Source of the DNA: an uncultured Sphingobacteriaceae bacterium
Lineage (GTDB): Bacteria; Bacteroidota; Bacteroidia; Sphingobacteriales; Sphingobacteriaceae
Reading direction: 5' to 3'
Length of the DNA stretch: 59,060 nt
NCBI GenBank assembly: GCA_946480915.1
Contig: CAMLLO010000027.1
Location: 1 to 59,060, forward strand
The position numbers were made by a program, and so were the translations under genes. Shown in pieces: positions 1 to 59,060 of this stretch (the first letter of the stretch is position 1; each line of letters begins with the position of its first letter). Below the pieces are notes generated by a model that was given only the letters and a program-made list of their open reading frames with translations, was not told the origin of the DNA and did no database searches.

Positions 1-82
1 AACAACTTTAAAACCGGGCGAAACATATAAAACTTCAACAATTTATAAATTTACAGCTCAGTAATTTAAGCTTTTAATACGA

Positions 83-120
83 AAAGTGCTCTCTGCCAAA
101 AGCGGTTAGCACTTTTTTTT
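83..120 (+). terminator. Rho-independent terminator
   Basis: AAAGTGCT at 83-90 pairs with AGCACTTT at 108-115, followed by a run of T. It ends a transcript from a gene lying left of the window. Confidence 0.7.
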
Positions 121-196
121 GCTCATCTCACCTACATGATTTCTTTAATTGTCAAAATATTGTTACCTTGAGGTGCCCAATTGTAACCTTGTTTCT

Positions 197-760
197 ATGT
201 CATCAAAACATGATTTAGCCCTAATGCTAAAAAATATTGCATGCGATAATTGCGAGCTGTCATACAGGCGGTTGTTCCACATCCTTTTTCCATCATTAAA
301 ACGTTTTGCTTTTGCCATAGTTAAATCTTCAGAACAAGCAGAAGAAATAGCCAGTGATGTATTGATTACTTTATGGCGCGACAGATTGAAGCTTAATGAA
401 ATCAGGAATATTAATGTTTATTCCTTTGTTTTGGCAAAGAACTTTTCTTTAAATTATCTTAGAAAAAACTTTGGATACGAAGTTTCCTTAGAAGAAGTTG
501 ATATAAAGCTAACTTTTGATAACAGTACTCCTGAGCAAATTCTTATAACAGAGGAGTTGCGGCAAAATTTGTCATCTGCCGTGGATAGTCTGCCTCCTAA
601 ATGTAAAATGGTATTTCAACTGGTTAAAGAAGAGGGACTTAGTTATAAAGAAGTTTCAGAAGTCTTAAATGTTTCGGTAAAGACTGTTGATGCGCACCTG
701 GTTATAGCTCTCAAAAAAATTTCTGAGTCTATTCGGACTGAATACAACCTCGTTAAATAA
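197..760 (+). CDS. FecI-type ECF RNA polymerase sigma factor
   Basis: An extracytoplasmic-function sigma factor of 187 aa that should direct RNA polymerase to the adjacent glycan-use genes. Region 2 is seen around residues 25-75 (LFPSLKRFAFAIVKSSEQAE and the following SDVLITLW) and region 4 near the C-terminus, with the helix-turn-helix segment LSYKEVSEVLNVSVKTVDAH. The reading frame can be extended upstream to a TTG at 149, but the ATG at 197 gives the usual family length and is preferred. It sits 108 bp before a FecR-type anti-sigma gene and a SusC carrying an STN domain, which is the classic trans-envelope signalling arrangement: substrate binding by SusC is relayed through FecR to free this sigma factor. 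The family call is firm; the regulated target genes are inferred from position. Confidence 0.9.
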   Translation: MSSKHDLALMLKNIACDNCELSYRRLFHILFPSLKRFAFAIVKSSEQAEEIASDVLITLWRDRLKLNEIRNINVYSFVLAKNFSLNYLRKNFGYEVSLEEVDIKLTFDNSTPEQILITEELRQNLSSAVDSLPPKCKMVFQLVKEEGLSYKEVSEVLNVSVKTVDAHLVIALKKISESIRTEYNLVK

Positions 761-868
761 ACCAGCACCCATCTCGATTTCCTGCTTTCAAAAAAGAAAT
801 TAAAAATCCATTAGGGAATTTGTAAACTTCTTGTGTCCTTATAGCAAAGACAAACTTTTCTTCCAATA

Positions 869-1927
869 ATGACACAGGAGCGAATAATTGAATTGCTAGC
901 CAGAAAGCTGGCAAGTGAAGCAACAAAAGATGAGCTTAATGAATTGGCTGATTTAATGGATCGCTATCCTGATGCCTTATATTATGATGAAGTTTTTCAG
1001 CAATTGTGGAAAACAGAGGCTAAAGCAGAACCATTAGATGACATCTTCGAAAAACATACGGCGAAATATTCCTCTGAATTTCCTCAGACTGAACCCACAG
1101 AAAAATCTTTTTGGGGTGTTAGATCGAAGCATGCCATATTAGTAAGCGTCCTAATTCTATTAATTAGCAGCAGCATTTACTTTTTTGTTTTGCCTTATGG
1201 TACGACAGGTAGTAAAATGACCGAAATTTCTGCTGGCAAAGGAGTTAGAAAAAAACTTACACTTCCGGACGGTACACAGGTTTGGTTAAATAGTAACAGC
1301 AAGCTTGTGTATGATAGCGAAATGAACGAGAAAGATACTCGTTCTGTGCAGCTATATGGAGAGGCCTACTTTGATGTAACAAAAAATAAACAACGACCAT
1401 TCATTATTAGTACGGATAAGTTTAGTATTAAAGTACTTGGGACTGCTTTTAATGTGAAAGCTTATCCGAGTGAAAAAAGTGCTGAAGCCACACTTATTCA
1501 TGGAATGATTGAGCTTTCGTTGACTGGGAAGCAAGAAGAAAAAATTATTTTAAAGCCAAACGAGAAGTTTGCGTTAAGTGAGTCATCAGATAAAATAGGC
1601 AATAAACCTCTTGGAATGACATCCTACGCTAATCGGAAATTGATAATCGAAAGGATTATCCCTGTAGAGGTTGACGGCACAGAGTATGTTGAAGAAGTTG
1701 CATGGACAAAAAATACCCTTGTTTTTAGCAATGACACTTTCGAAGAACTGATTCCCCGATTCGAGAAATGGTACAACATAAAAATCATATTAAAAAGGGA
1801 AGATATTAAGTTATTCCACTTCACCGGAGCATTTGAAGGCGAATCTATCGACGAGGCGTTAAAAGCTTTGCAATTAATTAAACCATTTAAGTTCAAAATT
1901 AAAAGAAATGAGATAGAAATCTACTAA
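869..1927 (+). CDS. FecR-type anti-sigma factor
   Basis: A 352-aa inner-membrane protein expected to hold the neighbouring FecI-type sigma factor inactive until the partner SusC signals. The N-terminal ~85 residues are cytoplasmic. One membrane segment follows at about 89-110 (HAILVSVLILLISSSIYFFV). The periplasmic FecR domain begins at about residue 120 (SAGKGVRKKLTLPDGTQVWL), and the C-terminus (FTGAFEGESIDEALKALQ) matches the DUF4974 domain usual in Bacteroidota FecR proteins. It lies between the sigma factor gene and susC, all on one strand. Length and domain order are normal for the family. Confidence 0.92.
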   Translation: MTQERIIELLARKLASEATKDELNELADLMDRYPDALYYDEVFQQLWKTEAKAEPLDDIFEKHTAKYSSEFPQTEPTEKSFWGVRSKHAILVSVLILLISSSIYFFVLPYGTTGSKMTEISAGKGVRKKLTLPDGTQVWLNSNSKLVYDSEMNEKDTRSVQLYGEAYFDVTKNKQRPFIISTDKFSIKVLGTAFNVKAYPSEKSAEATLIHGMIELSLTGKQEEKIILKPNEKFALSESSDKIGNKPLGMTSYANRKLIIERIIPVEVDGTEYVEEVAWTKNTLVFSNDTFEELIPRFEKWYNIKIILKREDIKLFHFTGAFEGESIDEALKALQLIKPFKFKIKRNEIEIY

Positions 1928-1940
1928 CTAAGGCAAGTAA

Positions 1941-1966
1941 GCGGGAAATGCTCGAACATTCCCCGC
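1941..1966 (+). promoter_or_regulatory. Hairpin between fecR and susC
   Basis: GCGGGAAATG and CATTCCCCGC can form a 10-bp stem with one mismatch around a 6-nt loop. No T-run follows, so it is not a typical terminator. It could be an attenuator or an mRNA-stabilising structure between the regulatory pair and the highly expressed transporter genes. The function is inferred from position only. Confidence 0.35.
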
Positions 1967-2050
1967 CGAAGAGGCCATCCAATCTTATAAGCAGCAAGGC
2001 TGCTTTAGCTGTAATTAATCGATTGTTTAACCTTTTATTATTGTAAAGCT

Positions 2051-5000
2051 ATGAAAAAGCGTAGACTTCATAGTACTCTATTGTTTATTGACTCACATAA
2101 AAAACTTTTTTTAATGTTAAACTGGGTCTTCTTTTTTACCTTCTTAATGTGTGTAAAAGTCTCTGCTAACGGCTATTCCCAGGGAGTAAAAGTTAGTCTT
2201 GATTTTAAGGATACAGAATTGAGAAAAGCTCTGTCTGTACTGCAGCAGAAAGGGAAAGTGCGATTTCTGTATAGTGAAGAACTATTGCCAGCCCACAGGG
2301 ATGTTACCCTGCAGGTGAAAGATGCTGCAGTTCTTGATGTTCTCGGCAAAATTTTAAAGAACACAGGATTACAGTACAAGCTAATTAATAACAGACTTGT
2401 AGTAATTACTACCGAAGGTACCGAAACTAAAGATGTTCGTATTCAGGGACAGGTAACCGACTCTGCAGGCGCTGCACTCCCCGGGGTAATTGTAAAGCTA
2501 AAAGGAACTAATATAGGTGCGACCACTGATGTAACTGGCCGATACGCTATTACTATTCCTAATGCTTCTGGAGTATTAACATTTTCATTTATAGGCTTTG
2601 ATACTCAGGAGATACCTATTAATGGAAAGGAACTTATAAATGTTATACTTAAAACTACCGAAACTAATCTAAATGAGGTTGTTGTTGTCGGTTATGGCCA
2701 GCAAAAGCGGGAAACGGTCGTCGGAGCAATCTCTACTGTTAAAGTTGCTGATATAAAAAGTGCTGCCCCTCGTTCATTAAACAACGCACTTGCCGGAAAA
2801 GTGGCCGGAATTATCTCAGTGCAAAGAAGTGGCGAACCCGGCTATGATGATGCACAATTCTGGATTAGAGGGATAAGCACTTTTGGTGCAGGGGCAAACC
2901 CTTTGGTACTTGTAGATGGGATCGAGAGACCCATAAATAATATTGAGCCTGAGGAAATTGAATCTTTTTCCGTTTTGAAGGATGCTGCCGCTACCTCTAT
3001 TTACGGGATAAGGGGTGCAAATGGAGTTATTTTGGTAACAACTCGCCGCGGAACCAAAGATAAACCCAGTATCAGTTTCAAAATGGAAAGAGGTGTGACT
3101 TCTGCAACCCGTCTGCCTGAATTTGTTGATGCTCCCACGTATCTCAATCTCTATAATGAAGCCAGGCTCGCTTCAGATCCAAGTTTTGTTACTACTTACA
3201 CGAGTGATGTAATTGCGAAATACGCCTCGGGTGAAGACCCTTACCTGTATCCTAACGTGGACTGGCTGGATCTGATGATGAAAAACTCGGCCGCGCAGCA
3301 AAGAGCGAATTTAAATATTACGGGTGGAAGTGATGTTGCGAAATATTTCGTTTCGGCAACTTATTACGGTGAGGACGGTATATGGAAAGGCGATAATCTA
3401 AATACCTACAACACCAACGCAGGTTTAAAAAGATATAATTTCAGAGCCAATACAGATATTAACTTAAGTAAGCGGGTAGAGTTGAGCCTTGGATTAAGTG
3501 GTATATTGGTTACCGGCAATTATCCGGGAACCGGAGCTCCAAACATCTGGGTAGGAGGGCCTGGAACAGGAACAGGCGGCGGGATTATGTATAGCACTCC
3601 AGTAGCCTATTCTCCCACATATCCTGACCCTGACGGAAGTGGTTCAGTATATGGAGGAATTAATGGAGTTGAGAACCCTTACGAACTTCTTACCGGCCGC
3701 GGCTTTGCCACCGAGTGGAGAAACAATATTCAATCAGATATTACATTAAGAAGAGACCTTTCTGATATGCTTAAGGGCTTAAGGATTCAAGGTAAGTTTG
3801 CTTTCGATGGATATAATAGACATTTCATCCAAAGAACCCGACAGGCCGCTCGCTACATCACTTCAGGCAGAGATCCGATTACCCAAGAGCTGATCCTGAC
3901 GCGTTGGTTTGAAGGGCAACAAGATCTTGGGTTTGGGAGACAGTCAGGAGGAAACAGAAGGATGTATCTTCAAGCTAACCTTGATTACAACAGAGTTTTT
4001 GGTAACCACAAAGTAACCGGCCTGCTGCTTTACAATCAGCAAGACTTTCAGGACGGTGAGGCGAATTCACCAATAGCTTCATTACCTTTCAGGTTGCAAG
4101 GAGTAGTAAGCCGTCTATCCTACAGTTATAAGCATAAATACTTTGCAGAACTGAGTGCGGGATACAACGGATCGGAAAACTTCGAGAAAGGCAAGCGTTT
4201 TGGATTTTTTCCTGCGCTCGCAGCAGGATGGATTGTTTCAGAAGAACCTTTCTTTAAAAATAATATCAATTTCATAGAGTACCTCAAATTCAGAGGTTCA
4301 ATTGGAGAAAAAGGAAATGATCAGATCGGTGGTCGAAGATTTGCATATCTGACAACTGTTGGTGGTGGAAATGGTGGATATAACTTTGGCCGGGACAATA
4401 ACAATAATATCGGTTCAAGGGGTGAAGATCAGTGGGGTGCTGACTTAACCTGGGAAAAAGAAAGAGAAGTTAATTTAGGATTTGAGACACGGTTTTTAAG
4501 GGGATTTTATTTGCAAGGAGACTTCTTTGACAGAGAAAGAGCGGGTATATTCTTACAAAGAAACTCACTCCCGGGAATTATGGGGCTTCAGAATAATCCT
4601 TATGGAAATCTGGGTGAATTCAAGAACAGGGGCTTTGATGGAACACTCGAATATCGCAGAAAGGTTCGTCAGGTTGATGTAACCTTGAGGGGTAATTTTA
4701 CCTATGCCAGAAATACTCTGATTGATATGGATCAGCCGGATTGGAAATATACTTATTTAAACCGGCAAGGAAAAAGATGGGGACAGCCTTTTGTTCTAAT
4801 TGCTGATGGCCTCTTTACAAATGAAGATGAAATTGCGCGTTCTCCGGTGCAGGGTTTTGGAACTGTTCGCCCGGGTGATATAAAATATAAGGATGTAAAC
4901 GGCGATGGAGTTGTAGATGCTTTTGACCAGGTAGCTGTTGGTGATCCTGATATTCCCGAAATGGTTTATGGTTTTGGAACAACTCTTAATTATAAAGGCT

Positions 5001-5443
5001 TTGATGTTTCAGTCTTCTTTCAGGGAGCAGGAAACATGGATTTTATGCTTGGAGGAATTGGATTTCATCCATTTACTGAATCTGGCTTTAGAGGTAGTGT
5101 TAGCACGTATGCATTAGACAGATGGACCTCTGAAAATCCGAGACAAGATGCGCTGTTTCCCCGACTTTCATATGGCAATGCATCTTCTAATAATACGCAA
5201 GCCTCAACCTGGTGGCAACGGGATGCAAGTTACTTGAGACTGAAAACTGCAGAGCTCGGATATACAATACCAAAAAAATTAACTCAAAGACTCCACGTCA
5301 ATACGCTGAGGCTTTATACCAGCGGTTTTAACCTTTATACCTGGAGTAAATTCAAGTTCTGGGATCCGGAATTAGGTAGTGGTAATGGAGGCAGTTATCC
5401 CATCCAGAAAAATTTCTACTTCGGTGTTAATATGAATTTCTAA
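2051..5443 (+). CDS. SusC-type TonB-dependent outer-membrane transporter with STN domain
   Basis: An outer-membrane porin of 1130 aa that imports oligosaccharides using TonB energy, together with the SusD lipoprotein encoded next to it. An N-terminal export signal (hydrophobic stretch about residues 18-40) is followed by an STN signalling domain (about 50-115, beginning VKVSLDFKDTELRKALSVLQ), a carboxypeptidase-regulatory-like beta domain (about 128-200, IQGQVTDSAGAALPGVIVKL), the plug domain (VVVVGYGQQKRETVVGAIST onward) and a beta-barrel ending in the aromatic tail YFGVNMNF, typical for outer-membrane insertion. The STN domain matters because it allows contact with the FecR protein encoded just upstream, so this transporter is probably also the sensor for the locus. 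The susD gene starts 10 bp downstream. Confidence 0.95.
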   Translation: MKKRRLHSTLLFIDSHKKLFLMLNWVFFFTFLMCVKVSANGYSQGVKVSLDFKDTELRKALSVLQQKGKVRFLYSEELLPAHRDVTLQVKDAAVLDVLGKILKNTGLQYKLINNRLVVITTEGTETKDVRIQGQVTDSAGAALPGVIVKLKGTNIGATTDVTGRYAITIPNASGVLTFSFIGFDTQEIPINGKELINVILKTTETNLNEVVVVGYGQQKRETVVGAISTVKVADIKSAAPRSLNNALAGKVAGIISVQRSGEPGYDDAQFWIRGISTFGAGANPLVLVDGIERPINNIEPEEIESFSVLKDAAATSIYGIRGANGVILVTTRRGTKDKPSISFKMERGVTSATRLPEFVDAPTYLNLYNEARLASDPSFVTTYTSDVIAKYASGEDPYLYPNVDWLDLMMKNSAAQQRANLNITGGSDVAKYFVSATYYGEDGIWKGDNLNTYNTNAGLKRYNFRANTDINLSKRVELSLGLSGILVTGNYPGTGAPNIWVGGPGTGTGGGIMYSTPVAYSPTYPDPDGSGSVYGGINGVENPYELLTGRGFATEWRNNIQSDITLRRDLSDMLKGLRIQGKFAFDGYNRHFIQRTRQAARYITSGRDPITQELILTRWFEGQQDLGFGRQSGGNRRMYLQANLDYNRVFGNHKVTGLLLYNQQDFQDGEANSPIASLPFRLQGVVSRLSYSYKHKYFAELSAGYNGSENFEKGKRFGFFPALAAGWIVSEEPFFKNNINFIEYLKFRGSIGEKGNDQIGGRRFAYLTTVGGGNGGYNFGRDNNNNIGSRGEDQWGADLTWEKEREVNLGFETRFLRGFYLQGDFFDRERAGIFLQRNSLPGIMGLQNNPYGNLGEFKNRGFDGTLEYRRKVRQVDVTLRGNFTYARNTLIDMDQPDWKYTYLNRQGKRWGQPFVLIADGLFTNEDEIARSPVQGFGTVRPGDIKYKDVNGDGVVDAFDQVAVGDPDIPEMVYGFGTTLNYKGFDVSVFFQGAGNMDFMLGGIGFHPFTESGFRGSVSTYALDRWTSENPRQDALFPRLSYGNASSNNTQASTWWQRDASYLRLKTAELGYTIPKKLTQRLHVNTLRLYTSGFNLYTWSKFKFWDPELGSGNGGSYPIQKNFYFGVNMNF

Positions 5444-5453
5444 GTTTTAAGTC

Positions 5454-7214
5454 ATGAAAAAAATTCAATATATAATTTTGCTTCTAACAGGAGTATTGGC
5501 TCTCTCCTGCAACAAAGAATATCTGGATAAACAACCCGACGATATGTTAACTATCGATCAGTTATTCCAAAACAGGACAGAAACTGAGCGATATTTAAGG
5601 AATGTTTATAGCAGGCTGCCAGATGAGCTAACTCCCTGGACCAATTATACAGGTATATCCGATGAAGGAGATATTCTTTTTGTCCAGATGTCCCATAATG
5701 CAGTCAACTTAGGAAACTGGTCGCCATTGTCTGTTCCTTTTAACGATTATTCGGGGCTATACCAGGGAATACGTTCAGCATCAGTATTTATAAGTAAAGT
5801 AGGTGAATGCACAGAATGCGAAGCTCTGTCAGTAGGAACTACAAAGGTTTGGGCCGCTGAGGCCAGGGCTTTGAGGGCATGGTATTATTTTCTTTTAATG
5901 CGAAAGTTTGGCCCTGTGGTACTTATGAAAGAAATGCTTCCTGTTGATGTGGAGGCAAGCCTTACCCAAATTCCCAGAAGTTCTTTCGACGAATGTGTCG
6001 ATTATATTATTCAAGAGCTAAATACTGCCCAGACTGATCTTCCAGCAAAAATTACTGATTCCAGAGAGTTAGGCCGTGTAGATTCAAGAGTGGTACAGGC
6101 AATGAAATCAAGAATTCTGTTATATGCGGCAAGTCCGCTTTGGAATGGCAATGCCGATTTCAGTAACTTTAAAAACGCCGATGGGAAACAGTTGGTAAGC
6201 ACTACCTACGATGTGAATAAATGGAAGAAAGCGGCAGACGCTTCGAAGGTTCTTATTGATCTGATGCCAGAAGGTCTGTACAAGAAAAATGTAGGTAATG
6301 TTTTTGATCCTTTTGTTTCGTATCGCGATGTTTTTAACGACAGATTTAACCAGGAGATAATTTGGGCAAGACCATCTACCGACGGCTGGAACTATGAAAA
6401 GCACCTGGCTCCCAGGCAGGTTACTGGTTACAATGGTATCGCCGCGACACAGTCTATCGTCGATTCTTATTACATGGCCAACGGTAAAATGATAAACGAG
6501 TCAGGGTCTGGATATGTCGAGACAGGTTTTTCTACGGCAGCCACCACTTACACCAAGTCCGGCGATTGGAACATGTACGTTGGAAGAGAACCGCGTTTTT
6601 ACGCCTCTATTCTTTATAACGGAGACATCTGGCCCTTTACAGGAGAAGGACAGATAAAAGTACAGTTTTATGCTACTGGTGCTTCGGGAAGGAACGGATC
6701 TCACGATTATACTCCTACAGGCTATTTGATAACTAAATATATAAGTCCGAACAGTAATGTAAGGACAGGCCAGATTGAAATGAAAACTTATATTTTCTTC
6801 CGTCTGGCAGAGATCTATCTTAATTATGCAGAAGCTTTAAATGAGCATGATCCGGGCAACCCTGATATTAAAAAGTATATTGATTTGATTCATGAAAGGG
6901 CGGGAATTCCAGGTCTTCCTAGTGGTTTAAGTCAGGACCAGATGCGCGAACGAATCAGACTGGAGCGTAAGATTGAACTAGCATTCGAAAGTCAGCGGGT
7001 ATTTGACACCCGGAGATGGAAGATTGCCGAACAAACCGACAATGGTCCGATGTACGGCATGGCAACAAGTAAAGGAACGAGTTTTACTGATGCTTCTTTC
7101 TATGAAAGAACAGTGTTTGAGACGCGTGTTTTCCAGAAAAAACATTACTTATGGCCAATTCCTCAATCTGAAATCGATAGGAATAAAGCTATGGTTCAAA
7201 ACCCAGGTTGGTAA
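5454..7214 (+). CDS. SusD-family glycan-binding lipoprotein
   Basis: A 586-aa surface lipoprotein that acts as a lid on the SusC transporter and binds the incoming glycan. The signal peptide ends in the lipobox LALSC, with Cys19 as the expected lipid attachment site. The family hallmarks are the N-terminal YLDKQPDD segment, the TPR-like helices (AEARALRAWYYFLLMRKFGP) and the C-terminal RagB/SusD signature RLAEIYLNYAEALNE followed by IRLERKIELAFE and RRWK. It follows susC by 10 bp and is certainly co-transcribed. The substrate cannot be read from this protein; the downstream GH97, BNR-4 and GH105 genes point to an acidic, rhamnose- or galactose-containing glycan. Confidence 0.95.
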   Translation: MKKIQYIILLLTGVLALSCNKEYLDKQPDDMLTIDQLFQNRTETERYLRNVYSRLPDELTPWTNYTGISDEGDILFVQMSHNAVNLGNWSPLSVPFNDYSGLYQGIRSASVFISKVGECTECEALSVGTTKVWAAEARALRAWYYFLLMRKFGPVVLMKEMLPVDVEASLTQIPRSSFDECVDYIIQELNTAQTDLPAKITDSRELGRVDSRVVQAMKSRILLYAASPLWNGNADFSNFKNADGKQLVSTTYDVNKWKKAADASKVLIDLMPEGLYKKNVGNVFDPFVSYRDVFNDRFNQEIIWARPSTDGWNYEKHLAPRQVTGYNGIAATQSIVDSYYMANGKMINESGSGYVETGFSTAATTYTKSGDWNMYVGREPRFYASILYNGDIWPFTGEGQIKVQFYATGASGRNGSHDYTPTGYLITKYISPNSNVRTGQIEMKTYIFFRLAEIYLNYAEALNEHDPGNPDIKKYIDLIHERAGIPGLPSGLSQDQMRERIRLERKIELAFESQRVFDTRRWKIAEQTDNGPMYGMATSKGTSFTDASFYERTVFETRVFQKKHYLWPIPQSEIDRNKAMVQNPGW

Positions 7215-7308
7215 TCTAAAAAAAAGATGAAACCTGCATGAGCTTACTGTACAACAAACTACATAAAGCTCGTGCAAGCTTCATAACCACTAAAAAAAAT
7301 ATATTCAG

Positions 7309-8370
7309 ATGAAAAAGTTATCAAAAAACTCAAGATATGCCTTTTTGTTGGTTGCTATGTTATGCTTCTTCGGCTGCGAAAAAGACGAACTTGGTTATGT
7401 AGAGACAAACGTCCATCCATTAATTTATATCGCAGGCGCTGTTGATGGTAAAATTACTATAAAGCCCGAAAATAAGAATGTAACGGTGGACAAGCAGGCT
7501 AAAACAGTAACTGTTGCTTTAGGTATTAACAGATCAGGAATACAAGAAAAATCAGGTTATACCGTAAATATTTCAAACAGCACTACAGGTCTTCCGTCAA
7601 ATGTTATCGGAATATCCTCTTCGGATTATAGTATTTACACTTCAGAAACAAGTCAAGCGGCTTCTAAAATCGAGGTTCCCGTCGGGCAGACATCCGGCTC
7701 TTTTTATGTCAAGTTCTCTAAGGCTATTTTAGATGCCAATGCTGGCAAACAAATAGGATTTAAGGTTAGTCTGTCGAACCCTTCACAATATACATTGAAT
7801 GAAGTCCTTTCGGTAGCAACTGTAGTTATCGATGTTCCTTCTTTTGAAGAACGTGCAGTTGATGTAACTTCCCGATATGTAAAAAATCCCGGGTCTCCGT
7901 TTATACGATCTGATAAAACGTCTAACACTCGTTTTGGCCTGCTCGAAGATTGGACAGTGAATGCTGCGGTTAAAAATATGGAGAATTTCACTAAGGGAGG
8001 ATTTGACAGTTATAACGGTGGCGGTTATATGTCTATGGAACGCTGGGGTTCACCAGCTATACCCAACGGAAAGATTTATCAAACGGTTACTCTTCCGAAA
8101 GGCAAGTATCAATTTCAAGCCGATTTTCAGTGGGCTGGCATTAGCAACCAGGCATTTTTTGCAGTTTCAGAAGGAAATACCCTCCCTAACGTAGAAGATA
8201 TATCCACAGCCATTGCTAGCTCATCATATTCAGCTCCCCGGGTATCCTTTCAGTTAGCAGATCAGAAGGAAGTTTCTATTGGAATTGTTGCTAATCTGAT
8301 AAATGATTTTCAGGGGTTTAGGATAAGAGGTGTAAGTCTTCTTAAATATGAAAGTCCTTTTAATGATTAA
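7309..8370 (+). CDS. DUF1735-type surface lipoprotein, probable glycan-binding protein
   Basis: A 353-aa lipoprotein (lipobox LCFFGC) in the position where Bacteroidota loci usually encode an accessory surface glycan-binding protein. The N-terminal domain (about residues 38-175, starting LIYIAGAVDGKITI) resembles DUF1735, an immunoglobulin-like fold with the typical YSIYTSETSQAASKIEVPVG pattern. The C-terminal half (about 220-350) has the look of a jelly-roll carbohydrate-binding domain, with segments such as GKIYQTVTLPKGKYQFQADF. It is 94 bp after susD and is followed by a terminator, so it closes the transporter operon. Binding of glycan is inferred from context. Confidence 0.75.
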   Translation: MKKLSKNSRYAFLLVAMLCFFGCEKDELGYVETNVHPLIYIAGAVDGKITIKPENKNVTVDKQAKTVTVALGINRSGIQEKSGYTVNISNSTTGLPSNVIGISSSDYSIYTSETSQAASKIEVPVGQTSGSFYVKFSKAILDANAGKQIGFKVSLSNPSQYTLNEVLSVATVVIDVPSFEERAVDVTSRYVKNPGSPFIRSDKTSNTRFGLLEDWTVNAAVKNMENFTKGGFDSYNGGGYMSMERWGSPAIPNGKIYQTVTLPKGKYQFQADFQWAGISNQAFFAVSEGNTLPNVEDISTAIASSSYSAPRVSFQLADQKEVSIGIVANLINDFQGFRIRGVSLLKYESPFND

Positions 8371-8393
8371 TAAGTAAATAAAAAAGATAAAAC

Positions 8394-8420
8394 GAGAGGT
8401 CTAGCACCTCTCTTTTTATT
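8394..8420 (+). terminator. Rho-independent terminator after the SusCD operon
   Basis: GAGAGGT (8394-8400) pairs with ACCTCTC (8406-8412) around CTAGC and is followed by TTTTTATTT. It separates the transporter genes from the enzyme genes, which therefore probably have their own promoter in the 8421-8598 gap. Confidence 0.8.
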
Positions 8421-8598
8421 TAATAAGCTGGAATACGTAGCTAGTTAGTATCATTTAATTATAATTAAATGATTATTCTTTTGCATCATACACTCAGCAA
8501 ACGAGGTTTATTACTACATTTTTTTTAACATTGCAAATATTTAGGTTTCCTTACCTGAGCTGGCTCTAAACAAATTATAAACAAGCTAACAAATATTA

Positions 8599-10527
8599 AT
8601 GAAGAAATTTTCACTATTAACACTGCTATTTATTTACGGGCTTTCAGGATATGCCCAGAAAGCTAATACTATACAAAGTCCTGATAAAAATATCTCTGTT
8701 CAGTTTTCTGTAGATAATAAAGGTAACGCAGTGTATTCTGTCCTTTCTAACAAAGTAGCTGTCCTTGAAAACTCTAAACTTGGTTTAGTTCGGGAGGATG
8801 AAAACTTCAGTAAAGAATTGTCACTGATGTCCACATCACCTGTATATTCTGTATCGGATAGTTACGAACTTCTTACTTCAAAAAGGAAGTTCAATAATTA
8901 TAAAGCAAATAAGCAGGTTTTTCGTGTAAAAAGCCAAAACGGCCAACTTATGGATATTATCTTCCAGGTTTCAAATGATGGCCTTGCATTCCGTTACTAT
9001 TTTCCTGAATCGGCAAACGAGACTAAGAAAATAACTAAAGAAATAACTTCATTTAATTTCCCTGAAAGTGCGAAGGCCTGGCTTCAGCCGATGGCGGAAG
9101 CCAAAAGCGGCTGGGGGCAAACCAATCCTTCTTACGAGGAACATTATCAAAAAGGCATTGCTGTGGGTACGCCTTCTCCAACAAACGCGGGTTGGGTATA
9201 TCCAGCTCTTTTTAGTTCAGGTAATAATTGGTTATTAATTACTGAAGCAGGATTGGAAAGGAATTATTGTGGCACCCGGTTACAACAACAATCTCCGGAT
9301 GGCGAATATAAGGTTGGTTTTGCTGACCCACGCGAGGTGTTCACCGGCGGAGTTGCAAATCCTCAATCAGCACTTCCATGGTTTACGCCATGGAGAGTGA
9401 TAACCGTTGGCTCATTAAATACCATAGTCGAGTCTACACTAGGAACAGATCTTGCAAAGCCAAGTATTGATGCCGATAAATCTTACATCAAACCCGGTAT
9501 CTCTTCATGGAGTTGGGTGTTGTTAAAAGATGATTCTACCGTTTATAATGTTCAGAAGCGCTTTATTGATTATGCCGCTGATATGAATTGGAAATATTGT
9601 TTGATTGATGCGGATTGGGATAGAAAGATCGGCTATGATAAAATTCAGGAACTTGCTGATTATGGAAAGACTAAAAATGTGGGCCTGATTTTATGGTATA
9701 ATTCTGCCGGAGCCTGGAACAGTGTAACGTATACACCGAAAGACAAATTGCTTACTCCCGAGAAAAGAGCCGAAGAGTTTAGCAGACTTCAAAAAATGGG
9801 TATCAAGGGAATGAAAATTGATTTTTTTGGCGGCGATGGACAGTCGATGATTGCTTATTACCATGACATTATGCAGGACGCCGCAAAATATAAATTGCTT
9901 GTGAATTTCCACGGAGCCACACTTCCACGTGGCTGGCAAAGAACCTATCCTAATTTAATGACCATGGAGTCGATCAAAGGAATGGAATTTATTACGTTTG
10001 ATCAAAAGAATGCTGATGAAGAGCCAACGCATGCTACTACAATTCCTTTCACCAGGAATGCCTTCGACCCAATGGATTTTACGCCAATGGCTCTATATAA
10101 AATCCCTAATATTAAAAGAAGAACTACCAGCGCATTTGAATTAGCTACTTCGGTTATTTATTTGTCGGGAGTACAACATATGGCAGAAACTCCCGAAGGA
10201 ATGAGTCACATGCCCGATTTTGTTAAAGGATTTTTAGCCAAATTACCAGTTAACTGGGATGATGTTAAATTTGTTGATGGCTATCCTGGTAAGTTGGTTG
10301 TAATTGCCCGAAAATCGGGTAGCACATGGTACGTAGCGGGTATAAATGGTGAAAATCAGTCGAAGGATCTAAGCCTTGATTTATCTTTTATTAAAGGTTC
10401 AGGGAATATTATTACTGATGGGGATGAGGGCTTGTCGTTTATTCAAAAGAACATATCTTCACAACAAAATACAAAAGTTACGGTTAAGCCAAATGGTGGA
10501 TTTGTGGTGATATTTAATGAAAAATAG
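8599..10527 (+). CDS. GH97 family glycoside hydrolase, likely retaining alpha-galactosidase type
   Basis: A 642-aa secreted enzyme (signal peptide ending GYAQ, about residue 20) of glycoside hydrolase family 97, which removes alpha-linked galactose or glucose from oligosaccharides, usually in the periplasm. An N-terminal beta-sandwich (about 25-285) precedes the catalytic barrel (about 290-560). In the barrel, GMKIDFFGGD places Asp408 where the nucleophile of retaining GH97 enzymes lies, and MTMESIKG places Glu457 as the acid/base. Inverting SusB-type members lack that aspartate, so a retaining alpha-galactosidase is the better guess. This subfamily assignment rests on remembered motif positions, not an alignment. 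It starts a run of three enzyme genes with short gaps. Confidence 0.85.
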   Translation: MKKFSLLTLLFIYGLSGYAQKANTIQSPDKNISVQFSVDNKGNAVYSVLSNKVAVLENSKLGLVREDENFSKELSLMSTSPVYSVSDSYELLTSKRKFNNYKANKQVFRVKSQNGQLMDIIFQVSNDGLAFRYYFPESANETKKITKEITSFNFPESAKAWLQPMAEAKSGWGQTNPSYEEHYQKGIAVGTPSPTNAGWVYPALFSSGNNWLLITEAGLERNYCGTRLQQQSPDGEYKVGFADPREVFTGGVANPQSALPWFTPWRVITVGSLNTIVESTLGTDLAKPSIDADKSYIKPGISSWSWVLLKDDSTVYNVQKRFIDYAADMNWKYCLIDADWDRKIGYDKIQELADYGKTKNVGLILWYNSAGAWNSVTYTPKDKLLTPEKRAEEFSRLQKMGIKGMKIDFFGGDGQSMIAYYHDIMQDAAKYKLLVNFHGATLPRGWQRTYPNLMTMESIKGMEFITFDQKNADEEPTHATTIPFTRNAFDPMDFTPMALYKIPNIKRRTTSAFELATSVIYLSGVQHMAETPEGMSHMPDFVKGFLAKLPVNWDDVKFVDGYPGKLVVIARKSGSTWYVAGINGENQSKDLSLDLSFIKGSGNIITDGDEGLSFIQKNISSQQNTKVTVKPNGGFVVIFNEK

Positions 10528-10586
10528 GATATTTGATATGGCCTTTTAGTGATGTTCGTTCTAACCGCACCACCTAAACTATTGAT

Positions 10587-11897
10587 ATGAAACGAGTTTT
10601 GTTTTTACTATTTCTGACGCAAGTTTCCCTCGCAATTGCCCAGAAGAAATCAGATGTCAGGCTGATAGGGGTTGGCCCTGGTTGGGCTAATAATTCTGTG
10701 AATGCGGTAATCTTTAGGAAAAATTCCCTGGTTACTTATCGTGATACGCAATATATAGCTTATTATAATCAGGATAAATACGTAATGCTTGGAAAGCGAA
10801 AGTTGGGCTCAACGTCATGGACACTGAAGCAAACTCCTTACCAGGGAAATACTGCTGATGCACATAATACGATAAGTATAATGGTCGACGGTGATGGATA
10901 TCTGCATATTTCCTGGGATCATCATGGAAACCCGCTTCGCTATGCGAAGAGCCTGAGTCCCGGATCGCTGGAGCTTAGTTCGAAACTTTCGATGACAGGT
11001 GAAGACGAAGGAAATGTTACTTATCCTGAGTTTTATAAAATGCCCAGCGGCGATTTGTTATTCTTTTATCGCAGCGGTTCTTCCGGTCAAGGCGATTTGG
11101 TATTGAATAAATATAATTTAAAAACTAAAACATGGCAAAGGCTTCATAATAATTTAATAAGTGGAGAACGGGAAAGAAATGCCTATTGGCAGTCTTTTGT
11201 AGATCATAAGGGAACTATTCACCTCTCCTGGGTCTGGAGAGAGTCTGCTGATGTTGCCAGTAATCATGATTTAGGTTATGCCTGTTCCAAAGATGGTGGA
11301 GTAACCTGGCAGAAATCTACTGGAGAAACCTATACTATTCCGATAACACAAGCCTCCGCCGAGTATGCATTTAAAATACCTCAGAATAGCGAACTGATCA
11401 ATCAAACTTCGATGTCTGCCGATAAAAAGGGAAATCCATTTATTGCCACTTATTGGCGAGAAAACGATTCCAAAATACCTCAATATCATATTGTTTATAA
11501 TACGGGTGAAACGTGGAAAAGCTTAAATCTCGACTTTCGGAAAACTCCTTTCTCTCTAAGCGGAATGGGCACCAAACGGATTCCAATATCCAGACCTCAG
11601 ATCATGGTCAATAATTCAAAAACAAAACCTTCAGGCTTATTAATTTTCAGAGATGAAGAACGGGGTAGTAAGGTTTCTGTTGTGAAGATAAAAAACTTTA
11701 AAAGAAATAAATGGGAAGTTAAGGATCTTTTGAATAGCTCTGTTGGCTCTTGGGAGCCGAGTTTTGATACTGAACTCTGGAAAATAAAGGAAAGTTTAAA
11801 TCTTTTTATTCAAAACGTGCAGCAGTTAGATTCGGAAGGAAAAGCTAATATACCCGCTCAAATGATCCAGGTGTTGGAATGGAAACCTAAATATTAA
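10587..11897 (+). CDS. BNR-4 propeller protein, probable polysaccharide lyase or glycan hydrolase
   Basis: A 436-aa secreted protein (signal peptide ending AIAQ at about residue 19) with the beta-propeller pattern of the BNR-4 family. Recognisable pieces are ADAHNTISIMVDGDGYLHIS followed by WDHHGNPLRYA, the TYPEFYKMPSGDLLFFYRSG blade and the WRENDSKIPQYHIVYN blade. Members of this fold include lyases that cleave uronate-containing chains (PL24/PL25 ulvan lyases, and PL42-type L-rhamnose-glucuronate lyases). Because a GH105 unsaturated uronyl hydrolase gene follows only 11 bp later, a lyase that generates the unsaturated uronate is a sensible inference. The sequence itself does not prove lyase activity; a sialidase-like hydrolase is the alternative. 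Confidence 0.7.
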   Translation: MKRVLFLLFLTQVSLAIAQKKSDVRLIGVGPGWANNSVNAVIFRKNSLVTYRDTQYIAYYNQDKYVMLGKRKLGSTSWTLKQTPYQGNTADAHNTISIMVDGDGYLHISWDHHGNPLRYAKSLSPGSLELSSKLSMTGEDEGNVTYPEFYKMPSGDLLFFYRSGSSGQGDLVLNKYNLKTKTWQRLHNNLISGERERNAYWQSFVDHKGTIHLSWVWRESADVASNHDLGYACSKDGGVTWQKSTGETYTIPITQASAEYAFKIPQNSELINQTSMSADKKGNPFIATYWRENDSKIPQYHIVYNTGETWKSLNLDFRKTPFSLSGMGTKRIPISRPQIMVNNSKTKPSGLLIFRDEERGSKVSVVKIKNFKRNKWEVKDLLNSSVGSWEPSFDTELWKIKESLNLFIQNVQQLDSEGKANIPAQMIQVLEWKPKY

Positions 11898-11908
11898 TAG
11901 GAACATTT

Positions 11909-13060
11909 ATGAAAAGTAAAAAAAAATTAGTTGGAGTAGTTGCAATAGGCCTGACTCTTCTAACGGCATGTTCAGTTCAGCGAAACAATAAGTTAGCAGT
12001 ATCAAGTTCAAAAAAAGAAGTCCTTGATATAATCGAAAAAGTAAATGGAAACTGGCAGAGGAATCACTCGACCGATACCATAGCTTTTTGGGATATCGCC
12101 GCTTACCACACCGGAAATATGGCGGCTTATTTTGTGACTAAAAACGAAGAGTATCGAAAGTATTCTGAAGCATGGGCCGAACATAATCAATGGAGGGGCG
12201 CAAAGTCGGATAATAAAGCCGAATGGAAATATACTTACGGCGAAAAAGACAATTATGTGTTGTTCGGTGACTGGCAAATATGCTTTCAAACCTATATAGA
12301 CCTTTACAACCTGGATAAGGATCCCAAAAAAATAGCTCGTGCCAGAGAAGTAATGGAGTATGAAATGAGTACTCCTAAAAATGATTATTGGTGGTGGGCA
12401 GACGGGCTTTATATGGTTATGCCGGTAATGACAAAGCTTTATAAGGTAACGGGGAATAAACAGTATCTCGATAAATTGCATGAATATTTCACTTATGCCA
12501 ACAGCATCATGTACGATAATGAAGAAAAGCTTTATTTCCGCGATGCTAAGTATGTTTATCCTAAGCATAAAAGTGCAAGCGGAAAGAAGGATTTCTGGGC
12601 CCGGGGCGATGGATGGGTCTTTGCGGGATTGGCGAAAGTTTTACAAGATCTGCCTAAGAATGATACTCATCGGGCGGAATATATAAGTAAGTACCAGGGA
12701 ATGGCTCGGGCGATAAAAAGCTCACAACAACCGGAAGGATACTGGACACGAAGTATGCTTGATCCTGAACATGCACCGGGTCCGGAAACCAGCGGCACCG
12801 CTTTCTTTACTTATGGAATGCTCTGGGGGATAAATAATGGCTATCTTAATAAACAGGAATATTTGCCCGTAGTAATAAAAAGCTGGAACTATCTCACAAA
12901 AATAGCTTTACAGCCAGATGGGAGGGTTGGATATGTTCAACCAATTGGGGAGAGGGCGATTCCGGGACAAGTTGTAAACCAGAATTCAACCGCCAACTTT
13001 GGTGTTGGTGCATACCTTCTTGCCGCATCCGAGATGTATCGTTACCTGGATAAGAAATAA
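11909..13060 (+). CDS. GH105 unsaturated rhamnogalacturonyl/glucuronyl hydrolase
   Basis: A 383-aa lipoprotein (lipobox LLTAC, Cys21) of the (alpha/alpha)6-barrel family GH105, which hydrates and removes the 4,5-unsaturated uronic acid left by a polysaccharide lyase. The signature WWWADGLYM gives the expected catalytic Asp165, and WARGDGWVFAGLAKVL is the second family motif. Length matches the family. It is the last gene of the locus, 11 bp after the BNR-4 gene, and the pair probably acts in sequence: the lyase cuts, this enzyme trims. Substrates could be rhamnogalacturonan I, ulvan or arabinogalactan side chains. Confidence 0.9.
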   Translation: MKSKKKLVGVVAIGLTLLTACSVQRNNKLAVSSSKKEVLDIIEKVNGNWQRNHSTDTIAFWDIAAYHTGNMAAYFVTKNEEYRKYSEAWAEHNQWRGAKSDNKAEWKYTYGEKDNYVLFGDWQICFQTYIDLYNLDKDPKKIARAREVMEYEMSTPKNDYWWWADGLYMVMPVMTKLYKVTGNKQYLDKLHEYFTYANSIMYDNEEKLYFRDAKYVYPKHKSASGKKDFWARGDGWVFAGLAKVLQDLPKNDTHRAEYISKYQGMARAIKSSQQPEGYWTRSMLDPEHAPGPETSGTAFFTYGMLWGINNGYLNKQEYLPVVIKSWNYLTKIALQPDGRVGYVQPIGERAIPGQVVNQNSTANFGVGAYLLAASEMYRYLDKK

Positions 13061-13177
13061 GCCTTGATGTTTTAACGTGGTATCAGAGGCTCATCGTAGG
13101 GGTAGTGTATTGATTGCTTTTTGAAATAGGAGCTATATCTAAAAAATGGGATGGTCTGGTGCAGAATTCAGATCAGC

Positions 13178-13627
13178 TTATAAACTCTTACCCATGCAGA
13201 TGCTATTGGGTATTTCAATATAGGGTGCAAAAGATGGAATTTTTGCAAAGCCATGTTTTTCATATAGTTTGATTGCCTCAGGTTGCTTAATACCTGTTTC
13301 AAGAACTGCTGTATCATAAAATAGCTCTTTGCCCCATCGGGTAAGTGCATCTATCATCTGGGATGCCACTCCAAAACCCCTGAAATAAGGATTCACATAC
13401 ATCCGCTTTATTTCTATGGTTCTTGAATTTATTTCCTTAAAACATCCACAGCCTACAGTGATGTTGCTTATTTGGGCAATTATCGCGGTGTCTAAAGCAT
13501 TTAGTTGGATATTTGCATCAAACCTATAGTCTGCCTGGCTATATCTCGTCGTTAAATCGTTGTCGAGCTCCAGGATTAGGTTTTTAAACCGTCTATCATC
13601 GCTATTCGTTCTAATTATCTCAATCAT
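13178..13627 (-). CDS. GNAT family N-acetyltransferase
   Basis: A 149-aa cytoplasmic acetyltransferase of the GNAT superfamily, which transfers acetyl from acetyl-CoA to an amine. The acetyl-CoA binding segment is VNPYFRGFGVASQMIDALTR (about residues 80-99), preceded by the strand TIEIKRMYV and followed by AVLETGIKQPEAIKLYEKHG, the usual C-terminal motif B. The substrate is unknown. A close paralogue of the same length is encoded at 32144-32593, with the shared phrase VGCGCFKEI before motif A. Its 3' end converges on the GH105 gene. Confidence 0.88.
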   Translation of the reverse strand: MIEIIRTNSDDRRFKNLILELDNDLTTRYSQADYRFDANIQLNALDTAIIAQISNITVGCGCFKEINSRTIEIKRMYVNPYFRGFGVASQMIDALTRWGKELFYDTAVLETGIKQPEAIKLYEKHGFAKIPSFAPYIEIPNSICMGKSL

Positions 13628-13829
13628 ATTTATTTATTCCATTGTTTTTAAGATTATTAGATGCATGTATTGTAAAAATACTGGATTAAATTGAAAATGA
13701 TTAATAAAATTGCCAGAGTTGTTAAATATTAACAAATAAATTGCAGTTTTATTGCAAAAACTTAGAAGAGTGTATGAATATGTTGACTTGGTTTGTTTTT
13801 TTGGGTTTATCAGCGTATTAAACTAGCTG

Positions 13830-14363
13830 CTAGATGTATAATAAGACATAAGTTAGAATGTAATATCCTATAATAACGAATAATACAGCGACGGTAAAAG
13901 GGAAGCCTGATCTGAAAAAGATAGCAATAACGATTCCAGTCATGATCAAAACTAAGCTGATTAAAAGGAAAATGTTTTTCTGATGCTTCGTTTCTGTTTC
14001 TCTTTGAAGCGTCGGCTCTTTTTTGAATTTATGTGCGTCACTTTTTAAAGTGTCATCTATTACGGGACTTTGAGATTGGAAATTGTTCACTAGCAGTGAG
14101 TTGGAGATGTCTTTAGGTTTTGTCGGTGTATGTTTCTTATTAAGTGATCGGTATGGCCCCTTACGATCGGTCTGTCTGATTATCGAATCAGAATTTCTAA
14201 GATCATCAAAGTTGAGTGACTGGGAAGTGTCCAAAGATTTGGGCCGGAGGATAACTTTGATTGAGACTTTATTTAAGGTGTCGCTTTGGCTTTGGATATC
14301 GTTTGCAGCATGGTGCTGCTGACTTATAAATACAAATAGATATAGGCAGGTTTGTTTTAACAT
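13830..14363 (-). CDS. Hypothetical membrane protein
   Basis: A 177-aa protein of unknown function. The ATG at 14363 is preferred over more distal starts because it begins a hydrophobic export or anchor segment (MLKQTCLYLFVFISQ). A long polar linker rich in Ser, Asp and Lys follows, then two membrane helices at the C-terminus (IFLLISLVLIMTGIVIAIFF and FTVAVLFVIIGYYILTYVLL). No family was recognised. Confidence 0.5.
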   Translation of the reverse strand: MLKQTCLYLFVFISQQHHAANDIQSQSDTLNKVSIKVILRPKSLDTSQSLNFDDLRNSDSIIRQTDRKGPYRSLNKKHTPTKPKDISNSLLVNNFQSQSPVIDDTLKSDAHKFKKEPTLQRETETKHQKNIFLLISLVLIMTGIVIAIFFRSGFPFTVAVLFVIIGYYILTYVLLYI

Positions 14364-14538
14364 GGAGAAAACTCGGGTTGTTAGAGCCGGATTTATAAAA
14401 TAAATCCGCCTATGTTCAAACTCAAACATTGTTAATCGCCGCCCAAAAGGTCGGCCCGCACCTATCAATTTTAGTAAACTTCTATACTCTGGTCTCTGAA
14501 TATTTTGAATGTAACTTCCGCTATCAAACAAGCGAATT

Positions 14539-14826
14539 TTACTTCTCGTTCATGATTTTTTTCGCCACTTCTTCACTGATTCCATCTACCCAATGCGGAT
14601 TACCGTTACTGTTAAGCCTGCACGATAAAATGCCATTTTCGTCCTTAGTGCAATGTATAATTACACCTTTTTCCTCAACAAAAACTTCATAGTCATCCCC
14701 GGTTACATGGCTTACCACGGCGTGTAAGACAAACCCATCAGATTGTTGATACGAAACCTTAAAATTTCTATTAATACGCATAACGGGCTCAGCTCCCGCA
14801 AATGCAGTTGAGTGTAGTTTATTCAC
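14539..14826 (-). CDS. Hypothetical protein
   Basis: A 95-aa soluble protein of unknown function. The central part (VSYQQSDGFVLHAVVSHVTG) and the C-terminal segment NSNGNPHWVDGISEEVAKKI read like a small beta-rich domain with a terminal helix. No signal peptide is visible. It stands alone on this strand, 175 bp upstream of the membrane protein gene at 13830-14363. Confidence 0.5.
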   Translation of the reverse strand: MNKLHSTAFAGAEPVMRINRNFKVSYQQSDGFVLHAVVSHVTGDDYEVFVEEKGVIIHCTKDENGILSCRLNSNGNPHWVDGISEEVAKKIMNEK

Positions 14827-14994
14827 AAGAATTTTTTTTTAAATTGGTTATCATGAATTTAGGAATTAGATCTGAATTCCTATAATTTTTTTTGTGATGA
14901 ACATCAAATGTTTTAGGGATGGGCGGATAAAAACAAATACCGCATTTAAACGTTATAGAGATAAGAAATTAGTGCGGATTGGAACCTAAACAAT

Positions 14995-15267
14995 ATGAAT
15001 TCGGTGCAGAAGGAAAATCATAAACTTATGAATCTAACTCAATCATATAAAAGCGACGACTATTATCAGAATAACTTAGGAACATTACATGCGTGGCTGG
15101 TGGCGAAAAGGATAGCTGTGTTAATTGGAGTTTTACTTCTTTTAGAATACATATATTTCGTAGATACAGCAAGCTCTTCAGTTGAAGTAACTTTAATTTG
15201 CATCCTTATCTTCACATTTATTAGCAATATTCCCATTCTTTACTCTTTGTATAGAAACACTGACTAA
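14995..15267 (+). CDS. Hypothetical two-helix membrane protein
   Basis: A 90-aa protein of unknown function with two predicted membrane helices (VAKRIAVLIGVLLLLEYIYF and VEVTLICILIFTFISNIPIL). An internal ATG at codon 12 is an alternative start. A strong terminator lies 24 bp downstream, which supports its being a real transcription unit. Confidence 0.5.
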   Translation: MNSVQKENHKLMNLTQSYKSDDYYQNNLGTLHAWLVAKRIAVLIGVLLLLEYIYFVDTASSSVEVTLICILIFTFISNIPILYSLYRNTD

Positions 15268-15290
15268 AGAATAATTAAATCCAAATAAGA

Positions 15291-15316
15291 AACGCCGGGT
15301 CGATCACCGGCGTTTT
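15291..15316 (+). terminator. Rho-independent terminator
   Basis: AACGCCGG (15291-15298) pairs with CCGGCGTT (15307-15314), followed by T residues. It terminates the small membrane protein gene upstream. Confidence 0.75.
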
Positions 15317-15502
15317 GCGTTTTAAATTCCACCTATACTTACCTCTCCAATCCTAAGATATTTGTTCTTTGCTGTTCTTATTTTGAACTCTAAACTGTCT
15401 CGTTTGACATACACTTTTTAAAAATCTGGTGAAAAGAGCCCATAGGCAGGCTTTTTCACAATTGGCATAAAATTAGATTATCATCTTTTAAAAAAAGGAA
15501 CT

Positions 15503-15643
15503 ATGAACAGATCTACTTCTACCATCGTTATTGAAAAGCTTATAGATCTTGAGTTGGTTTTTAAGCTTAAAGCGGATATTTTGAGATATAAAAAAAAGAG
15601 AGCGACAACGTTTAACAAATCTCCAAATCCCAGAGCTGCCTGA
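15503..15643 (+). CDS. Small basic protein, hypothetical
   Basis: A 46-codon frame starting at an ATG preceded by an A/G-rich stretch (AAAAAAGGAACT). The product begins MNRSTSTIVIEKLIDLELVF and ends with a strongly basic segment (RYKKKRATTFNKS). Nothing identifies a function. It may be a real small protein or a chance frame; it is listed because it is the only coding signal in 15317-15809. Confidence 0.3.
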   Translation: MNRSTSTIVIEKLIDLELVFKLKADILRYKKKRATTFNKSPNPRAA

Positions 15644-15809
15644 GAAAATTTGAATCACTGGTGTTTCCCTGAAATCAGTTTCAGTGTTCGAATTTCTCTG
15701 AATTTACCGGTAATTCCGGGAAATATCTTTTGCGGCTTTCTATAATCAGTGGACATACCTTCTAAGTTGTGTCAGCAAACAAATTAGCTTTCTTCGGTAT
15801 AGCTCAATC

Positions 15810-16025
15810 TTACTTAATGTCTTTAATATTATTACTAAGTAACCACTGTTTAAAGTGCTGTGGATCGTCTACTTCGTGATGAATGATTTCTCGATTGGTT
15901 AATTGGATCGTAAATATCGGTCCGGCTGCTATAAACTTTTGTAGCTCATCCGCCGCATAAATGAATCCAGGGTAACGGCAATCATAATCTAGGATATCCA
16001 TATTAAAATTTAGGTTTTTAGTCAT
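15810..16025 (-). CDS. Hypothetical protein, second gene of a two-gene unit
   Basis: A 71-aa protein of unknown function. Its start codon overlaps the stop codon of the gene at 16025-16342, so the two are translationally coupled. The sequence (PIFTIQLTNREIIHHEVDDP, then HFKQWLLSNNIKDIK) suggests a compact beta-alpha domain. No membrane segment or signal peptide is present. Confidence 0.5.
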   Translation of the reverse strand: MTKNLNFNMDILDYDCRYPGFIYAADELQKFIAAGPIFTIQLTNREIIHHEVDDPQHFKQWLLSNNIKDIK

Positions 16026-16342
16026 TAGGTATTTGCTGAAAAAACGGAACTGCCGGGGCTTTGATTGAGAATTTCCTGAGGAATCAATTCCATTATTTCC
16101 TCGAATGAATGAGTGCTCGCAATGCTGAGAAATTCCTTAATCAATTTTGGTTTATTATATTCAATGGTATTAGTATAAACTGGTCTGCCGAGACAGCGTT
16201 CCAGTGCAGTGTGGTATCTGCCAAATGGCATGCATAAATGGTTTTGGAATAATTGCAAATGCAAAATCTGAACGTCTGTCCATTCGGCCCACACCCGACT
16301 CTCTGATATAGCTTTTGCTTCTTCTTTCGAAAATTGATTCAT
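16025..16342 (-). CDS. Hypothetical protein, first gene of a two-gene unit
   Basis: A 105-aa soluble protein of unknown function. It is helical at the N-terminus (FSKEEAKAISESRVWAEWTD) and has the distinctive segment MPFGRYHTALERCLGRPVYT in the middle. The stop codon overlaps the start of the 71-aa gene downstream by one base, which is typical of paired small accessory genes. No domain was recognised with confidence. Confidence 0.5.
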   Translation of the reverse strand: MNQFSKEEAKAISESRVWAEWTDVQILHLQLFQNHLCMPFGRYHTALERCLGRPVYTNTIEYNKPKLIKEFLSIASTHSFEEIMELIPQEILNQSPGSSVFSANT

Positions 16343-16469
16343 TTTTCAAATTGGCTTTCGTTAATCATTAAAATTGAGTTTCAGAACATTGCCCTTTGTC
16401 AAAGCTCTAAAACTAATGGTAGCTGGCTAAAGATACATTCAAGAATTTACTTTGAAATGCATATTACAC

Positions 16470-16517
16470 GAAATGGTCAGTTGCCGTGATGAAATGGCCG
16501 ATTGCCGTGATGAAATG
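16470..16517. repeat. Two tandem 21-bp units plus a 6-bp partial third
   Basis: Unit 1 (16470-16490) and unit 2 (16491-16511) share GAAATGG.C..TTGCCGTGAT, and GAAATG repeats at 16512-16517. Multiple ~20-bp subterminal repeats of this look occur at ends of some insertion sequences (IS21-like), but no transposase or matching second end was found nearby, so this may be a remnant. Confidence 0.5.
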
Positions 16518-16603
16518 ATTTTTTAGGGAATTTATCAGGCCTCGAATAGGTGAAATTTTAACCTTTAATTAGTACGCTGTGCAAATAACCTAGGGTAGGA
16601 TTA

Positions 16604-16790
16604 AAGTGGAATTTCAGTCTCACGATGTGGCAATGAATTCGCAAAATGAGATTACTCATTGATGAAAAGCGACCATTGAGGTCCATTAAGCTGCTGGCAT
16701 TCAGTTTGTAATATACTATGTGCCCGCCCATCGGGCATGTTTTTCATAGGTAGATGTAGGGTTGGACTTAAGTGTTCAACCCTTTTTTAT
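16604..16790 (+). ncRNA. Putative small RNA, copy 1 of a diverged pair
   Basis: A 187-nt unit that closely resembles 17322-17507. The last 73 nt (16718-16790) are identical in both copies and contain two hairpins: TGCCCG/CGGGCA around CCCAT, then GGGTTG (16759-16764)/CAACCC (16777-16782) followed by six T, a good Rho-independent terminator. The 5' part is similar but diverged, with AAGTGGAA, CACGATGTGG, GAATTC.CAAAATGAGATTA and CAGTTTGTAATA retained. No protein frame is conserved between the copies. Conserved hairpins with an end terminator suggest a structured RNA transcribed left to right. No promoter could be fixed. Confidence 0.5.
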
Positions 16791-16984
16791 TGAAAGTTAA
16801 CTGTTCGATTCTGGATGATTTTGATCCCGCTTTTATCTCCATCCCAGCTTAATGGATGTTAATGATTAGTGACATCATTTGCCGATAGTTAGCGTTTGGC
16901 TCCACCGAAATTACGGTGATAGGGGTATGGTATAATCAAATACAATTTCCGAAAACTAAAACGGTATTTAGATATTATAATTTT

Positions 16985-17239
16985 ATGAAACAAGCAGCTG
17001 ATTTAATCCAAGATTGCGCGTTACCCGGAGGACTTTACAATAAGATCAAATTTTTGAATACTATTGAAAGTATGACCCTCGATGAGTTTTCTAAATTTTG
17101 CAAAGAGGTTTTGTTACTAACCGAGCATTACGACAGGTCAATAAACGTATCCGTTTGTGATATACAGGATTTTATTGAGGAACATGCCGGAAAGTTCTTT
17201 AAGTTTAGAAAAATCGACCTGGAGGGGAACGCTGAGTAA
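16985..17239 (+). CDS. Hypothetical protein between the two RNA-like units
   Basis: An 84-aa soluble protein if the ATG at 16985 is used; an upstream GTG at 16916 would give 107 aa. The sequence (MKQAADLIQDCALPGGLYNK, then MTLDEFSKFCKEVLLLTEHY) is helical and acidic, with no recognised domain. It lies between the two similar RNA-like units, so the whole arrangement could be a small transferred module. Coding is plausible, not proven. Confidence 0.45.
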   Translation: MKQAADLIQDCALPGGLYNKIKFLNTIESMTLDEFSKFCKEVLLLTEHYDRSINVSVCDIQDFIEEHAGKFFKFRKIDLEGNAE

Positions 17240-17321
17240 TTTCATTATCCAAGGGGTCCACATTCGCGAATGGTCAGGTGCTTGAAGCCTTTTTGATAGA
17301 TTCCAATCTACTAAACCACTG

Positions 17322-17507
17322 AAGTGGAAATTAAGCCACACGATGTGGTTACGAATTCTCAAAATGAGATTATTTTTGATAAAAAAGGATCGTGGAGGCG
17401 AGTTAAAGCGCTGGCACCCAGTTTGTAATAGTATATGTGCCCGCCCATCGGGCATGTTTTTCATAGGTAGATGTAGGGTTGGACTTAAGTGTTCAACCCT
17501 TTTTTAT
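17322..17507 (+). ncRNA. Putative small RNA, copy 2 of a diverged pair
   Basis: A 186-nt relative of 16604-16790, with 17435-17507 identical to the first copy, including both hairpins and the terminator at about 17475-17505. Upstream, CCACA/TGTGG forms a third small hairpin that is better paired here than in copy 1. It ends 127 bp before tRNA-Ala. The two copies have diverged mainly in the 5' half, as expected for duplicated regulatory RNAs with a fixed 3' scaffold and a variable 5' part. Confidence 0.5.
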
Positions 17508-17593
17508 GAATCAATACTAAACTTAAAGCACCCTGAGGTCTTAACTACAAAAGTAACTGCCAACTAACCATTAGTCACTCTTCGAAGATATTT

Positions 17594-17624
17594 TTTGGTG
17601 CTTTCCTAGTTTTTACTACTTTTA
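17594..17624 (+). promoter_or_regulatory. Bacteroidota-type promoter of tRNA-Ala
   Basis: TTTG at 17594-17597, a 19-bp spacer and TACTTTTA at 17617-17624 fit the Bacteroidota primary sigma consensus TTTG-N19-TAnnTTTG with one mismatch. The tRNA begins 10 bp further on. Confidence 0.65.
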
Positions 17625-17633
17625 CGCCCTCAA

Positions 17634-17708
<75 letters not shown>

Positions 17709-17719
17709 CCTCGATAATT

Positions 17720-17754
17720 AGGCTTTTAGATATCAATCTAAAAGCCTTTTTTTT
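17720..17754 (+). terminator. Rho-independent terminator of tRNA-Ala
   Basis: AGGCTTTTAGAT (17720-17731) pairs perfectly with ATCTAAAAGCCT (17736-17747), followed by a run of eight T. Confidence 0.85.
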
Positions 17755-18309
17755 GGTACAAAGTAAGCATTTGAAGATGTGATAAGTTAGCATCACTTAG
17801 CTCAATGATTGGCTATGCCTAAGGCAATTGCTATTCCCCGCTGGTGAGAACAGTGGTTAAGCATTTTTCCATTGCCTTAAACGATTTTGGGATGTCCAGG
17901 CTCCTACCTGGCAGGGGACCTGTTCGAGACAAGTTCGGACCAAGTCCACTAAGTAGTGGACTTGGTCCGAACCTGGTACCTATTTGGTAGCGCTCATTCC
18001 CATAAGAGGCACTGCTTTTTTCGTACCTTATCTTATTCAAATCTGAGGCAAATTCTACGCGATGTCCTGACAGCTCGTCTGGGCTTTTTTACTTCCTTAC
18101 ATTTTACATGCAAGAAAGGAAAAAATCGAGAACATCCACAACTTTTGGGTCAGATCCCTTTTAGTCATTTTGCTTCTGTTCTGCACGATTCCAAATAACC
18201 TGGGATTTTTTCCGGATACTAACCCAATTGATGAACAGAATTATAACTCATTATTACTATTCATTTGTTAATCAAAAAACAGCATCAATTGCTTTTTTCT
18301 GGTTTAAGA
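17755..18309. other. Intergenic region without a convincing gene
   Basis: About 550 bp between tRNA-Ala and the GH-A lipoprotein gene. It holds the long hairpin at 17933-17972, preceded by a smaller inverted repeat (CCAGG...CCTGG near 17897-17911). Open frames here run through the hairpin in both directions and look accidental. Nothing else was recognised. Confidence 0.5.
17933..17972. repeat. Perfect 18-bp inverted repeat with 4-nt loop
   Basis: The left arm 17933-17950 (GTTCGGACCAAGTCCACT) and right arm 17955-17972 are exact reverse complements around AAGT. There is no T-run on either side, so a terminator is unlikely. A small palindromic mobile repeat, a protein binding site or an RNA structure are possible. 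Confidence 0.8.
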
Positions 18310-19668
18310 TTATACTCCAGGTGTAAGATACACGCGGTATCCATATAGAGTACTTGTAACATTTACAGGCACTGTTATAGAACCGTTTGACACCGTATAG
18401 GTTACCGTAGAAACCGTTGTAGGGCCCGAAACAGCTGTATCTTTATTGGTCCACGGTACATAGGCCACCACAGCTTTTACCCTGCTTCCGAAGAAGGAAG
18501 GGATCCCGCTTATAACTACATTTACTGTTCCCGTATTGTTACCTCCAAGGCAAATGCTCGAATATCGTGCGTTTGCATCTACACAAGCGAAGCCGTCAAG
18601 GCCATCGCTTTTATCATTAGGAGGCGTTACATTTACCATGTTCCCCGTCATGTCTCCATACCACTTGTAAAACCACCAACCACCACCTGCAACATTGTTG
18701 TTGGCGACCAGGCTTCCAAGCCTTCCAGGCAAGGCTGTAAACCACCACGAGATACAGGCACTGCTTACCTTTTTACGCTCAAATTTGGCTATAAAAGGCG
18801 CCGATGTGCCCGGGCAGCCCTCATAAGCTTTCGTGGAATGACAATATTCATTAATACTGATAAGTCTTGGGGATATGCCAAGACTGGTCTCCAGCGCCTT
18901 GTAAGTATTTATATTGTTGATTACATTTTGGCTGCCTCCTAACTCATGCCAGGATATAATGTCTGGAAGGCAGTTGTTATTCTTACAATAGGTAAGGAAT
19001 GTACTCATTTGATTTGGGCCATAGTAGGAGTAAGACGGGCCGATAATTTTAGCTCCCGGATCAAGAGAGCGAATCTTGGCATACGTTTGCTTCCATAGAA
19101 AGCTGTTGAAGTCTCCGTTTGCGGAATTCCATGTTCCCCCCGGCTCGTTCCAAATTTCATAACCATAAATATTAGTGAGCCCTGATGCTTTTTTATCATT
19201 GATAAGCGAGGTCACCTGGTTCAGCCAGCTCGTCATACCCGGCCATGTATAAGGCCAGTTTGGTAGCATATCCGCCAATCGCAACATAACCTTTCCGGTT
19301 GTTGTGCTGATCCTGCTGGCAACGGGTAGACCAGCGCCAAAAGGTTGCTGATGCCCTGTACCGGCCCGGCCTGGTTGAGTAAATACATTTGGATTAAGAG
19401 GCTTGATCAGATTCTTCTCAGGGGTGGGCAGGTTTTCTGTTACGCCATACAAAGAACCGCTGGCACAATGGGTAACAGACCTTAATGTGCTTGACAGATT
19501 TACTCCCAGGGTATAAACTGCTTTTAACTGAGGTTCTGACGCAACCTTTTCAGATGCAGGCTCCTTAGAGCAATTACCGAAGGCCAACAAGAAGCTCAGT
19601 ATAAAACAGGCCCTTACTAGCGGATGCAAAGTCGGAAAATGAAACAGACTTAATGGATTTTTTTTCAT
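18310..19668 (-). CDS. GH-A clan glycoside hydrolase lipoprotein
   Basis: A 452-aa lipoprotein (lipobox AFGNC, Cys33) with the features of a (beta/alpha)8 glycoside hydrolase of clan GH-A, reminiscent of GH39. EIWNEPGGTW supplies the acid/base Glu175 after the usual Asn, and LISINEYCH supplies Glu274 as the nucleophile candidate. Further barrel pieces are LRSLDPGAKIIGPSY-like and DIISWHELGG. The last ~80 residues form a separate beta domain ending GYRVYLTPGV. It is not close to the SusCD locus and is not in an operon. The substrate is unknown; family assignment within the clan is uncertain. Confidence 0.75.
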   Translation of the reverse strand: MKKNPLSLFHFPTLHPLVRACFILSFLLAFGNCSKEPASEKVASEPQLKAVYTLGVNLSSTLRSVTHCASGSLYGVTENLPTPEKNLIKPLNPNVFTQPGRAGTGHQQPFGAGLPVASRISTTTGKVMLRLADMLPNWPYTWPGMTSWLNQVTSLINDKKASGLTNIYGYEIWNEPGGTWNSANGDFNSFLWKQTYAKIRSLDPGAKIIGPSYSYYGPNQMSTFLTYCKNNNCLPDIISWHELGGSQNVINNINTYKALETSLGISPRLISINEYCHSTKAYEGCPGTSAPFIAKFERKKVSSACISWWFTALPGRLGSLVANNNVAGGGWWFYKWYGDMTGNMVNVTPPNDKSDGLDGFACVDANARYSSICLGGNNTGTVNVVISGIPSFFGSRVKAVVAYVPWTNKDTAVSGPTTVSTVTYTVSNGSITVPVNVTSTLYGYRVYLTPGV

Positions 19669-20109
19669 GGTTTTAACTGCTTAGTTAATAATTAGTTAGT
19701 TGGACAATTGTAAAAAAAGAGAGGCCTATAAGGAGGGCTTAAATAGTTATTTTGTGGATGCAAATGTTCATTAATGTGGCTTTGTCAGTACCGAGAGAGA
19801 ATTACAGATCTGGATAGTATCAATCCGAGAAATTCGACTTTACCATAATTAGGAAACTATAGTAAACTGAACCTGATCCCGTTCTTTTCGAACTGAGAAA
19901 GAGACGCAGACGGAAGATTTAAGGATATGCTGCTGAAAAGGTCTGGCGGGGAACCATAACACGATTTCAACTTTTAGAAAGGACAACAAAAGAGACTTAA
20001 TGAAAGTAATTAAGTCATGTAAAGAAGTTATGGATAGTTCGGACTAAAAAAGGAGCTAAGAATGGACGGTGGGGCTCACCTAATTATTTTTTCAACCTGG
20101 ATAAATTTT
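19669..20109. other. Intergenic region without a gene
   Basis: About 440 bp between the GH-A lipoprotein gene start and the small gene at 20110. It must include the promoter of the glycosidase gene near its left edge. No RNA, repeat or credible reading frame was seen. Confidence 0.5.
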
Positions 20110-20343
20110 TCAATCTATTTTAGAGGTTTTTTTTTCAGGTTTTATTTCATCGATCTCGGCAGGATTTTCTGGTACGTCTTCTTCGAAATCGTCATCTGAT
20201 AAGGGGTTAATGAAATTTTCATCTTCATCGACTTCGGGAGCATTTATGAGGTCATAAATCATCCAAAGCAACCCGATTATCATTATAGAAATTAATATTT
20301 GCATAGATTTTCTTTCTACGGCTCTCCCTTTTAAAAAGTTCAA
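20110..20343 (-). CDS. Small single-pass membrane protein, hypothetical
   Basis: A 77-aa protein with one N-terminal membrane helix (MQILISIMIIGLLWMIYDLI, about residues 14-33) and a very acidic tail (DEDENFINPLSDDDFEEDVP) ending in lysines. The function is unknown. The start might instead be the internal Met at residue 14. Several small genes on the same strand follow upstream (20434-21257). Confidence 0.5.
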   Translation of the reverse strand: MNFLKGRAVERKSMQILISIMIIGLLWMIYDLINAPEVDEDENFINPLSDDDFEEDVPENPAEIDEIKPEKKTSKID

Positions 20344-20433
20344 GGTAAATATAGAAAGTGTTAAATGCTAATAATCTGTAAAAATTTATCATTTCAAGAT
20401 AGCTTAAGTATCCTGAGTTAATGCTATTGAGTA

Positions 20434-20691
20434 TTACATTCTAAATCTTAACGATACCGATCTGCCAAGGGCCTGAACAAATTCCGGATCGAGCGAAGGT
20501 CCGCCTTTTTGGATCCAAACTTTCCGGTCATCTTTCTCTAAATCAATTGTTTCTCCGTTCAATACTATCTGAAGTTCGGTAGTTGCTTTATTTATGGCAG
20601 AGCTATTATTTATGTAGTAAACATAGTCCTTGTCATTATATGTAATTCTCATTGGTAGTGCCATCTTTCTATCTACGCTTTTCATCATCAA
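20434..20691 (-). CDS. Hypothetical protein
   Basis: An 85-aa basic, soluble protein. The pattern (RKMALPMRITYNDKDYVYYI, then LQIVLNGETIDLEKDDRKVW) suggests a small beta domain. No family was recognised. It is preceded by a strong bidirectional-looking terminator at 20786-20818. Confidence 0.5.
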   Translation of the reverse strand: MMMKSVDRKMALPMRITYNDKDYVYYINNSSAINKATTELQIVLNGETIDLEKDDRKVWIQKGGPSLDPEFVQALGRSVSLRFRM

Positions 20692-20785
20692 TTGTTCTAA
20701 CGAATATATTGCTCCTTTCTTCTCTTTGGATTGATTAGTTTTTCAATAAATATCCACATCCATTATATATCAACACTTTAAAAAA

Positions 20786-20818
20786 AAAATAGTCCCGCTT
20801 GTTAGCGGGACTATTTTT
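20786..20818. terminator. Strong bidirectional Rho-independent terminator
   Basis: AAAATAGTCCCGC (20786-20798) pairs with GCGGGACTATTTT (20805-20817) around TTGTTA, with A- and T-runs on both sides. It probably ends the leftward transcript of the 20882-21257 genes. Confidence 0.8.
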
Positions 20819-20881
20819 TCTTGTTGTTTAACTGAGGGAAAAAGAACGAGTGTGTAATTTTCTTAGGTAGAAGAAATTTTG

Positions 20882-21043
20882 TTAAGCAACCTGCAATCCG
20901 TCATCAGAATTTGGTCGTAAAGTTTTAATTATATTATCCTTGGTAGATTTTAAAGCGTTAAGCTCTTTGGATAGAATATTCAATAGTTGTTTGTCGAATC
21001 TTTCGCTCAATTTAATGATAGTGGTTTTGCTCTGCTTTTTCAT
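20882..21043 (-). CDS. Small basic protein, hypothetical
   Basis: A 53-aa frame beginning MKKQSKTTIIKLSERFDKQL and continuing with an amphipathic helix (LLNILSKELNALKSTKDNII). It is 19 bp downstream of the 64-aa gene on the same strand and just upstream of a terminator, so the pair reads like a short operon. The N-terminus resembles the first strand of a ribbon-helix-helix regulator, but this is only a resemblance. Confidence 0.45.
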   Translation of the reverse strand: MKKQSKTTIIKLSERFDKQLLNILSKELNALKSTKDNIIKTLRPNSDDGLQVA

Positions 21044-21062
21044 ATTTTGCGTTTTTAGGTTG

Positions 21063-21257
21063 TTAGCTATTGTCTTCTTTTTCCGTCTCGTCAGAATCGC
21101 TTAAATTGTTTTTCCTGCGCTCTGCTTCATGTTTCTGGCGTAAAAGCTGCTCTACGTCTCTTTTGTCCTCTGCGTTTTCAGGATTTGATGGGTTCTCCCA
21201 ATCCTGACCTTTTTTTGCAGATTCATTCGGAATCTTAATTTTATTAACTACTGTCAT
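21063..21257 (-). CDS. Small hydrophilic protein, hypothetical
   Basis: A 64-aa, highly charged protein (IPNESAKKGQDWENPSNPEN, then RDVEQLLRQKHEAERRKNNL) without hydrophobic core segments. It is probably intrinsically disordered or a coil. It lies first in a probable two-gene unit with 20882-21043. The function is unknown. Confidence 0.45.
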   Translation of the reverse strand: MTVVNKIKIPNESAKKGQDWENPSNPENAEDKRDVEQLLRQKHEAERRKNNLSDSDETEKEDNS

Positions 21258-21568
21258 TTTGTTTCGTTAATCTGAGACTATATAGACCATTATCGTACCA
21301 ATTATTTTCCAAAATCTTTTTAAAAGCTCTTTTATAGCTTTAAATGCAGCTTTTTTGAAGATAATTTTTAAATGGCTGTCGAAATTTGAATTGAAAAACA
21401 GGTATTGAATTCATACATTTTGTATTTCTTAGCCAAGAATTGTCATACAATTGTATACAGTTTAGGACGAAAGATTTTAAATGTGAATATTTTAAGGGAA
21501 GGGGAATTCTCAAAAACTTTAGTTTTGTATATTGCTCAGGAGTTTTAATCTAAATTCATATCTGTTAA
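21258..21568. other. Divergent promoter region upstream of parE
   Basis: About 310 bp between the leftward small-gene unit and parE. It contains a perfect 12-bp palindrome ATACAATTGTAT at 21445-21456, a possible operator. No gene was seen. Confidence 0.4.
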
Positions 21569-23464
21569 ATGGCCGAAGTTAATTATAGTGAAGACAGCAT
21601 ACGTTCCCTCGATTGGAAAGAACACATCCGTTTACGACCGGGTATGTATATCGGAAAACTGGGCGATGGCTCAGCATATGACGACGGAATTTATGTTTTG
21701 CTAAAAGAAATCGTAGATAACTCTATTGATGAGTTTGTGATGGGGGCCGGTCGGAGTATTGATATTACGATCTCTGATCATAAGGTTTCTGTGCGCGATT
21801 ATGGACGTGGAATACCCCTTGGGAAGGTTGTTGATTGTGTGTCTAAAATAAATACGGGTGGAAAATACGACTCGAAGGCTTTTCAGAAATCAGTAGGATT
21901 AAATGGTGTGGGTACAAAGGCAGTAAATGCTTTATCTGCAACATTTGTGGTGCAGTCCTATCGGGATGGTAAAACTAAAATTGCCGAATTCCAAAAAGGC
22001 GAGGTGATTCGTGACGAACCGGAGAAAGATACTACACAACGAAACGGGACGGCCATATCCTTCATCCCCGATGAGACAATTTTCAGACATTACCGTTTTA
22101 TTCCTGAGTTCATCGAAAATATGATTTGGAATTATGTATTCCTGAATTCGGGCCTCACTATAAATTTTAACGGACAGAAGTTCTTTTCTGAAAAAGGTCT
22201 GCATGATTTATTAGAGAAAAATACTGACGCTCAAAACATACGCTATCCGATCATTCATTTAAAAGCGGAAGATATAGAGGTAGCCATGACCCACGGCCAG
22301 CAATACGGAGAAGAGTATTATTCGTTTGTGAACGGGCAGCACACTACGCAGGGCGGAACCCATCAGGCAGCCTTTCGCGAAGCCGTGGTTAAAACAGTTC
22401 GCGAATTCTATAAAAAGGAGTTCGATGCTTCTGATATCAGAGCCTCTATCGTCGCGGCAGTGGCCATTAAAGTTCAGGAGCCGGTTTTCGAATCGCAGAC
22501 AAAAACGAAACTTGGTTCTCAGAATATCGGCCCTGAAGGACCTTCTGTTCGGGCTTTCGTAGTCGATTTTTTAAAGAAAGCTCTGGATGATTATCTTCAT
22601 AAGCAACCCCAAACCGCCGATGCCCTATTAAAACGTATCCTTCAGTCGGAACGCGAGCGTAAGGATATTGCCGGAATAAAAAAACTTGCGAACGAACGGG
22701 CAAAAAAAGCCTCCCTTCATAATAGAAAATTACGCGATTGTAAGCTTCATTTTGACGATGCACATGAGCGCAAGCAGGAAACAACCTTGTTTATCACCGA
22801 GGGTGATTCGGCCAGTGGTTCTATTACAAAGTCACGCGATGTGATGACCCAGGCTGTTTTTAGTTTAAAGGGTAAACCTTTAAACTGTTTTAGTCTCACT
22901 AAAAAGGTCGTATATGAAAATGAAGAGTTTAATCTGCTCCAGCATGCTTTGAATATTGAGGACGGCCTGGAAGGGTTGCGCTACAATAATATAGTGATTG
23001 CTACTGATGCTGATGTGGATGGTATGCACATCAGGTTATTAATGATGACCTTCTTTTTGCAATTCTTTCCTGATCTGGTAAAAGCAGGACATGTTTCTAT
23101 TTTGCAAACTCCCTTGTTTAGGGTGAGAAATAAGAAGGAGACCATTTATTGTTATAATGAAGAAGAGAAAAATCGAGCGATAGAAAAACTTGGTGCCAAA
23201 CCTGAGATTACTCGATTTAAAGGTCTGGGAGAGATTTCCCCGGATGAATTTGGCTTATTCATAGGTAAAGACATTCGTCTGGAACCCGTAATTCTTAAAG
23301 ATGCGAATATCCACTCTTTACTGGAATATTTTATGGGTAAGAACACTCCCGACAGACAGCAGCACATTGTGAAAAACTTGAGGGTTGAGAAAGATGATTC
23401 TCAAGCAGCGGCAAGTGTCGAATCAATTACGGGTGAGAGCGAGGAAGATAACTTCGCAGCCTGA
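21569..23464 (+). CDS. parE: DNA topoisomerase IV subunit B
   Basis: A 631-aa ATPase subunit of the type II topoisomerase that unlinks daughter chromosomes; its partner is ParC, encoded at 33016. The GHKL ATP site is visible as [21 protein letters not shown] and [14 protein letters not shown]. The TOPRIM domain supplies [10 protein letters not shown] and the metal-binding DADVDGMH. The length is short compared with GyrB (which carries an insertion) and matches Bacteroidota ParE. The C-terminal ~30 residues are acidic. It lies 9.5 kb from parC on the same strand rather than in one operon. Confidence 0.93.
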
Positions 23465-23711
23465 ACAATGTAAAATAATCTAAACGGCGGCGAGCTAAAA
23501 AAAACATGATTTGGCGGCTCTCTTCCACCTCTTCTTAGGTAAGATTACTGGAAAAAAACCGCTCTAACGCCCGCTTCTTGTTTAATAAAGATTTTATTGA
23601 ACCGGGGTTTGTGAATTTTGATAATTTGGATTTAATAAATATGCAAACAAAGCTAAAGCAATTTGCTTTATCTCAAATCTGAATGTTAAATATCTCAATA
23701 TCAACACTGTC

Positions 23712-24509
23712 ATGAAAAAAGCCTTTCTCGTATTTAGTCTTTGCCTGTTTGTCGCACCTTTATTTGCACAGGAGTGGATAGACAAACATTTAAAAAATTC
23801 TCCCCGTCACCAGGAATGGATCCAAACAAAAGCGGGCGACCGAACAGTGCATTCTTTTATAACTTATCCCGAGGTAAGTAAAAAAGTTCCTGTTATAATT
23901 GTTATCCACGAAAATAAAGGTTTAAATGACTGGGCCAGAAGTGTAACAGATCAGCTTGCCGAAGCTGGTTATATCGCAATTGCGCCCGACCTGCTCTCGG
24001 GTATGGGGCCCGGCGGAGGTAAAACATCCGACTTTAAAACTTCTGATGACGCAACTAAGGCAATATATGCTTTAAAGCAGGAGCAGGTTACCTCGGATTT
24101 AAACAGTGTATTTAATTACGCGAAGAAAATTCCAGCTGCAAATGGAAAGGTTGTTGTTGTTGGGTTCTGCTGGGGCGGAGGTCAGGCATTTAGCTATGCA
24201 GTTAATCAGCCAGGGCTAGAGGCTGCATTAGTTTTTTACGGTACAGGTATTACAGATCCAGCTTTAGCTGCAAAGATAAAAGCGCCTGTGTACGGTTTTT
24301 ATGGCGGAAACGATCAGCGTGTTAATGCTACTATTCCCGAGTCGGAGAAGGCAATGAAGGAGGCCGGCAAAAGATATGAGTACAAAATTTATGATGCAGC
24401 CGGGCATGGGTTTTTCCGCGCCGGCGAGGACCCTGAAGAAACAGAGGCTAATCGGAAAGCCCGGGATATGGCTAATGAAAGGATGCTCGAAATATTAAGA
24501 GATATCTAA
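23712..24509 (+). CDS. Secreted dienelactone hydrolase family protein
   Basis: A 265-aa alpha/beta hydrolase with a cleaved signal peptide (ending LFAQ, about residue 20). The catalytic triad of the dienelactone hydrolase family is present: Cys153 in VGFCWGGGQ, Asp201 in GGNDQRV and His232 in AAGHGFFR, with Glu67 in IHENKGL as the extra family residue. The cysteine nucleophile separates it from ordinary serine esterases. The natural substrate is not known. It is a single gene with 246 bp of upstream sequence. Confidence 0.88.
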   Translation: MKKAFLVFSLCLFVAPLFAQEWIDKHLKNSPRHQEWIQTKAGDRTVHSFITYPEVSKKVPVIIVIHENKGLNDWARSVTDQLAEAGYIAIAPDLLSGMGPGGGKTSDFKTSDDATKAIYALKQEQVTSDLNSVFNYAKKIPAANGKVVVVGFCWGGGQAFSYAVNQPGLEAALVFYGTGITDPALAAKIKAPVYGFYGGNDQRVNATIPESEKAMKEAGKRYEYKIYDAAGHGFFRAGEDPEETEANRKARDMANERMLEILRDI

Positions 24510-24594
24510 CGCACATTCATTGGATGAGCATAAGCGCCACTATGGCCCTGAATTCTTAACGAAACATCGCCATCCGGGTAGATGGATTCGAATC

Positions 24595-25068
24595 CTATTG
24601 CACCATTTTATTAGCGCATGTTGAACTGGCGAACGCTTCTGGCTTTGCCTTAAAAACAAATCCCATACTCAAAATATAACCCATCGCTTCATGTAAAGCC
24701 TGGTTAGATTTGAACATTGGATTCGTGTTAATGTCTGCGTGAACCTCAAGGTCTATATCATACAGATCAAGAAGATCGCATAACGCATAAGCTGTTTCAA
24801 TTGATTTTTGAACTTCCATAAGCATTCTCTCTTTAATGCTCATTTTTCGGGTGCTTTTCTCCTGGTGGATGAACATGAATGCACCTTTCTTCTCTCTTAA
24901 AAATACGATTACAGTCGCAAAGTCTGTATAGCTTCCTTTAACCTGGGAATCTGTACCTATGCAAACTTTTAATTTGTTACCAAGATTAGTCTCTCTCCCT
25001 ATGGCCTGCTCGACTTCCTCTAAAATTGGACTCTGAATGATTTCACCACTAAATTTTTTCCAGGTCAT
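24595..25068 (-). CDS. YkuK-type ribonuclease H-like protein
   Basis: A 157-aa cytoplasmic protein of the YkuK (DUF458) family, an RNase H-like fold. Acidic residues that could bind metal are in VCIGTDSQVKGSYTDF near residue 40 and LEVHADINTNPMFKSN near residue 110. The C-terminal stretch GYILSMGFVFKAKPEAFAS is a typical family ending. The biological role of the family is poorly defined. It is convergent with the dienelactone hydrolase gene. Confidence 0.75.
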   Translation of the reverse strand: MTWKKFSGEIIQSPILEEVEQAIGRETNLGNKLKVCIGTDSQVKGSYTDFATVIVFLREKKGAFMFIHQEKSTRKMSIKERMLMEVQKSIETAYALCDLLDLYDIDLEVHADINTNPMFKSNQALHEAMGYILSMGFVFKAKPEAFASSTCANKMVQ

Positions 25069-25294
25069 AAGATTAATTTTTATAAGTACTAATAGACCTT
25101 TATGCCTTCGAGCAATTTATGAGGTCTATTAAAGATAATTCTTTACTAATTAAATGTACATTGTTTTTTTGTTAACATCTTAACAATCAGCCGGTATTGT
25201 AGATGGTATATTAACTAATAACATTTTGAACTGTTTCATCGTACAAGCCACTAATTTTAATTATCTATATATATCTCATTTAAAATTCTCTCAA

Positions 25295-26155
25295 ATGAAA
25301 TTTCAAATCTTTAATGGGCTCCTCGTTCTTTTTTTAATGTTTGGTGCTGCTTCTTGTAAGAAGGATAATGAAAGGGACGAATCCTTAAAAGCCGACACTA
25401 TAAAAGACCTGTCGTACGGAATTTATTCAGAAAATACAATGGATGTTTATCTGCCAGAAGGAAGGACAGACACTACTAAAGTTATCCTCCTGCTGCATGG
25501 TGGCTGGTGGGTTGGAGGTGATAAGGAAGAACTACAAGAGAATGCCGAGTATTTTCAAGACAAGGGGTTTGCTGTGGTTTCTATGAACTATCGTCTTGCG
25601 GGCCCTACCGAGAAAGTTCACCCTGCACAACAGATTGATATTGCTGCGGCTATCAACTATATATCTTCAAAAGCATTTGAATGGAAAGTTTCGCCAGATA
25701 AGTTTGCCCTGGCGGGCGTAAGTGCTGGAGCCCATCTGGCTTTGCTTTATACTTATACCAACAATGTAAATAATAAAGTAAAGACGGTTATTTCTATCTC
25801 AGGACCTACCAATTTTACAGAAGAAATGGATATAACTAATCCGGTGGTTGCGCAGGCCGCAGCTGCACTTAAGTTGTTTTTGGGGAAATCATTTCAGGAA
25901 GATCCGCAGCTATATCTGCAAGCCAGCCCTCTCGCAAGAGCCAGTTCTTTATCTAAACCGACTTTGATTCTGCATGGCTCGGTAGATGGAATTGTGCCTG
26001 TGAAACAGGCAAATGATTTAAATGCAAAGCTAACGCTGCTGAATGTTAAACATCAAATAAATACATATCCCGCAGGACATGAGCTTTTTAATCCAACAAA
26101 TGCCCAGGAGATTCGTGATGTAATTGAGGTGTGGCTAAATGAGAATCTTAAATAA
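25295..26155 (+). CDS. Alpha/beta hydrolase (esterase/lipase) lipoprotein
   Basis: A 286-aa lipoprotein (lipobox FGAASC) of the alpha/beta hydrolase superfamily, similar in layout to BD-FAE-type and carboxylesterase-type enzymes. The oxyanion segment LLHGGWWVGGDKEEL, the nucleophile elbow GVSAGAHLAL (Ser), the acid loop LHGSVDGIVPV (Asp) and the histidine in PAGHELFNP complete the triad. The ATG at 25295 directly starts a lipoprotein signal and is preferred over the in-frame ATG at 25226. It is followed by a strong terminator. The substrate is unknown. Confidence 0.85.
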   Translation: MKFQIFNGLLVLFLMFGAASCKKDNERDESLKADTIKDLSYGIYSENTMDVYLPEGRTDTTKVILLLHGGWWVGGDKEELQENAEYFQDKGFAVVSMNYRLAGPTEKVHPAQQIDIAAAINYISSKAFEWKVSPDKFALAGVSAGAHLALLYTYTNNVNNKVKTVISISGPTNFTEEMDITNPVVAQAAAALKLFLGKSFQEDPQLYLQASPLARASSLSKPTLILHGSVDGIVPVKQANDLNAKLTLLNVKHQINTYPAGHELFNPTNAQEIRDVIEVWLNENLK

Positions 26156-26159
26156 AAAA

Positions 26160-26192
26160 AGAGGGAGATTTTAGTCTCCCTCTTTTTTTTAT
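26160..26192. terminator. Bidirectional Rho-independent terminator
   Basis: AGAGGGAGA pairs with TCTCCCTCT around TTTTAG, with T-runs right and A-runs left. It serves the esterase gene and the convergent oxidoreductase gene. Confidence 0.85.
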
Positions 26193-26199
26193 ACAACTT

Positions 26200-27534
26200 T
26201 TATACAACTCCGCGTGTTGGATGAGGATTTATTGACGTCAGGCTTTTTATTTTTACCGGTTCGCCCTTATCGATACTGTTTCTGGCGGCGATGCCGATCA
26301 GGCAAGACATTGCTCCATCTCGACTTCCCGCACCTTGTTTATATGGATCGGCGCCGGGGTTAAACAATTGTTTCCTCAGGCGCGTGTCACCGCCACCATG
26401 CCCTGCTTCCGTATTGTCAATCCTGATGTATTCAGTTTTACCGAAATTTTTTGTGATCTGGATTTCATCAAATTTTTCCATCTCCCAGGGCTGTTTTTCG
26501 TGGATCCAGGCCTCCAATCTTCCTTCAGTTCCGTTAAAAGCAATCCGGTATCCTTCATACGGAGAGTAGGTAGTTAATGAGTAGCTTACCTGAACATCAT
26601 TTGCATATTTTATTTGCACAGCCATTTTGTCGAAAATATCAATGTCTTCTCTCCAAACACAACCATCTCTGTGGTAGCCATCATATTTTTCGTTTTCTGC
26701 GTATAACTGCATCAAACGCTTGTCTTTGGTCATGTCGAAGTAGAACTTACATTTATCTTTATACGGACAAGGGCGACAATGGGTGTGGCGGAAGGAATTG
26801 TTTTTGCCATAAAATTCGAGCTTTCCATATGCATGAACTTCTTCAGGATCAGAGTTTAGCCACCAGTTCAACAAGTCAAAATGGTGTGTTGCTTTGTGTA
26901 CCAGCAAGGATCCTCCGAATTCTCTTTTTCTGTGCCAGCGGCGGAAGTAGTCTGCTCCGTGTGATGTATCCAGGTACCAGTGGAAATCTACAGAGGTAAC
27001 TTTTCCTATAGACCCCTTGTTTAATAGCTCGTAAATTTTCTGCCGGTGAGGCGAATACCTGTAATTAAAAGTAACATGAACTTTTTTGCCGCTTTTCTTT
27101 TCGGCATCAAGAATCATCTCACATTTTTTTTCATCAGTAGTCATCGGCTTTTCGGTGATAATATCTGCTCCAGCCATCAAACCCTTAATGATCTGTTGGT
27201 GATGTGTGCTGTCCATTGTAGTTACTATCAGAATCTCGGGCTTGGTTTCCTTTAGCATTTTGTCGAGATCAACATAGGTTGGACAATCCAGATTCATCAT
27301 CTTTTTTGCAGTTGCAACTCTGCCTGCATTTATATCACATAATCCAACAAACTCAACTCTGTCGGAATACTCCTTGAGCAAGTCTGTTCCCCACATGCCT
27401 GTACCACGGTGACCTGTGCCGACCATAGCTATTTTTTTCTTCGGGAGTTTTAAAGTGGACGCCAGTAAATTGTCGGATAGCAAAGCGCCCGCGACTGCGG
27501 CGCCAGTGTGTTGGATGAATTTTCTGCGATGCAT
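26200..27534 (-). CDS. Gfo/Idh/MocA family oxidoreductase with N-terminal export signal
   Basis: A 444-aa NAD(P)-binding protein. The N-terminus HRRKFIQHTGAAVAGALL resembles a twin-arginine export signal of the kind seen on GH109-like and related Bacteroidota oxidoreductases. The Rossmann motif is IAMVGTGHRGTGMWG, and the family signature TEKPMTTDEKKCEMI follows near residue 130. A four-cysteine cluster HCRPCPYKDKCKF is visible in the second half and could bind metal. It probably oxidises or epimerises a sugar or acts as a glycosidase using NAD; which one cannot be told. It is a single gene. Confidence 0.85.
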   Translation of the reverse strand: MHRRKFIQHTGAAVAGALLSDNLLASTLKLPKKKIAMVGTGHRGTGMWGTDLLKEYSDRVEFVGLCDINAGRVATAKKMMNLDCPTYVDLDKMLKETKPEILIVTTMDSTHHQQIIKGLMAGADIITEKPMTTDEKKCEMILDAEKKSGKKVHVTFNYRYSPHRQKIYELLNKGSIGKVTSVDFHWYLDTSHGADYFRRWHRKREFGGSLLVHKATHHFDLLNWWLNSDPEEVHAYGKLEFYGKNNSFRHTHCRPCPYKDKCKFYFDMTKDKRLMQLYAENEKYDGYHRDGCVWREDIDIFDKMAVQIKYANDVQVSYSLTTYSPYEGYRIAFNGTEGRLEAWIHEKQPWEMEKFDEIQITKNFGKTEYIRIDNTEAGHGGGDTRLRKQLFNPGADPYKQGAGSRDGAMSCLIGIAARNSIDKGEPVKIKSLTSINPHPTRGVV

Positions 27535-27652
27535 ATAAAATGGTTAGTTTAAACGAATTTAGCCATTTTACGTGTTTTTGCTAATTGTTTAGCTGTCGAA
27601 ATCTATGCAATCGTTACCGTAACTGAGATATTACATCGGAGGGAAGGGGCAG

Positions 27653-27675
27653 AAAAAAAGCCGCTAAAAGCGGCT
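27653..27675 (-). terminator. Rho-independent terminator of ettA
   Basis: Read on the minus strand, AGCCGCT-TTT-AGCGGCT is followed by seven T. It lies just after the ettA stop codon. Confidence 0.85.
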
Positions 27676-27681
27676 CTGTCT

Positions 27682-29364
27682 CTAAAGAACTAATTTTTTG
27701 TATTTGATTCGTTTTGGTGCTGCATCGCCAAGGCGTTTTTTCTTGTTTTCTTCATAATCCGAATAGTTTCCTTCAAAAAAGTGGACTTGAGAATCACCTT
27801 CGAACGCAAGAATATGGGTGCAAATCCTGTCCAGGAACCAGCGGTCGTGCGAAATAATTACGGCGCAACCGGCAAAGTTTTCAAGCCCTTCTTCAAGAGC
27901 ACGTAAAGTATTTACATCAATATCATTGGTTGGCTCATCTAAAAGTAATACGTTGGAATCTTTCTTCAGAGTTATCGCCAAATGAGCTCTGTTGCGTTCT
28001 CCGCCCGATAACACACTCACTTTTTTCTGCTGATCGGCACCGTTGAAATTGAACTTTGATACGTACGCTCTTGAGTTTACCGGCTTATTGCCGAGCAGGA
28101 TAGATTCGTTTCCACCTGTTATGTTCTCCCATACAGATTTCTCAGGATCTAAATCATTATGCATCTGATCTACGTAGCCCAATGCTACTGTTTCTCCTAC
28201 TTTAAAGGTGCCTGCATCCGGTGTTTCCTGGCCGGTGATCAAACGGAATAAGGTGGTTTTTCCCGCGCCGTTTGGTCCGATAATTCCAACAATACCAGCA
28301 GGAGGCAGCGAGAAATTTAAATTGTCGAACAAAACTTTATCGCCATACGCTTTACTTACATTATTGGCTTCAATAACGATATTTCCCAAACGCGGTCCCG
28401 GTGGAATGAAAAGCTCCAGTTTATCTTCTCTTTCTTTTCCTTCCTCGGAAGCCATTTTTTCGTAGTTCGCTAAACGTGCTTTTGATTTGGCGTGGCGTGC
28501 TTTGGGCGCCATCCGAACCCATTCTAATTCGCGTTCAAGAGTTTTCTGGCGTTTGCTTTCAGTTTTTTCTTCCTGGGCCAGGCGCTTTGATTTTTGGTCG
28601 AGCCATGAAGAGTAATTCCCCTTCCATGGAATTCCTTCCCCACGATCGAGTTCTAAGATCCATCCGGCAACATTATCAAGGAAATATCTATCGTGGGTAA
28701 CAGCGATTACCGTTCCTTTATATTGTTTAAGGAACTGCTCTAGCCAGTCGATGGATTCTGCATCCAGGTGGTTGGTTGGCTCATCAAGCAACAAAACATC
28801 CGGTTCTTTTAATAAAAGTCGACATAAAGCCACCCTTCTTCGTTCCCCACCTGACAATGTGGCAATTTTACTCTCGGGATCAGGGGTGCGCAGGGCATCC
28901 ATAGCTCTCTCAAGCTTCGAGTCTAATTCCCAGGCGCCGCTTGCATCAATTTTATCCTGGAGTTCGCCCTGACGCGCCAGAAGCTTGTCCATCGCATCCG
29001 GATCTTCGTACACCTCGGGCAATCCGAATTTTTCATTTATCTCTTCATACTCCTTTAGTATTGCGGTAGTTTCGGCCACGCCTTCTTCCACAATTTCCCT
29101 CACTGTCTTCTCAGGATCAAGTTCAGGCTCTTGCGCTAAATAACCTACTGTATAACCCGGAGAAAACACTACCTCACCCTGGTAGGATTTATCGAGTCCT
29201 GCGATTATTTTCAGTAACGAAGATTTTCCGGACCCATTTAAACCGATCACCCCGATCTTTGCACCGTAAAAAAAAGATAGGTATATGTTTTTAAGAACTT
29301 GTTTCTGAGGCGGGTAGATCTTGCTGACTCCGGCCATAGAAAAAATTATTTTTTCGTCTGCCAT
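27682..29364 (-). CDS. ettA: Energy-dependent translational throttle protein EttA (ABC-F ATPase)
   Basis: A 560-aa ABC-F protein with two ATPase domains and no membrane part. EttA binds the ribosomal E site and gates entry into elongation according to the ATP/ADP ratio. Domain 1 has Walker A GLNGSGKSS and signature LSGGERRRVA; domain 2 has GPNGAGKTT and LSGGERNRAH. The linker with basic residues (RMAPKARHAKSKARLANYEK) and the short arm are typical of EttA. The start at 29364 (MADEKIIFSM) is preferred to an upstream ATG at 29406 because the family begins this way. It is divergent from clpC. Confidence 0.92.
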   Translation of the reverse strand: MADEKIIFSMAGVSKIYPPQKQVLKNIYLSFFYGAKIGVIGLNGSGKSSLLKIIAGLDKSYQGEVVFSPGYTVGYLAQEPELDPEKTVREIVEEGVAETTAILKEYEEINEKFGLPEVYEDPDAMDKLLARQGELQDKIDASGAWELDSKLERAMDALRTPDPESKIATLSGGERRRVALCRLLLKEPDVLLLDEPTNHLDAESIDWLEQFLKQYKGTVIAVTHDRYFLDNVAGWILELDRGEGIPWKGNYSSWLDQKSKRLAQEEKTESKRQKTLERELEWVRMAPKARHAKSKARLANYEKMASEEGKEREDKLELFIPPGPRLGNIVIEANNVSKAYGDKVLFDNLNFSLPPAGIVGIIGPNGAGKTTLFRLITGQETPDAGTFKVGETVALGYVDQMHNDLDPEKSVWENITGGNESILLGNKPVNSRAYVSKFNFNGADQQKKVSVLSGGERNRAHLAITLKKDSNVLLLDEPTNDIDVNTLRALEEGLENFAGCAVIISHDRWFLDRICTHILAFEGDSQVHFFEGNYSDYEENKKKRLGDAAPKRIKYKKLVL

Positions 29365-29552
29365 TTTTACTTTATGTTGAGCTGCAAATATCGCCTTTTT
29401 GAACAATTGATATAAATTTTTCTTATCTTAAGGCTTAGGAAACTATTTTAAAGAAAATGGCGTAATTGTTGATAAATTATTACAAACAAGGACAAACTAT
29501 TTATGAAACAAATTTATAGATTAGGGCGTTCAAGACGAAGAAAGGTTATATA

Positions 29553-32087
29553 ATGGAAGCTAAATTTTCACCACGTGTAAAAGACGTAATTTCTTACAGT
29601 AGAGAGGAAGCATTACGCTTAGGGCACGACTATATTGGTACCGAACACTTGTTGCTAGGACTTATTCGCGAAGGCGATGGAATGGCAATCAAAATTCTCA
29701 AGACCTTGGGTGTTGATACACCTCGCCTGCGTAGGTCAATTGAGGATGCGGTAAAAGGTACCAGTAACACCACAGTAAATCTGGGAAACATTCCGCTTAC
29801 TAAACAAGCCGAGAAAGTGCTTAAAATCACCTATTTGGAGGCTAAAATCTTTAAAAGCGATGTGATCGGAACGGAGCACCTATTATTATCAATTCTTCGG
29901 GATGATGATAATATTGCTTCACAAATTTTACTACAGTATAACATAAATTACGACGTGTTTAAAGCAGAAGTAGAACAAAATAAAGATGGCTTCCGCGATG
30001 AACTTCCGGGTTCAGCAGCAGGGGATGATGATTTTCGTGAAGAAGAGTCGTCATTCAGCCAGCCCAAAAAAGTATCAGACATTAAATCTAAAACTCCTGT
30101 ATTAGACAATTTCGGCAGAGATTTAACTAAAGCTGCCGAAGACGGAAAACTGGATCCGATCGTAGGTCGCGATAAAGAAATCGAACGCGTGTCTCAAATT
30201 CTTTCCCGCCGGAAAAAGAATAATCCTATTCTAATCGGCGAACCGGGTGTTGGTAAATCGGCTATTGCCGAGGGATTAGCCCTAAGAATTGTACAGAGAA
30301 AGGTGTCACGTGTATTGTTTAATAAACGTGTTGTAACACTTGACCTCGCTTCACTGGTTGCCGGTACAAAATATCGTGGTCAGTTTGAAGAGCGCATGAA
30401 AGCGGTAATGAATGAATTGGAAAAATCTCCGGATGTTATTCTTTTCATTGATGAGATTCACACCATCGTGGGTGCGGGCGGTGCCTCTGGCTCTCTTGAC
30501 GCATCTAATATGTTTAAACCGGCCTTAGCTCGTGGCGAGATTCAATGCATCGGAGCAACAACTCTGGATGAATATCGTCAATACATTGAGAAAGACGGAG
30601 CATTAGATCGTCGTTTTCAGAAAGTAATGATCGAGCCTGCTACTCCGGATGAAACTATCGAAATTCTTAACAGAATTAAAGAGAAATACGAAGAGCATCA
30701 TGCGGTAACATATACGCCGGAAGCTATCAATGCTTGCGTGTCTTTGACGTCACGTTATATTACCGATAGATTCTTACCGGATAAAGCGATCGATGCTTTG
30801 GATGAATCCGGATCAAGGGTGCATTTGACCAATATCCACGTTCCTCAGGAAATTATTGATATTGAGCAAAAGATCGAAGAAATTAAGGTAGAGAAAAATA
30901 AAGTTGTAAGAAGTCAGAAATACGAGGAAGCAGCGAAGCTTCGCGATACTGAAAAGAATCTTTTGGAAGAATTAGATCGTGCAAAAACTTCATGGGAAGC
31001 AGAAACCCGTACTAAACGCTATACTGTAACCGAAGATAATGTTGCTGAAGTTGTTTCGATGATGACCGGTATTCCAGTTCAGCGTGTTGGCCAAACCGAC
31101 AGTCAGAAATTACTGGCTATGCCCGAACTGATTGCAGACAAAATTATCGGACAGGGAGAAGCGATTAAGAAACTTACTAAAGCTATTCAGCGTACCCGTG
31201 CGGGATTGAAAGATCCTAAAAAGCCTATCGGTTCGTTTATTTTCCTTGGTCCGACCGGGGTTGGTAAAACGGAATTAGCGAAAGAGCTTGCCCGCTTTAT
31301 GTTCGACAGCGAGGATGCATTAATCCAGATTGATATGAGCGAATACATGGAGAAATTTGCTGTATCACGTTTGGTAGGAGCGCCTCCGGGATATGTGGGT
31401 TACGAAGAAGGTGGACAGTTAACTGAAAAAGTTCGTCGTAAGCCTTATGCCGTTGTTCTTTTGGATGAGATTGAAAAAGCTCACCCTGACGTGTTTAATA
31501 TTCTGCTACAGGTATTAGATGAAGGACAATTAACAGATAGTTTAGGACGTAAAGTGGATTTCCGCAATACGATCGTGATCATGACATCAAACATTGGTGC
31601 ACGTCAGCTAAAAGACTTTGGTCAGGGAGTTGGTTTTACAACTTCAGCGAAAGCGCTACAGGCAGAAACTCATTCAAGAGGTGTCATTGAAAACGCTCTT
31701 AAACGTGCTTTTGCACCCGAGTTTTTGAACCGTGTTGATGACGTTATCGTGTTTAACTCTCTGTCTAAAGAAGATATCTTTAAAATCATTGATATAGAAT
31801 TAGCGTCATTATTCTCCAGAGTTACAGCTCTTGGATATGCAGTAACGTTAACCGATGCAGCAAAAGATTTCATCGCGGAGAATGGATACGATGCTAATTT
31901 CGGAGCGCGTCCATTGAAACGAGCTATTCAGAAATTCCTTGAAGATCCAATCGCTGAGGAAATTCTAAAAGGAGAACTGATAGATGGTGATGTACTTGAA
32001 GTTGATTTTGATACTGAACTGAAGGAAATCAAGATTGTTCGCAAAGCTCCTGGAAAGAAGAAGAAGGAAGAGAAGAAAGAGGAATAA
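29553..32087 (+). CDS. clpC: ATP-dependent Clp protease ATP-binding subunit ClpC
   Basis: An 844-aa AAA+ unfoldase that feeds proteins to ClpP. Two N-terminal Clp repeats (about 5-145, beginning FSPRVKDVISYSREEALRLG) precede AAA domain 1 (Walker A GEPGVGKSA, Walker B VILFIDEIHT). A UVR-type coiled segment QKYEEAAKLRDTEKNLLEEL follows, then AAA domain 2 (Walker A GPTGVGKTE, Walker B VVLLDEIEKA). The presence of the UVR motif and the length distinguish ClpC from ClpA and ClpB. The extreme C-terminus is lysine/glutamate-rich. It is followed by a strong terminator. Confidence 0.94.
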   Translation: MEAKFSPRVKDVISYSREEALRLGHDYIGTEHLLLGLIREGDGMAIKILKTLGVDTPRLRRSIEDAVKGTSNTTVNLGNIPLTKQAEKVLKITYLEAKIFKSDVIGTEHLLLSILRDDDNIASQILLQYNINYDVFKAEVEQNKDGFRDELPGSAAGDDDFREEESSFSQPKKVSDIKSKTPVLDNFGRDLTKAAEDGKLDPIVGRDKEIERVSQILSRRKKNNPILIGEPGVGKSAIAEGLALRIVQRKVSRVLFNKRVVTLDLASLVAGTKYRGQFEERMKAVMNELEKSPDVILFIDEIHTIVGAGGASGSLDASNMFKPALARGEIQCIGATTLDEYRQYIEKDGALDRRFQKVMIEPATPDETIEILNRIKEKYEEHHAVTYTPEAINACVSLTSRYITDRFLPDKAIDALDESGSRVHLTNIHVPQEIIDIEQKIEEIKVEKNKVVRSQKYEEAAKLRDTEKNLLEELDRAKTSWEAETRTKRYTVTEDNVAEVVSMMTGIPVQRVGQTDSQKLLAMPELIADKIIGQGEAIKKLTKAIQRTRAGLKDPKKPIGSFIFLGPTGVGKTELAKELARFMFDSEDALIQIDMSEYMEKFAVSRLVGAPPGYVGYEEGGQLTEKVRRKPYAVVLLDEIEKAHPDVFNILLQVLDEGQLTDSLGRKVDFRNTIVIMTSNIGARQLKDFGQGVGFTTSAKALQAETHSRGVIENALKRAFAPEFLNRVDDVIVFNSLSKEDIFKIIDIELASLFSRVTALGYAVTLTDAAKDFIAENGYDANFGARPLKRAIQKFLEDPIAEEILKGELIDGDVLEVDFDTELKEIKIVRKAPGKKKKEEKKEE

Positions 32088-32106
32088 TATTGCTCTATAA
32101 AAAAAG

Positions 32107-32132
32107 AAAACCCGGTTAATCCGGGTTTTTTT
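32107..32132. terminator. Bidirectional Rho-independent terminator
   Basis: AACCCGG (32109-32115) pairs with CCGGGTT (32121-32127) around TTAAT, flanked by A- and T-runs. It serves clpC and the convergent GNAT gene. Confidence 0.85.
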
Positions 32133-32143
32133 ATGCTCCTGAC

Positions 32144-32593
32144 TTACAGTGTCCGGCTCATACACACACTCTCCTCAATACCTTTATATGGACCGAAGTT
32201 TTCAATGATCTCGAAGCCATATTTCCGATAAAGATTAATGGATTCTTGTTGTTGTTTACCTGTTTCTAATACCGCATTTGTATAGTTTAATTCTTTCGCC
32301 CAGTTAACTAGCTCCGTTAATATGGAAGATGAAACGCCTAAGCCCCGAAAGTACGGATTAACAAACATTCGCTTAATTTCTACGGTGTTTGGATCTATTT
32401 CTTTAAAACATCCGCATCCTACCGTGTCATCGTTTATTAAGCCAAGTACAACCGTGCTTAAATTATCGATTTCAATATTTGCATCGAAGCGATATTCCTG
32501 ATTATTGTATCGCGCTCTTAGATCGTTGTTCAATTCTTTTATTAAATCCTGAAAAGTTTTGTCATTTGCCGTAGTTCGCTTCAAATTTACCAT
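32144..32593 (-). CDS. GNAT family N-acetyltransferase, paralogue of 13178-13627
   Basis: A 149-aa acetyltransferase from the ATG at 32593. This start gives exactly the same length as the paralogue at 13178-13627 and aligns their N-termini (MVNLKRTTAND against MIEIIRTNSDD); an upstream ATG at 32650 is less likely. The acetyl-CoA loop is VNPYFRGLGVSSSILTELVN, and the two proteins share RFDANI, TVGCGCFKEI, VEIKRM-like and AVLETG segments. The substrate is unknown. Confidence 0.88.
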   Translation of the reverse strand: MVNLKRTTANDKTFQDLIKELNNDLRARYNNQEYRFDANIEIDNLSTVVLGLINDDTVGCGCFKEIDPNTVEIKRMFVNPYFRGLGVSSSILTELVNWAKELNYTNAVLETGKQQQESINLYRKYGFEIIENFGPYKGIEESVCMSRTL

Positions 32594-33015
32594 GCTTAGT
32601 ATGGATTCTTTTGAGCTATTGTGGAAGTCGACCCGTTTTAAAGTGTACATATGTAATATATTTATAAGAATATCTAAAGGTGTGGTAAAAAGTAATGATA
32701 TTTTTGAGTTATTTTTAATGTTATTGCTATAAATATATGAAATTTCTAAATATAAATCTTAGTTAATGAATTTTTTGTAGTTTTTTAAGTGTTTTGAGTG
32801 AGGATTTAAGTACGTGTTTTTGCTCTTAAAGTAGGGATTTATATGAATGACAATCATGGGTTGCCAGCCGACTACATTACTCATACCGGGGATGAGTTGA
32901 GTATTAATCAGATTGAATCTCGTCTCCCGCTTGTCTATGTCATCAATTTCTTATTATAACCAAACACTATTTCCCAAAACTGTTATATTTACCATTCCAG
33001 AGCTTTTAGATAGGA
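32594..33015. other. Intergenic region upstream of parC with a possible 38-aa frame
   Basis: About 420 bp. It includes the promoters of the GNAT gene and parC. A + strand frame at 32843-32959 would encode MNDNHGLPADYITHTGDELS and 18 more residues. It could be a small gene or the 5' remnant of a decayed gene; support is weak. Nothing else was recognised. Confidence 0.3.
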
Positions 33016-35799
33016 ATGAGTGAAGAATCACTAGACAATAATTTCGAGAACGAAGAAAAATTACATAATGTAACGTCGCTGAGCGGTTTGTATGAGAACT
33101 GGTTTCTTGATTATGCATCGTATGTAATTCTAGACCGTGCAGTACCACACATTAATGATGGATTAAAGCCTGTTCAACGCCGTATTCTGCATTCGCTAAG
33201 AGAATTAGATGACGGACGTTTTAATAAGGCAGCCAACGTTATTGGTAATACCATGAAGTATCATCCCCACGGAGATGCTTCAATTGGCGATGCGATGGTT
33301 CAGATAGGTCAGAAAAATTTATTAATTGATACTCAGGGTAACTGGGGCGATCCGATTACTGGAGATTCGGCTGCTGCCGCCCGTTATATTGAAGCCCGTT
33401 TGTCGAAATTTGCAAACGAAGTAGTTTTCAATCCAGATACTACCGTTTGGCAGAATAGCTATGATGGACGGAATAAAGAACCAATAACACTCCCTGTTAA
33501 ATTTCCTCTTTTACTGGCCCAGGGAGCCGAAGGGATTGCTGTAGGTCTGGCTACTAAAATCCTTCCCCATAATTTTATTGAATTAATCGACGCCTCAATA
33601 GAGGTTCTGAAAGGAAACAGACCCAATTTATTGCCGGATTTTCCTACGGGTGGAATGGCGGATTGCTCTGCTTATAATGAAGGTCAGCGTGGTGGAAAAA
33701 TCAGAGTAAGGGCGAAGATTCTAGAGAAGGATAAAAAAACGCTTACCATCACGGAGATTCCTTTTACTACCACTACCGGTAGTTTAATTGATAGTGTCAT
33801 TTCAGCAAATGATAAAGGAAAAATAAAAATCCGGAAAATAGAAGATAATACAGCTCAAAACGTAGAAATAGTTATCCATCTGGCACCTGGTATTTCTCCG
33901 GATGTGACCATTGATGCGCTTTATGCGTTTACAGATTGCGAAGTTTCTATTTCTCCGAATACCTGCGTTATCCGTGATGATAAACCACAGTTTTTAAGTG
34001 TAAATGATATCCTGATATCAAATACTGAGTACACAAAACACCTCTTAAAACGTGAACTTGAAATCAGGCTGGCAGAGTTAAAGGAAAAGATATTCTTCAG
34101 TAATTTATTGAAGATTTTTATCCAGGAAGGCATGTATAAACATCCTGACTATGAAAACTCAGGCGCCTTTGAAGCCGTGATTGAGGTGTTAGATCGGCTA
34201 TTTGAGCCTTTCTTCCCACAGTTTTACAGGACAATTCTTCCAGAAGATTATAAAAAGCTTATTGAGAAACCGATGAGCAGTATCACACGCTTTGATGTTA
34301 AAAAGGCGGATGAGCAAATGAAAACTCTGGAGAATGAGATAAAAGAGCTGAAGCATCATTTAAAACATCTTACTGATTATACGATTGCCTGGTTTGAAAA
34401 GATCAGAGAGAAATACGGAAAAGATCGCGGCAGGAAGACCGAGCTAAGAACATTCGATAGGGTAGATGCAACCCAGGTGGCTTTGGCTAACGTGAAATTA
34501 TATGTAAACAAAGCAGATGGTTTCATTGGAACAGGTTTGCGTAAGGATGAGTTTGTTTGCGATTGCTCTGACCTGGATGAAATTATTGTGTTTCGTGAAG
34601 ACGGCAAATGTGTTGTAACGAAGGTGCAGGATAAAGTATTTGTAGGGAAAGATATTTTGCATGTCGCAGTGTTTAAAAAAGGGGATGAGCGCACTGTTTA
34701 CAATATGATTTACAAGGATGGACAAACAGGTACCTCTTTTGTAAAGCGGTTTACGGTGCTTGGTGTTACCCGCGATAAAGAGTACGACCTAACAAAAGGC
34801 TCTAAAGGCTCGAAAACCTTATATTTTACCGCTAATCCAAATGGCGAAGCAGAGGTGGTAAATATTCAGTTGAAGCCGCATTCTAAGCTTAGAAAACTTC
34901 AGTTTGATTTAGATTTTGCAGAAATCGCAATTAAGGGTCGAAGTTCAATTGGTAATACAGTCAGTAAGTATCCCATCAAAAAGATTGTACTCAAATCCAA
35001 AGGTGTATCTACTCTTGCTGGAAGAAAGATCTGGTATGATGATATTCTGAAGCGCTTAAACGCTGACGGCAGAGGAAAATATCTTGGAGAATTTGATGGT
35101 GCGGATAAAATTTTAACCATTTTAAGTAATGGGTCTTACGAGCTAACCTCCTTTGATCTGAGCAATCATTTTGATGATAAAATGATCTTGATTGAGAAGT
35201 ATGATCCCGAGAAGGTATTTACAGTGGTCCATTTCGATGGAAAATCAAAGAATTACTATGTTAAGCGTTTCCTGTTTGACGATACGCCAGTCGGTAAGGT
35301 AACGAGTATTATTAATGAAGAGCCGGGCTCTAAGCTGATTATAATTTCGGGTGCTGCACAGCCGGTGGTGAAGATTGATTCGTTGAAGGGAAAAAGCTTA
35401 ACACCTGAGACATCGGAGATAAATCTTGCCGACGCTATTGACGTGAAGGGTATGAAGGCCCAGGGGAATCGCTTATCTCCGAACGAGATTAAGACTATTG
35501 AGTTAATTGCGGAGCACGATGACCCTGAAGATGTTCCTGATCCGGTTGCTGAAGTTTCTTTAGAAGAAGTGGTTTTAGAAGAGAAACTTGACAGTGAGGC
35601 AGAGAAAGAAGTGACATCTGCGGAAGAAGATGTGTCTTTGGCTGAGAAAGAAAAGGCTAAACATCCGGCAACTTCCACAGAAAAGAAGAAAAGTTCTGAA
35701 AAAGAGGAAGAGCCAAAACCTGTTAAAAAAGTGGATTTTGAAATTACTAATCCGGACGATATAGAGATTGACGATAAAGGGCAGCTGGGGTTATTTTAA
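33016..35799 (+). CDS. parC: DNA topoisomerase IV subunit A
   Basis: A 927-aa breakage-reunion subunit that works with ParE (21569-23464). GLKPVQRRILHSLRE, the conserved YHPHGDASIGDAMV and the active-site Tyr124 in AARYIEARLS are all present. The C-terminal domain is followed by a ~100-residue highly charged tail rich in Glu, Lys and Ser (about 820-910), ending with the family-like DDIEIDDKGQLGLF. Such a tail is common in Bacteroidota ParC. The gene stands alone with a decayed gene downstream. Confidence 0.93.
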   Translation: MSEESLDNNFENEEKLHNVTSLSGLYENWFLDYASYVILDRAVPHINDGLKPVQRRILHSLRELDDGRFNKAANVIGNTMKYHPHGDASIGDAMVQIGQKNLLIDTQGNWGDPITGDSAAAARYIEARLSKFANEVVFNPDTTVWQNSYDGRNKEPITLPVKFPLLLAQGAEGIAVGLATKILPHNFIELIDASIEVLKGNRPNLLPDFPTGGMADCSAYNEGQRGGKIRVRAKILEKDKKTLTITEIPFTTTTGSLIDSVISANDKGKIKIRKIEDNTAQNVEIVIHLAPGISPDVTIDALYAFTDCEVSISPNTCVIRDDKPQFLSVNDILISNTEYTKHLLKRELEIRLAELKEKIFFSNLLKIFIQEGMYKHPDYENSGAFEAVIEVLDRLFEPFFPQFYRTILPEDYKKLIEKPMSSITRFDVKKADEQMKTLENEIKELKHHLKHLTDYTIAWFEKIREKYGKDRGRKTELRTFDRVDATQVALANVKLYVNKADGFIGTGLRKDEFVCDCSDLDEIIVFREDGKCVVTKVQDKVFVGKDILHVAVFKKGDERTVYNMIYKDGQTGTSFVKRFTVLGVTRDKEYDLTKGSKGSKTLYFTANPNGEAEVVNIQLKPHSKLRKLQFDLDFAEIAIKGRSSIGNTVSKYPIKKIVLKSKGVSTLAGRKIWYDDILKRLNADGRGKYLGEFDGADKILTILSNGSYELTSFDLSNHFDDKMILIEKYDPEKVFTVVHFDGKSKNYYVKRFLFDDTPVGKVTSIINEEPGSKLIIISGAAQPVVKIDSLKGKSLTPETSEINLADAIDVKGMKAQGNRLSPNEIKTIELIAEHDDPEDVPDPVAEVSLEEVVLEEKLDSEAEKEVTSAEEDVSLAEKEKAKHPATSTEKKKSSEKEEEPKPVKKVDFEITNPDDIEIDDKGQLGLF

Positions 35800-35850
35800 G
35801 ATTCAAATTCAGCTTTCAAAAGCTTAATTTTGACATTCGTATTTTGTTAT

Positions 35851-36041
35851 ATGGAAAATCGGGACATACGCTGGATTCTCAAATTATAAGAAGGCTTTAT
35901 TGCAGCTTAAGAAGTTTATCGATAAGGGTGAACTAAAGTTGGAAGAGCTTGATACAGTCGTTGGAATATCCTTATGAATTGGCATGGAATGTTATTAAAG
36001 ACAATTATCAAAACCAAGTGTTTTATAAAAAGGAGGATTAA
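35851..36041 (+). pseudogene. Remnant of an HI0074-type nucleotidyltransferase substrate-binding protein gene
   Basis: Stepping between frames yields MENRDIRWI, then FSNYKKALLQLKKFIDKGEL, then YPYELAWNVIKDNYQNQ. These are recognisable blocks of the HI0074-like antitoxin/substrate-binding family (usually about 130-140 aa). At least two frame changes and a shortened middle and end show that it is broken. Its last bases overlap the 3' end of msrA on the other strand. Identification comes from memory of the family pattern. Confidence 0.6.
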
Positions 36042-36613
36042 AGCAACTCCGGTTTTATCTTTTCCTTAAACTTTTCTCCAAACTTAATCAGCTTAGGCTG
36101 GATAACGAAAGTACAATATGGTTGTCCGGAGTTTTGGTTGAAATAATTTTGATGATAATCTTCAGCCTTATAAAAATCAGAGACAGGAGAAACTTCAGTT
36201 ACGATTGGAGCATCATACACCAGATCTTTGGTTAACTCATCAATCATCTTGTTTGCTTTTTCCTTTTGCTCCTGTGTATGAAAAAAGATGACAGAACGAT
36301 ATTGAGTACCGATATCATTTCCCTGCCGGTTCAACGTGGTAGGATTATGGGTTTTGAAAAATATTAATAAAAGCTCTTCATAGGAAATTACATTGGGATC
36401 AAAATCTACCTGAATAACTTCGGCGTGACCTGTATTTCCGCTACACACCTGCTCGTAGGTTGGATTGTCTAGATTTCCGCCCATGTAGCCGGAAGATACA
36501 GTGGAAACACCTTTTAGCGATTGAAAGATTGCCTCTGTGCACCAGAAACAACCAGAGCCAAAGGTTGCAGATTCGTGATTTAAAGGCACTTTTTCATTTA
36601 TATTCTGTTCCAT
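36038..36613 (-). CDS. msrA: Peptide methionine sulfoxide reductase MsrA (chimeric: 5' end supplied by an integrative element)
   Basis: A 191-aa enzyme that reduces methionine-S-sulfoxide in proteins using thioredoxin. The catalytic Cys22 lies in FGSGCFWCTEAIF; other family blocks are SGYMGGNLDNPTYEQVCSGN, GHAEVIQVDFDP and NQNSGQPYC. The gene is intact. Its first 21 codons, however, lie inside the integrated element: the 20-bp repeat at 36534-36553, which encodes GCFWCT, also occurs at 50215-50234, where a second 5' end of the same length and similar sequence is stranded. The gene is therefore a fusion of element-borne start and chromosomal body, and its promoter is now inside the element. 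Confidence 0.93.
   Translation of the reverse strand: MEQNINEKVPLNHESATFGSGCFWCTEAIFQSLKGVSTVSSGYMGGNLDNPTYEQVCSGNTGHAEVIQVDFDPNVISYEELLLIFFKTHNPTTLNRQGNDIGTQYRSVIFFHTQEQKEKANKMIDELTKDLVYDAPIVTEVSPVSDFYKAEDYHQNYFNQNSGQPYCTFVIQPKLIKFGEKFKEKIKPELL
36534..36553. repeat. Left attachment core
   Basis: A 20-bp sequence identical to 50215-50234 in the same orientation. On the minus strand it is codons 21 to 27 of msrA (GCFWCT and two bases of the next Glu). Recombination between two copies would excise the element and restore the original msrA. Confidence 0.88.
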
Positions 36614-36636
36614 TTCTCTTGATTTTTAAGCAGATT

Positions 36637-36670
36637 TCTCAACTTTTTTCTCAACTATTTTTTCTCAACT
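36637..36670. promoter_or_regulatory. Three TCTCAACT repeats, putative integrase arm sites (left)
   Basis: TCTCAACT occurs at 36637-36644, 36649-36656 and 36663-36670 in direct orientation, 84-117 bp inside the left core. The same octamer occurs twice at the right end (50148-50167). Short directly repeated motifs near both ends are typical of arm-type binding sites of tyrosine recombinases. They also lie in the region that must hold the new msrA promoter. Confidence 0.6.
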
Positions 36671-36818
36671 CAAACATTTTTTTGCAATCTGTTGACAATA
36701 GGATGCATGATTTGACGCTTATCAAAAGTAATCATAAGGGTTAAACCCAAAGTCATTGAAAAGTTTTAAGTTGATTTATAGGTTGGTGTAATATATATTG
36801 GTATTATTATTTTTGTGC

Positions 36819-37163
36819 ATGACTGAAGAACAGATAATCCAAACATTTGGTATTATAGCCGGAAGTGGAGTTGTTAGTGCATTTACCACCTATTTTTTAA
36901 ATAGGGATTTTCATAAAGTGAACATTCAAAAAGTCAAAGCAGAGACTTTGAAATTGGTAAGTGAATCACAAAAAGGATTATATGAATCCTTATCGAAGGA
37001 GCGGGAATATTATAAAAATGAAATAAAGGATTTAAGAAATAGTACGGAGGATTTAGTTAAAATCAACGATTTAGAAAGAGAAAGATTAGAATTGATGCAG
37101 GAAAATCTAAAACTTTTAGAAGAAAAAGAAGTGCTACTACTGCAACAACTTAATAGCAGATAA
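36819..37163 (+). CDS. Membrane-anchored coiled-coil protein, hypothetical
   Basis: A 114-aa protein from the ATG at 36819 (a TTG at 36798 would extend it by seven residues). One membrane helix at the N-terminus (IIQTFGIIAGSGVVSAFTTY) is followed by a long charged coiled coil (ESLSKEREYYKNEIKDLRNS, then LMQENLKLLEEKEVLLLQQL). It is the first gene inside the left end of the element. Such small anchored coils are frequent in mobile elements; the function is unknown. Confidence 0.6.
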   Translation: MTEEQIIQTFGIIAGSGVVSAFTTYFLNRDFHKVNIQKVKAETLKLVSESQKGLYESLSKEREYYKNEIKDLRNSTEDLVKINDLERERLELMQENLKLLEEKEVLLLQQLNSR

Positions 37164-37171
37164 GGCAAGTC

Positions 37172-37417
37172 TTACATTTTAAATTTCTTGTTCAATATCC
37201 GGTCTTTGAGTTCTGCTTTCTTTTCTTCTTTAGTTTTTGGAATGCGTTTTTTCGGTTCAACATATAAAGCTTGTTTGGTAGCTGCTGATATTGTTCCTGT
37301 TTTTCGGTCTTTCCTAAGTTCAGACACTTCAGTACGTAATGCACGTAGTTCTTCCAGTATCAGATACATTATATCCGATGTACTTGGTGGTGTACTATGT
37401 GCATTATGAACCTTCAC
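37172..37417 (-). CDS. Small basic coiled-coil protein, hypothetical
   Basis: An 81-aa protein with a helical centre (DIMYLILEELRALRTEVSEL) and a lysine-rich C-terminus (KKRIPKTKEEKKAELKDRIL). It lies 4 bp after the 98-aa gene on the same strand, so the two are probably co-transcribed. It could bind nucleic acid or regulate the element; nothing proves this. Confidence 0.5.
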   Translation of the reverse strand: MKVHNAHSTPPSTSDIMYLILEELRALRTEVSELRKDRKTGTISAATKQALYVEPKKRIPKTKEEKKAELKDRILNKKFKM

Positions 37418-37421
37418 CTAT

Positions 37422-37718
37422 CTATTCAGATGAGGTAATAAAAGTTAAGGGATAATTGTGGTAGCTTCCAGTGTGATAACCATCGCTTGCATTCAGTCCT
37501 TTTACAACTGCTAAAAGGGCTGTAAAGGCTTCACTCTCATATATAGTAATTGTGTAACTATTGTCCAATTTACAGGTTAACCGACCAACTACTATTTCAT
37601 CGGAATTAATAAGGTCTGCTTCAATTTCTCCTGAGTCATATTCAGTAGATTCATCACAAAATAAATTGACCTTATCTAACCTAAACTGTTCACGTATTTT
37701 TGCTATGTTTTTTTCCAT
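37422..37718 (-). CDS. Hypothetical protein
   Basis: A 98-aa acidic protein without recognised domain, predicted beta-rich (EIEADLINSDEIVVGRLTCK, then NSYTITIYESEAFTALLAVV). It is the first gene of a two-gene unit running toward the left end of the element, starting beside the long non-coding region that may be the origin. Confidence 0.5.
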   Translation of the reverse strand: MEKNIAKIREQFRLDKVNLFCDESTEYDSGEIEADLINSDEIVVGRLTCKLDNSYTITIYESEAFTALLAVVKGLNASDGYHTGSYHNYPLTFITSSE

Positions 37719-38657
37719 AGCTATAAAAATATACTAAAAAAAAGTGATTTTCAAACAGGTTTTTTCTGAAAGTAGGTTCTGTAAATTTATAAATAAAAAG
37801 TGCGTTTAAACAGTTTAAACGAAGATTTTAACTTCAAAATGAATTGTAACTTTTGTGTAATATTTTGCTGCCTATAAAATAGCGTGGCGGAAAAATATTT
37901 ATAAATTTACAAAACCCACAAGGCGATACTTTTTTAATTTTGACTGGATTTCGTGGCATCTAAGCAATCATTATACAAAAAACGATGGTTATCGCCAAGA
38001 ATAATTTAAAAGCCTTAAATCGCCTTAATTTAAGTCCAATTTGGTGAGTTGAATAAATTTGAACATCAAATCGACTGCTTATTATAAAAATTGAAACAAA
38101 TAGTAATTCCTTCCTATATAGGAGTACTTAATTGCTTATCCATTACAAGCCCCGTTTCGATATAAAAAACATTTTTTAAGATGTACCATAACGGGTGAAT
38201 TCGGTACTTTTCTTCTCTTTTACCCCTATAATTAACCGTAATATAAGGCTAAAAACAACAATGTATAAGTTATGAAAATTGGGATTCTGATACTTTTTGC
38301 CGAACTTTTTGCCTTATGCGAAGCCGGAGGGGGGGTAATCCCCCAATTTTAAGTCAAATTTATCTTTGGAATTTTTGAAAAGTGCTGTACCGTATCCCGT
38401 TATTCAAAAAAAAAGTAATTATTATAAAATGAGCAGTGGGGAGCAAAGACAATCGGAAATAAAAATCTGAATTGAAATTTTAGCCCCCCCCCTTAAAAAT
38501 TTTTTAAAAAATTGGGATTTTGATATCAAAACCTAAAGGTTTAACCCTTACTTCGGGTCATATAGCTGTGGCAGCTCTTATTAATATATTTATAACTATT
38601 AATGTTATTATATAGAATTAGTTATTATAATTATTGATTACTATTATTTGATAATTA
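37719..38657. other. Long AT-rich non-coding region, possible replication origin of the element
   Basis: About 940 bp with no credible frame. It lies between the leftward pair of small genes and the rightward polymerase-like gene. It contains the inverted repeats at 37780-37911, a G-tract hairpin (seven G, TAAT, five C) at 38329-38344, a run of nine C near 38484 and a strongly AT-rich stretch (38580-38657) just before the polymerase-like gene. This is a typical position and make-up for an origin or transfer site, but the role is inferred. Confidence 0.45.
37780..37911. repeat. Nested inverted repeats
   Basis: TGTAAATTTATAAATA at 37780-37795 is the exact reverse complement of 37896-37911. Between them lies CGTTTAAAC-A-GTTTAAACG at 37803-37821, a perfect 9+1+9 palindrome. 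Candidates are replication initiator sites or a resolvase site. Confidence 0.7.
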
Positions 38658-40295
38658 ATGAAGGAATCATTTAGGTTTTATTCAAATTTTAAAGTTGTTG
38701 AGATTTTATTATCTAAAGTTTCAGGCATACAGAATATTGATTTTAAAAAGAATTACTATAAATATTTATATATAATCAACGTAATAATTTTTTATAAAAT
38801 AAAATATAGTGTAGAAGCTGATTTTAAAGGTGTACCTATTAATTCTGATTTACTTTCGGATATTATAAAGGTTCAGAATTCAAGTAAGTTTCTAAGAAAT
38901 TTGCGTGATTGGAAGTTAATCGAAATCGTTGGTCAATATGTTATAGACGTTCATTCTAACTATTATGATTTATGTAAGGAATTTCGGGATGATGAATTAT
39001 ATATAATTTATGTTAATCGTTCAGAGTATCCTCTATTAATTGACAGGTTAAATTTTGAGGCTGAAAATTCATTAACTGGAGTTACTAAAAAGCTTCATAA
39101 TATTTTATGTGATAATATTTCTTTATCTCCCGAAGGCATCGCTTATTTAGGAGAGGTCTTAAAAATACAACCGGAATATGTAAAATATAAAACCTCCAAA
39201 CTGAAAAACGATATTGAATACGAGGGTGAATTTATCATGAAAGGATTTAGAATCCACAGAAATGATTTAAAGCTCTTAGATATTTATAACAAAAAGTTTG
39301 ATACCGTTAGACCTATCCCCGGTAGTAGAATCTATTCAAACCTTACAAGTTTAAAAAGAGAGCATCGAAGATTTCTTTTATTTAATGGAAATCCCCTATT
39401 AATGACTGATATATCCTGTTCACAAATTTTGTTAAGTGTTGAAGTACTCTTAAAGCAATACTCAATAACTTCCGGTGTAGGCAGAAATGATATACCAGAG
39501 GATATTTTATTTTATAAAAGGCTTGCTGAAAATGGTTTGTTTTATGATTTTATGGCAGGCTTTTCAAAGCTTTGGATTACTATACCGAAAGAGAGAAGTA
39601 AATTTAAAAAGCAATTTTTTATCGATGTTTTCTTTTCCAAAGTTGCTAACTGGACTACTGATATTAAGACAGCTTTTCAACAAAGTTTTCCCACCGTTGC
39701 ACAATTGATAAATGATATTAAAAAAACCGGACATGGTGAATTTGCAGTTCAACTTCAAAAGTTTGAAGCTTCTATTATTATAGATAAAGCTGCTAAAGAA
39801 TTGATTAGGCAAAACAAGAAGGTTTTAACACTTCATGATGCAATTATAGCAGATAATGAAGAAACCTTAAAAATGGCTGAATCGATTATTGAACGTGAAT
39901 TAATCAAACTTAAAACCCCACTAAAACCCCATTTTAAGCGTGATAACGGATTACTATTACGTGACCTATATTCTCCTAAAGAGTCCGAGACAATTATTTT
40001 TCCTCAAATGAGTATTCAGATATTGGATTTTGAATTATTTATTAAGGAATTAGGGTATCTCAGTATTGAAGAATTTAGGAGTGTAGCGTATATATTGTCG
40101 GGATTTTTTGAAGGTTTCAATTTAATTCCAATTCATCACCGGGATTATGCTTTCAACGTAATAAGAAGGGGAAATCCTACTGTTGTAAGGTATGAATATT
40201 TTGGTAGTGATGAGGAGGAGGAGTATGAAGATGATGAGGATGTTGATGAAGATTATGAGGGTTATGGGAATGTTGATACCAATGAGAAAAATTAG
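38658..40295 (+). CDS. Divergent family A DNA polymerase-like protein, possible replication protein of the element
   Basis: A 545-aa protein. The middle and C-terminal parts show the three palm motifs of family A polymerases in order. Before motif A, RIYSNLTSLKREHRRFL precedes LLMTDISCSQ, giving Asp251 where Pol I has DYSQIE. A motif B-like segment at 313-326 (RSKFKKQFFIDVFF) supplies Arg and Lys. Motif C at about 389-396 (VLTLHDAI) gives His393-Asp394, like VHDE. No exonuclease domain is visible; the N-terminal 200 residues are unassigned. The last 30 residues are extremely acidic (DEEEEYEDDEDVDEDYEGYG). Placed after an origin-like region, it may copy or prime the element. Activity is inferred from motifs only. 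Confidence 0.6.
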   Translation: MKESFRFYSNFKVVEILLSKVSGIQNIDFKKNYYKYLYIINVIIFYKIKYSVEADFKGVPINSDLLSDIIKVQNSSKFLRNLRDWKLIEIVGQYVIDVHSNYYDLCKEFRDDELYIIYVNRSEYPLLIDRLNFEAENSLTGVTKKLHNILCDNISLSPEGIAYLGEVLKIQPEYVKYKTSKLKNDIEYEGEFIMKGFRIHRNDLKLLDIYNKKFDTVRPIPGSRIYSNLTSLKREHRRFLLFNGNPLLMTDISCSQILLSVEVLLKQYSITSGVGRNDIPEDILFYKRLAENGLFYDFMAGFSKLWITIPKERSKFKKQFFIDVFFSKVANWTTDIKTAFQQSFPTVAQLINDIKKTGHGEFAVQLQKFEASIIIDKAAKELIRQNKKVLTLHDAIIADNEETLKMAESIIERELIKLKTPLKPHFKRDNGLLLRDLYSPKESETIIFPQMSIQILDFELFIKELGYLSIEEFRSVAYILSGFFEGFNLIPIHHRDYAFNVIRRGNPTVVRYEYFGSDEEEEYEDDEDVDEDYEGYGNVDTNEKN

Positions 40296-40333
40296 CAGAC
40301 AGTCAAAAAAATTATGTTGAAGTATTTATAAGT

Positions 40334-40579
40334 ATGAGCATAATTTTAACAGACAACGAGATTGAAAAATTTATCAAAGAAGTCACTTTACTAAAAGTAA
40401 AACATCTTAAAATTCTTGATTTACACTCTTCAAAAGAGTTTTGGTCTATAGATATTTTTAAAAATTTATTGCGGTTTAGAATATCTAAAACCTTACCGGA
40501 AATTGTGAAATTGGATTTGATAGCTATTTGGTTGAAAACGCTAAGTGTGGATAGGGAATCATATATAAGAGAAGTTTAG
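40334..40579 (+). CDS. Small hypothetical protein downstream of the polymerase-like gene
   Basis: An 81-aa helical protein (NEIEKFIKEVTLLKVKHLKI, then RISKTLPEIVKLDLIAIWLK) 38 bp after the polymerase-like gene and probably in its operon. No domain was recognised. It may be a small partner of the replication protein. Confidence 0.5.
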   Translation: MSIILTDNEIEKFIKEVTLLKVKHLKILDLHSSKEFWSIDIFKNLLRFRISKTLPEIVKLDLIAIWLKTLSVDRESYIREV

Positions 40580-40580
40580 C

Positions 40581-41222
40581 TTAATTTTTGATACATCTAA
40601 CACTATATCCCCATCGACATTCAGCACCATCAAGGGTTGTTAGTTTTCTGCTACTTTCAATTTTTACTCTGTTGCACTCACCATCTATTTTTGTTGAAGA
40701 CCAGAATTCGGCACTTGATTGTATGTTTATCCTCTCTCCCTGACCCGTGCCGTTTCTGCTACCTAATGCCATTGCAGTAAATCCACTTGTATTACTTGCC
40801 GATTTGGAGGGATAACGCCAACCCTGTTTAGTAGTTAGTTTGTCAAAGGCTATTGTTTCCCCACCTAAATGATTAATTAAAATTTCCCATTCATCATTTG
40901 TCGGAACATGCCATCCATCAGGGGCTAAACCTCTTTCATCTCTAACCGCATAAGAATTGTAAAATTTACCAAGTTCTGGATGACTTTCCCATACATAGCA
41001 CCATGCAGGTTTTCTGTTCAAGTTAGCCATATACCAATCGTAATCGCTCTTTGCTTCTTCAATATCGTCACCATTTTTAAAAGTTATTACATCAAGGTTT
41101 TTTAACATCCAGATTTGGTCTCCAATTTCAACTTCTTCATTTTCACTTTTGAGTATCGTAGTTGTAAATGAAGAAGAAATAAAAAATATAGTAAAAAAAA
41201 GTATCAAGTATTTTTTTAACAT
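40581..41222 (-). CDS. Exported FISUMP-domain protein
   Basis: A 213-aa protein with a signal peptide (ILFFTIFFISSSFTTTIL) and the Fibrobacter succinogenes major paralogous domain (about 30-213): QIWMLKNLDVITFKNGDDIE, then GLAPDGWHVPTNDEWEILIN, FTAMALGSRN and the terminal GYSVRCIKN. Such domains occur on surface-exposed Bacteroidota proteins; the function is not known. It is part of a run of three exported proteins on the minus strand of the element. Confidence 0.8.
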   Translation of the reverse strand: MLKKYLILFFTIFFISSSFTTTILKSENEEVEIGDQIWMLKNLDVITFKNGDDIEEAKSDYDWYMANLNRKPAWCYVWESHPELGKFYNSYAVRDERGLAPDGWHVPTNDEWEILINHLGGETIAFDKLTTKQGWRYPSKSASNTSGFTAMALGSRNGTGQGERINIQSSAEFWSSTKIDGECNRVKIESSRKLTTLDGAECRWGYSVRCIKN

Positions 41223-41243
41223 ACTGGTGAGTTTAGCTGTTGG

Positions 41244-42167
41244 TTAATCGAAATTATTTGAGCCACTTTCCCATATCACATTCCCATTCAAATCTTTTCT
41301 ATATCTTTTTATTTCCTTACCAGAGGTATCAAATTGGATATAATCATCACCTTGCATAAGTTCGACAATTCCATTTTTATAATCTGTATTTTCAAGACCC
41401 GAAGATTGATATAATGGTAGTATGATTTCCGTACCACCCCTATCAATATATCCAATTAGTTCTTTATTCCAGCCGTTACCTGCTGGTGTACTATTCTCAA
41501 CTCTACAAAGCCCTTCCTCATTGAATCCATGTATCTTTTCGTATTTGGGACGAATAATTTCATTTCCGTTAATATCAATTAAGCCGTACCTTTTACCTAA
41601 ATCTCCCCATTTCTCAAACACCCAAATTACACCATCAACACTTTTCTCTATGCCATCATATTGAGGGGATACCACTTCTTCTCCGGTTAGCAATCTTACT
41701 AAGCCGTAGCCCGCATCAGTTTTAACTTTAATCAAGTCAGTATTTTGGAGGTACTTGATGTGATTACTTTCCCCAACTTCATGATATTTAAATTCAACGA
41801 TTTCTACCCCGGCTTTATCGACTATACCAGTGCAACAATTATTAGAAGCTACTACCGGGAATGTACCATCAAAATAAATTGAAGTATATTCTTTTATTGG
41901 GATAATTGTTTTGCCAGACTTATCTATTATTCCTAAAATTCCATTTACTCCAACTTTTGCAAAGCCTTTTTGGAAATGCTCAACATAATCGTATTTAAGC
42001 GGGATGACCTCTTGTTCTTTTGAATCAATAAATCCCCATTTGCCATTTTTACCCTTAACAGCCCGTAAGCCTTCAATCTCTTGCTCTATTTCTGTGTATT
42101 TATTTTCTTTGCATGATGTATTAAGTGCCACCAAAGTCACCAATATCAAATAATAAAATTTTCTCAT
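41244..42167 (-). CDS. WG-repeat lipoprotein
   Basis: A 307-aa lipoprotein (lipobox LNTSC) made of about six WG repeats, for example GKNGKWGFIDSKEQEVIPLK, ILGIIDKSGKTIIPIKEYTS and RYGLIDINGNEIIRPKYEKI. WG proteins form repetitive beta structures and are thought to mediate protein binding. It lies 21 bp upstream of the FISUMP gene on the same strand. Confidence 0.85.
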   Translation of the reverse strand: MRKFYYLILVTLVALNTSCKENKYTEIEQEIEGLRAVKGKNGKWGFIDSKEQEVIPLKYDYVEHFQKGFAKVGVNGILGIIDKSGKTIIPIKEYTSIYFDGTFPVVASNNCCTGIVDKAGVEIVEFKYHEVGESNHIKYLQNTDLIKVKTDAGYGLVRLLTGEEVVSPQYDGIEKSVDGVIWVFEKWGDLGKRYGLIDINGNEIIRPKYEKIHGFNEEGLCRVENSTPAGNGWNKELIGYIDRGGTEIILPLYQSSGLENTDYKNGIVELMQGDDYIQFDTSGKEIKRYRKDLNGNVIWESGSNNFD

Positions 42168-42197
42168 TTGGTTTTTTAAAAAGTATTTTTTGCTTAA

Positions 42198-42452
42198 TTA
42201 GTATCCTGCCATGCTTCGAGTTACTCTATCTTCAAGAGCTTGTTTTTCACCTGCAACTCTAACAGCTTCGTCATGTGCGATTCGCTTCATTTCTTCTCTG
42301 GAAGCTTCTTCTTTTGCTTTCTGAATTTTTTCCTGTTGTTCTAATGCTTTGGCAACTTCTTGCTGAATTCTCTTATCAGATTCAAAGTAATTACAGGAAG
42401 TAACCGTAGTAAGTAGGGCTAAGAAACAGGCATTTAGGAGTAACTTTTTCAT
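42198..42452 (-). CDS. Small coiled-coil lipoprotein
   Basis: An 84-aa lipoprotein starting at the ATG at 42452 (MKKLLLNACFLALLTTVTSC), which directly begins the signal peptide. The frame continues upstream to 42536, but that start would bury the signal. The mature part is one charged helix (QQEVAKALEQQEKIQKAKEE). It is the first of three genes for exported proteins and is divergent from the XRE regulator. Confidence 0.65.
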   Translation of the reverse strand: MKKLLLNACFLALLTTVTSCNYFESDKRIQQEVAKALEQQEKIQKAKEEASREEMKRIAHDEAVRVAGEKQALEDRVTRSMAGY

Positions 42453-42529
42453 TGAATATAAATTTAGGTTTTCAATTATAAGGCAAATTTGCCACAAGTC
42501 AAAATCAAAAATACTGTAAGCTTTGGCAT

Positions 42530-42754
42530 GTGCCACAGCATCGGGATATAAAAGCTATTGAAACTCTTGCTAAAAATGTAAGGAAGTATAGAACTGAAAA
42601 GGATATGACTATGGAGGCTTTGGCTAATACTACAGGAATAGAATATAGTCAAATAAGCCGAATTGAGAGAGGCTTAATCAATACAAGTGTATCAGTAATA
42701 TTTTCTATTGCTAATGCACTTGAGATAGACCCGGGTAAGCTTTTAGAAAAATAA
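42530..42754 (+). CDS. XRE-family helix-turn-helix regulator
   Basis: A 74-aa DNA-binding protein consisting of a single HTH domain: MTMEALANTTGIEYSQISRI, then GLINTSVSVIFSIANALEID. The start is a GTG at 42530; no in-frame ATG gives a complete domain. It is divergent from the lipoprotein run and convergent with the serine recombinase gene, and is a likely regulator of element genes. Confidence 0.8.
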   Translation: MPQHRDIKAIETLAKNVRKYRTEKDMTMEALANTTGIEYSQISRIERGLINTSVSVIFSIANALEIDPGKLLEK

Positions 42755-42787
42755 ATTTTTAGTCAAATCTTCTCGCAGCATGTAGAA

Positions 42788-43408
42788 TTAAGATGCGTTT
42801 AATAAAGAGTGCTTACTCGCTAAATTCTTTACCTTTTGTATTGTACGGGTTGATGCACCAGTAGCAGCACTTGTTTCACGGAGTGTTAAACCTTTTTTTA
42901 ATTTTTGAATAATCTTTTGAGATTTTTCTTTTTTTAAAAATTCTAACTGTGATTCATTAGTACCGGAAGGTCTACCTAAAGTGCCACCATTCTGAACATA
43001 AACTAACCTTCCAACTGTTGTTCTTTCTTTTATGTTTTCTAATTCCATCGCATATAATCCCGTCATAACAGTGGATACCAAATCCCAAATTGGGTTTTTC
43101 TTGCCATTTGGTCTTGATTGTAACCCGATATTTCTCACTACGACATTTACTTCTTTTGAATCTAACCATATCAGATTATTGATTACATCTCCCGTATTCC
43201 TTCCAATTCTGCTGAACTCTTCTATAACCAGCTCTGTTACTTTCCCACTCTCAACTAATTCACAAAGTACTTTTCCTTTTTCTCTCTCTTTAAGGGCTTT
43301 TGAACCTGATGTTTTATCAAGCAAAACTAAATCATACTTTTCTTTATCATCTGTGAACCTTAAACCAGATTGTTGCAAAGTTGAAACTCGGTTATATTTA
43401 ATTTTCAT
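42788..43408 (-). CDS. Serine recombinase (resolvase family)
   Basis: A 206-aa site-specific recombinase. The catalytic Ser9 lies in YNRVSTLQQSG, and the second conserved block is VIEEFSRIGRNTGDVINNLI (the SRxGRN motif). The C-terminal helix-turn-helix is GLTLRETSAATGASTRTIQK. It has the size of resolvases and invertases rather than large serine integrases. Its role may be to resolve dimers of an excised circular form or to invert a segment; the perfect palindrome at 37803-37821 is one candidate site. Confidence 0.88.
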   Translation of the reverse strand: MKIKYNRVSTLQQSGLRFTDDKEKYDLVLLDKTSGSKALKEREKGKVLCELVESGKVTELVIEEFSRIGRNTGDVINNLIWLDSKEVNVVVRNIGLQSRPNGKKNPIWDLVSTVMTGLYAMELENIKERTTVGRLVYVQNGGTLGRPSGTNESQLEFLKKEKSQKIIQKLKKGLTLRETSAATGASTRTIQKVKNLASKHSLLNAS

Positions 43409-43753
43409 GATTTACTTTAAATCTATGATTAAAAATACATCAAATAATTTGTTTTTGCAAGTAATTGTTAAAAAAAAATCAGTAATGTTGAGGTACTTTT
43501 ACTTATGATTAATCTTACCACTGTTAGCTGAATTTAGCCATACATCTTTTGTGCATTACGAAGTAATTGGTGGACTTTGAGGGTAATTATTAGTAATCCT
43601 AAAAGTTAGGGCTGCGCATGCTAAAAAACGCATCATCAACTCTATTCATTTAAAAATTTTAACTTAGTAAATTATATTTCACTTTGCTAAAAATATTAGT
43701 ATAATTGTAAAATCTATTCCATATTATACTATAAGGCAACATACGTGTTCAAT
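43409..43753. other. Promoter region of the four-gene cassette
   Basis: About 340 bp with no gene. It separates the serine recombinase (leftward) from the helicase cassette (rightward) and must contain the cassette promoter. No clear consensus promoter or operator could be fixed. Confidence 0.4.
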
Positions 43754-45007
43754 ATGCCTGATTTTAAATTCAGATTACCATCAATAAATGATTTAACAGA
43801 TTTGCAACAGATTGCCTTTTATGAAAATCGACCTATCCTTGTAACTGGAGGTCCGGGAAGCGGTAAAACAGTCGTTACCATCTTTCGATTTCTCAGGCAA
43901 ATAACGGAAAATCAAAATGCAATCTTTTTTACATTCAATCGCACGTTAATGTCATCGATACGAGGGACTCTTCGACAGCAAGCGGAGATAAGATTGCCAA
44001 GTTTAAAACCGGAGGAGATTGAAGAAATAATTGATACCAAAATTACCTCTATGTTTGAGTGGTATGGGGCAGCTTTTAGTACGATGTTAAGTGAGGATTC
44101 AGACGAAACTATTGATGAAAACTTTAGCATGCACCGTACTCTAAGGTTAAAAAACAAAAGATTTAGCGAGCTTTTCATTGACGAATCTCAGGATTTACGT
44201 CCCGGAATTGTGTCGGCAGCATATAAAATTGGAGAAAAAGTTACATGTGGTGCTGATAGAGCACAGGATATTCAAGGACATTATACAGGACCAGCAGATG
44301 ATATGATTTTTGCGATTTTAAATCAAGAACGTACAACTGTAAGGCAGGGTCTAACATCAAACTTTAGAAACACAAAAGAAATATTTGAATTTGCCAGAAA
44401 GTTTGTCCCCGAAGACCAAACTGTTCAGCAGATAGATACATCCGATTTTCCAGCAGGAGATAGCCCTGAAATTATTGGAGATTTGGATGAAAACCAACAA
44501 TTCGCTTTGATTCTGCAAATTATTCAAGATAACCCAAATAGTAATATTGGCATTTTATTACACACTAAGCAAGAAATTTTTGACTTAAAAGGGTATCTCG
44601 AAAAAAATGGATACTCATGCGCTAAGGATGTAGAAGAATCAAAATCATTCTCTTATTATTATAGCAATATGCCTTTTGGTGATAGGTTGATAATGGAGAA
44701 AAAACTGAGAACACCATTTATATTGTCCTTTGAGTCATGTAAGGGTTTAGAGTTTGATATTGTAATTATGGGAAAGTTTGAGGATGCAGATTGGGCTTTA
44801 ACAAAATTTAAAAAAAATAACGGGAATGTAGAATATGACGCTAATGGAAACCCGAGATGTTGGGCTACAATAAATCACTATTACGTTGCTGCAACGAGAG
44901 CCCGTAGTAATTTATATATTTTATACCATAACAAACCTGATGTTCTGGCTTTTTGGGAAGATGCAAGTGATAATACAATATTCGATGATGAAGACCTTCC
45001 TTTTTAA
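43754..45007 (+). CDS. Compact superfamily 1 (UvrD/Rep-like) helicase-type ATPase, cassette gene 1
   Basis: A 417-aa protein from the ATG at 43754; a GTG at 43745 would add three residues. All ATPase motifs of an SF1A helicase are present: Walker A TGGPGSGKT near residue 35, motif Ia FFTFNRTLM, Walker B LFIDESQD near 142, motif III TCGADRAQDIQG, motif IV TSNFRNT, motif V ESCKGLEFDIVIMG and motif VI YVAATRARSNLYI. It is much shorter than UvrD or Rep (about 670-720 aa), so the accessory 1B/2B domains are reduced or missing. It is the first of four tightly spaced genes and probably acts as the motor or sensor of the set. Confidence 0.85.
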   Translation: MPDFKFRLPSINDLTDLQQIAFYENRPILVTGGPGSGKTVVTIFRFLRQITENQNAIFFTFNRTLMSSIRGTLRQQAEIRLPSLKPEEIEEIIDTKITSMFEWYGAAFSTMLSEDSDETIDENFSMHRTLRLKNKRFSELFIDESQDLRPGIVSAAYKIGEKVTCGADRAQDIQGHYTGPADDMIFAILNQERTTVRQGLTSNFRNTKEIFEFARKFVPEDQTVQQIDTSDFPAGDSPEIIGDLDENQQFALILQIIQDNPNSNIGILLHTKQEIFDLKGYLEKNGYSCAKDVEESKSFSYYYSNMPFGDRLIMEKKLRTPFILSFESCKGLEFDIVIMGKFEDADWALTKFKKNNGNVEYDANGNPRCWATINHYYVAATRARSNLYILYHNKPDVLAFWEDASDNTIFDDEDLPF

Positions 45008-45021
45008 TAGAAATTAATATA

Positions 45022-46818
45022 ATGGCAAAAGAAAGAAAGAATAAGATAAAGGAAGTCAAGGAGAAGGCTAAAGATATAAATGCAGAACTTCCTTTGGACA
45101 TGCCCGCAAATTCGGAAGAGGGAACTATCCATTTTCCTCCTCAGACAATAGAGCTGGAAATAACAAATTATAACAGCGATGAGACAATTGAAAAAAAGGA
45201 AGAATTCGTATCTAATGTAGTTGGAACTTTTTCTAAGGAGAAACCAATATTTTTACAAATACATACAGGAAATGTATACACAATTTTTGGTTCAGGCATC
45301 ATATCTCCTGCAAATTATGTAACAAATCGGGCGTTCACTGATTTCCAGACGATAATTGCTCAAGGCTTCATACTATCTAATGGCATAATATCTAGTGGGG
45401 AAGAACCATTTTTGTTAATAGAATTAAATTTTACTAATGAAGAGCTAAATCATGTCGCTATTAATGAGTGTTATGGCTTTTATTTTAAACCGATTCCTAT
45501 CTCCAGAATTATCCGCATCTATTCAGGAACAGACAAGAGTAAAAATGAAATCGTATCTACTGCAATATCGAATGATGGAGGAATTATACCAAAGAGATTA
45601 GTTAAGGGATATTATCCGAAGGGACTGGCAAAAGAAAATTTTAAGAAATATGATGGTATTGGAAACAATCAGGACTTCAGTGATAAACTTATACAGTATG
45701 ATAAAATTTTAGGCACATTCGCATATATAAAGAATTTTTCAATCCTTACTGCAAATAGAACAAATGCTTTAGCATCGTTACCTGACCATTATTTCTATGC
45801 GATACAGGCATTAAATAATAATGGATTATTAGGGCATCTAAAAAACGAAAGAGCTGTAGCATTTTATCGTCAACTTTTTCAGCCTAAGGATGGCATCGAA
45901 AGTCCCTTGTTGAAATGGTTGTTTAATAGGATTAACACACAACATAATTTTACTGATGAGGATATTCAGCAATTCGGAGTACTCCTGTTTAGTGAAGCAA
46001 AATCCAAGGAATTTGCCCAACAATCAAAAGTCATCTTAGAAAGTTTAAGTAAAAGCATCGAACGAAAAAAAGCTATTGCGCAAATTCTACTTTTGAATGA
46101 TGCAGACAAGTTTTATCTATACCTCTTTGCATTTTTACGCTTATATGGCAACGTCAATAACGAAAGCAAATCTATTTCGAGAATAGATATACCAGAACTA
46201 TCTACTTCATATAGTGAATATGTCTTTTCAGTTTTAGGATACTTTTACGGATACAAAAGTTTAAGAAATTTTGATGACAGGTTAAATTTGAAAGATAAGG
46301 TATTCAGTGAATATGTAGGACCATCAAACAGATTTCCAATTAAGTTCGAATTAGATACAGAATTCGACTATATCACGATTGAATCTGTATATTCTAATGT
46401 GTTTAATTCTGGAAGCACTCAAATACATACCTCTTTTATAAAAGCAGATAGTTTGGAGCGGCAACTTGTAATTAAACCAAGAGACATGCCTACTGATTAT
46501 ACTTTCTCTTTTAATTTAGTTTGTGGCAAATTTTATTATTTATTTAAGAGAAAGGTAGTGGTTGATGAGTTGACTCCAAAATTAAATAGTCTTCCGTCTC
46601 AAGTACCAGTGATATCTGAAGTAGGTATTCTTTGTTATAGGAGCAAAATTCCATTTAGTTATATAAGCTTTGGTGAATTGTTAAAGAATCCTACACGGAT
46701 ATCTTATTTCATTCATTTTAATAAGGAAGACATAATTGCGGCTGTAAAAAGTAATAAAATAAATGGACCAGAGCTTTTACAAAGAATGGAATTAAGTAAT
46801 CTACATAAAGAATTCTGA
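45022..46818 (+). CDS. Unknown 598-aa protein, cassette gene 2
   Basis: No known family was recognised. The first ~50 residues are charged (AKERKNKIKEVKEKAKDINA). A beta-rich part follows (PIFLQIHTGNVYTIFGSGII, FLLIELNFTNEELNHVAINE), then a helical middle (about 270-400) and a second beta-rich part near 430-560. There is no signal peptide, membrane helix, Walker motif or obvious nuclease motif. It starts 14 bp after the helicase gene, and its stop overlaps the next start, so it is certainly part of the operon. It is a candidate scaffold, sensor or effector. Confidence 0.75.
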   Translation: MAKERKNKIKEVKEKAKDINAELPLDMPANSEEGTIHFPPQTIELEITNYNSDETIEKKEEFVSNVVGTFSKEKPIFLQIHTGNVYTIFGSGIISPANYVTNRAFTDFQTIIAQGFILSNGIISSGEEPFLLIELNFTNEELNHVAINECYGFYFKPIPISRIIRIYSGTDKSKNEIVSTAISNDGGIIPKRLVKGYYPKGLAKENFKKYDGIGNNQDFSDKLIQYDKILGTFAYIKNFSILTANRTNALASLPDHYFYAIQALNNNGLLGHLKNERAVAFYRQLFQPKDGIESPLLKWLFNRINTQHNFTDEDIQQFGVLLFSEAKSKEFAQQSKVILESLSKSIERKKAIAQILLLNDADKFYLYLFAFLRLYGNVNNESKSISRIDIPELSTSYSEYVFSVLGYFYGYKSLRNFDDRLNLKDKVFSEYVGPSNRFPIKFELDTEFDYITIESVYSNVFNSGSTQIHTSFIKADSLERQLVIKPRDMPTDYTFSFNLVCGKFYYLFKRKVVVDELTPKLNSLPSQVPVISEVGILCYRSKIPFSYISFGELLKNPTRISYFIHFNKEDIIAAVKSNKINGPELLQRMELSNLHKEF

Positions 46819-48221
46819 TGAGTCCAGACGATTTATTAGAAAGTATAGCGTCTTTAGACAATGATAGTTTGATATCATTTCTGGAAGAGGAAAGTAATAG
46901 TGTTAGATTATGCTTCTTGCAAGTCGTTCCATCGCAGGTAAATAAAAAAGTTTTCGCAAGGGTTATGAGTACTCTTGCGCAAAAATTGACACCAGAAAAT
47001 ATATCTACCAATGGGATTCAATCTTTATATACTCATTTAGCTTTTTATTTTAAGAATGCTAACATGGCACAGTACGTTGATACATGTACTACACATATCA
47101 ACGATAATATCTTTAGAAAACGATTGTCCGCATGGTTGCATTATAAAAGATATAATACATATAGTTTACATATTACCGAATTTGAAAATTACCTCACAAA
47201 ATTAAGTAATGCAATTCTTGACGATGAAGATGATTATACATATGAAATTCTAAGTGATTTAAACGAGTATAAATTATCATTACCTCAAGAAATTAGAACC
47301 CAAGTCTTAGATTTTTTTGAAGATGAAAGTTTAGCAGAAAGGTATCCTATACTGAAACAATTAAAGGATGACTATCTCCATGTAATTCCAGATGTAGAAG
47401 TAGAGGATTATAGAGGTAAAATTCATATGCCATCAATTGCAATGGAGAAGCTCTTTAATGACCACTTTATTGACTATATAAAGGAAAATCAATTGTTTGG
47501 GTATTCTATGCCATATGTAACCGAGAATATTATAAAAAAAGGACAAGCGGATTTTGACTTAGATTTTGGCGAATTAAAAGCATCACAGGTTGTAAAATTA
47601 TATTGTTATTGCAATATGAGAATGCACTTTTTTTCTTCTATAAGTTTATACGAACGGAGCGAAATAGTTAGTTTGTTTTATAAAACCAATGGGAAAATAA
47701 AATTCATCGATATAGGCAGTGGACCGGGAACATGCGGGTTAGCTTTCGCAGACCATATTCATCAAGAGACAGGTGTTGGTGCAGTTTTTGATTATTTTGG
47801 TGTGGATACATCCGTTGCAATGAATAATCAGGCTGAGGAAATGATGAAAAATTCAGAATTTTCTTCTACTACAATGCGTTTTTGTTCTGATATTGAAGCA
47901 ATAACAATGGAAGACTTAAAACAGGCTTCATGTATAATAATAAATACGTGTTATGTTTTTGCAAGCGAGGATTTACCGATAAAAGTATTAGCAAATTACA
48001 TTAACAAACTGAGTAAAAATTTTCCATATGTGCCTAAGTACCTGCTTTTCCAAAATCCAATTAATGATTTTTTGAATAGGAGGTACGAAGAGTTTAAAAC
48101 ACATTTATCAGCATATGAAATTACTTATACAAAAAAAAGCAATGTTCACTTTTCATATCAAAGAGGTGCGTCAGGATTTAGCAAAGAGAGAAAAGTGCTT
48201 TTTGAAATATTGAAATTTTAG
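46818..48221 (+). CDS. SAM-dependent methyltransferase-like protein, cassette gene 3
   Basis: A 467-aa protein. The first ~290 residues are helical and unassigned. A class I methyltransferase fold follows, with motif I FIDIGSGPGTCGLAF (Asp298 to Gly304) and an acidic end of strand 2 at YFGVDTS (Asp330). The usual motif IV of amino-methyltransferases (NPPY-like) is not seen; the corresponding strand reads CIIINTCYVFA. This argues against an N6-adenine or N4-cytosine DNA methylase and leaves a tRNA, rRNA or other substrate open. The motif resembles the Rsm22-like group by eye. The ATG overlaps the stop of the gene before by one base. Confidence 0.75.
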   Translation: MSPDDLLESIASLDNDSLISFLEEESNSVRLCFLQVVPSQVNKKVFARVMSTLAQKLTPENISTNGIQSLYTHLAFYFKNANMAQYVDTCTTHINDNIFRKRLSAWLHYKRYNTYSLHITEFENYLTKLSNAILDDEDDYTYEILSDLNEYKLSLPQEIRTQVLDFFEDESLAERYPILKQLKDDYLHVIPDVEVEDYRGKIHMPSIAMEKLFNDHFIDYIKENQLFGYSMPYVTENIIKKGQADFDLDFGELKASQVVKLYCYCNMRMHFFSSISLYERSEIVSLFYKTNGKIKFIDIGSGPGTCGLAFADHIHQETGVGAVFDYFGVDTSVAMNNQAEEMMKNSEFSSTTMRFCSDIEAITMEDLKQASCIIINTCYVFASEDLPIKVLANYINKLSKNFPYVPKYLLFQNPINDFLNRRYEEFKTHLSAYEITYTKKSNVHFSYQRGASGFSKERKVLFEILKF

Positions 48222-48230
48222 ATTAAAGCT

Positions 48231-48857
48231 ATGTATGATTTATTTAATCCAGCTCCATTGGTGGATGCAAATGAAGCTACCAGAAATATAAATGATACTT
48301 CTGAAATAAATGGTCTTAAATATATTCCTCATTTTATTACTAAAGAAGAGGAAGCAAATCTAACGGTTTCCATTAATTCAGAGGAATGGTTATCTGATAT
48401 TAAGCGTAGAGTTCAGCATTATGGTTATAAGTACGACTATAAGGCGAGAAGAATTAACTATGACATGTATCTAGGTGCATTACCACCGTGGGCATCTACA
48501 ATTGCAAAACGCCTGTGTGCGCAGAATCTTATAGAAGATGAGCCAGACCAACTAATTGTCAATGAATACATACCGGGGCAAGGAATTGCAAACCATGTTG
48601 ATTGTGAGCCTTGTTTCGGTGAGACCATAATTTCTTTAAGTCTCAATTCTTTTTGTGTAATGGACTTTATAAATTTACAAACTAAGCAGAAACTCGAAGT
48701 CTTGTTAGAGCCTTGTAGTTTAGTTGTTATAAATGGAGAAGCAAGGTATCGTTGGAGTCATGGTATCGCACAGAGAAAGAGCGAAACATTTAATAATATG
48801 AATTTTAAACGTAATTTAAGACTTTCGCTAACATTCCGAAAAGTCATTTTGAAATGA
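48231..48857 (+). CDS. AlkB-family 2-oxoglutarate/Fe(II) dioxygenase, ALKBH8-like, cassette gene 4
   Basis: A 208-aa oxidative demethylase or hydroxylase. Iron ligands are His122 and Asp124 in YIPGQGIANHVD and His177 in YRWSHGIA. The 2-oxoglutarate/nucleic-acid motif is RLSLTFR (Arg197, Arg203). Segments RRVQHYGYKYDY, EPDQLIVNEYIPGQGI, ETIISLSLNS, VMDF and SLVVINGEARYRWSHGI resemble the AlkB domain of ALKBH8, which hydroxylates a wobble uridine side chain in tRNA, more than they resemble E. coli AlkB. It starts 9 bp after the methyltransferase gene, which is notable because ALKBH8 itself fuses such a domain to a tRNA methyltransferase. The substrate here is unproven. Confidence 0.88.
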   Translation: MYDLFNPAPLVDANEATRNINDTSEINGLKYIPHFITKEEEANLTVSINSEEWLSDIKRRVQHYGYKYDYKARRINYDMYLGALPPWASTIAKRLCAQNLIEDEPDQLIVNEYIPGQGIANHVDCEPCFGETIISLSLNSFCVMDFINLQTKQKLEVLLEPCSLVVINGEARYRWSHGIAQRKSETFNNMNFKRNLRLSLTFRKVILK

Positions 48858-48915
48858 TACCATTAAAATATTTTCTAGGTACAATGAAATTTTAAAATAC
48901 TTTGTTGAAGTAATT

Positions 48916-50109
48916 TTAAAACCTCGCATCAACCTTCCCTGTAATAACTTTCTTTTGTAAACCTTTTTGATATCTTCTAGTTGTACTCTCTAATACGTGC
49001 CTTAACCTTTTTTGTAATTGTGGTATTGTCTCACCATCTTCCAAAGCATAGTATGAACTAGAATGTTTAAGAGCGTAAAATTTCAGGGTATCGGGAATAT
49101 CATATTCATCCCTAAATTTTCTCCATTTTTGCCCAATAGCTCCATAAGCAAGTCTTTCAGCACGTGGTTTGTTATTGATACCTATTAAATAAAATTCTTC
49201 TGGATACCCTTCCATATGACTTTCAATTACTTTGGCAAATTCAGTATCAAATTGAAACCTTGCTTCATCACCATTTTTAGTTTTATGTGGTGGGAGGGTT
49301 AGTACTTTGGTATCAGGGTTATAATCTTCAATCTGAATTTTAAGTTGTTCTTCTAAGCGTATATTATAGCTATATAGTAGCTTTGAACTTAGATGAAGGT
49401 TAAACCATCTTGGTTCTGCTTTCAAAAGCTTCCTTACCAGCTCTAATTCTTCTTCTTCATATATTTTAAAATGAGTTGAATCGTTGCGGGTGTTTTTAAA
49501 TTCAGTTTTTGCTATGCCATTATAGTCATCAACTATTTTTTCTTCTTTTAAGAATATCCAAAACATCTTTATGACATCACGATAAGTATTATAGGTTTCC
49601 TTACCCCAACTTTTTAAATTGGTGTATGTATCAAAAAACGTTTTAAAATCAGTATAAGTAAATGACGAAGGTTTGCGGAACTGGTACTTATTGGCAATTA
49701 GCCATTCACTAAAATGTTTGGAGAGTACAGCTTTGATTGATTCATATCTGTTTTTAGAAACTGCTTTTGTATCAAATTGGGCTTTACGTATATCAACATA
49801 GTGAGCAATGCAATCACTTATATTGGTAGCGGAAGTAAGAATTTTCTTATCAGTAGGGATGAAGGGAGACCATCCTTTTTTAATTAATTCGATGTATGAA
49901 TCTGCAAGTATTTCAGCATTCTTAAAAAGTTGGCGCTCTGACAGCTTTCCAGTTAAAGTATAGCCGTCTCTTATTACTTTATTTTTACCAGTAGCAGGAT
50001 TTGGGAAATTAAAGTAAAGATGTGTTTTGGCTTTTGTATCAGGTGCAGGTTGATATAGTTTAAACTTGTATCCATCCCATTCTCTAATAATTTGTGACCT
50101 TTTTTCCAT
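48916..50109 (-). CDS. Tyrosine recombinase (integrase of the element)
   Basis: A 397-aa phage-type integrase. The N-terminal arm-binding part (about 1-110) and SAM-like core-binding part (about 110-210) precede the catalytic domain. Catalytic residues by eye: Arg in LYSYNIRLEEQLK, Lys in PPHKTKNGDE, box II FYALKHSSSYYA, His in LRHVLESTTRRYQ and the nucleophile Tyr in the same segment. Box II has Lys where HxxR usually has Arg, a variation I recall from other Bacteroidota integrases. The gene starts about 105 bp from the right core, with two putative arm sites between. It should catalyse integration into msrA. Confidence 0.9.
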   Translation of the reverse strand: MEKRSQIIREWDGYKFKLYQPAPDTKAKTHLYFNFPNPATGKNKVIRDGYTLTGKLSERQLFKNAEILADSYIELIKKGWSPFIPTDKKILTSATNISDCIAHYVDIRKAQFDTKAVSKNRYESIKAVLSKHFSEWLIANKYQFRKPSSFTYTDFKTFFDTYTNLKSWGKETYNTYRDVIKMFWIFLKEEKIVDDYNGIAKTEFKNTRNDSTHFKIYEEEELELVRKLLKAEPRWFNLHLSSKLLYSYNIRLEEQLKIQIEDYNPDTKVLTLPPHKTKNGDEARFQFDTEFAKVIESHMEGYPEEFYLIGINNKPRAERLAYGAIGQKWRKFRDEYDIPDTLKFYALKHSSSYYALEDGETIPQLQKRLRHVLESTTRRYQKGLQKKVITGKVDARF

Positions 50110-50147
50110 TGTCTAATTGTGATTGGTAAGACAAAGTAAATAAAAAA

Positions 50148-50167
50148 TCTCAACTATTTTCTCAACT
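50148..50167. promoter_or_regulatory. Two TCTCAACT repeats, putative integrase arm sites (right)
   Basis: TCTCAACT at 50148-50155 and 50160-50167, spaced 12 bp as at the left end, 48-67 bp inside the right core and directly upstream of the integrase gene. They may also regulate integrase expression. Confidence 0.6.
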
Positions 50168-50186
50168 ATATACTGGAAACGTGGGT

Positions 50187-50294
50187 TTAAACCTGTTTAG
50201 GCAAAGGGTATACTTCTGTGCACCAGAAACAACCTGCACCAAATGTTGCCGTTTCGGTATGTAAAGAAGAAGATGCGTTAATATCATTATTCAT
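50187..50294 (-). pseudogene. msrA: Displaced native 5' end of msrA
   Basis: A 35-codon frame starting at the ATG at 50294. Residues 13-27 read TETATFGAGCFWCTE, aligned residue for residue with the intact MsrA (both have 21 residues before the catalytic Cys22). After the shared 20-bp core the frame runs into element DNA and stops at 50187. This is the original start of the chromosomal msrA, cut off by insertion; it keeps the original promoter. Confidence 0.9.
50215..50234. repeat. Right attachment core
   Basis: A 20-bp sequence identical to 36534-36553, same orientation, within the displaced msrA 5' stub and encoding GCFWCT on the minus strand. Similarity to the left end continues past the core into the msrA codons on the right side only, as expected for two homologous gene starts. 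Confidence 0.88.
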
Positions 50295-50430
50295 ATGCTA
50301 TACTTGATTTAAAGGTATGTTAATAGCTTTTATTAGACAAAATAATAACACGGGAATTATCCGAATTGTTAGTTTATATCGAAATCAATTATTGTGCGTT
50401 TGAATTGTATAATCTCGAAATAAAATAAAA

Positions 50431-50460
50431 AAGCGCCTTGTAAATATTACAGAGGCGCTT
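50431..50460 (-). terminator. Rho-independent terminator
   Basis: AAGCGCCT (50431-50438) pairs with AGGCGCTT (50453-50460); read on the minus strand the stem is followed by TTTTTT. It ends the 354-aa lipoprotein gene. Confidence 0.75.
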
Positions 50461-50483
50461 CTCTTTGAATTTTATATCGAACC

Positions 50484-51548
50484 TTATTGATACTGGATGT
50501 ATATCGGTTGCGGTTTTAGCTTCATTAATTCTTCAGGAGTCATCATTCTGTTTGGAGCCTTTTTTAAATCATTTTTATAAAAAAGTTTAAAACCAGTAAA
50601 CTGAACAGGCTCTTTGCGAATATGATTACGGTAAGTTCCCATTTTCAATTCAGGTTCGCCCCAACCATCCATGTGCATTACAAACTGTACTTCGGGATGA
50701 AGTTTAATGTTTTGGTAATTAGTGACCATGCCTTGAGTAAATCGGTGTAATACGAAAACTTTTGGAGGTAAATTATTGTCTCGTACAATTTTTGCCAGGT
50801 AATTGGTAGCATAATTTATATCAACAGCATCATATGTGCCAATCTTTCTTCCTGGAGGAACGCCTTTTTTTAGCATAGAAAACTCTGGATCTATACCTAA
50901 ATGAACTTGCGGCATTTTCAGGTATTTCTCGAACCTCGGTAACTCTTTTTGAATAGTGCTTAGTCCGACCTGAATGTCGAGAAACACAATTGCATTCTCC
51001 ATTTTTGCAATTGCAAGTGCAGAGTCAATTTGCTTTTCAGGCATCCGGTTAACGTATGCACCATCTTTACCTGCCTCACCGCTTGCTACTGTTGCGATAT
51101 AATGTATGCCTTTTTGAACCGGAGTTTTTGGGTCAACTTTTTCCCATCTTTTAACTTCCTGGTTTAATCTACGCCACATTTCTTTCGGAGGATATTCACC
51201 CAATGCACCCATTTTCTTGGAATGCATGTTGCCATAGTACACTACAATTCTTTTAAAAGGAAGTATAGCTCCGGGAAGTGGATATGGTTCGTTTTTTACC
51301 GGCCATTTGCCTGTAGTATCTCCGTTTGCTAACTCTTTTACTTTCTGATTGTATTTGGCGGTATCTATCGAGGTGTTTGTATCAGAGGTCGCGGCAACTG
51401 CTTCGTTCTCGCCTTCCTTTGCCACCGTGGTGGTATCCTTACTTTTTGCCTCGGCATTATTGCCGGTCTTTACTTCTTGTGTACAGCTGAACAACGTGCC
51501 CAGTAATGCAACTCCCAAAACAGCTTTGTACATATTATTTATTGTCAT
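50484..51548 (-). CDS. Conserved hypothetical lipoprotein
   Basis: A 354-aa lipoprotein (lipobox GTLFSC). A ~60-residue low-complexity linker rich in Lys, Glu, Thr and Ala follows, then a compact domain starting near residue 90 (PGAILPFKRIVVYYGNMHSK) with segments IVFLDIQVGLSTIQKELPRF, HLGIDPEFSM, VFVLHRFTQGMV and FVMHMDGWGEPELK. The alternation of strands and the Asp/His-rich strand ends suggest a TIM-barrel-like enzyme, perhaps glycosidase-related, but no family was recognised. Confidence 0.65.
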   Translation of the reverse strand: MTINNMYKAVLGVALLGTLFSCTQEVKTGNNAEAKSKDTTTVAKEGENEAVAATSDTNTSIDTAKYNQKVKELANGDTTGKWPVKNEPYPLPGAILPFKRIVVYYGNMHSKKMGALGEYPPKEMWRRLNQEVKRWEKVDPKTPVQKGIHYIATVASGEAGKDGAYVNRMPEKQIDSALAIAKMENAIVFLDIQVGLSTIQKELPRFEKYLKMPQVHLGIDPEFSMLKKGVPPGRKIGTYDAVDINYATNYLAKIVRDNNLPPKVFVLHRFTQGMVTNYQNIKLHPEVQFVMHMDGWGEPELKMGTYRNHIRKEPVQFTGFKLFYKNDLKKAPNRMMTPEELMKLKPQPIYIQYQ

Positions 51549-51598
51549 TAAAATTAGTTTACAGTGTAGAATTATCGTGTTAAATGGTTGTTTGCCGG

Positions 51599-52486
51599 TT
51601 AAATTGCTAATTTTCTTACTTTTCCAAATACTCCCAAAGGTAATTTATTGCCCGCTTTTGCCTGCAAATATAACTCGCCAATCTCAAGGTTATTGCTGGA
51701 TTTCAAACTTCCTTTCAACAGATTCTCAACAATTACAGAAGAAAAACCCAGGGAGTAGCTATTCAGAATAAGAAAATGTTCCTCTTCGTCTAAAAGTAGG
51801 CTTACTTCTTGCATCATTTCGAGAATATGATCTTCTAATTTCCACTTCTCGCCGTTAGGGCCATGTCCATACGATGGAGGATCCAGGATGATTCCATGAT
51901 ATTTCTTACCGCGTTTAATTTCGCGTTTTACAAATTTTAAGGCGTCTTCTACCACCCAGCGAATATCTTTCACATTAGATAATTCCTGATTTTCATTTGC
52001 CCATGTCACGACCTGTTTTATCGAATCCACATGAGTTGTATCTGCGCCCGCTGCTTTTGCGATGATAGAAGCACCGCCTGTATAGGCGAAAAGATTAAGA
52101 ACCTTCGGATTCGGGGTCTTAAATTTACTGATCGTGTCCGAAATATAATCCCAGTTAACGGCTTGTTCCGGAAAAACCCCAACGTGCTTAAAAGAGGTGA
52201 GTCCTAACCGAAGTTTAATAGACACTTGTTCATTTTGATAGCTAATATGCCAGCGATCGGGAGTTTTGGGGTTCTTCTTCACCCATTCGCCCGAAGTTGC
52301 AGAGCGTCCCTTGAATCGAATATCATGAAGCTTTTGCCACTCGGAAGCTGGTAGTTGTTTTGCCCAAACCGCCTGAGGTTCTGGTCTGATCAACGTTACA
52401 TCGCCAAATCTCTCCAGTTTTTCGAAATCACCACAGTCTATCAGTTCGTAATCTTTCCAGTGTTGTGGTGTAAGTAATTGAATCAT
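51599..52486 (-). CDS. Class I SAM-dependent methyltransferase, RlmI-like
   Basis: A 295-aa methyltransferase resembling the 23S rRNA cytosine-5 methyltransferases of the RlmI/RlmK type. Motif I is LNLFAYTGGASIIAKAAGAD, motif II ends at THVDSIKQVV and motif IV is ILDPPSYGHGPNGEKW. The N-terminal PUA domain usual in RlmI is replaced by a shorter beta region. The exact target base is uncertain, so no gene symbol is given. Confidence 0.75.
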   Translation of the reverse strand: MIQLLTPQHWKDYELIDCGDFEKLERFGDVTLIRPEPQAVWAKQLPASEWQKLHDIRFKGRSATSGEWVKKNPKTPDRWHISYQNEQVSIKLRLGLTSFKHVGVFPEQAVNWDYISDTISKFKTPNPKVLNLFAYTGGASIIAKAAGADTTHVDSIKQVVTWANENQELSNVKDIRWVVEDALKFVKREIKRGKKYHGIILDPPSYGHGPNGEKWKLEDHILEMMQEVSLLLDEEEHFLILNSYSLGFSSVIVENLLKGSLKSSNNLEIGELYLQAKAGNKLPLGVFGKVRKLAI

Positions 52487-52523
52487 TTATGTGTCGACTC
52501 CTCTTGTAAGTCTTTATATAAGT

Positions 52524-53276
52524 TTATAATTTTTCTCTTGCTGCCTGGGTAAATTTGCTGGCAAATACAAAATCGTTGAGATTCTGATTGTCGGTATGTG
52601 CGATTTCTTTGTTTGATCCTTCCCATTCTTTTTTTCCATCGAAAAGAAAGATGATGTTTTCTCCTATACCCATAACAGAATTCATATCGTGGGTTACCAC
52701 AACTGTAGTGATATTGTACTCATCAGTAATCTCATTGATGAGTTCGTCAATTACGATTGATGTCTTCGGATCAAGGCCAGAGTTGGGTTCGTCAACGAAA
52801 AGATATTTTGGCTGCATTGAAATTGCACGTGCAATTCCGACACGCTTTTTCATCCCTCCCGAGAGTTCTGCCGGGTAAAGTTTGTTTTTACCTTCAAGAT
52901 TTACTCGCTCAAGGCAGAAGTTCACTCGTTTTAATTTTTCTTTTTTCCGCTCCTCGGTGAACATGTTCAAAGGAAACATTATATTTTCTTCCACAGTCAT
53001 TGAATCGAAAAGAGCAGAGCTCTGGAATAACATCCCTATTTCCTTTCTGATTTCTATCCGCTCTTTAAAGTTTAAACGAGTAAAATCACGGCCGTCATAT
53101 AAAACAGATCCCTGGTCGGGCTCGTGCAAACCAACCATGCATTTTAAAAGCGTCGTTTTTCCTGATCCCGAGCCTCCTATAATCAGGTTGTTATCCCCGT
53201 CCTCAAATTTTGCAGAAATCCCATCTAAAACCTTGTTATCGCCAAACGTTTTATGTATGTTTTTAATTTCGATCAT
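52524..53276 (-). CDS. ABC transporter ATP-binding protein, MlaF-like
   Basis: A 250-aa ATPase of the MlaF (Ttg2A) type, part of a retrograde lipid or organic-solvent resistance transporter. Walker A is GGSGSGKTT, the signature LSGGMKKRVGIARAI and Walker B YLFVDEPNSGLD. The signature LSGGM is typical of this family. Its start overlaps the end of the permease gene by 4 bp, showing one operon. The substrate-binding MCE protein is not encoded in the window. Confidence 0.88.
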   Translation of the reverse strand: MIEIKNIHKTFGDNKVLDGISAKFEDGDNNLIIGGSGSGKTTLLKCMVGLHEPDQGSVLYDGRDFTRLNFKERIEIRKEIGMLFQSSALFDSMTVEENIMFPLNMFTEERKKEKLKRVNFCLERVNLEGKNKLYPAELSGGMKKRVGIARAISMQPKYLFVDEPNSGLDPKTSIVIDELINEITDEYNITTVVVTHDMNSVMGIGENIIFLFDGKKEWEGSNKEIAHTDNQNLNDFVFASKFTQAAREKL

Positions 53277-54007
53277 AATAATAATTGCGCCACAAGATAA
53301 TCTGTAAATAAAATGGCTATACAGCTAACCACCACCGCTCTTGTACTCGAAATACCTACTTCTAAGGCTCCGCCAGAGGTGTAAAATCCCTGGTAAGCGG
53401 CAACGGAAGTGATTATAAACGCAAAAAGCACCGATTTAACCATACACACGGTTAAGGTGAAGGGAATGAATCCTTCTGTAAGTCCCATTATAAAATCATT
53501 GGGAGTGACTGCTCCCGACAGTGTTCCGGCTATGTATCCTCCAAAAATACTTAAGGCAATGGATACAATTACTAAAAGCGGAATCATAACCACTGCTCCG
53601 ATTATTTTAGGTAATATAAGATACCCCGGGGAGTTTATACCCATAATTTCAAGGGCGTCGATTTGTTCTGTCACCCGCATGGTTCCTATCTGCGAAGAAA
53701 TACTTGAACCTACTTTACCGGCAAGTACAATAGCCGAAATGGTCGGGCTTAATTCAAGAATAGTTGAGTCGCGTACAATAGAACCTATAATGGACTTTGG
53801 AATAAGATCACTAACTAATTGAAAGGCTGTTTGAACCGTAGTTACCATTCCAAGAAAAATGGATATAATTGCAATTATACCGACAGAACCTACGCCGATT
53901 GAGGTCATTTCGTGAAAAATCTCTATGCGGTAAATGTTCCATTTCTCAGGTTTTCGGAAGACAGCTTTTAACAATAAGATATATTTACCTAGAGGATAAA
54001 AAATCAT
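53273..54007 (-). CDS. MlaE-type ABC transporter permease
   Basis: A 244-aa inner-membrane protein of the MlaE family with five to six hydrophobic segments. The family core reads PTISAIVLAGKVGSSISSQI followed by MRVTEQIDALEIMGINSPGY, the diagnostic coupling region. It is the first gene of the pair with the MlaF-like ATPase. The likely job is moving phospholipid between membranes. Confidence 0.9.
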   Translation of the reverse strand: MIFYPLGKYILLLKAVFRKPEKWNIYRIEIFHEMTSIGVGSVGIIAIISIFLGMVTTVQTAFQLVSDLIPKSIIGSIVRDSTILELSPTISAIVLAGKVGSSISSQIGTMRVTEQIDALEIMGINSPGYLILPKIIGAVVMIPLLVIVSIALSIFGGYIAGTLSGAVTPNDFIMGLTEGFIPFTLTVCMVKSVLFAFIITSVAAYQGFYTSGGALEVGISSTRAVVVSCIAILFTDYLVAQLLL

Positions 54008-54065
54008 AAATTATTTTTGGACTAAAATAAGGCTTTTGGCCTAATACTTTAAAATTACTTTCATT

Positions 54066-54767
54066 ATGAATGCAGTTATTACAGGCGCAACAAAAGGGAT
54101 GGGAAGAGCTATTGCCCTTAAGCTGGCAGAAGCCGGATACAATCTGGCAATATGTTCAAGAAATCAGCTTGAAATTGATTCTTTCTGCCGTGAAATAATG
54201 TCGGAATATCCATCTATCCGGGCTGTTGGATTAAATACTGACTGCGCTGATCCATTAAGTGTTACCTCTTTTGTAAACTTTGTACAACAACAGTTTCAAC
54301 GGGTGGATGTTTTAGTTAATAATGTAGGCATCTTCAATCCGGGTTCTATATTGGACGAAGAAGAATCTAATTTAGTAACTCAATTGCAGGTTAATTTTCA
54401 GACTGCATACACCTTATGCCGGGCGTTCGGAAGGCAAATGCGGGATAATAGATCTGGCCATATTGTAAATATTTGTTCCATTGCGGCGATTAATCCGGTG
54501 GCAGAAGCTGGTTCATATACTGTAACAAAGTTTGCTTTGCATGGTCTAACTAAAGTGTTAAGATTGGAACTTATGTCACACAATGTAAAGGTGACAGCAA
54601 TTCTCCCGGGCTCGACGCTCACAAGCTCCTGGGAGGGTACCGAAGTACCTGCTGATAGGTTCGTTGCCGCAGACGATGTAGCGAATGCAGTTTTGTATTG
54701 CCTGGCTTCAAGCGCTGGATCTAATCCTGATGAAATAATTATAACGCCTCTAAAAGGCCAAATCTAA
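54066..54767 (+). CDS. Short-chain dehydrogenase/reductase
   Basis: A 233-aa NAD(P)-dependent oxidoreductase of the classical SDR type. The cofactor motif is TGATKGMGRAIALKL, NNVG follows near residue 90, and the catalytic Ser (IVNICSIAAI) and YTVTK (Tyr/Lys) are present. It resembles 3-ketoacyl-ACP reductase-type enzymes, but the substrate cannot be read. The stop is 5 bp before the PspC gene start, so they may be co-transcribed. Confidence 0.88.
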   Translation: MNAVITGATKGMGRAIALKLAEAGYNLAICSRNQLEIDSFCREIMSEYPSIRAVGLNTDCADPLSVTSFVNFVQQQFQRVDVLVNNVGIFNPGSILDEEESNLVTQLQVNFQTAYTLCRAFGRQMRDNRSGHIVNICSIAAINPVAEAGSYTVTKFALHGLTKVLRLELMSHNVKVTAILPGSTLTSSWEGTEVPADRFVAADDVANAVLYCLASSAGSNPDEIIITPLKGQI

Positions 54768-54772
54768 TAGTG

Positions 54773-55333
54773 ATGGAAAGAAAGTTAGAACGAAACCAAC
54801 AAAATAAGATGATTGCCGGTGTTGCATCCGGACTGGCAGATTATCTGTTGATTGATGTAACCCTGGTAAGAATAATATTTATTCTGTTAGCTGTTTTTGG
54901 CCTTTCGGGAGTGCTGATTTATATAATTTTATGGATTGTTGTGCCTGAAAGATCATTTTTTGAAAACTTTACAAGCTTTGATGCTGATTATAAGATGCGG
55001 GAAAGCAGCTCTGGAATGAATGTTCCGCCTTTTCAATCCGCAAGAACCAAGAAGGATTCCGGTCGCCTCATCGCCGGACTTGTTTTAATTGCCGTAGGAG
55101 CGTGGTTTTTACTGGCAGAGTTCAATATAATTCCTCATTGGTTTTCACTCTTTAAATTGTGGCCAATGATATTGATCGCACTTGGGCTCGTTATATTATT
55201 TAAACCGGACAGGAAAATACCTATTGATGGTCTGAGTGATAAACCACCGATAAACGATGCGGAGGTGAAAACTCCGGATAAGGAAACTGATAGCAACGAT
55301 GAGCAACCTTTAAGTCAGAAAGATGAGAACTGA
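54773..55333 (+). CDS. PspC-domain membrane protein
   Basis: A 186-aa protein. The PspC domain (about 3-65) shows NKMIAGVASGLADYLLIDVT and IFILLAVFGLSGVLIYIILW. A second pair of membrane helices (about 105-150, RLIAGLVLIAVGAWFLLAEF) and an acidic tail follow. The ATG at 54773 is preferred over the GTG at 54770. It probably takes part in an envelope-stress response together with the LiaF-like protein, whose start overlaps its end by 11 bp. Confidence 0.85.
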   Translation: MERKLERNQQNKMIAGVASGLADYLLIDVTLVRIIFILLAVFGLSGVLIYIILWIVVPERSFFENFTSFDADYKMRESSSGMNVPPFQSARTKKDSGRLIAGLVLIAVGAWFLLAEFNIIPHWFSLFKLWPMILIALGLVILFKPDRKIPIDGLSDKPPINDAEVKTPDKETDSNDEQPLSQKDEN

Positions 55334-56249
55334 GAAAATTATTTGGGGGCTGATACTTGTTTTCGTCGGCGGTATTTTATTGCTTCAGAATTTTGGAGTA
55401 ATTGATTTTCAGTGGCAGGTTATTTTCCGGTTTTGGCCCGTGATTTTAATTTTGATTGGTGCAAACCTCCTTTTTTCAAGAGATGATTCCCGTTCAGGAG
55501 CAGCAATATTAATTTTGTTGACGTTATTAGTTCTTGCTTTTATAACCTATAAAGGCATTACTTCGATCGACGAAGAGAGCGAATGGTCGTTCCGTAATGA
55601 TCGGGATGACAACGAAAGGATTGAGTCTGGCCATATCTTCATAGAGGAGTATAATGACAGCATCGCAAAAGCTGTTTTAAATATTTCGGGTGGTGCAACC
55701 AAATATATTTTAAAAGATACAAGCACTAACTTATTTCAAGCAGATGTTAGAAAGAGTTTCGGCAACTATTCACTATTAAAAACCTTTTCTGACAGCACTC
55801 AGATACTGGATTTTAAAATGAAAGGTAATTCCCAATGGGAATTTAAGCGTAATCATGGCAATACTGCCATCCTAAAACTTAATCCGAATCCTATATGGGA
55901 CATTAGTGTAGAAATGGGTGCAGGCACTGCAAATCTTGATCTGTCGCTGTTTAATATTGATAAGTTATCAATCAAAGGCGGAGCGGCCTCATTCAAAGTT
56001 AAACTTCCTGCACCGATCAAGGCCACGGAGGTTTCTGTTGAAACCGGCGTGTCTGAAATGGAAATCTCTATCCCGAGATCGGCGGCATGTAAAATAACCA
56101 CTGAGTCAGGATTGTCTTCAAGTGATTTTAAAGGTTTTGAAAAACAATCAGATGGAACCTATACGAATGAGAATTATGAGAGCGCTTACAATGCCATTGA
56201 TCTAAATCTAAAAGGAGGCTTGTCGAAGTTTAAGGTGCTGCAATATTAA
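55323..56249 (+). CDS. LiaF-like membrane protein with beta-helical (toast-rack) domain
   Basis: A 308-aa protein with two to three N-terminal membrane helices (IIWGLILVFVGGILLLQNFG, FWPVILILIGANLLF, AAILILLTLLVLAFITY) and a C-terminal repetitive beta domain (about 150-308, ISVEMGAGTANLDLSLFNID, SIKGGAASFKVKLP, LNLKGGLSKFKVLQY) of the type found in LiaF and LiaG. It overlaps the PspC gene, supporting a joint role in sensing envelope damage. Confidence 0.8.
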   Translation: MRTEKIIWGLILVFVGGILLLQNFGVIDFQWQVIFRFWPVILILIGANLLFSRDDSRSGAAILILLTLLVLAFITYKGITSIDEESEWSFRNDRDDNERIESGHIFIEEYNDSIAKAVLNISGGATKYILKDTSTNLFQADVRKSFGNYSLLKTFSDSTQILDFKMKGNSQWEFKRNHGNTAILKLNPNPIWDISVEMGAGTANLDLSLFNIDKLSIKGGAASFKVKLPAPIKATEVSVETGVSEMEISIPRSAACKITTESGLSSSDFKGFEKQSDGTYTNENYESAYNAIDLNLKGGLSKFKVLQY

Positions 56250-56312
56250 ACAGCCTATGAACGGGCTACTAAAATCTCTTATTCGGCTTACCTATTCAAA
56301 CCGATAAAAATA

Positions 56313-57998
56313 TCAGGCGAAACATACCAGATCCTTTTTTAACCTTCTTTTCTCTTCGCAATAGGTTTTCATTAAGAGATAACCGCCCGAAAGGTTATAA
56401 ACCTTATTAAAGCCCGAATGTACTAAGATTCTTTGCGCCAGGTATCCTCTCATTCCTTGCTGACAAAAAATATAAAACGTTTCATCTTTCGATAGATTCA
56501 CCAAGCGGTTTCGCAGCTCATCTAAGGGGATGTTTATAGCTCCTCGAAGAGTGCCCGATTTGTACTCTGATTCGGTACGAACATCAATCAAAATAGCGTC
56601 GGATTTAGACGATGCCAAGTCAGAGCATTGTATAACGTTTAGCCTGTCCTCTAATATATTTTCGGCTACAAATCCGGCCATATTTACCGGATCTTTTGCA
56701 GATGAAAAGGGTGGCGCATAGGCGTGTTCAATCTCGGTAAGATCATAAATAGTTCCATTTTTCTTAATGATCGAAGCAAGGATGTCCAGTCGTTTATCCA
56801 CTCCTTCTTTACCAATTATTTGAGCGCTCAACAATCTTCCAGTCTCAGGCGAAAATGCGATTTGGATGGTCATTAACCGTGCACCAGGATAATACCCTGC
56901 GTGAGAATTGCTGTGAATTGTTGAGGTGATGTGCTCCATTCCAAGGGCTCGTAAATGTTTCACGGCTATGCCGGCGGCCCCGATTGTGAAATCGAAAAGC
57001 TTCACAATAGAGGTGTTTATGGAGCCCGTGTAAGTATATTTATTGCCTGATGCTATGTTGTTGGCACAGATACGCCCTTGTTTATTGGCAGGCCCGGCCA
57101 GGCTTGTGATCATAGATTGACCCGAAATTGGGTTCGGGAATTCAATTGCATCGCCAATCGCATAAATGTCTTTGTCGGAAGTTTGCAAATGTTCATTAAC
57201 CAAAATCCCTTTTGCCGGACCTAAGTCTAAGCCGGCACTTTCTGCCAGTCGCGTATCAGGTTTAACCCCGATTGACAGAATAACAATATCTGCGTGTAGT
57301 TCTGCGCCATCTTTGATTTGAACTGTTAAACCTGATTCATTTTCAACAAAGCCGGCGACACTTGTATTTAAATGCAAATGAATTCCTTTTTCGCGTAAAT
57401 GCTTCTGGGCAATGGCGGCAATGGGGTAATCAACCGGGGCTAAAATTTGATTGCCCATTTCAATAACACTTACATCCAGACCTAGTTCGTGCAAGTTTTC
57501 AGCCATTTCAAGGCCGATGAAACCTGCTCCCACAACAACTGCTTTTTTCGTGTCGAACTGAGTAATATATTCTTTGATGAAGTCTGTATCTCCGACATTT
57601 CGCACAGTGAAAATGCCATTGGAATTGATTCCAGGAAGGGGAGGACTTATAGGAGTTGCGCCGGGTGAAAGAACGAGTTTATCGTAAGGTTCGGTATATT
57701 TTTCGCCGGTGCAGAGCCTTATGGCGGTAACTGTTTTTGCTTCGGGATTAATCCCCGTTATCTTCGTGTTAACTCTTACATCAACCTTAAATCTGGTAGA
57801 AAAGGATTCGGCAGTTTGGACAAATAACTTGTCTCTCTCTTTTATTACGTTTCCAATATAATACGGAAGTCCGCAATTGGCGTAGGAGATATACTTCCCT
57901 TTTTCGAAGATGATGATTTCGGCTGTTTCGTCCAATCTTCTTAGTCTTGCCGCAGTACTGGCACCACCAGCTACAGCTCCTATAATGATGTATTTCAC
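56313..57998 (-). CDS. CoA-disulfide reductase-like FAD oxidoreductase with C-terminal rhodanese domain
   Basis: A 561-aa flavoprotein. The FAD-binding motif is IIGAVAGGASTAARLRRL, the redox Cys42 lies in SYANCGLPYYIG, and the NADH motif is AVVVGAGFIGLEMAENL. A rhodanese domain (about 465-545) follows, with Cys512 in IFCQQGMRG as sulfur carrier. This is the layout of CoA-disulfide reductase/rhodanese fusions (CoADR-RHD), which reduce CoA persulfides or polysulfide and handle sulfane sulfur. It is a single gene; the physiological substrate is inferred from the family. Confidence 0.9.
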   Translation of the reverse strand: MKYIIIGAVAGGASTAARLRRLDETAEIIIFEKGKYISYANCGLPYYIGNVIKERDKLFVQTAESFSTRFKVDVRVNTKITGINPEAKTVTAIRLCTGEKYTEPYDKLVLSPGATPISPPLPGINSNGIFTVRNVGDTDFIKEYITQFDTKKAVVVGAGFIGLEMAENLHELGLDVSVIEMGNQILAPVDYPIAAIAQKHLREKGIHLHLNTSVAGFVENESGLTVQIKDGAELHADIVILSIGVKPDTRLAESAGLDLGPAKGILVNEHLQTSDKDIYAIGDAIEFPNPISGQSMITSLAGPANKQGRICANNIASGNKYTYTGSINTSIVKLFDFTIGAAGIAVKHLRALGMEHITSTIHSNSHAGYYPGARLMTIQIAFSPETGRLLSAQIIGKEGVDKRLDILASIIKKNGTIYDLTEIEHAYAPPFSSAKDPVNMAGFVAENILEDRLNVIQCSDLASSKSDAILIDVRTESEYKSGTLRGAINIPLDELRNRLVNLSKDETFYIFCQQGMRGYLAQRILVHSGFNKVYNLSGGYLLMKTYCEEKRRLKKDLVCFA

Positions 57999-58252
57999 GT
58001 TTTTTGTTTATACATCAAAGTTTAGACAAAACACGCACTTTTAATGTGACAAAAGTTACTTAGCGATAATTTAAAACAATAAAAATGCTTTTCTGCAAGC
58101 CTTTGTGCGATCCAGAGAAACAGACTTAAGGTGTTCCCCCTGTAAGCGAAAGTGCCCGATTGGTTTTCTTCTTTTTACGTTTTAGGATACAGGCGTTCAG
58201 TGATTTAAATCCAAATTCCTTATATCTTTACATATTCACTAACTAACACAGC

Positions 58253-58738
58253 ATGTTTTTATCGCTGAAAAAAAGTTTTGTTCTGCTGTCATTATCGGTT
58301 GTGATGATTTTGACATCATGTAAAAAGGACGATCCAATTCCGGAAGGAAAGGTCGAGACCGCAATGTTGGACTCGGTAAATAAATTAAGAGCGGAAGGTT
58401 GTTCATGTGGCAATGACATTATGCCCCCCGTTGCACCTCTTACATGGAATTCGCTGCTTGCTAAGGCAGCGGAAGCTCATGCTAAAGATATGTACACAAG
58501 AAGGTATTTTGAACATATCTCACCGGAAGGTGTCTCTCCTATACAAAGGGCCAGTGCGCAGGAATATCAGGGTACAACCGTTTTAGAGAATATCGGTAAA
58601 GGTTATCTGACTATAGGGGCAGTTATGACTGCGTGGAAAGCCAGCGAAGGTCATTGCAAGGCAATGATGAACCCGGCAAGTGTGGAAATGGGAGCCTATT
58701 CTTATAATGGATATTGGGTTCAGGAATTTGGATATTAG
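58253..58738 (+). CDS. CAP-domain lipoprotein
   Basis: A 161-aa lipoprotein (lipobox ILTSC) with one CAP (SCP/PR-1) domain. Family blocks are LTWNSLLAKAAEAHAKDMYT, FEHISPEGVSPIQRA, VLENIGKGY, SEGHCKAMMNPASVEMGAY and WVQEFG; the four cavity residues (two His, two Glu) are all present. The substrate and role are not known; CAP proteins in bacteria are often surface or secreted. Only the N-terminal lipid anchor separates it from a soluble form. Confidence 0.88.
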   Translation: MFLSLKKSFVLLSLSVVMILTSCKKDDPIPEGKVETAMLDSVNKLRAEGCSCGNDIMPPVAPLTWNSLLAKAAEAHAKDMYTRRYFEHISPEGVSPIQRASAQEYQGTTVLENIGKGYLTIGAVMTAWKASEGHCKAMMNPASVEMGAYSYNGYWVQEFGY

Positions 58739-58794
58739 CGCTGATCCAATTTAATTAAAAAATAGAAAGCTTAAAAAAGGATCGCTAAACGCAA

Positions 58795-58828
58795 AAAAGC
58801 CTCTAAAAAATTAAATTTAGAGGCTTTT
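58795..58828 (-). terminator. Rho-independent terminator of the tRNA cluster
   Basis: AAAAGCCTCTAAA (58795-58807) and TTTAGAGGCTTTT (58816-58828) form a 13-bp stem. It lies just downstream of tRNA-Pro in the direction of tRNA transcription and may also end the CAP-protein gene from the other side. Confidence 0.8.
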
Positions 58829-58850
58829 GCAACCAGATAAAGGTTTTTCG

Positions 58851-58924
58851 TCGGGGTGGCAGGATTCGAACCTACGACCTCCACATCCCAAATGTGGCGC
58901 GATACCGGGCTACGCTACACCCCG
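58851..58924 (-). tRNA. tRNA-Pro (anticodon TGG)
   Basis: Read on the minus strand: acceptor CGGGGTG/CACCCCG, TA, D arm GCGTAGCCCGG, anticodon stem CCACA/TGTGG with loop TTTGGGA (anticodon TGG) and T arm GGTTCGAATCC. Discriminator base A. Confidence 0.95.
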
Positions 58925-58998
58925 AAACGGTATCTTTTATCTCTTTTAAGGTGTGCAAAGGTAACAATTTTACCCGCCTTTTAAAGTTTTTATTTTTG

Positions 58999-59060
58999 CG
59001 GAGAGAGAGGGATTCGAACCCTCGGTACCGTTGCCAGTACGACAGTTTAGCAAACTGTTC
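58999..59060 (-). tRNA. tRNA-Ser (anticodon GCT), cut by the window edge
   Basis: The 3' part on the minus strand shows anticodon stem ACAGT/ACTGT with loop TTGCTAA (anticodon GCT), a long variable arm as in class II tRNAs, T arm GAGGGTTCGAATCCCTC and the acceptor 3' strand with discriminator G. The 5' end lies beyond position 59060. It is probably co-transcribed with tRNA-Pro. Confidence 0.92.

Follow-up and report, generated by a model that had tools for sequence, protein, structure and literature searches.

The DarTG system pairs a DNA ADP-ribosyltransferase toxin with a macro-domain antitoxin, and catalysis by DarT uses a glutamate. CmdTAC is composed of a toxin, an antitoxin and a chaperone; it resembles the locus reported here in using an ADP-ribosyltransferase, directed at mRNA, in anti-phage defence. 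In ARG-centred host systems, an ADP-ribosylglycohydrolase domain occurs in predicted conflict operons (Viruses 2022, PMC9503650).

We analysed a 59,060-nucleotide stretch of DNA from an uncultured Sphingobacteriaceae bacterium (the window), which carries a cassette encoding a helicase (HEL), a fused ADP-ribosyltransferase-like and ADP-ribosylhydrolase-like protein (ART-ARG), a methyltransferase (MT) and an AlkB-type dioxygenase (ALKB). Our preferred reading, to which we assign a probability of roughly 0.4, is that of a mobile anti-invader cassette chemically marking nucleic acid; both its substrates and its defence activity are ones that we infer.

Organization, carrier element and conservation

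The four ORFs, HEL (43754..45007, 417 aa), ART-ARG (45022..46818, 598 aa), MT (46818..48221) and ALKB (48231..48857), all lie on the + strand of the window with successive gaps of 14, -1 and 9 bp, reproducing the operon described in an earlier note on this DNA. HEL starts at the first ATG, at 43754, with an in-frame GTG at 43745. Promoter-like sites at the locus did not exceed chance expectation in number, and a search for terminator-like sites found none.

The window cassette is carried as cargo by a 13.7-kb element inserted in msrA. The intact msrA (36038-36613, - strand, PF01625 3.6e-68) contains the left copy (36534..36553) of an attachment-type direct repeat, D1, whose right copy (50215..50234) is identical over its 20 bases; an msrA fragment, a truncated 5' piece of 35 codons stopping shortly past GCFWCTE, occupies 50187..50294 (- strand). 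These repeats are likely the ends of the element, which also encodes a tyrosine integrase (48916..50109, - strand, PF00589 5.5e-10) and a serine resolvase (42788..43408, - strand, PF00239 5.1e-15). GC content is 0.28-0.35 inside the element and 0.39-0.43 outside it in 13 of 14 kilobases, the remaining one being at 0.34. Repeat ends, integrase and GC shift thus bear out the mobile element suspected previously.

Cassettes were found in scattered Bacteroidota bacteria, with type I cassettes in Chitinophaga sp. CF118 and Mucilaginibacter galii among others. Searching genome contigs with the single ART-ARG sequence returned none and with an ART-ARG alignment 12 loci; since all four genes are present in 12/12 of these, their grouping is not due to chance. 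The window and 20 further loci gave 21 loci with ART-ARG. A helicase adjoins it in 21/21, and a gene occupies the methyltransferase place in 20/21, the contig of the remaining locus ending too early. The fourth gene encodes an AlkB in 19/21 loci, one of which also carries DUF1848, and DUF1848 instead in 2/21. Beyond these four, no gene was found to be shared among the loci. Two checks put forward in the earlier note, co-occurrence of the four genes in other genomes and enrichment near defence genes, were thereby answered positively, the latter by PADLOC matches in the vicinity of at least 6 of 11 cassettes as compared with two borderline family matches among 75 control ORFs. HEL, ART-ARG, MT and a fourth enzyme (AlkB or DUF1848) are inherited as a block, in neighbourhoods that vary and often include defence genes. 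Relatives of the window ART were absent from viral contigs, plasmids and phages, those of the ART of another locus, L027, from plasmids and phages, and those of MT from phages.

The helicase and the fused ART-ARG protein

HEL is a compact SF1 helicase of UvrD/Schlafen type (PF13361 8.1e-13, PF09848 1.2e-9). As anticipated, its motor is complete, with GGPGSGKT, DESQD, GADRAQ, SNFRN, SCKGLEFD and VAATRA, to which we presumptively assign the SF1 motif roles; most of these positions are invariant across 13/13 aligned type I copies. HEL also matched the GajB profiles of Gabija (best 3.4e-16), reflecting a general SF1 likeness. None of the ten window proteins scanned with PADLOC-DB was shown to match GajA, the partner expected beside a GajB, and identity with Gabija was set aside.

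The 598-aa protein, initially assigned to no recognised family, in fact matches two Pfam families above their curated cut-off of 27, PF22546 (2CompART, 5.2e-26, 91.6 bits) and PF22545 (2CompARG, 5e-21, 76 bits), with an ART domain at residues 76-194 and an ARG domain at residues 218-417. The predicted fold of the ART is of the nucleic-acid ADP-ribosyltransferase type (DarT, KptA/Tpt1), the modelled match to DarT being no worse than that to Tpt1. Foldseek alone retrieved zero matches to the ART-ARG model at E <= 0.001, sequence searches against solved structures gave nothing or chance matches, and the DarT Pfam profile had no match at 0.1 in the four cassette proteins. Comparison of the ART with two DarT proteins by hhalign was non-significant (prob. 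1.5), so that placement of the active site at residue level failed; in the register of this alignment, the DarT catalytic glutamate has no evident conserved counterpart.

The hydrolase-like domain is predicted to adopt the ARH/DraG fold. The motifs GD(A/S)xG, (S/T)DD(S/T) and D(S/T)D(S/T) were present in 0, 1 and 3 of 60 ART-ARG sequences, compared with 10, 9 and 9 of 10 canonical ARH/DraG proteins. A macro domain was not detected by Pfam in any of the four cassette proteins.

An ART fused to a hydrolase-like domain resembles DarTG-type pairs and, carried in the window by an integrative element, could represent a toxin-antitoxin addiction module merely stabilising its carrier. We judge this very improbable, as a helicase-bearing four-gene set exceeds the needs of addiction and the neighbourhoods are rich in defence genes. 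The main rival is a repair cassette that restores RNA (or DNA) after damage inflicted by phage or rival toxins. In it, HEL would open the substrate, AlkB and/or DUF1848 would reverse alkyl or other base lesions, the ART would remove a 2'-phosphate or act on ends like KptA, and MT would protect ends or reset marks. This is possible, though we lean against it: DarT matches the ART at least as well as Tpt1, ART and MT both evolve fast, which fits conflict better, and neither a ligase among the four window proteins (Pfam) nor a shared additional gene was found.

The methyltransferase and the variable fourth enzyme

The best predicted fold match of MT is Rsm22/METTL17 (residues 195-467); the Rsm22 Pfam profile had no match to it at 0.1. 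Its SAM-binding domain begins near residue 290 and is preceded by helices, in keeping with the helical N-terminus of about 290 aa originally noticed. Rsm22-like enzymes function in ribosome assembly, a role that counts against an anti-invader reading.

The closest solved relative of the window ALKB (+ strand, PF13532 2.1e-20), a 2-oxoglutarate/Fe(II) dioxygenase, is ALKBH8 (3thp, 2.8e-27), as previously proposed, and its HxD...H...R site is intact, H122, D124, H177, R197 and R203 being invariant in 13/13 type I copies. The fourth enzyme of L027 is ALKBH2/3-like; AlkB proteins of two lineages occupy this place across cassettes. The DUF1848 variants carry a radical-SAM-type CxxxCxxC motif (CPHECVYC, CNHLCAYC; CYTGCQYC in L002). 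Since in L002 the DUF1848 gene lies 3' of ALKB, the two enzymes are not simple stand-ins, and a clean exchange between them was dropped. The tRNA side-chain (wobble) idea raised at the outset was likewise weakened: an ALKBH8/Trm9-type pathway does not predict ALKBH2/3-like or DUF1848 fourth enzymes, and it was set aside in view of these and of the predicted MT fold.

An MT-AlkB pair separate from the rest of the cassette was found on three cyanobacterial plasmids, downstream of a kinase-WYL gene. One of these three pairs lies within a type III-B CRISPR locus (L114) and another adjoins a RAMP gene. In L114, MT and AlkB are neighbours and homologous to those of the cassette (profile E of 3.5e-42 for the MT domain and 3.5e-90 for AlkB); HEL and ART are absent, a WYL-domain gene preceding the pair instead, and the match of the 292-aa MT is confined to the C-terminal half of the profile. 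The ART had no significant match at these cyanobacterial loci, and relatives of the cyanobacterial MT were absent from viral contigs. For the 488-aa gene of this CRISPR locus, a CARF reading found no support in the single search performed and was dropped. The kinase neighbour fits RNA repair as well as defence. ALKBH8-like AlkB proteins also occur apart from MT, in 2/5 plasmid records and two chromosomal places.

A further rival is a hypermodification pathway, in which MT would add a methyl group, AlkB or DUF1848 would oxidise or activate it and the ART would couple ADP-ribose to the product, leaving host DNA or tRNA with a bulky mark. AlkB and radical-SAM chemistries both activate C-H bonds, ALKBH8 hydroxylates a methylated side chain, and MT tracks ART, being present in 8/8 ART-bearing genomes and 0/13 others. 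However, MT-AlkB occurs without a significant ART and the conserved unit includes no nuclease to read such a mark, and we find this pathway quite improbable.

Proposed mechanism and comparison with known systems

Under the anti-invader reading, HEL would load onto nucleic acid of invaders (or damaged nucleic acid), exposing single strand, to which the ART, using NAD+, would attach ADP-ribose. The fused hydrolase-like domain, devoid of canonical metal motifs, may be a reader or brake rather than a classical eraser. Methylation by MT would fall on nucleic acid, probably on RNA. The fourth enzyme (AlkB of either lineage and/or DUF1848) would remove this methyl or a similar base lesion, thereby clearing the host's own molecules. 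MT and AlkB would form a writer-eraser pair; the ART with the domain fused to it would be another, in altered form. That the cassette is a new immune system, joining in one helicase-fed operon an ADP-ribose pair with a methyl pair (MT with AlkB and/or radical-SAM-type DUF1848), the latter a module likewise employed by a type III CRISPR locus, is a bolder proposal and an unlikely one. The varying fourth enzyme and the reuse of MT-AlkB in that locus lead to a testable prediction: MT should write a base mark that the fourth enzyme undoes. The earlier note's interpretation stands for co-occurrence, defence neighbourhood and nucleic-acid modification, to which the component enzymes point, and falls for the missing family and the wobble side chain.

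Its statement that no known defence system has this set agrees with the lack of an ART-ARG match in PADLOC-DB 2.0.0 (2023), the second protein serving as test. We recognised no paper describing the four-gene set in the literature searched, which included PMC9503650, PMC10853773, PMC12839542 and PMC7824862, and a prior description is possible; '2CompART' retrieved unrelated papers only and 'DUF1848' none. In this literature, ADP-ribosylation and AlkB-type base chemistry are not joined in one immune operon, and the cassette would supply a full gene context for the Pfam '2-component' ART family. To our knowledge, CmdTAC has no helicase, methyltransferase or AlkB. The ARG-centred systems of PMC9503650 have no coupled ART and often include phosphatases, and the words methyltransferase and AlkB are absent from that paper. 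DarTG is similar in that the cassette ART, with its DarT-like predicted fold, is coupled to a domain of reversing type. The two differ in that no significant profile match links the ART to the two DarT proteins, and in that the cassette partner domain is ARH-like rather than macro, lies in the same chain without metal motifs, and is accompanied by a helicase, a methyltransferase and an AlkB.

The four-gene cassette and its distribution

The four ORFs lie on the forward strand of the window with the positions and gaps described in the earlier note: HEL (43754–45007), encoding a compact SF1 helicase, the 598-aa second gene (45022–46818), MT (46818–48221) and ALKB (48231–48857). The second protein had been assigned to no recognised family. 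This is wrong, since two Pfam domains, 2CompART (PF22546) and 2CompARG (PF22545), score over cut-off; we therefore call it ART-ARG (ART). For MT, methyltransferase-domain matches in Pfam were all below cut-off, and PADLOC returned C3a159 (3.1e-15), where ‘C3a’ presumably, at a guess, denotes a type III CRISPR accessory. Among solved structures, ALKB best matches ALKBH8.

A protein search, with the 7,993 best candidates scored, gave 27 relatives of ART including itself. Genome contigs scanned with an alignment of 26 of these yielded 12 loci, in Chitinophaga, Mucilaginibacter, Flavobacterium, Chryseobacterium, Sphingobacterium, Pedobacter and one Bacteroidetes MAG. Co-occurrence of the four genes in other genomes, raised earlier as a check, was found in all 12, including three Pedobacter loci where ALKB is upstream and divergent, yet retained. 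PF22546 was detected in 9/400, 2/396 and 3/296 genomes of the orders of genomes G003, G001 and G004, respectively, and in 4/395 genomes of the phylum, and PF22545 in 3/395, in overlapping sets that include genomes already known as carriers. Together with a second cassette copy in G010, a genome already carrying one of the 12 loci, these scans added eight loci, for a total of 21 including the window. Locus L029 is a diverged second cassette, with two AlkB genes, in the Pedobacter genome that holds L010.

Linkage and variation of the third and fourth genes

HEL adjoins ART in 21/21 loci and a gene occupies the MT place after ART in 20, the exception being L042, whose contig ends within ART. For four of these genes (L027, L028, L031 and L041) the match to the MT profile is weak (E 0.0009–0.006, filters off) and the call is based on position and length, in addition to sub-cut-off methyltransferase-domain matches for L027, L028 and L031 and mutual likeness for L027, L028 and L041. 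When 21 genomes were searched, the MT profile matched the cassette in all eight bearing ART, twice in G010, and gave no match in the 13 without ART, while AlkB of any kind was common (18/21). One extra match was the C-terminus of a 1,419-aa Chitinophaga protein (L109:4129-8388), in which a cassette-type MT domain follows an SF1 helicase of AAA_11/AAA_12 type; by eye, a nuclease-like motif precedes the MT domain. Neither MT nor HEL occurs inside about 5 kb of the lone ALKBH8-like genes at L110 and L111. The former (L110:5093-5662) lies within an array of repeated small genes, toxin/immunity-like in look.

The fourth gene encodes an ALKBH8-like AlkB in the window, L001–L012, L029 and L032 (type I). 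In L027, L028, L041 and L042 (type II), AlkB comes first and is of a different lineage, that of L027 matching ALKBH3 (5.3e-40). A tree built from 38 AlkB sequences of our choosing separated every ALKBH8-like AlkB from the remainder (support 1.00); type I together with three cyanobacterial AlkB split off (0.84; type I alone, 0.61), and type II formed a clade (0.93) amid housekeeping AlkB of the same phylum. In L040 and genome G682 (two contig ends, L030/L031) DUF1848 takes the fourth-gene role, with the motifs CPHECVYC and CNHLCAYC, which we take to be radical-SAM-type; a profile of 38 AlkB proteins found no AlkB there at E ≤ 1 in 57 kb searched. A clean exchange of AlkB for DUF1848 is contradicted by L002: a DUF1848-family ORF (12696–13643, CYTGCQYC) directly follows ALKB on the same strand, and thus both enzymes are present in one type I locus.

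On plasmids, tblastn with MT retrieved three Picosynechococcus records (L112–L114). In each, the next gene encodes a cassette-type AlkB (profile E 2e-88 to 4e-90) and the preceding one a WYL or ATP-binding protein; the N-terminus of the latter in L112, the one tested, matches bacterial Pnkp kinase (6.3e-6). On pAQ6 these three genes stand behind a type III-B CRISPR set of cas10, a cmr3-type gene and cmr4; a RAMP gene is present at the locus on the PCC 7003 plasmid, and pAQ5 carries a reverse-transcriptase gene in place of CRISPR/RAMP genes. HEL and ART profiles gave nothing significant at these loci (best 0.063). Among the five plasmid records with cassette-type AlkB, those from Roseobacter and Streptomyces have no MT beside it. 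MT–AlkB pairing, found in 3/5, is therefore recurrent but not strict.

Carrier element and genomic neighbourhood

As the earlier note had proposed, the window cassette is cargo of a mobile element. This AT-rich element of 13,681 bp is bounded by a 52-base repeat (83%) containing 20 identical bases, at 36534 within an intact msrA (36038–36613) and at 50215 within a 35-codon msrA 5′-end piece that stops shortly past a GCFWCTE motif. It carries a tyrosine integrase at its right end (48916–50109) and an interior serine resolvase (42788–43408). This arrangement is most simply explained by the element having inserted into msrA and brought along a new msrA 5′ end. The insertion point of this 13.7-kb integrative element (36534–50294) coincides with the catalytic-motif codons of msrA, and TTGAGAA-type repeats are visible by eye close to either end. 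At E 0.1, neither Pfam, PADLOC nor NCBIfam gave a match for a 545-aa protein encoded in the element (38658–40295).

Across 16 loci (172 flanking ORFs, three of them type II MT genes), a run of shared neighbours was seen solely between Chryseobacterium loci L005 and L007, any other flank family being shared by at most four loci. Enrichment in defence genes, another of the suggested checks, was also observed. With L007 omitted as a near-copy of L005, 85 neighbour ORFs of 11 cassettes matched 230 PADLOC families at 1e-10, which are not 230 proteins since one protein is often described by many families. The 75 control ORFs from 10 other regions of the same genomes (an eleventh was too short and contributed none) matched two, at best 3.6e-11. 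For one-by-one scans at 1e-20 we selected 30 of the 85 ORFs by their size and likelihood; at least 6 of the 11 cassettes showed matches: LmuB (L001), a reverse transcriptase, perhaps not defence-type (L002), RmrA (L004), HamB and a type I methylase (L006), LmuA and LmuB (L010), and QatA and PtuA (L011).

Possible role and relation to known systems

Domain make-up, linkage, the varying fourth enzyme and genomic context are observed directly. We tentatively favour a model of defence in which nucleic acids are marked and the marks erased (probability about 0.43). We infer in this model the substrates, the direction of each reaction, the role of the hydrolase-like domain and the anti-phage activity. 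The main rival, a cassette for repair, is somewhat less likely.

The literature searched, which was not exhaustive of likely sources, held no recognised description of the four-gene set. If true, the new aspect would be a double writer-eraser arrangement, with an ADP-ribose pair (ART and its fused hydrolase-like domain) and a methyl pair (MT and AlkB and/or DUF1848). The ART and ARG domains are already known to Pfam, and we rate the cassette among nucleic-acid ADP-ribosylation systems, a known kind.
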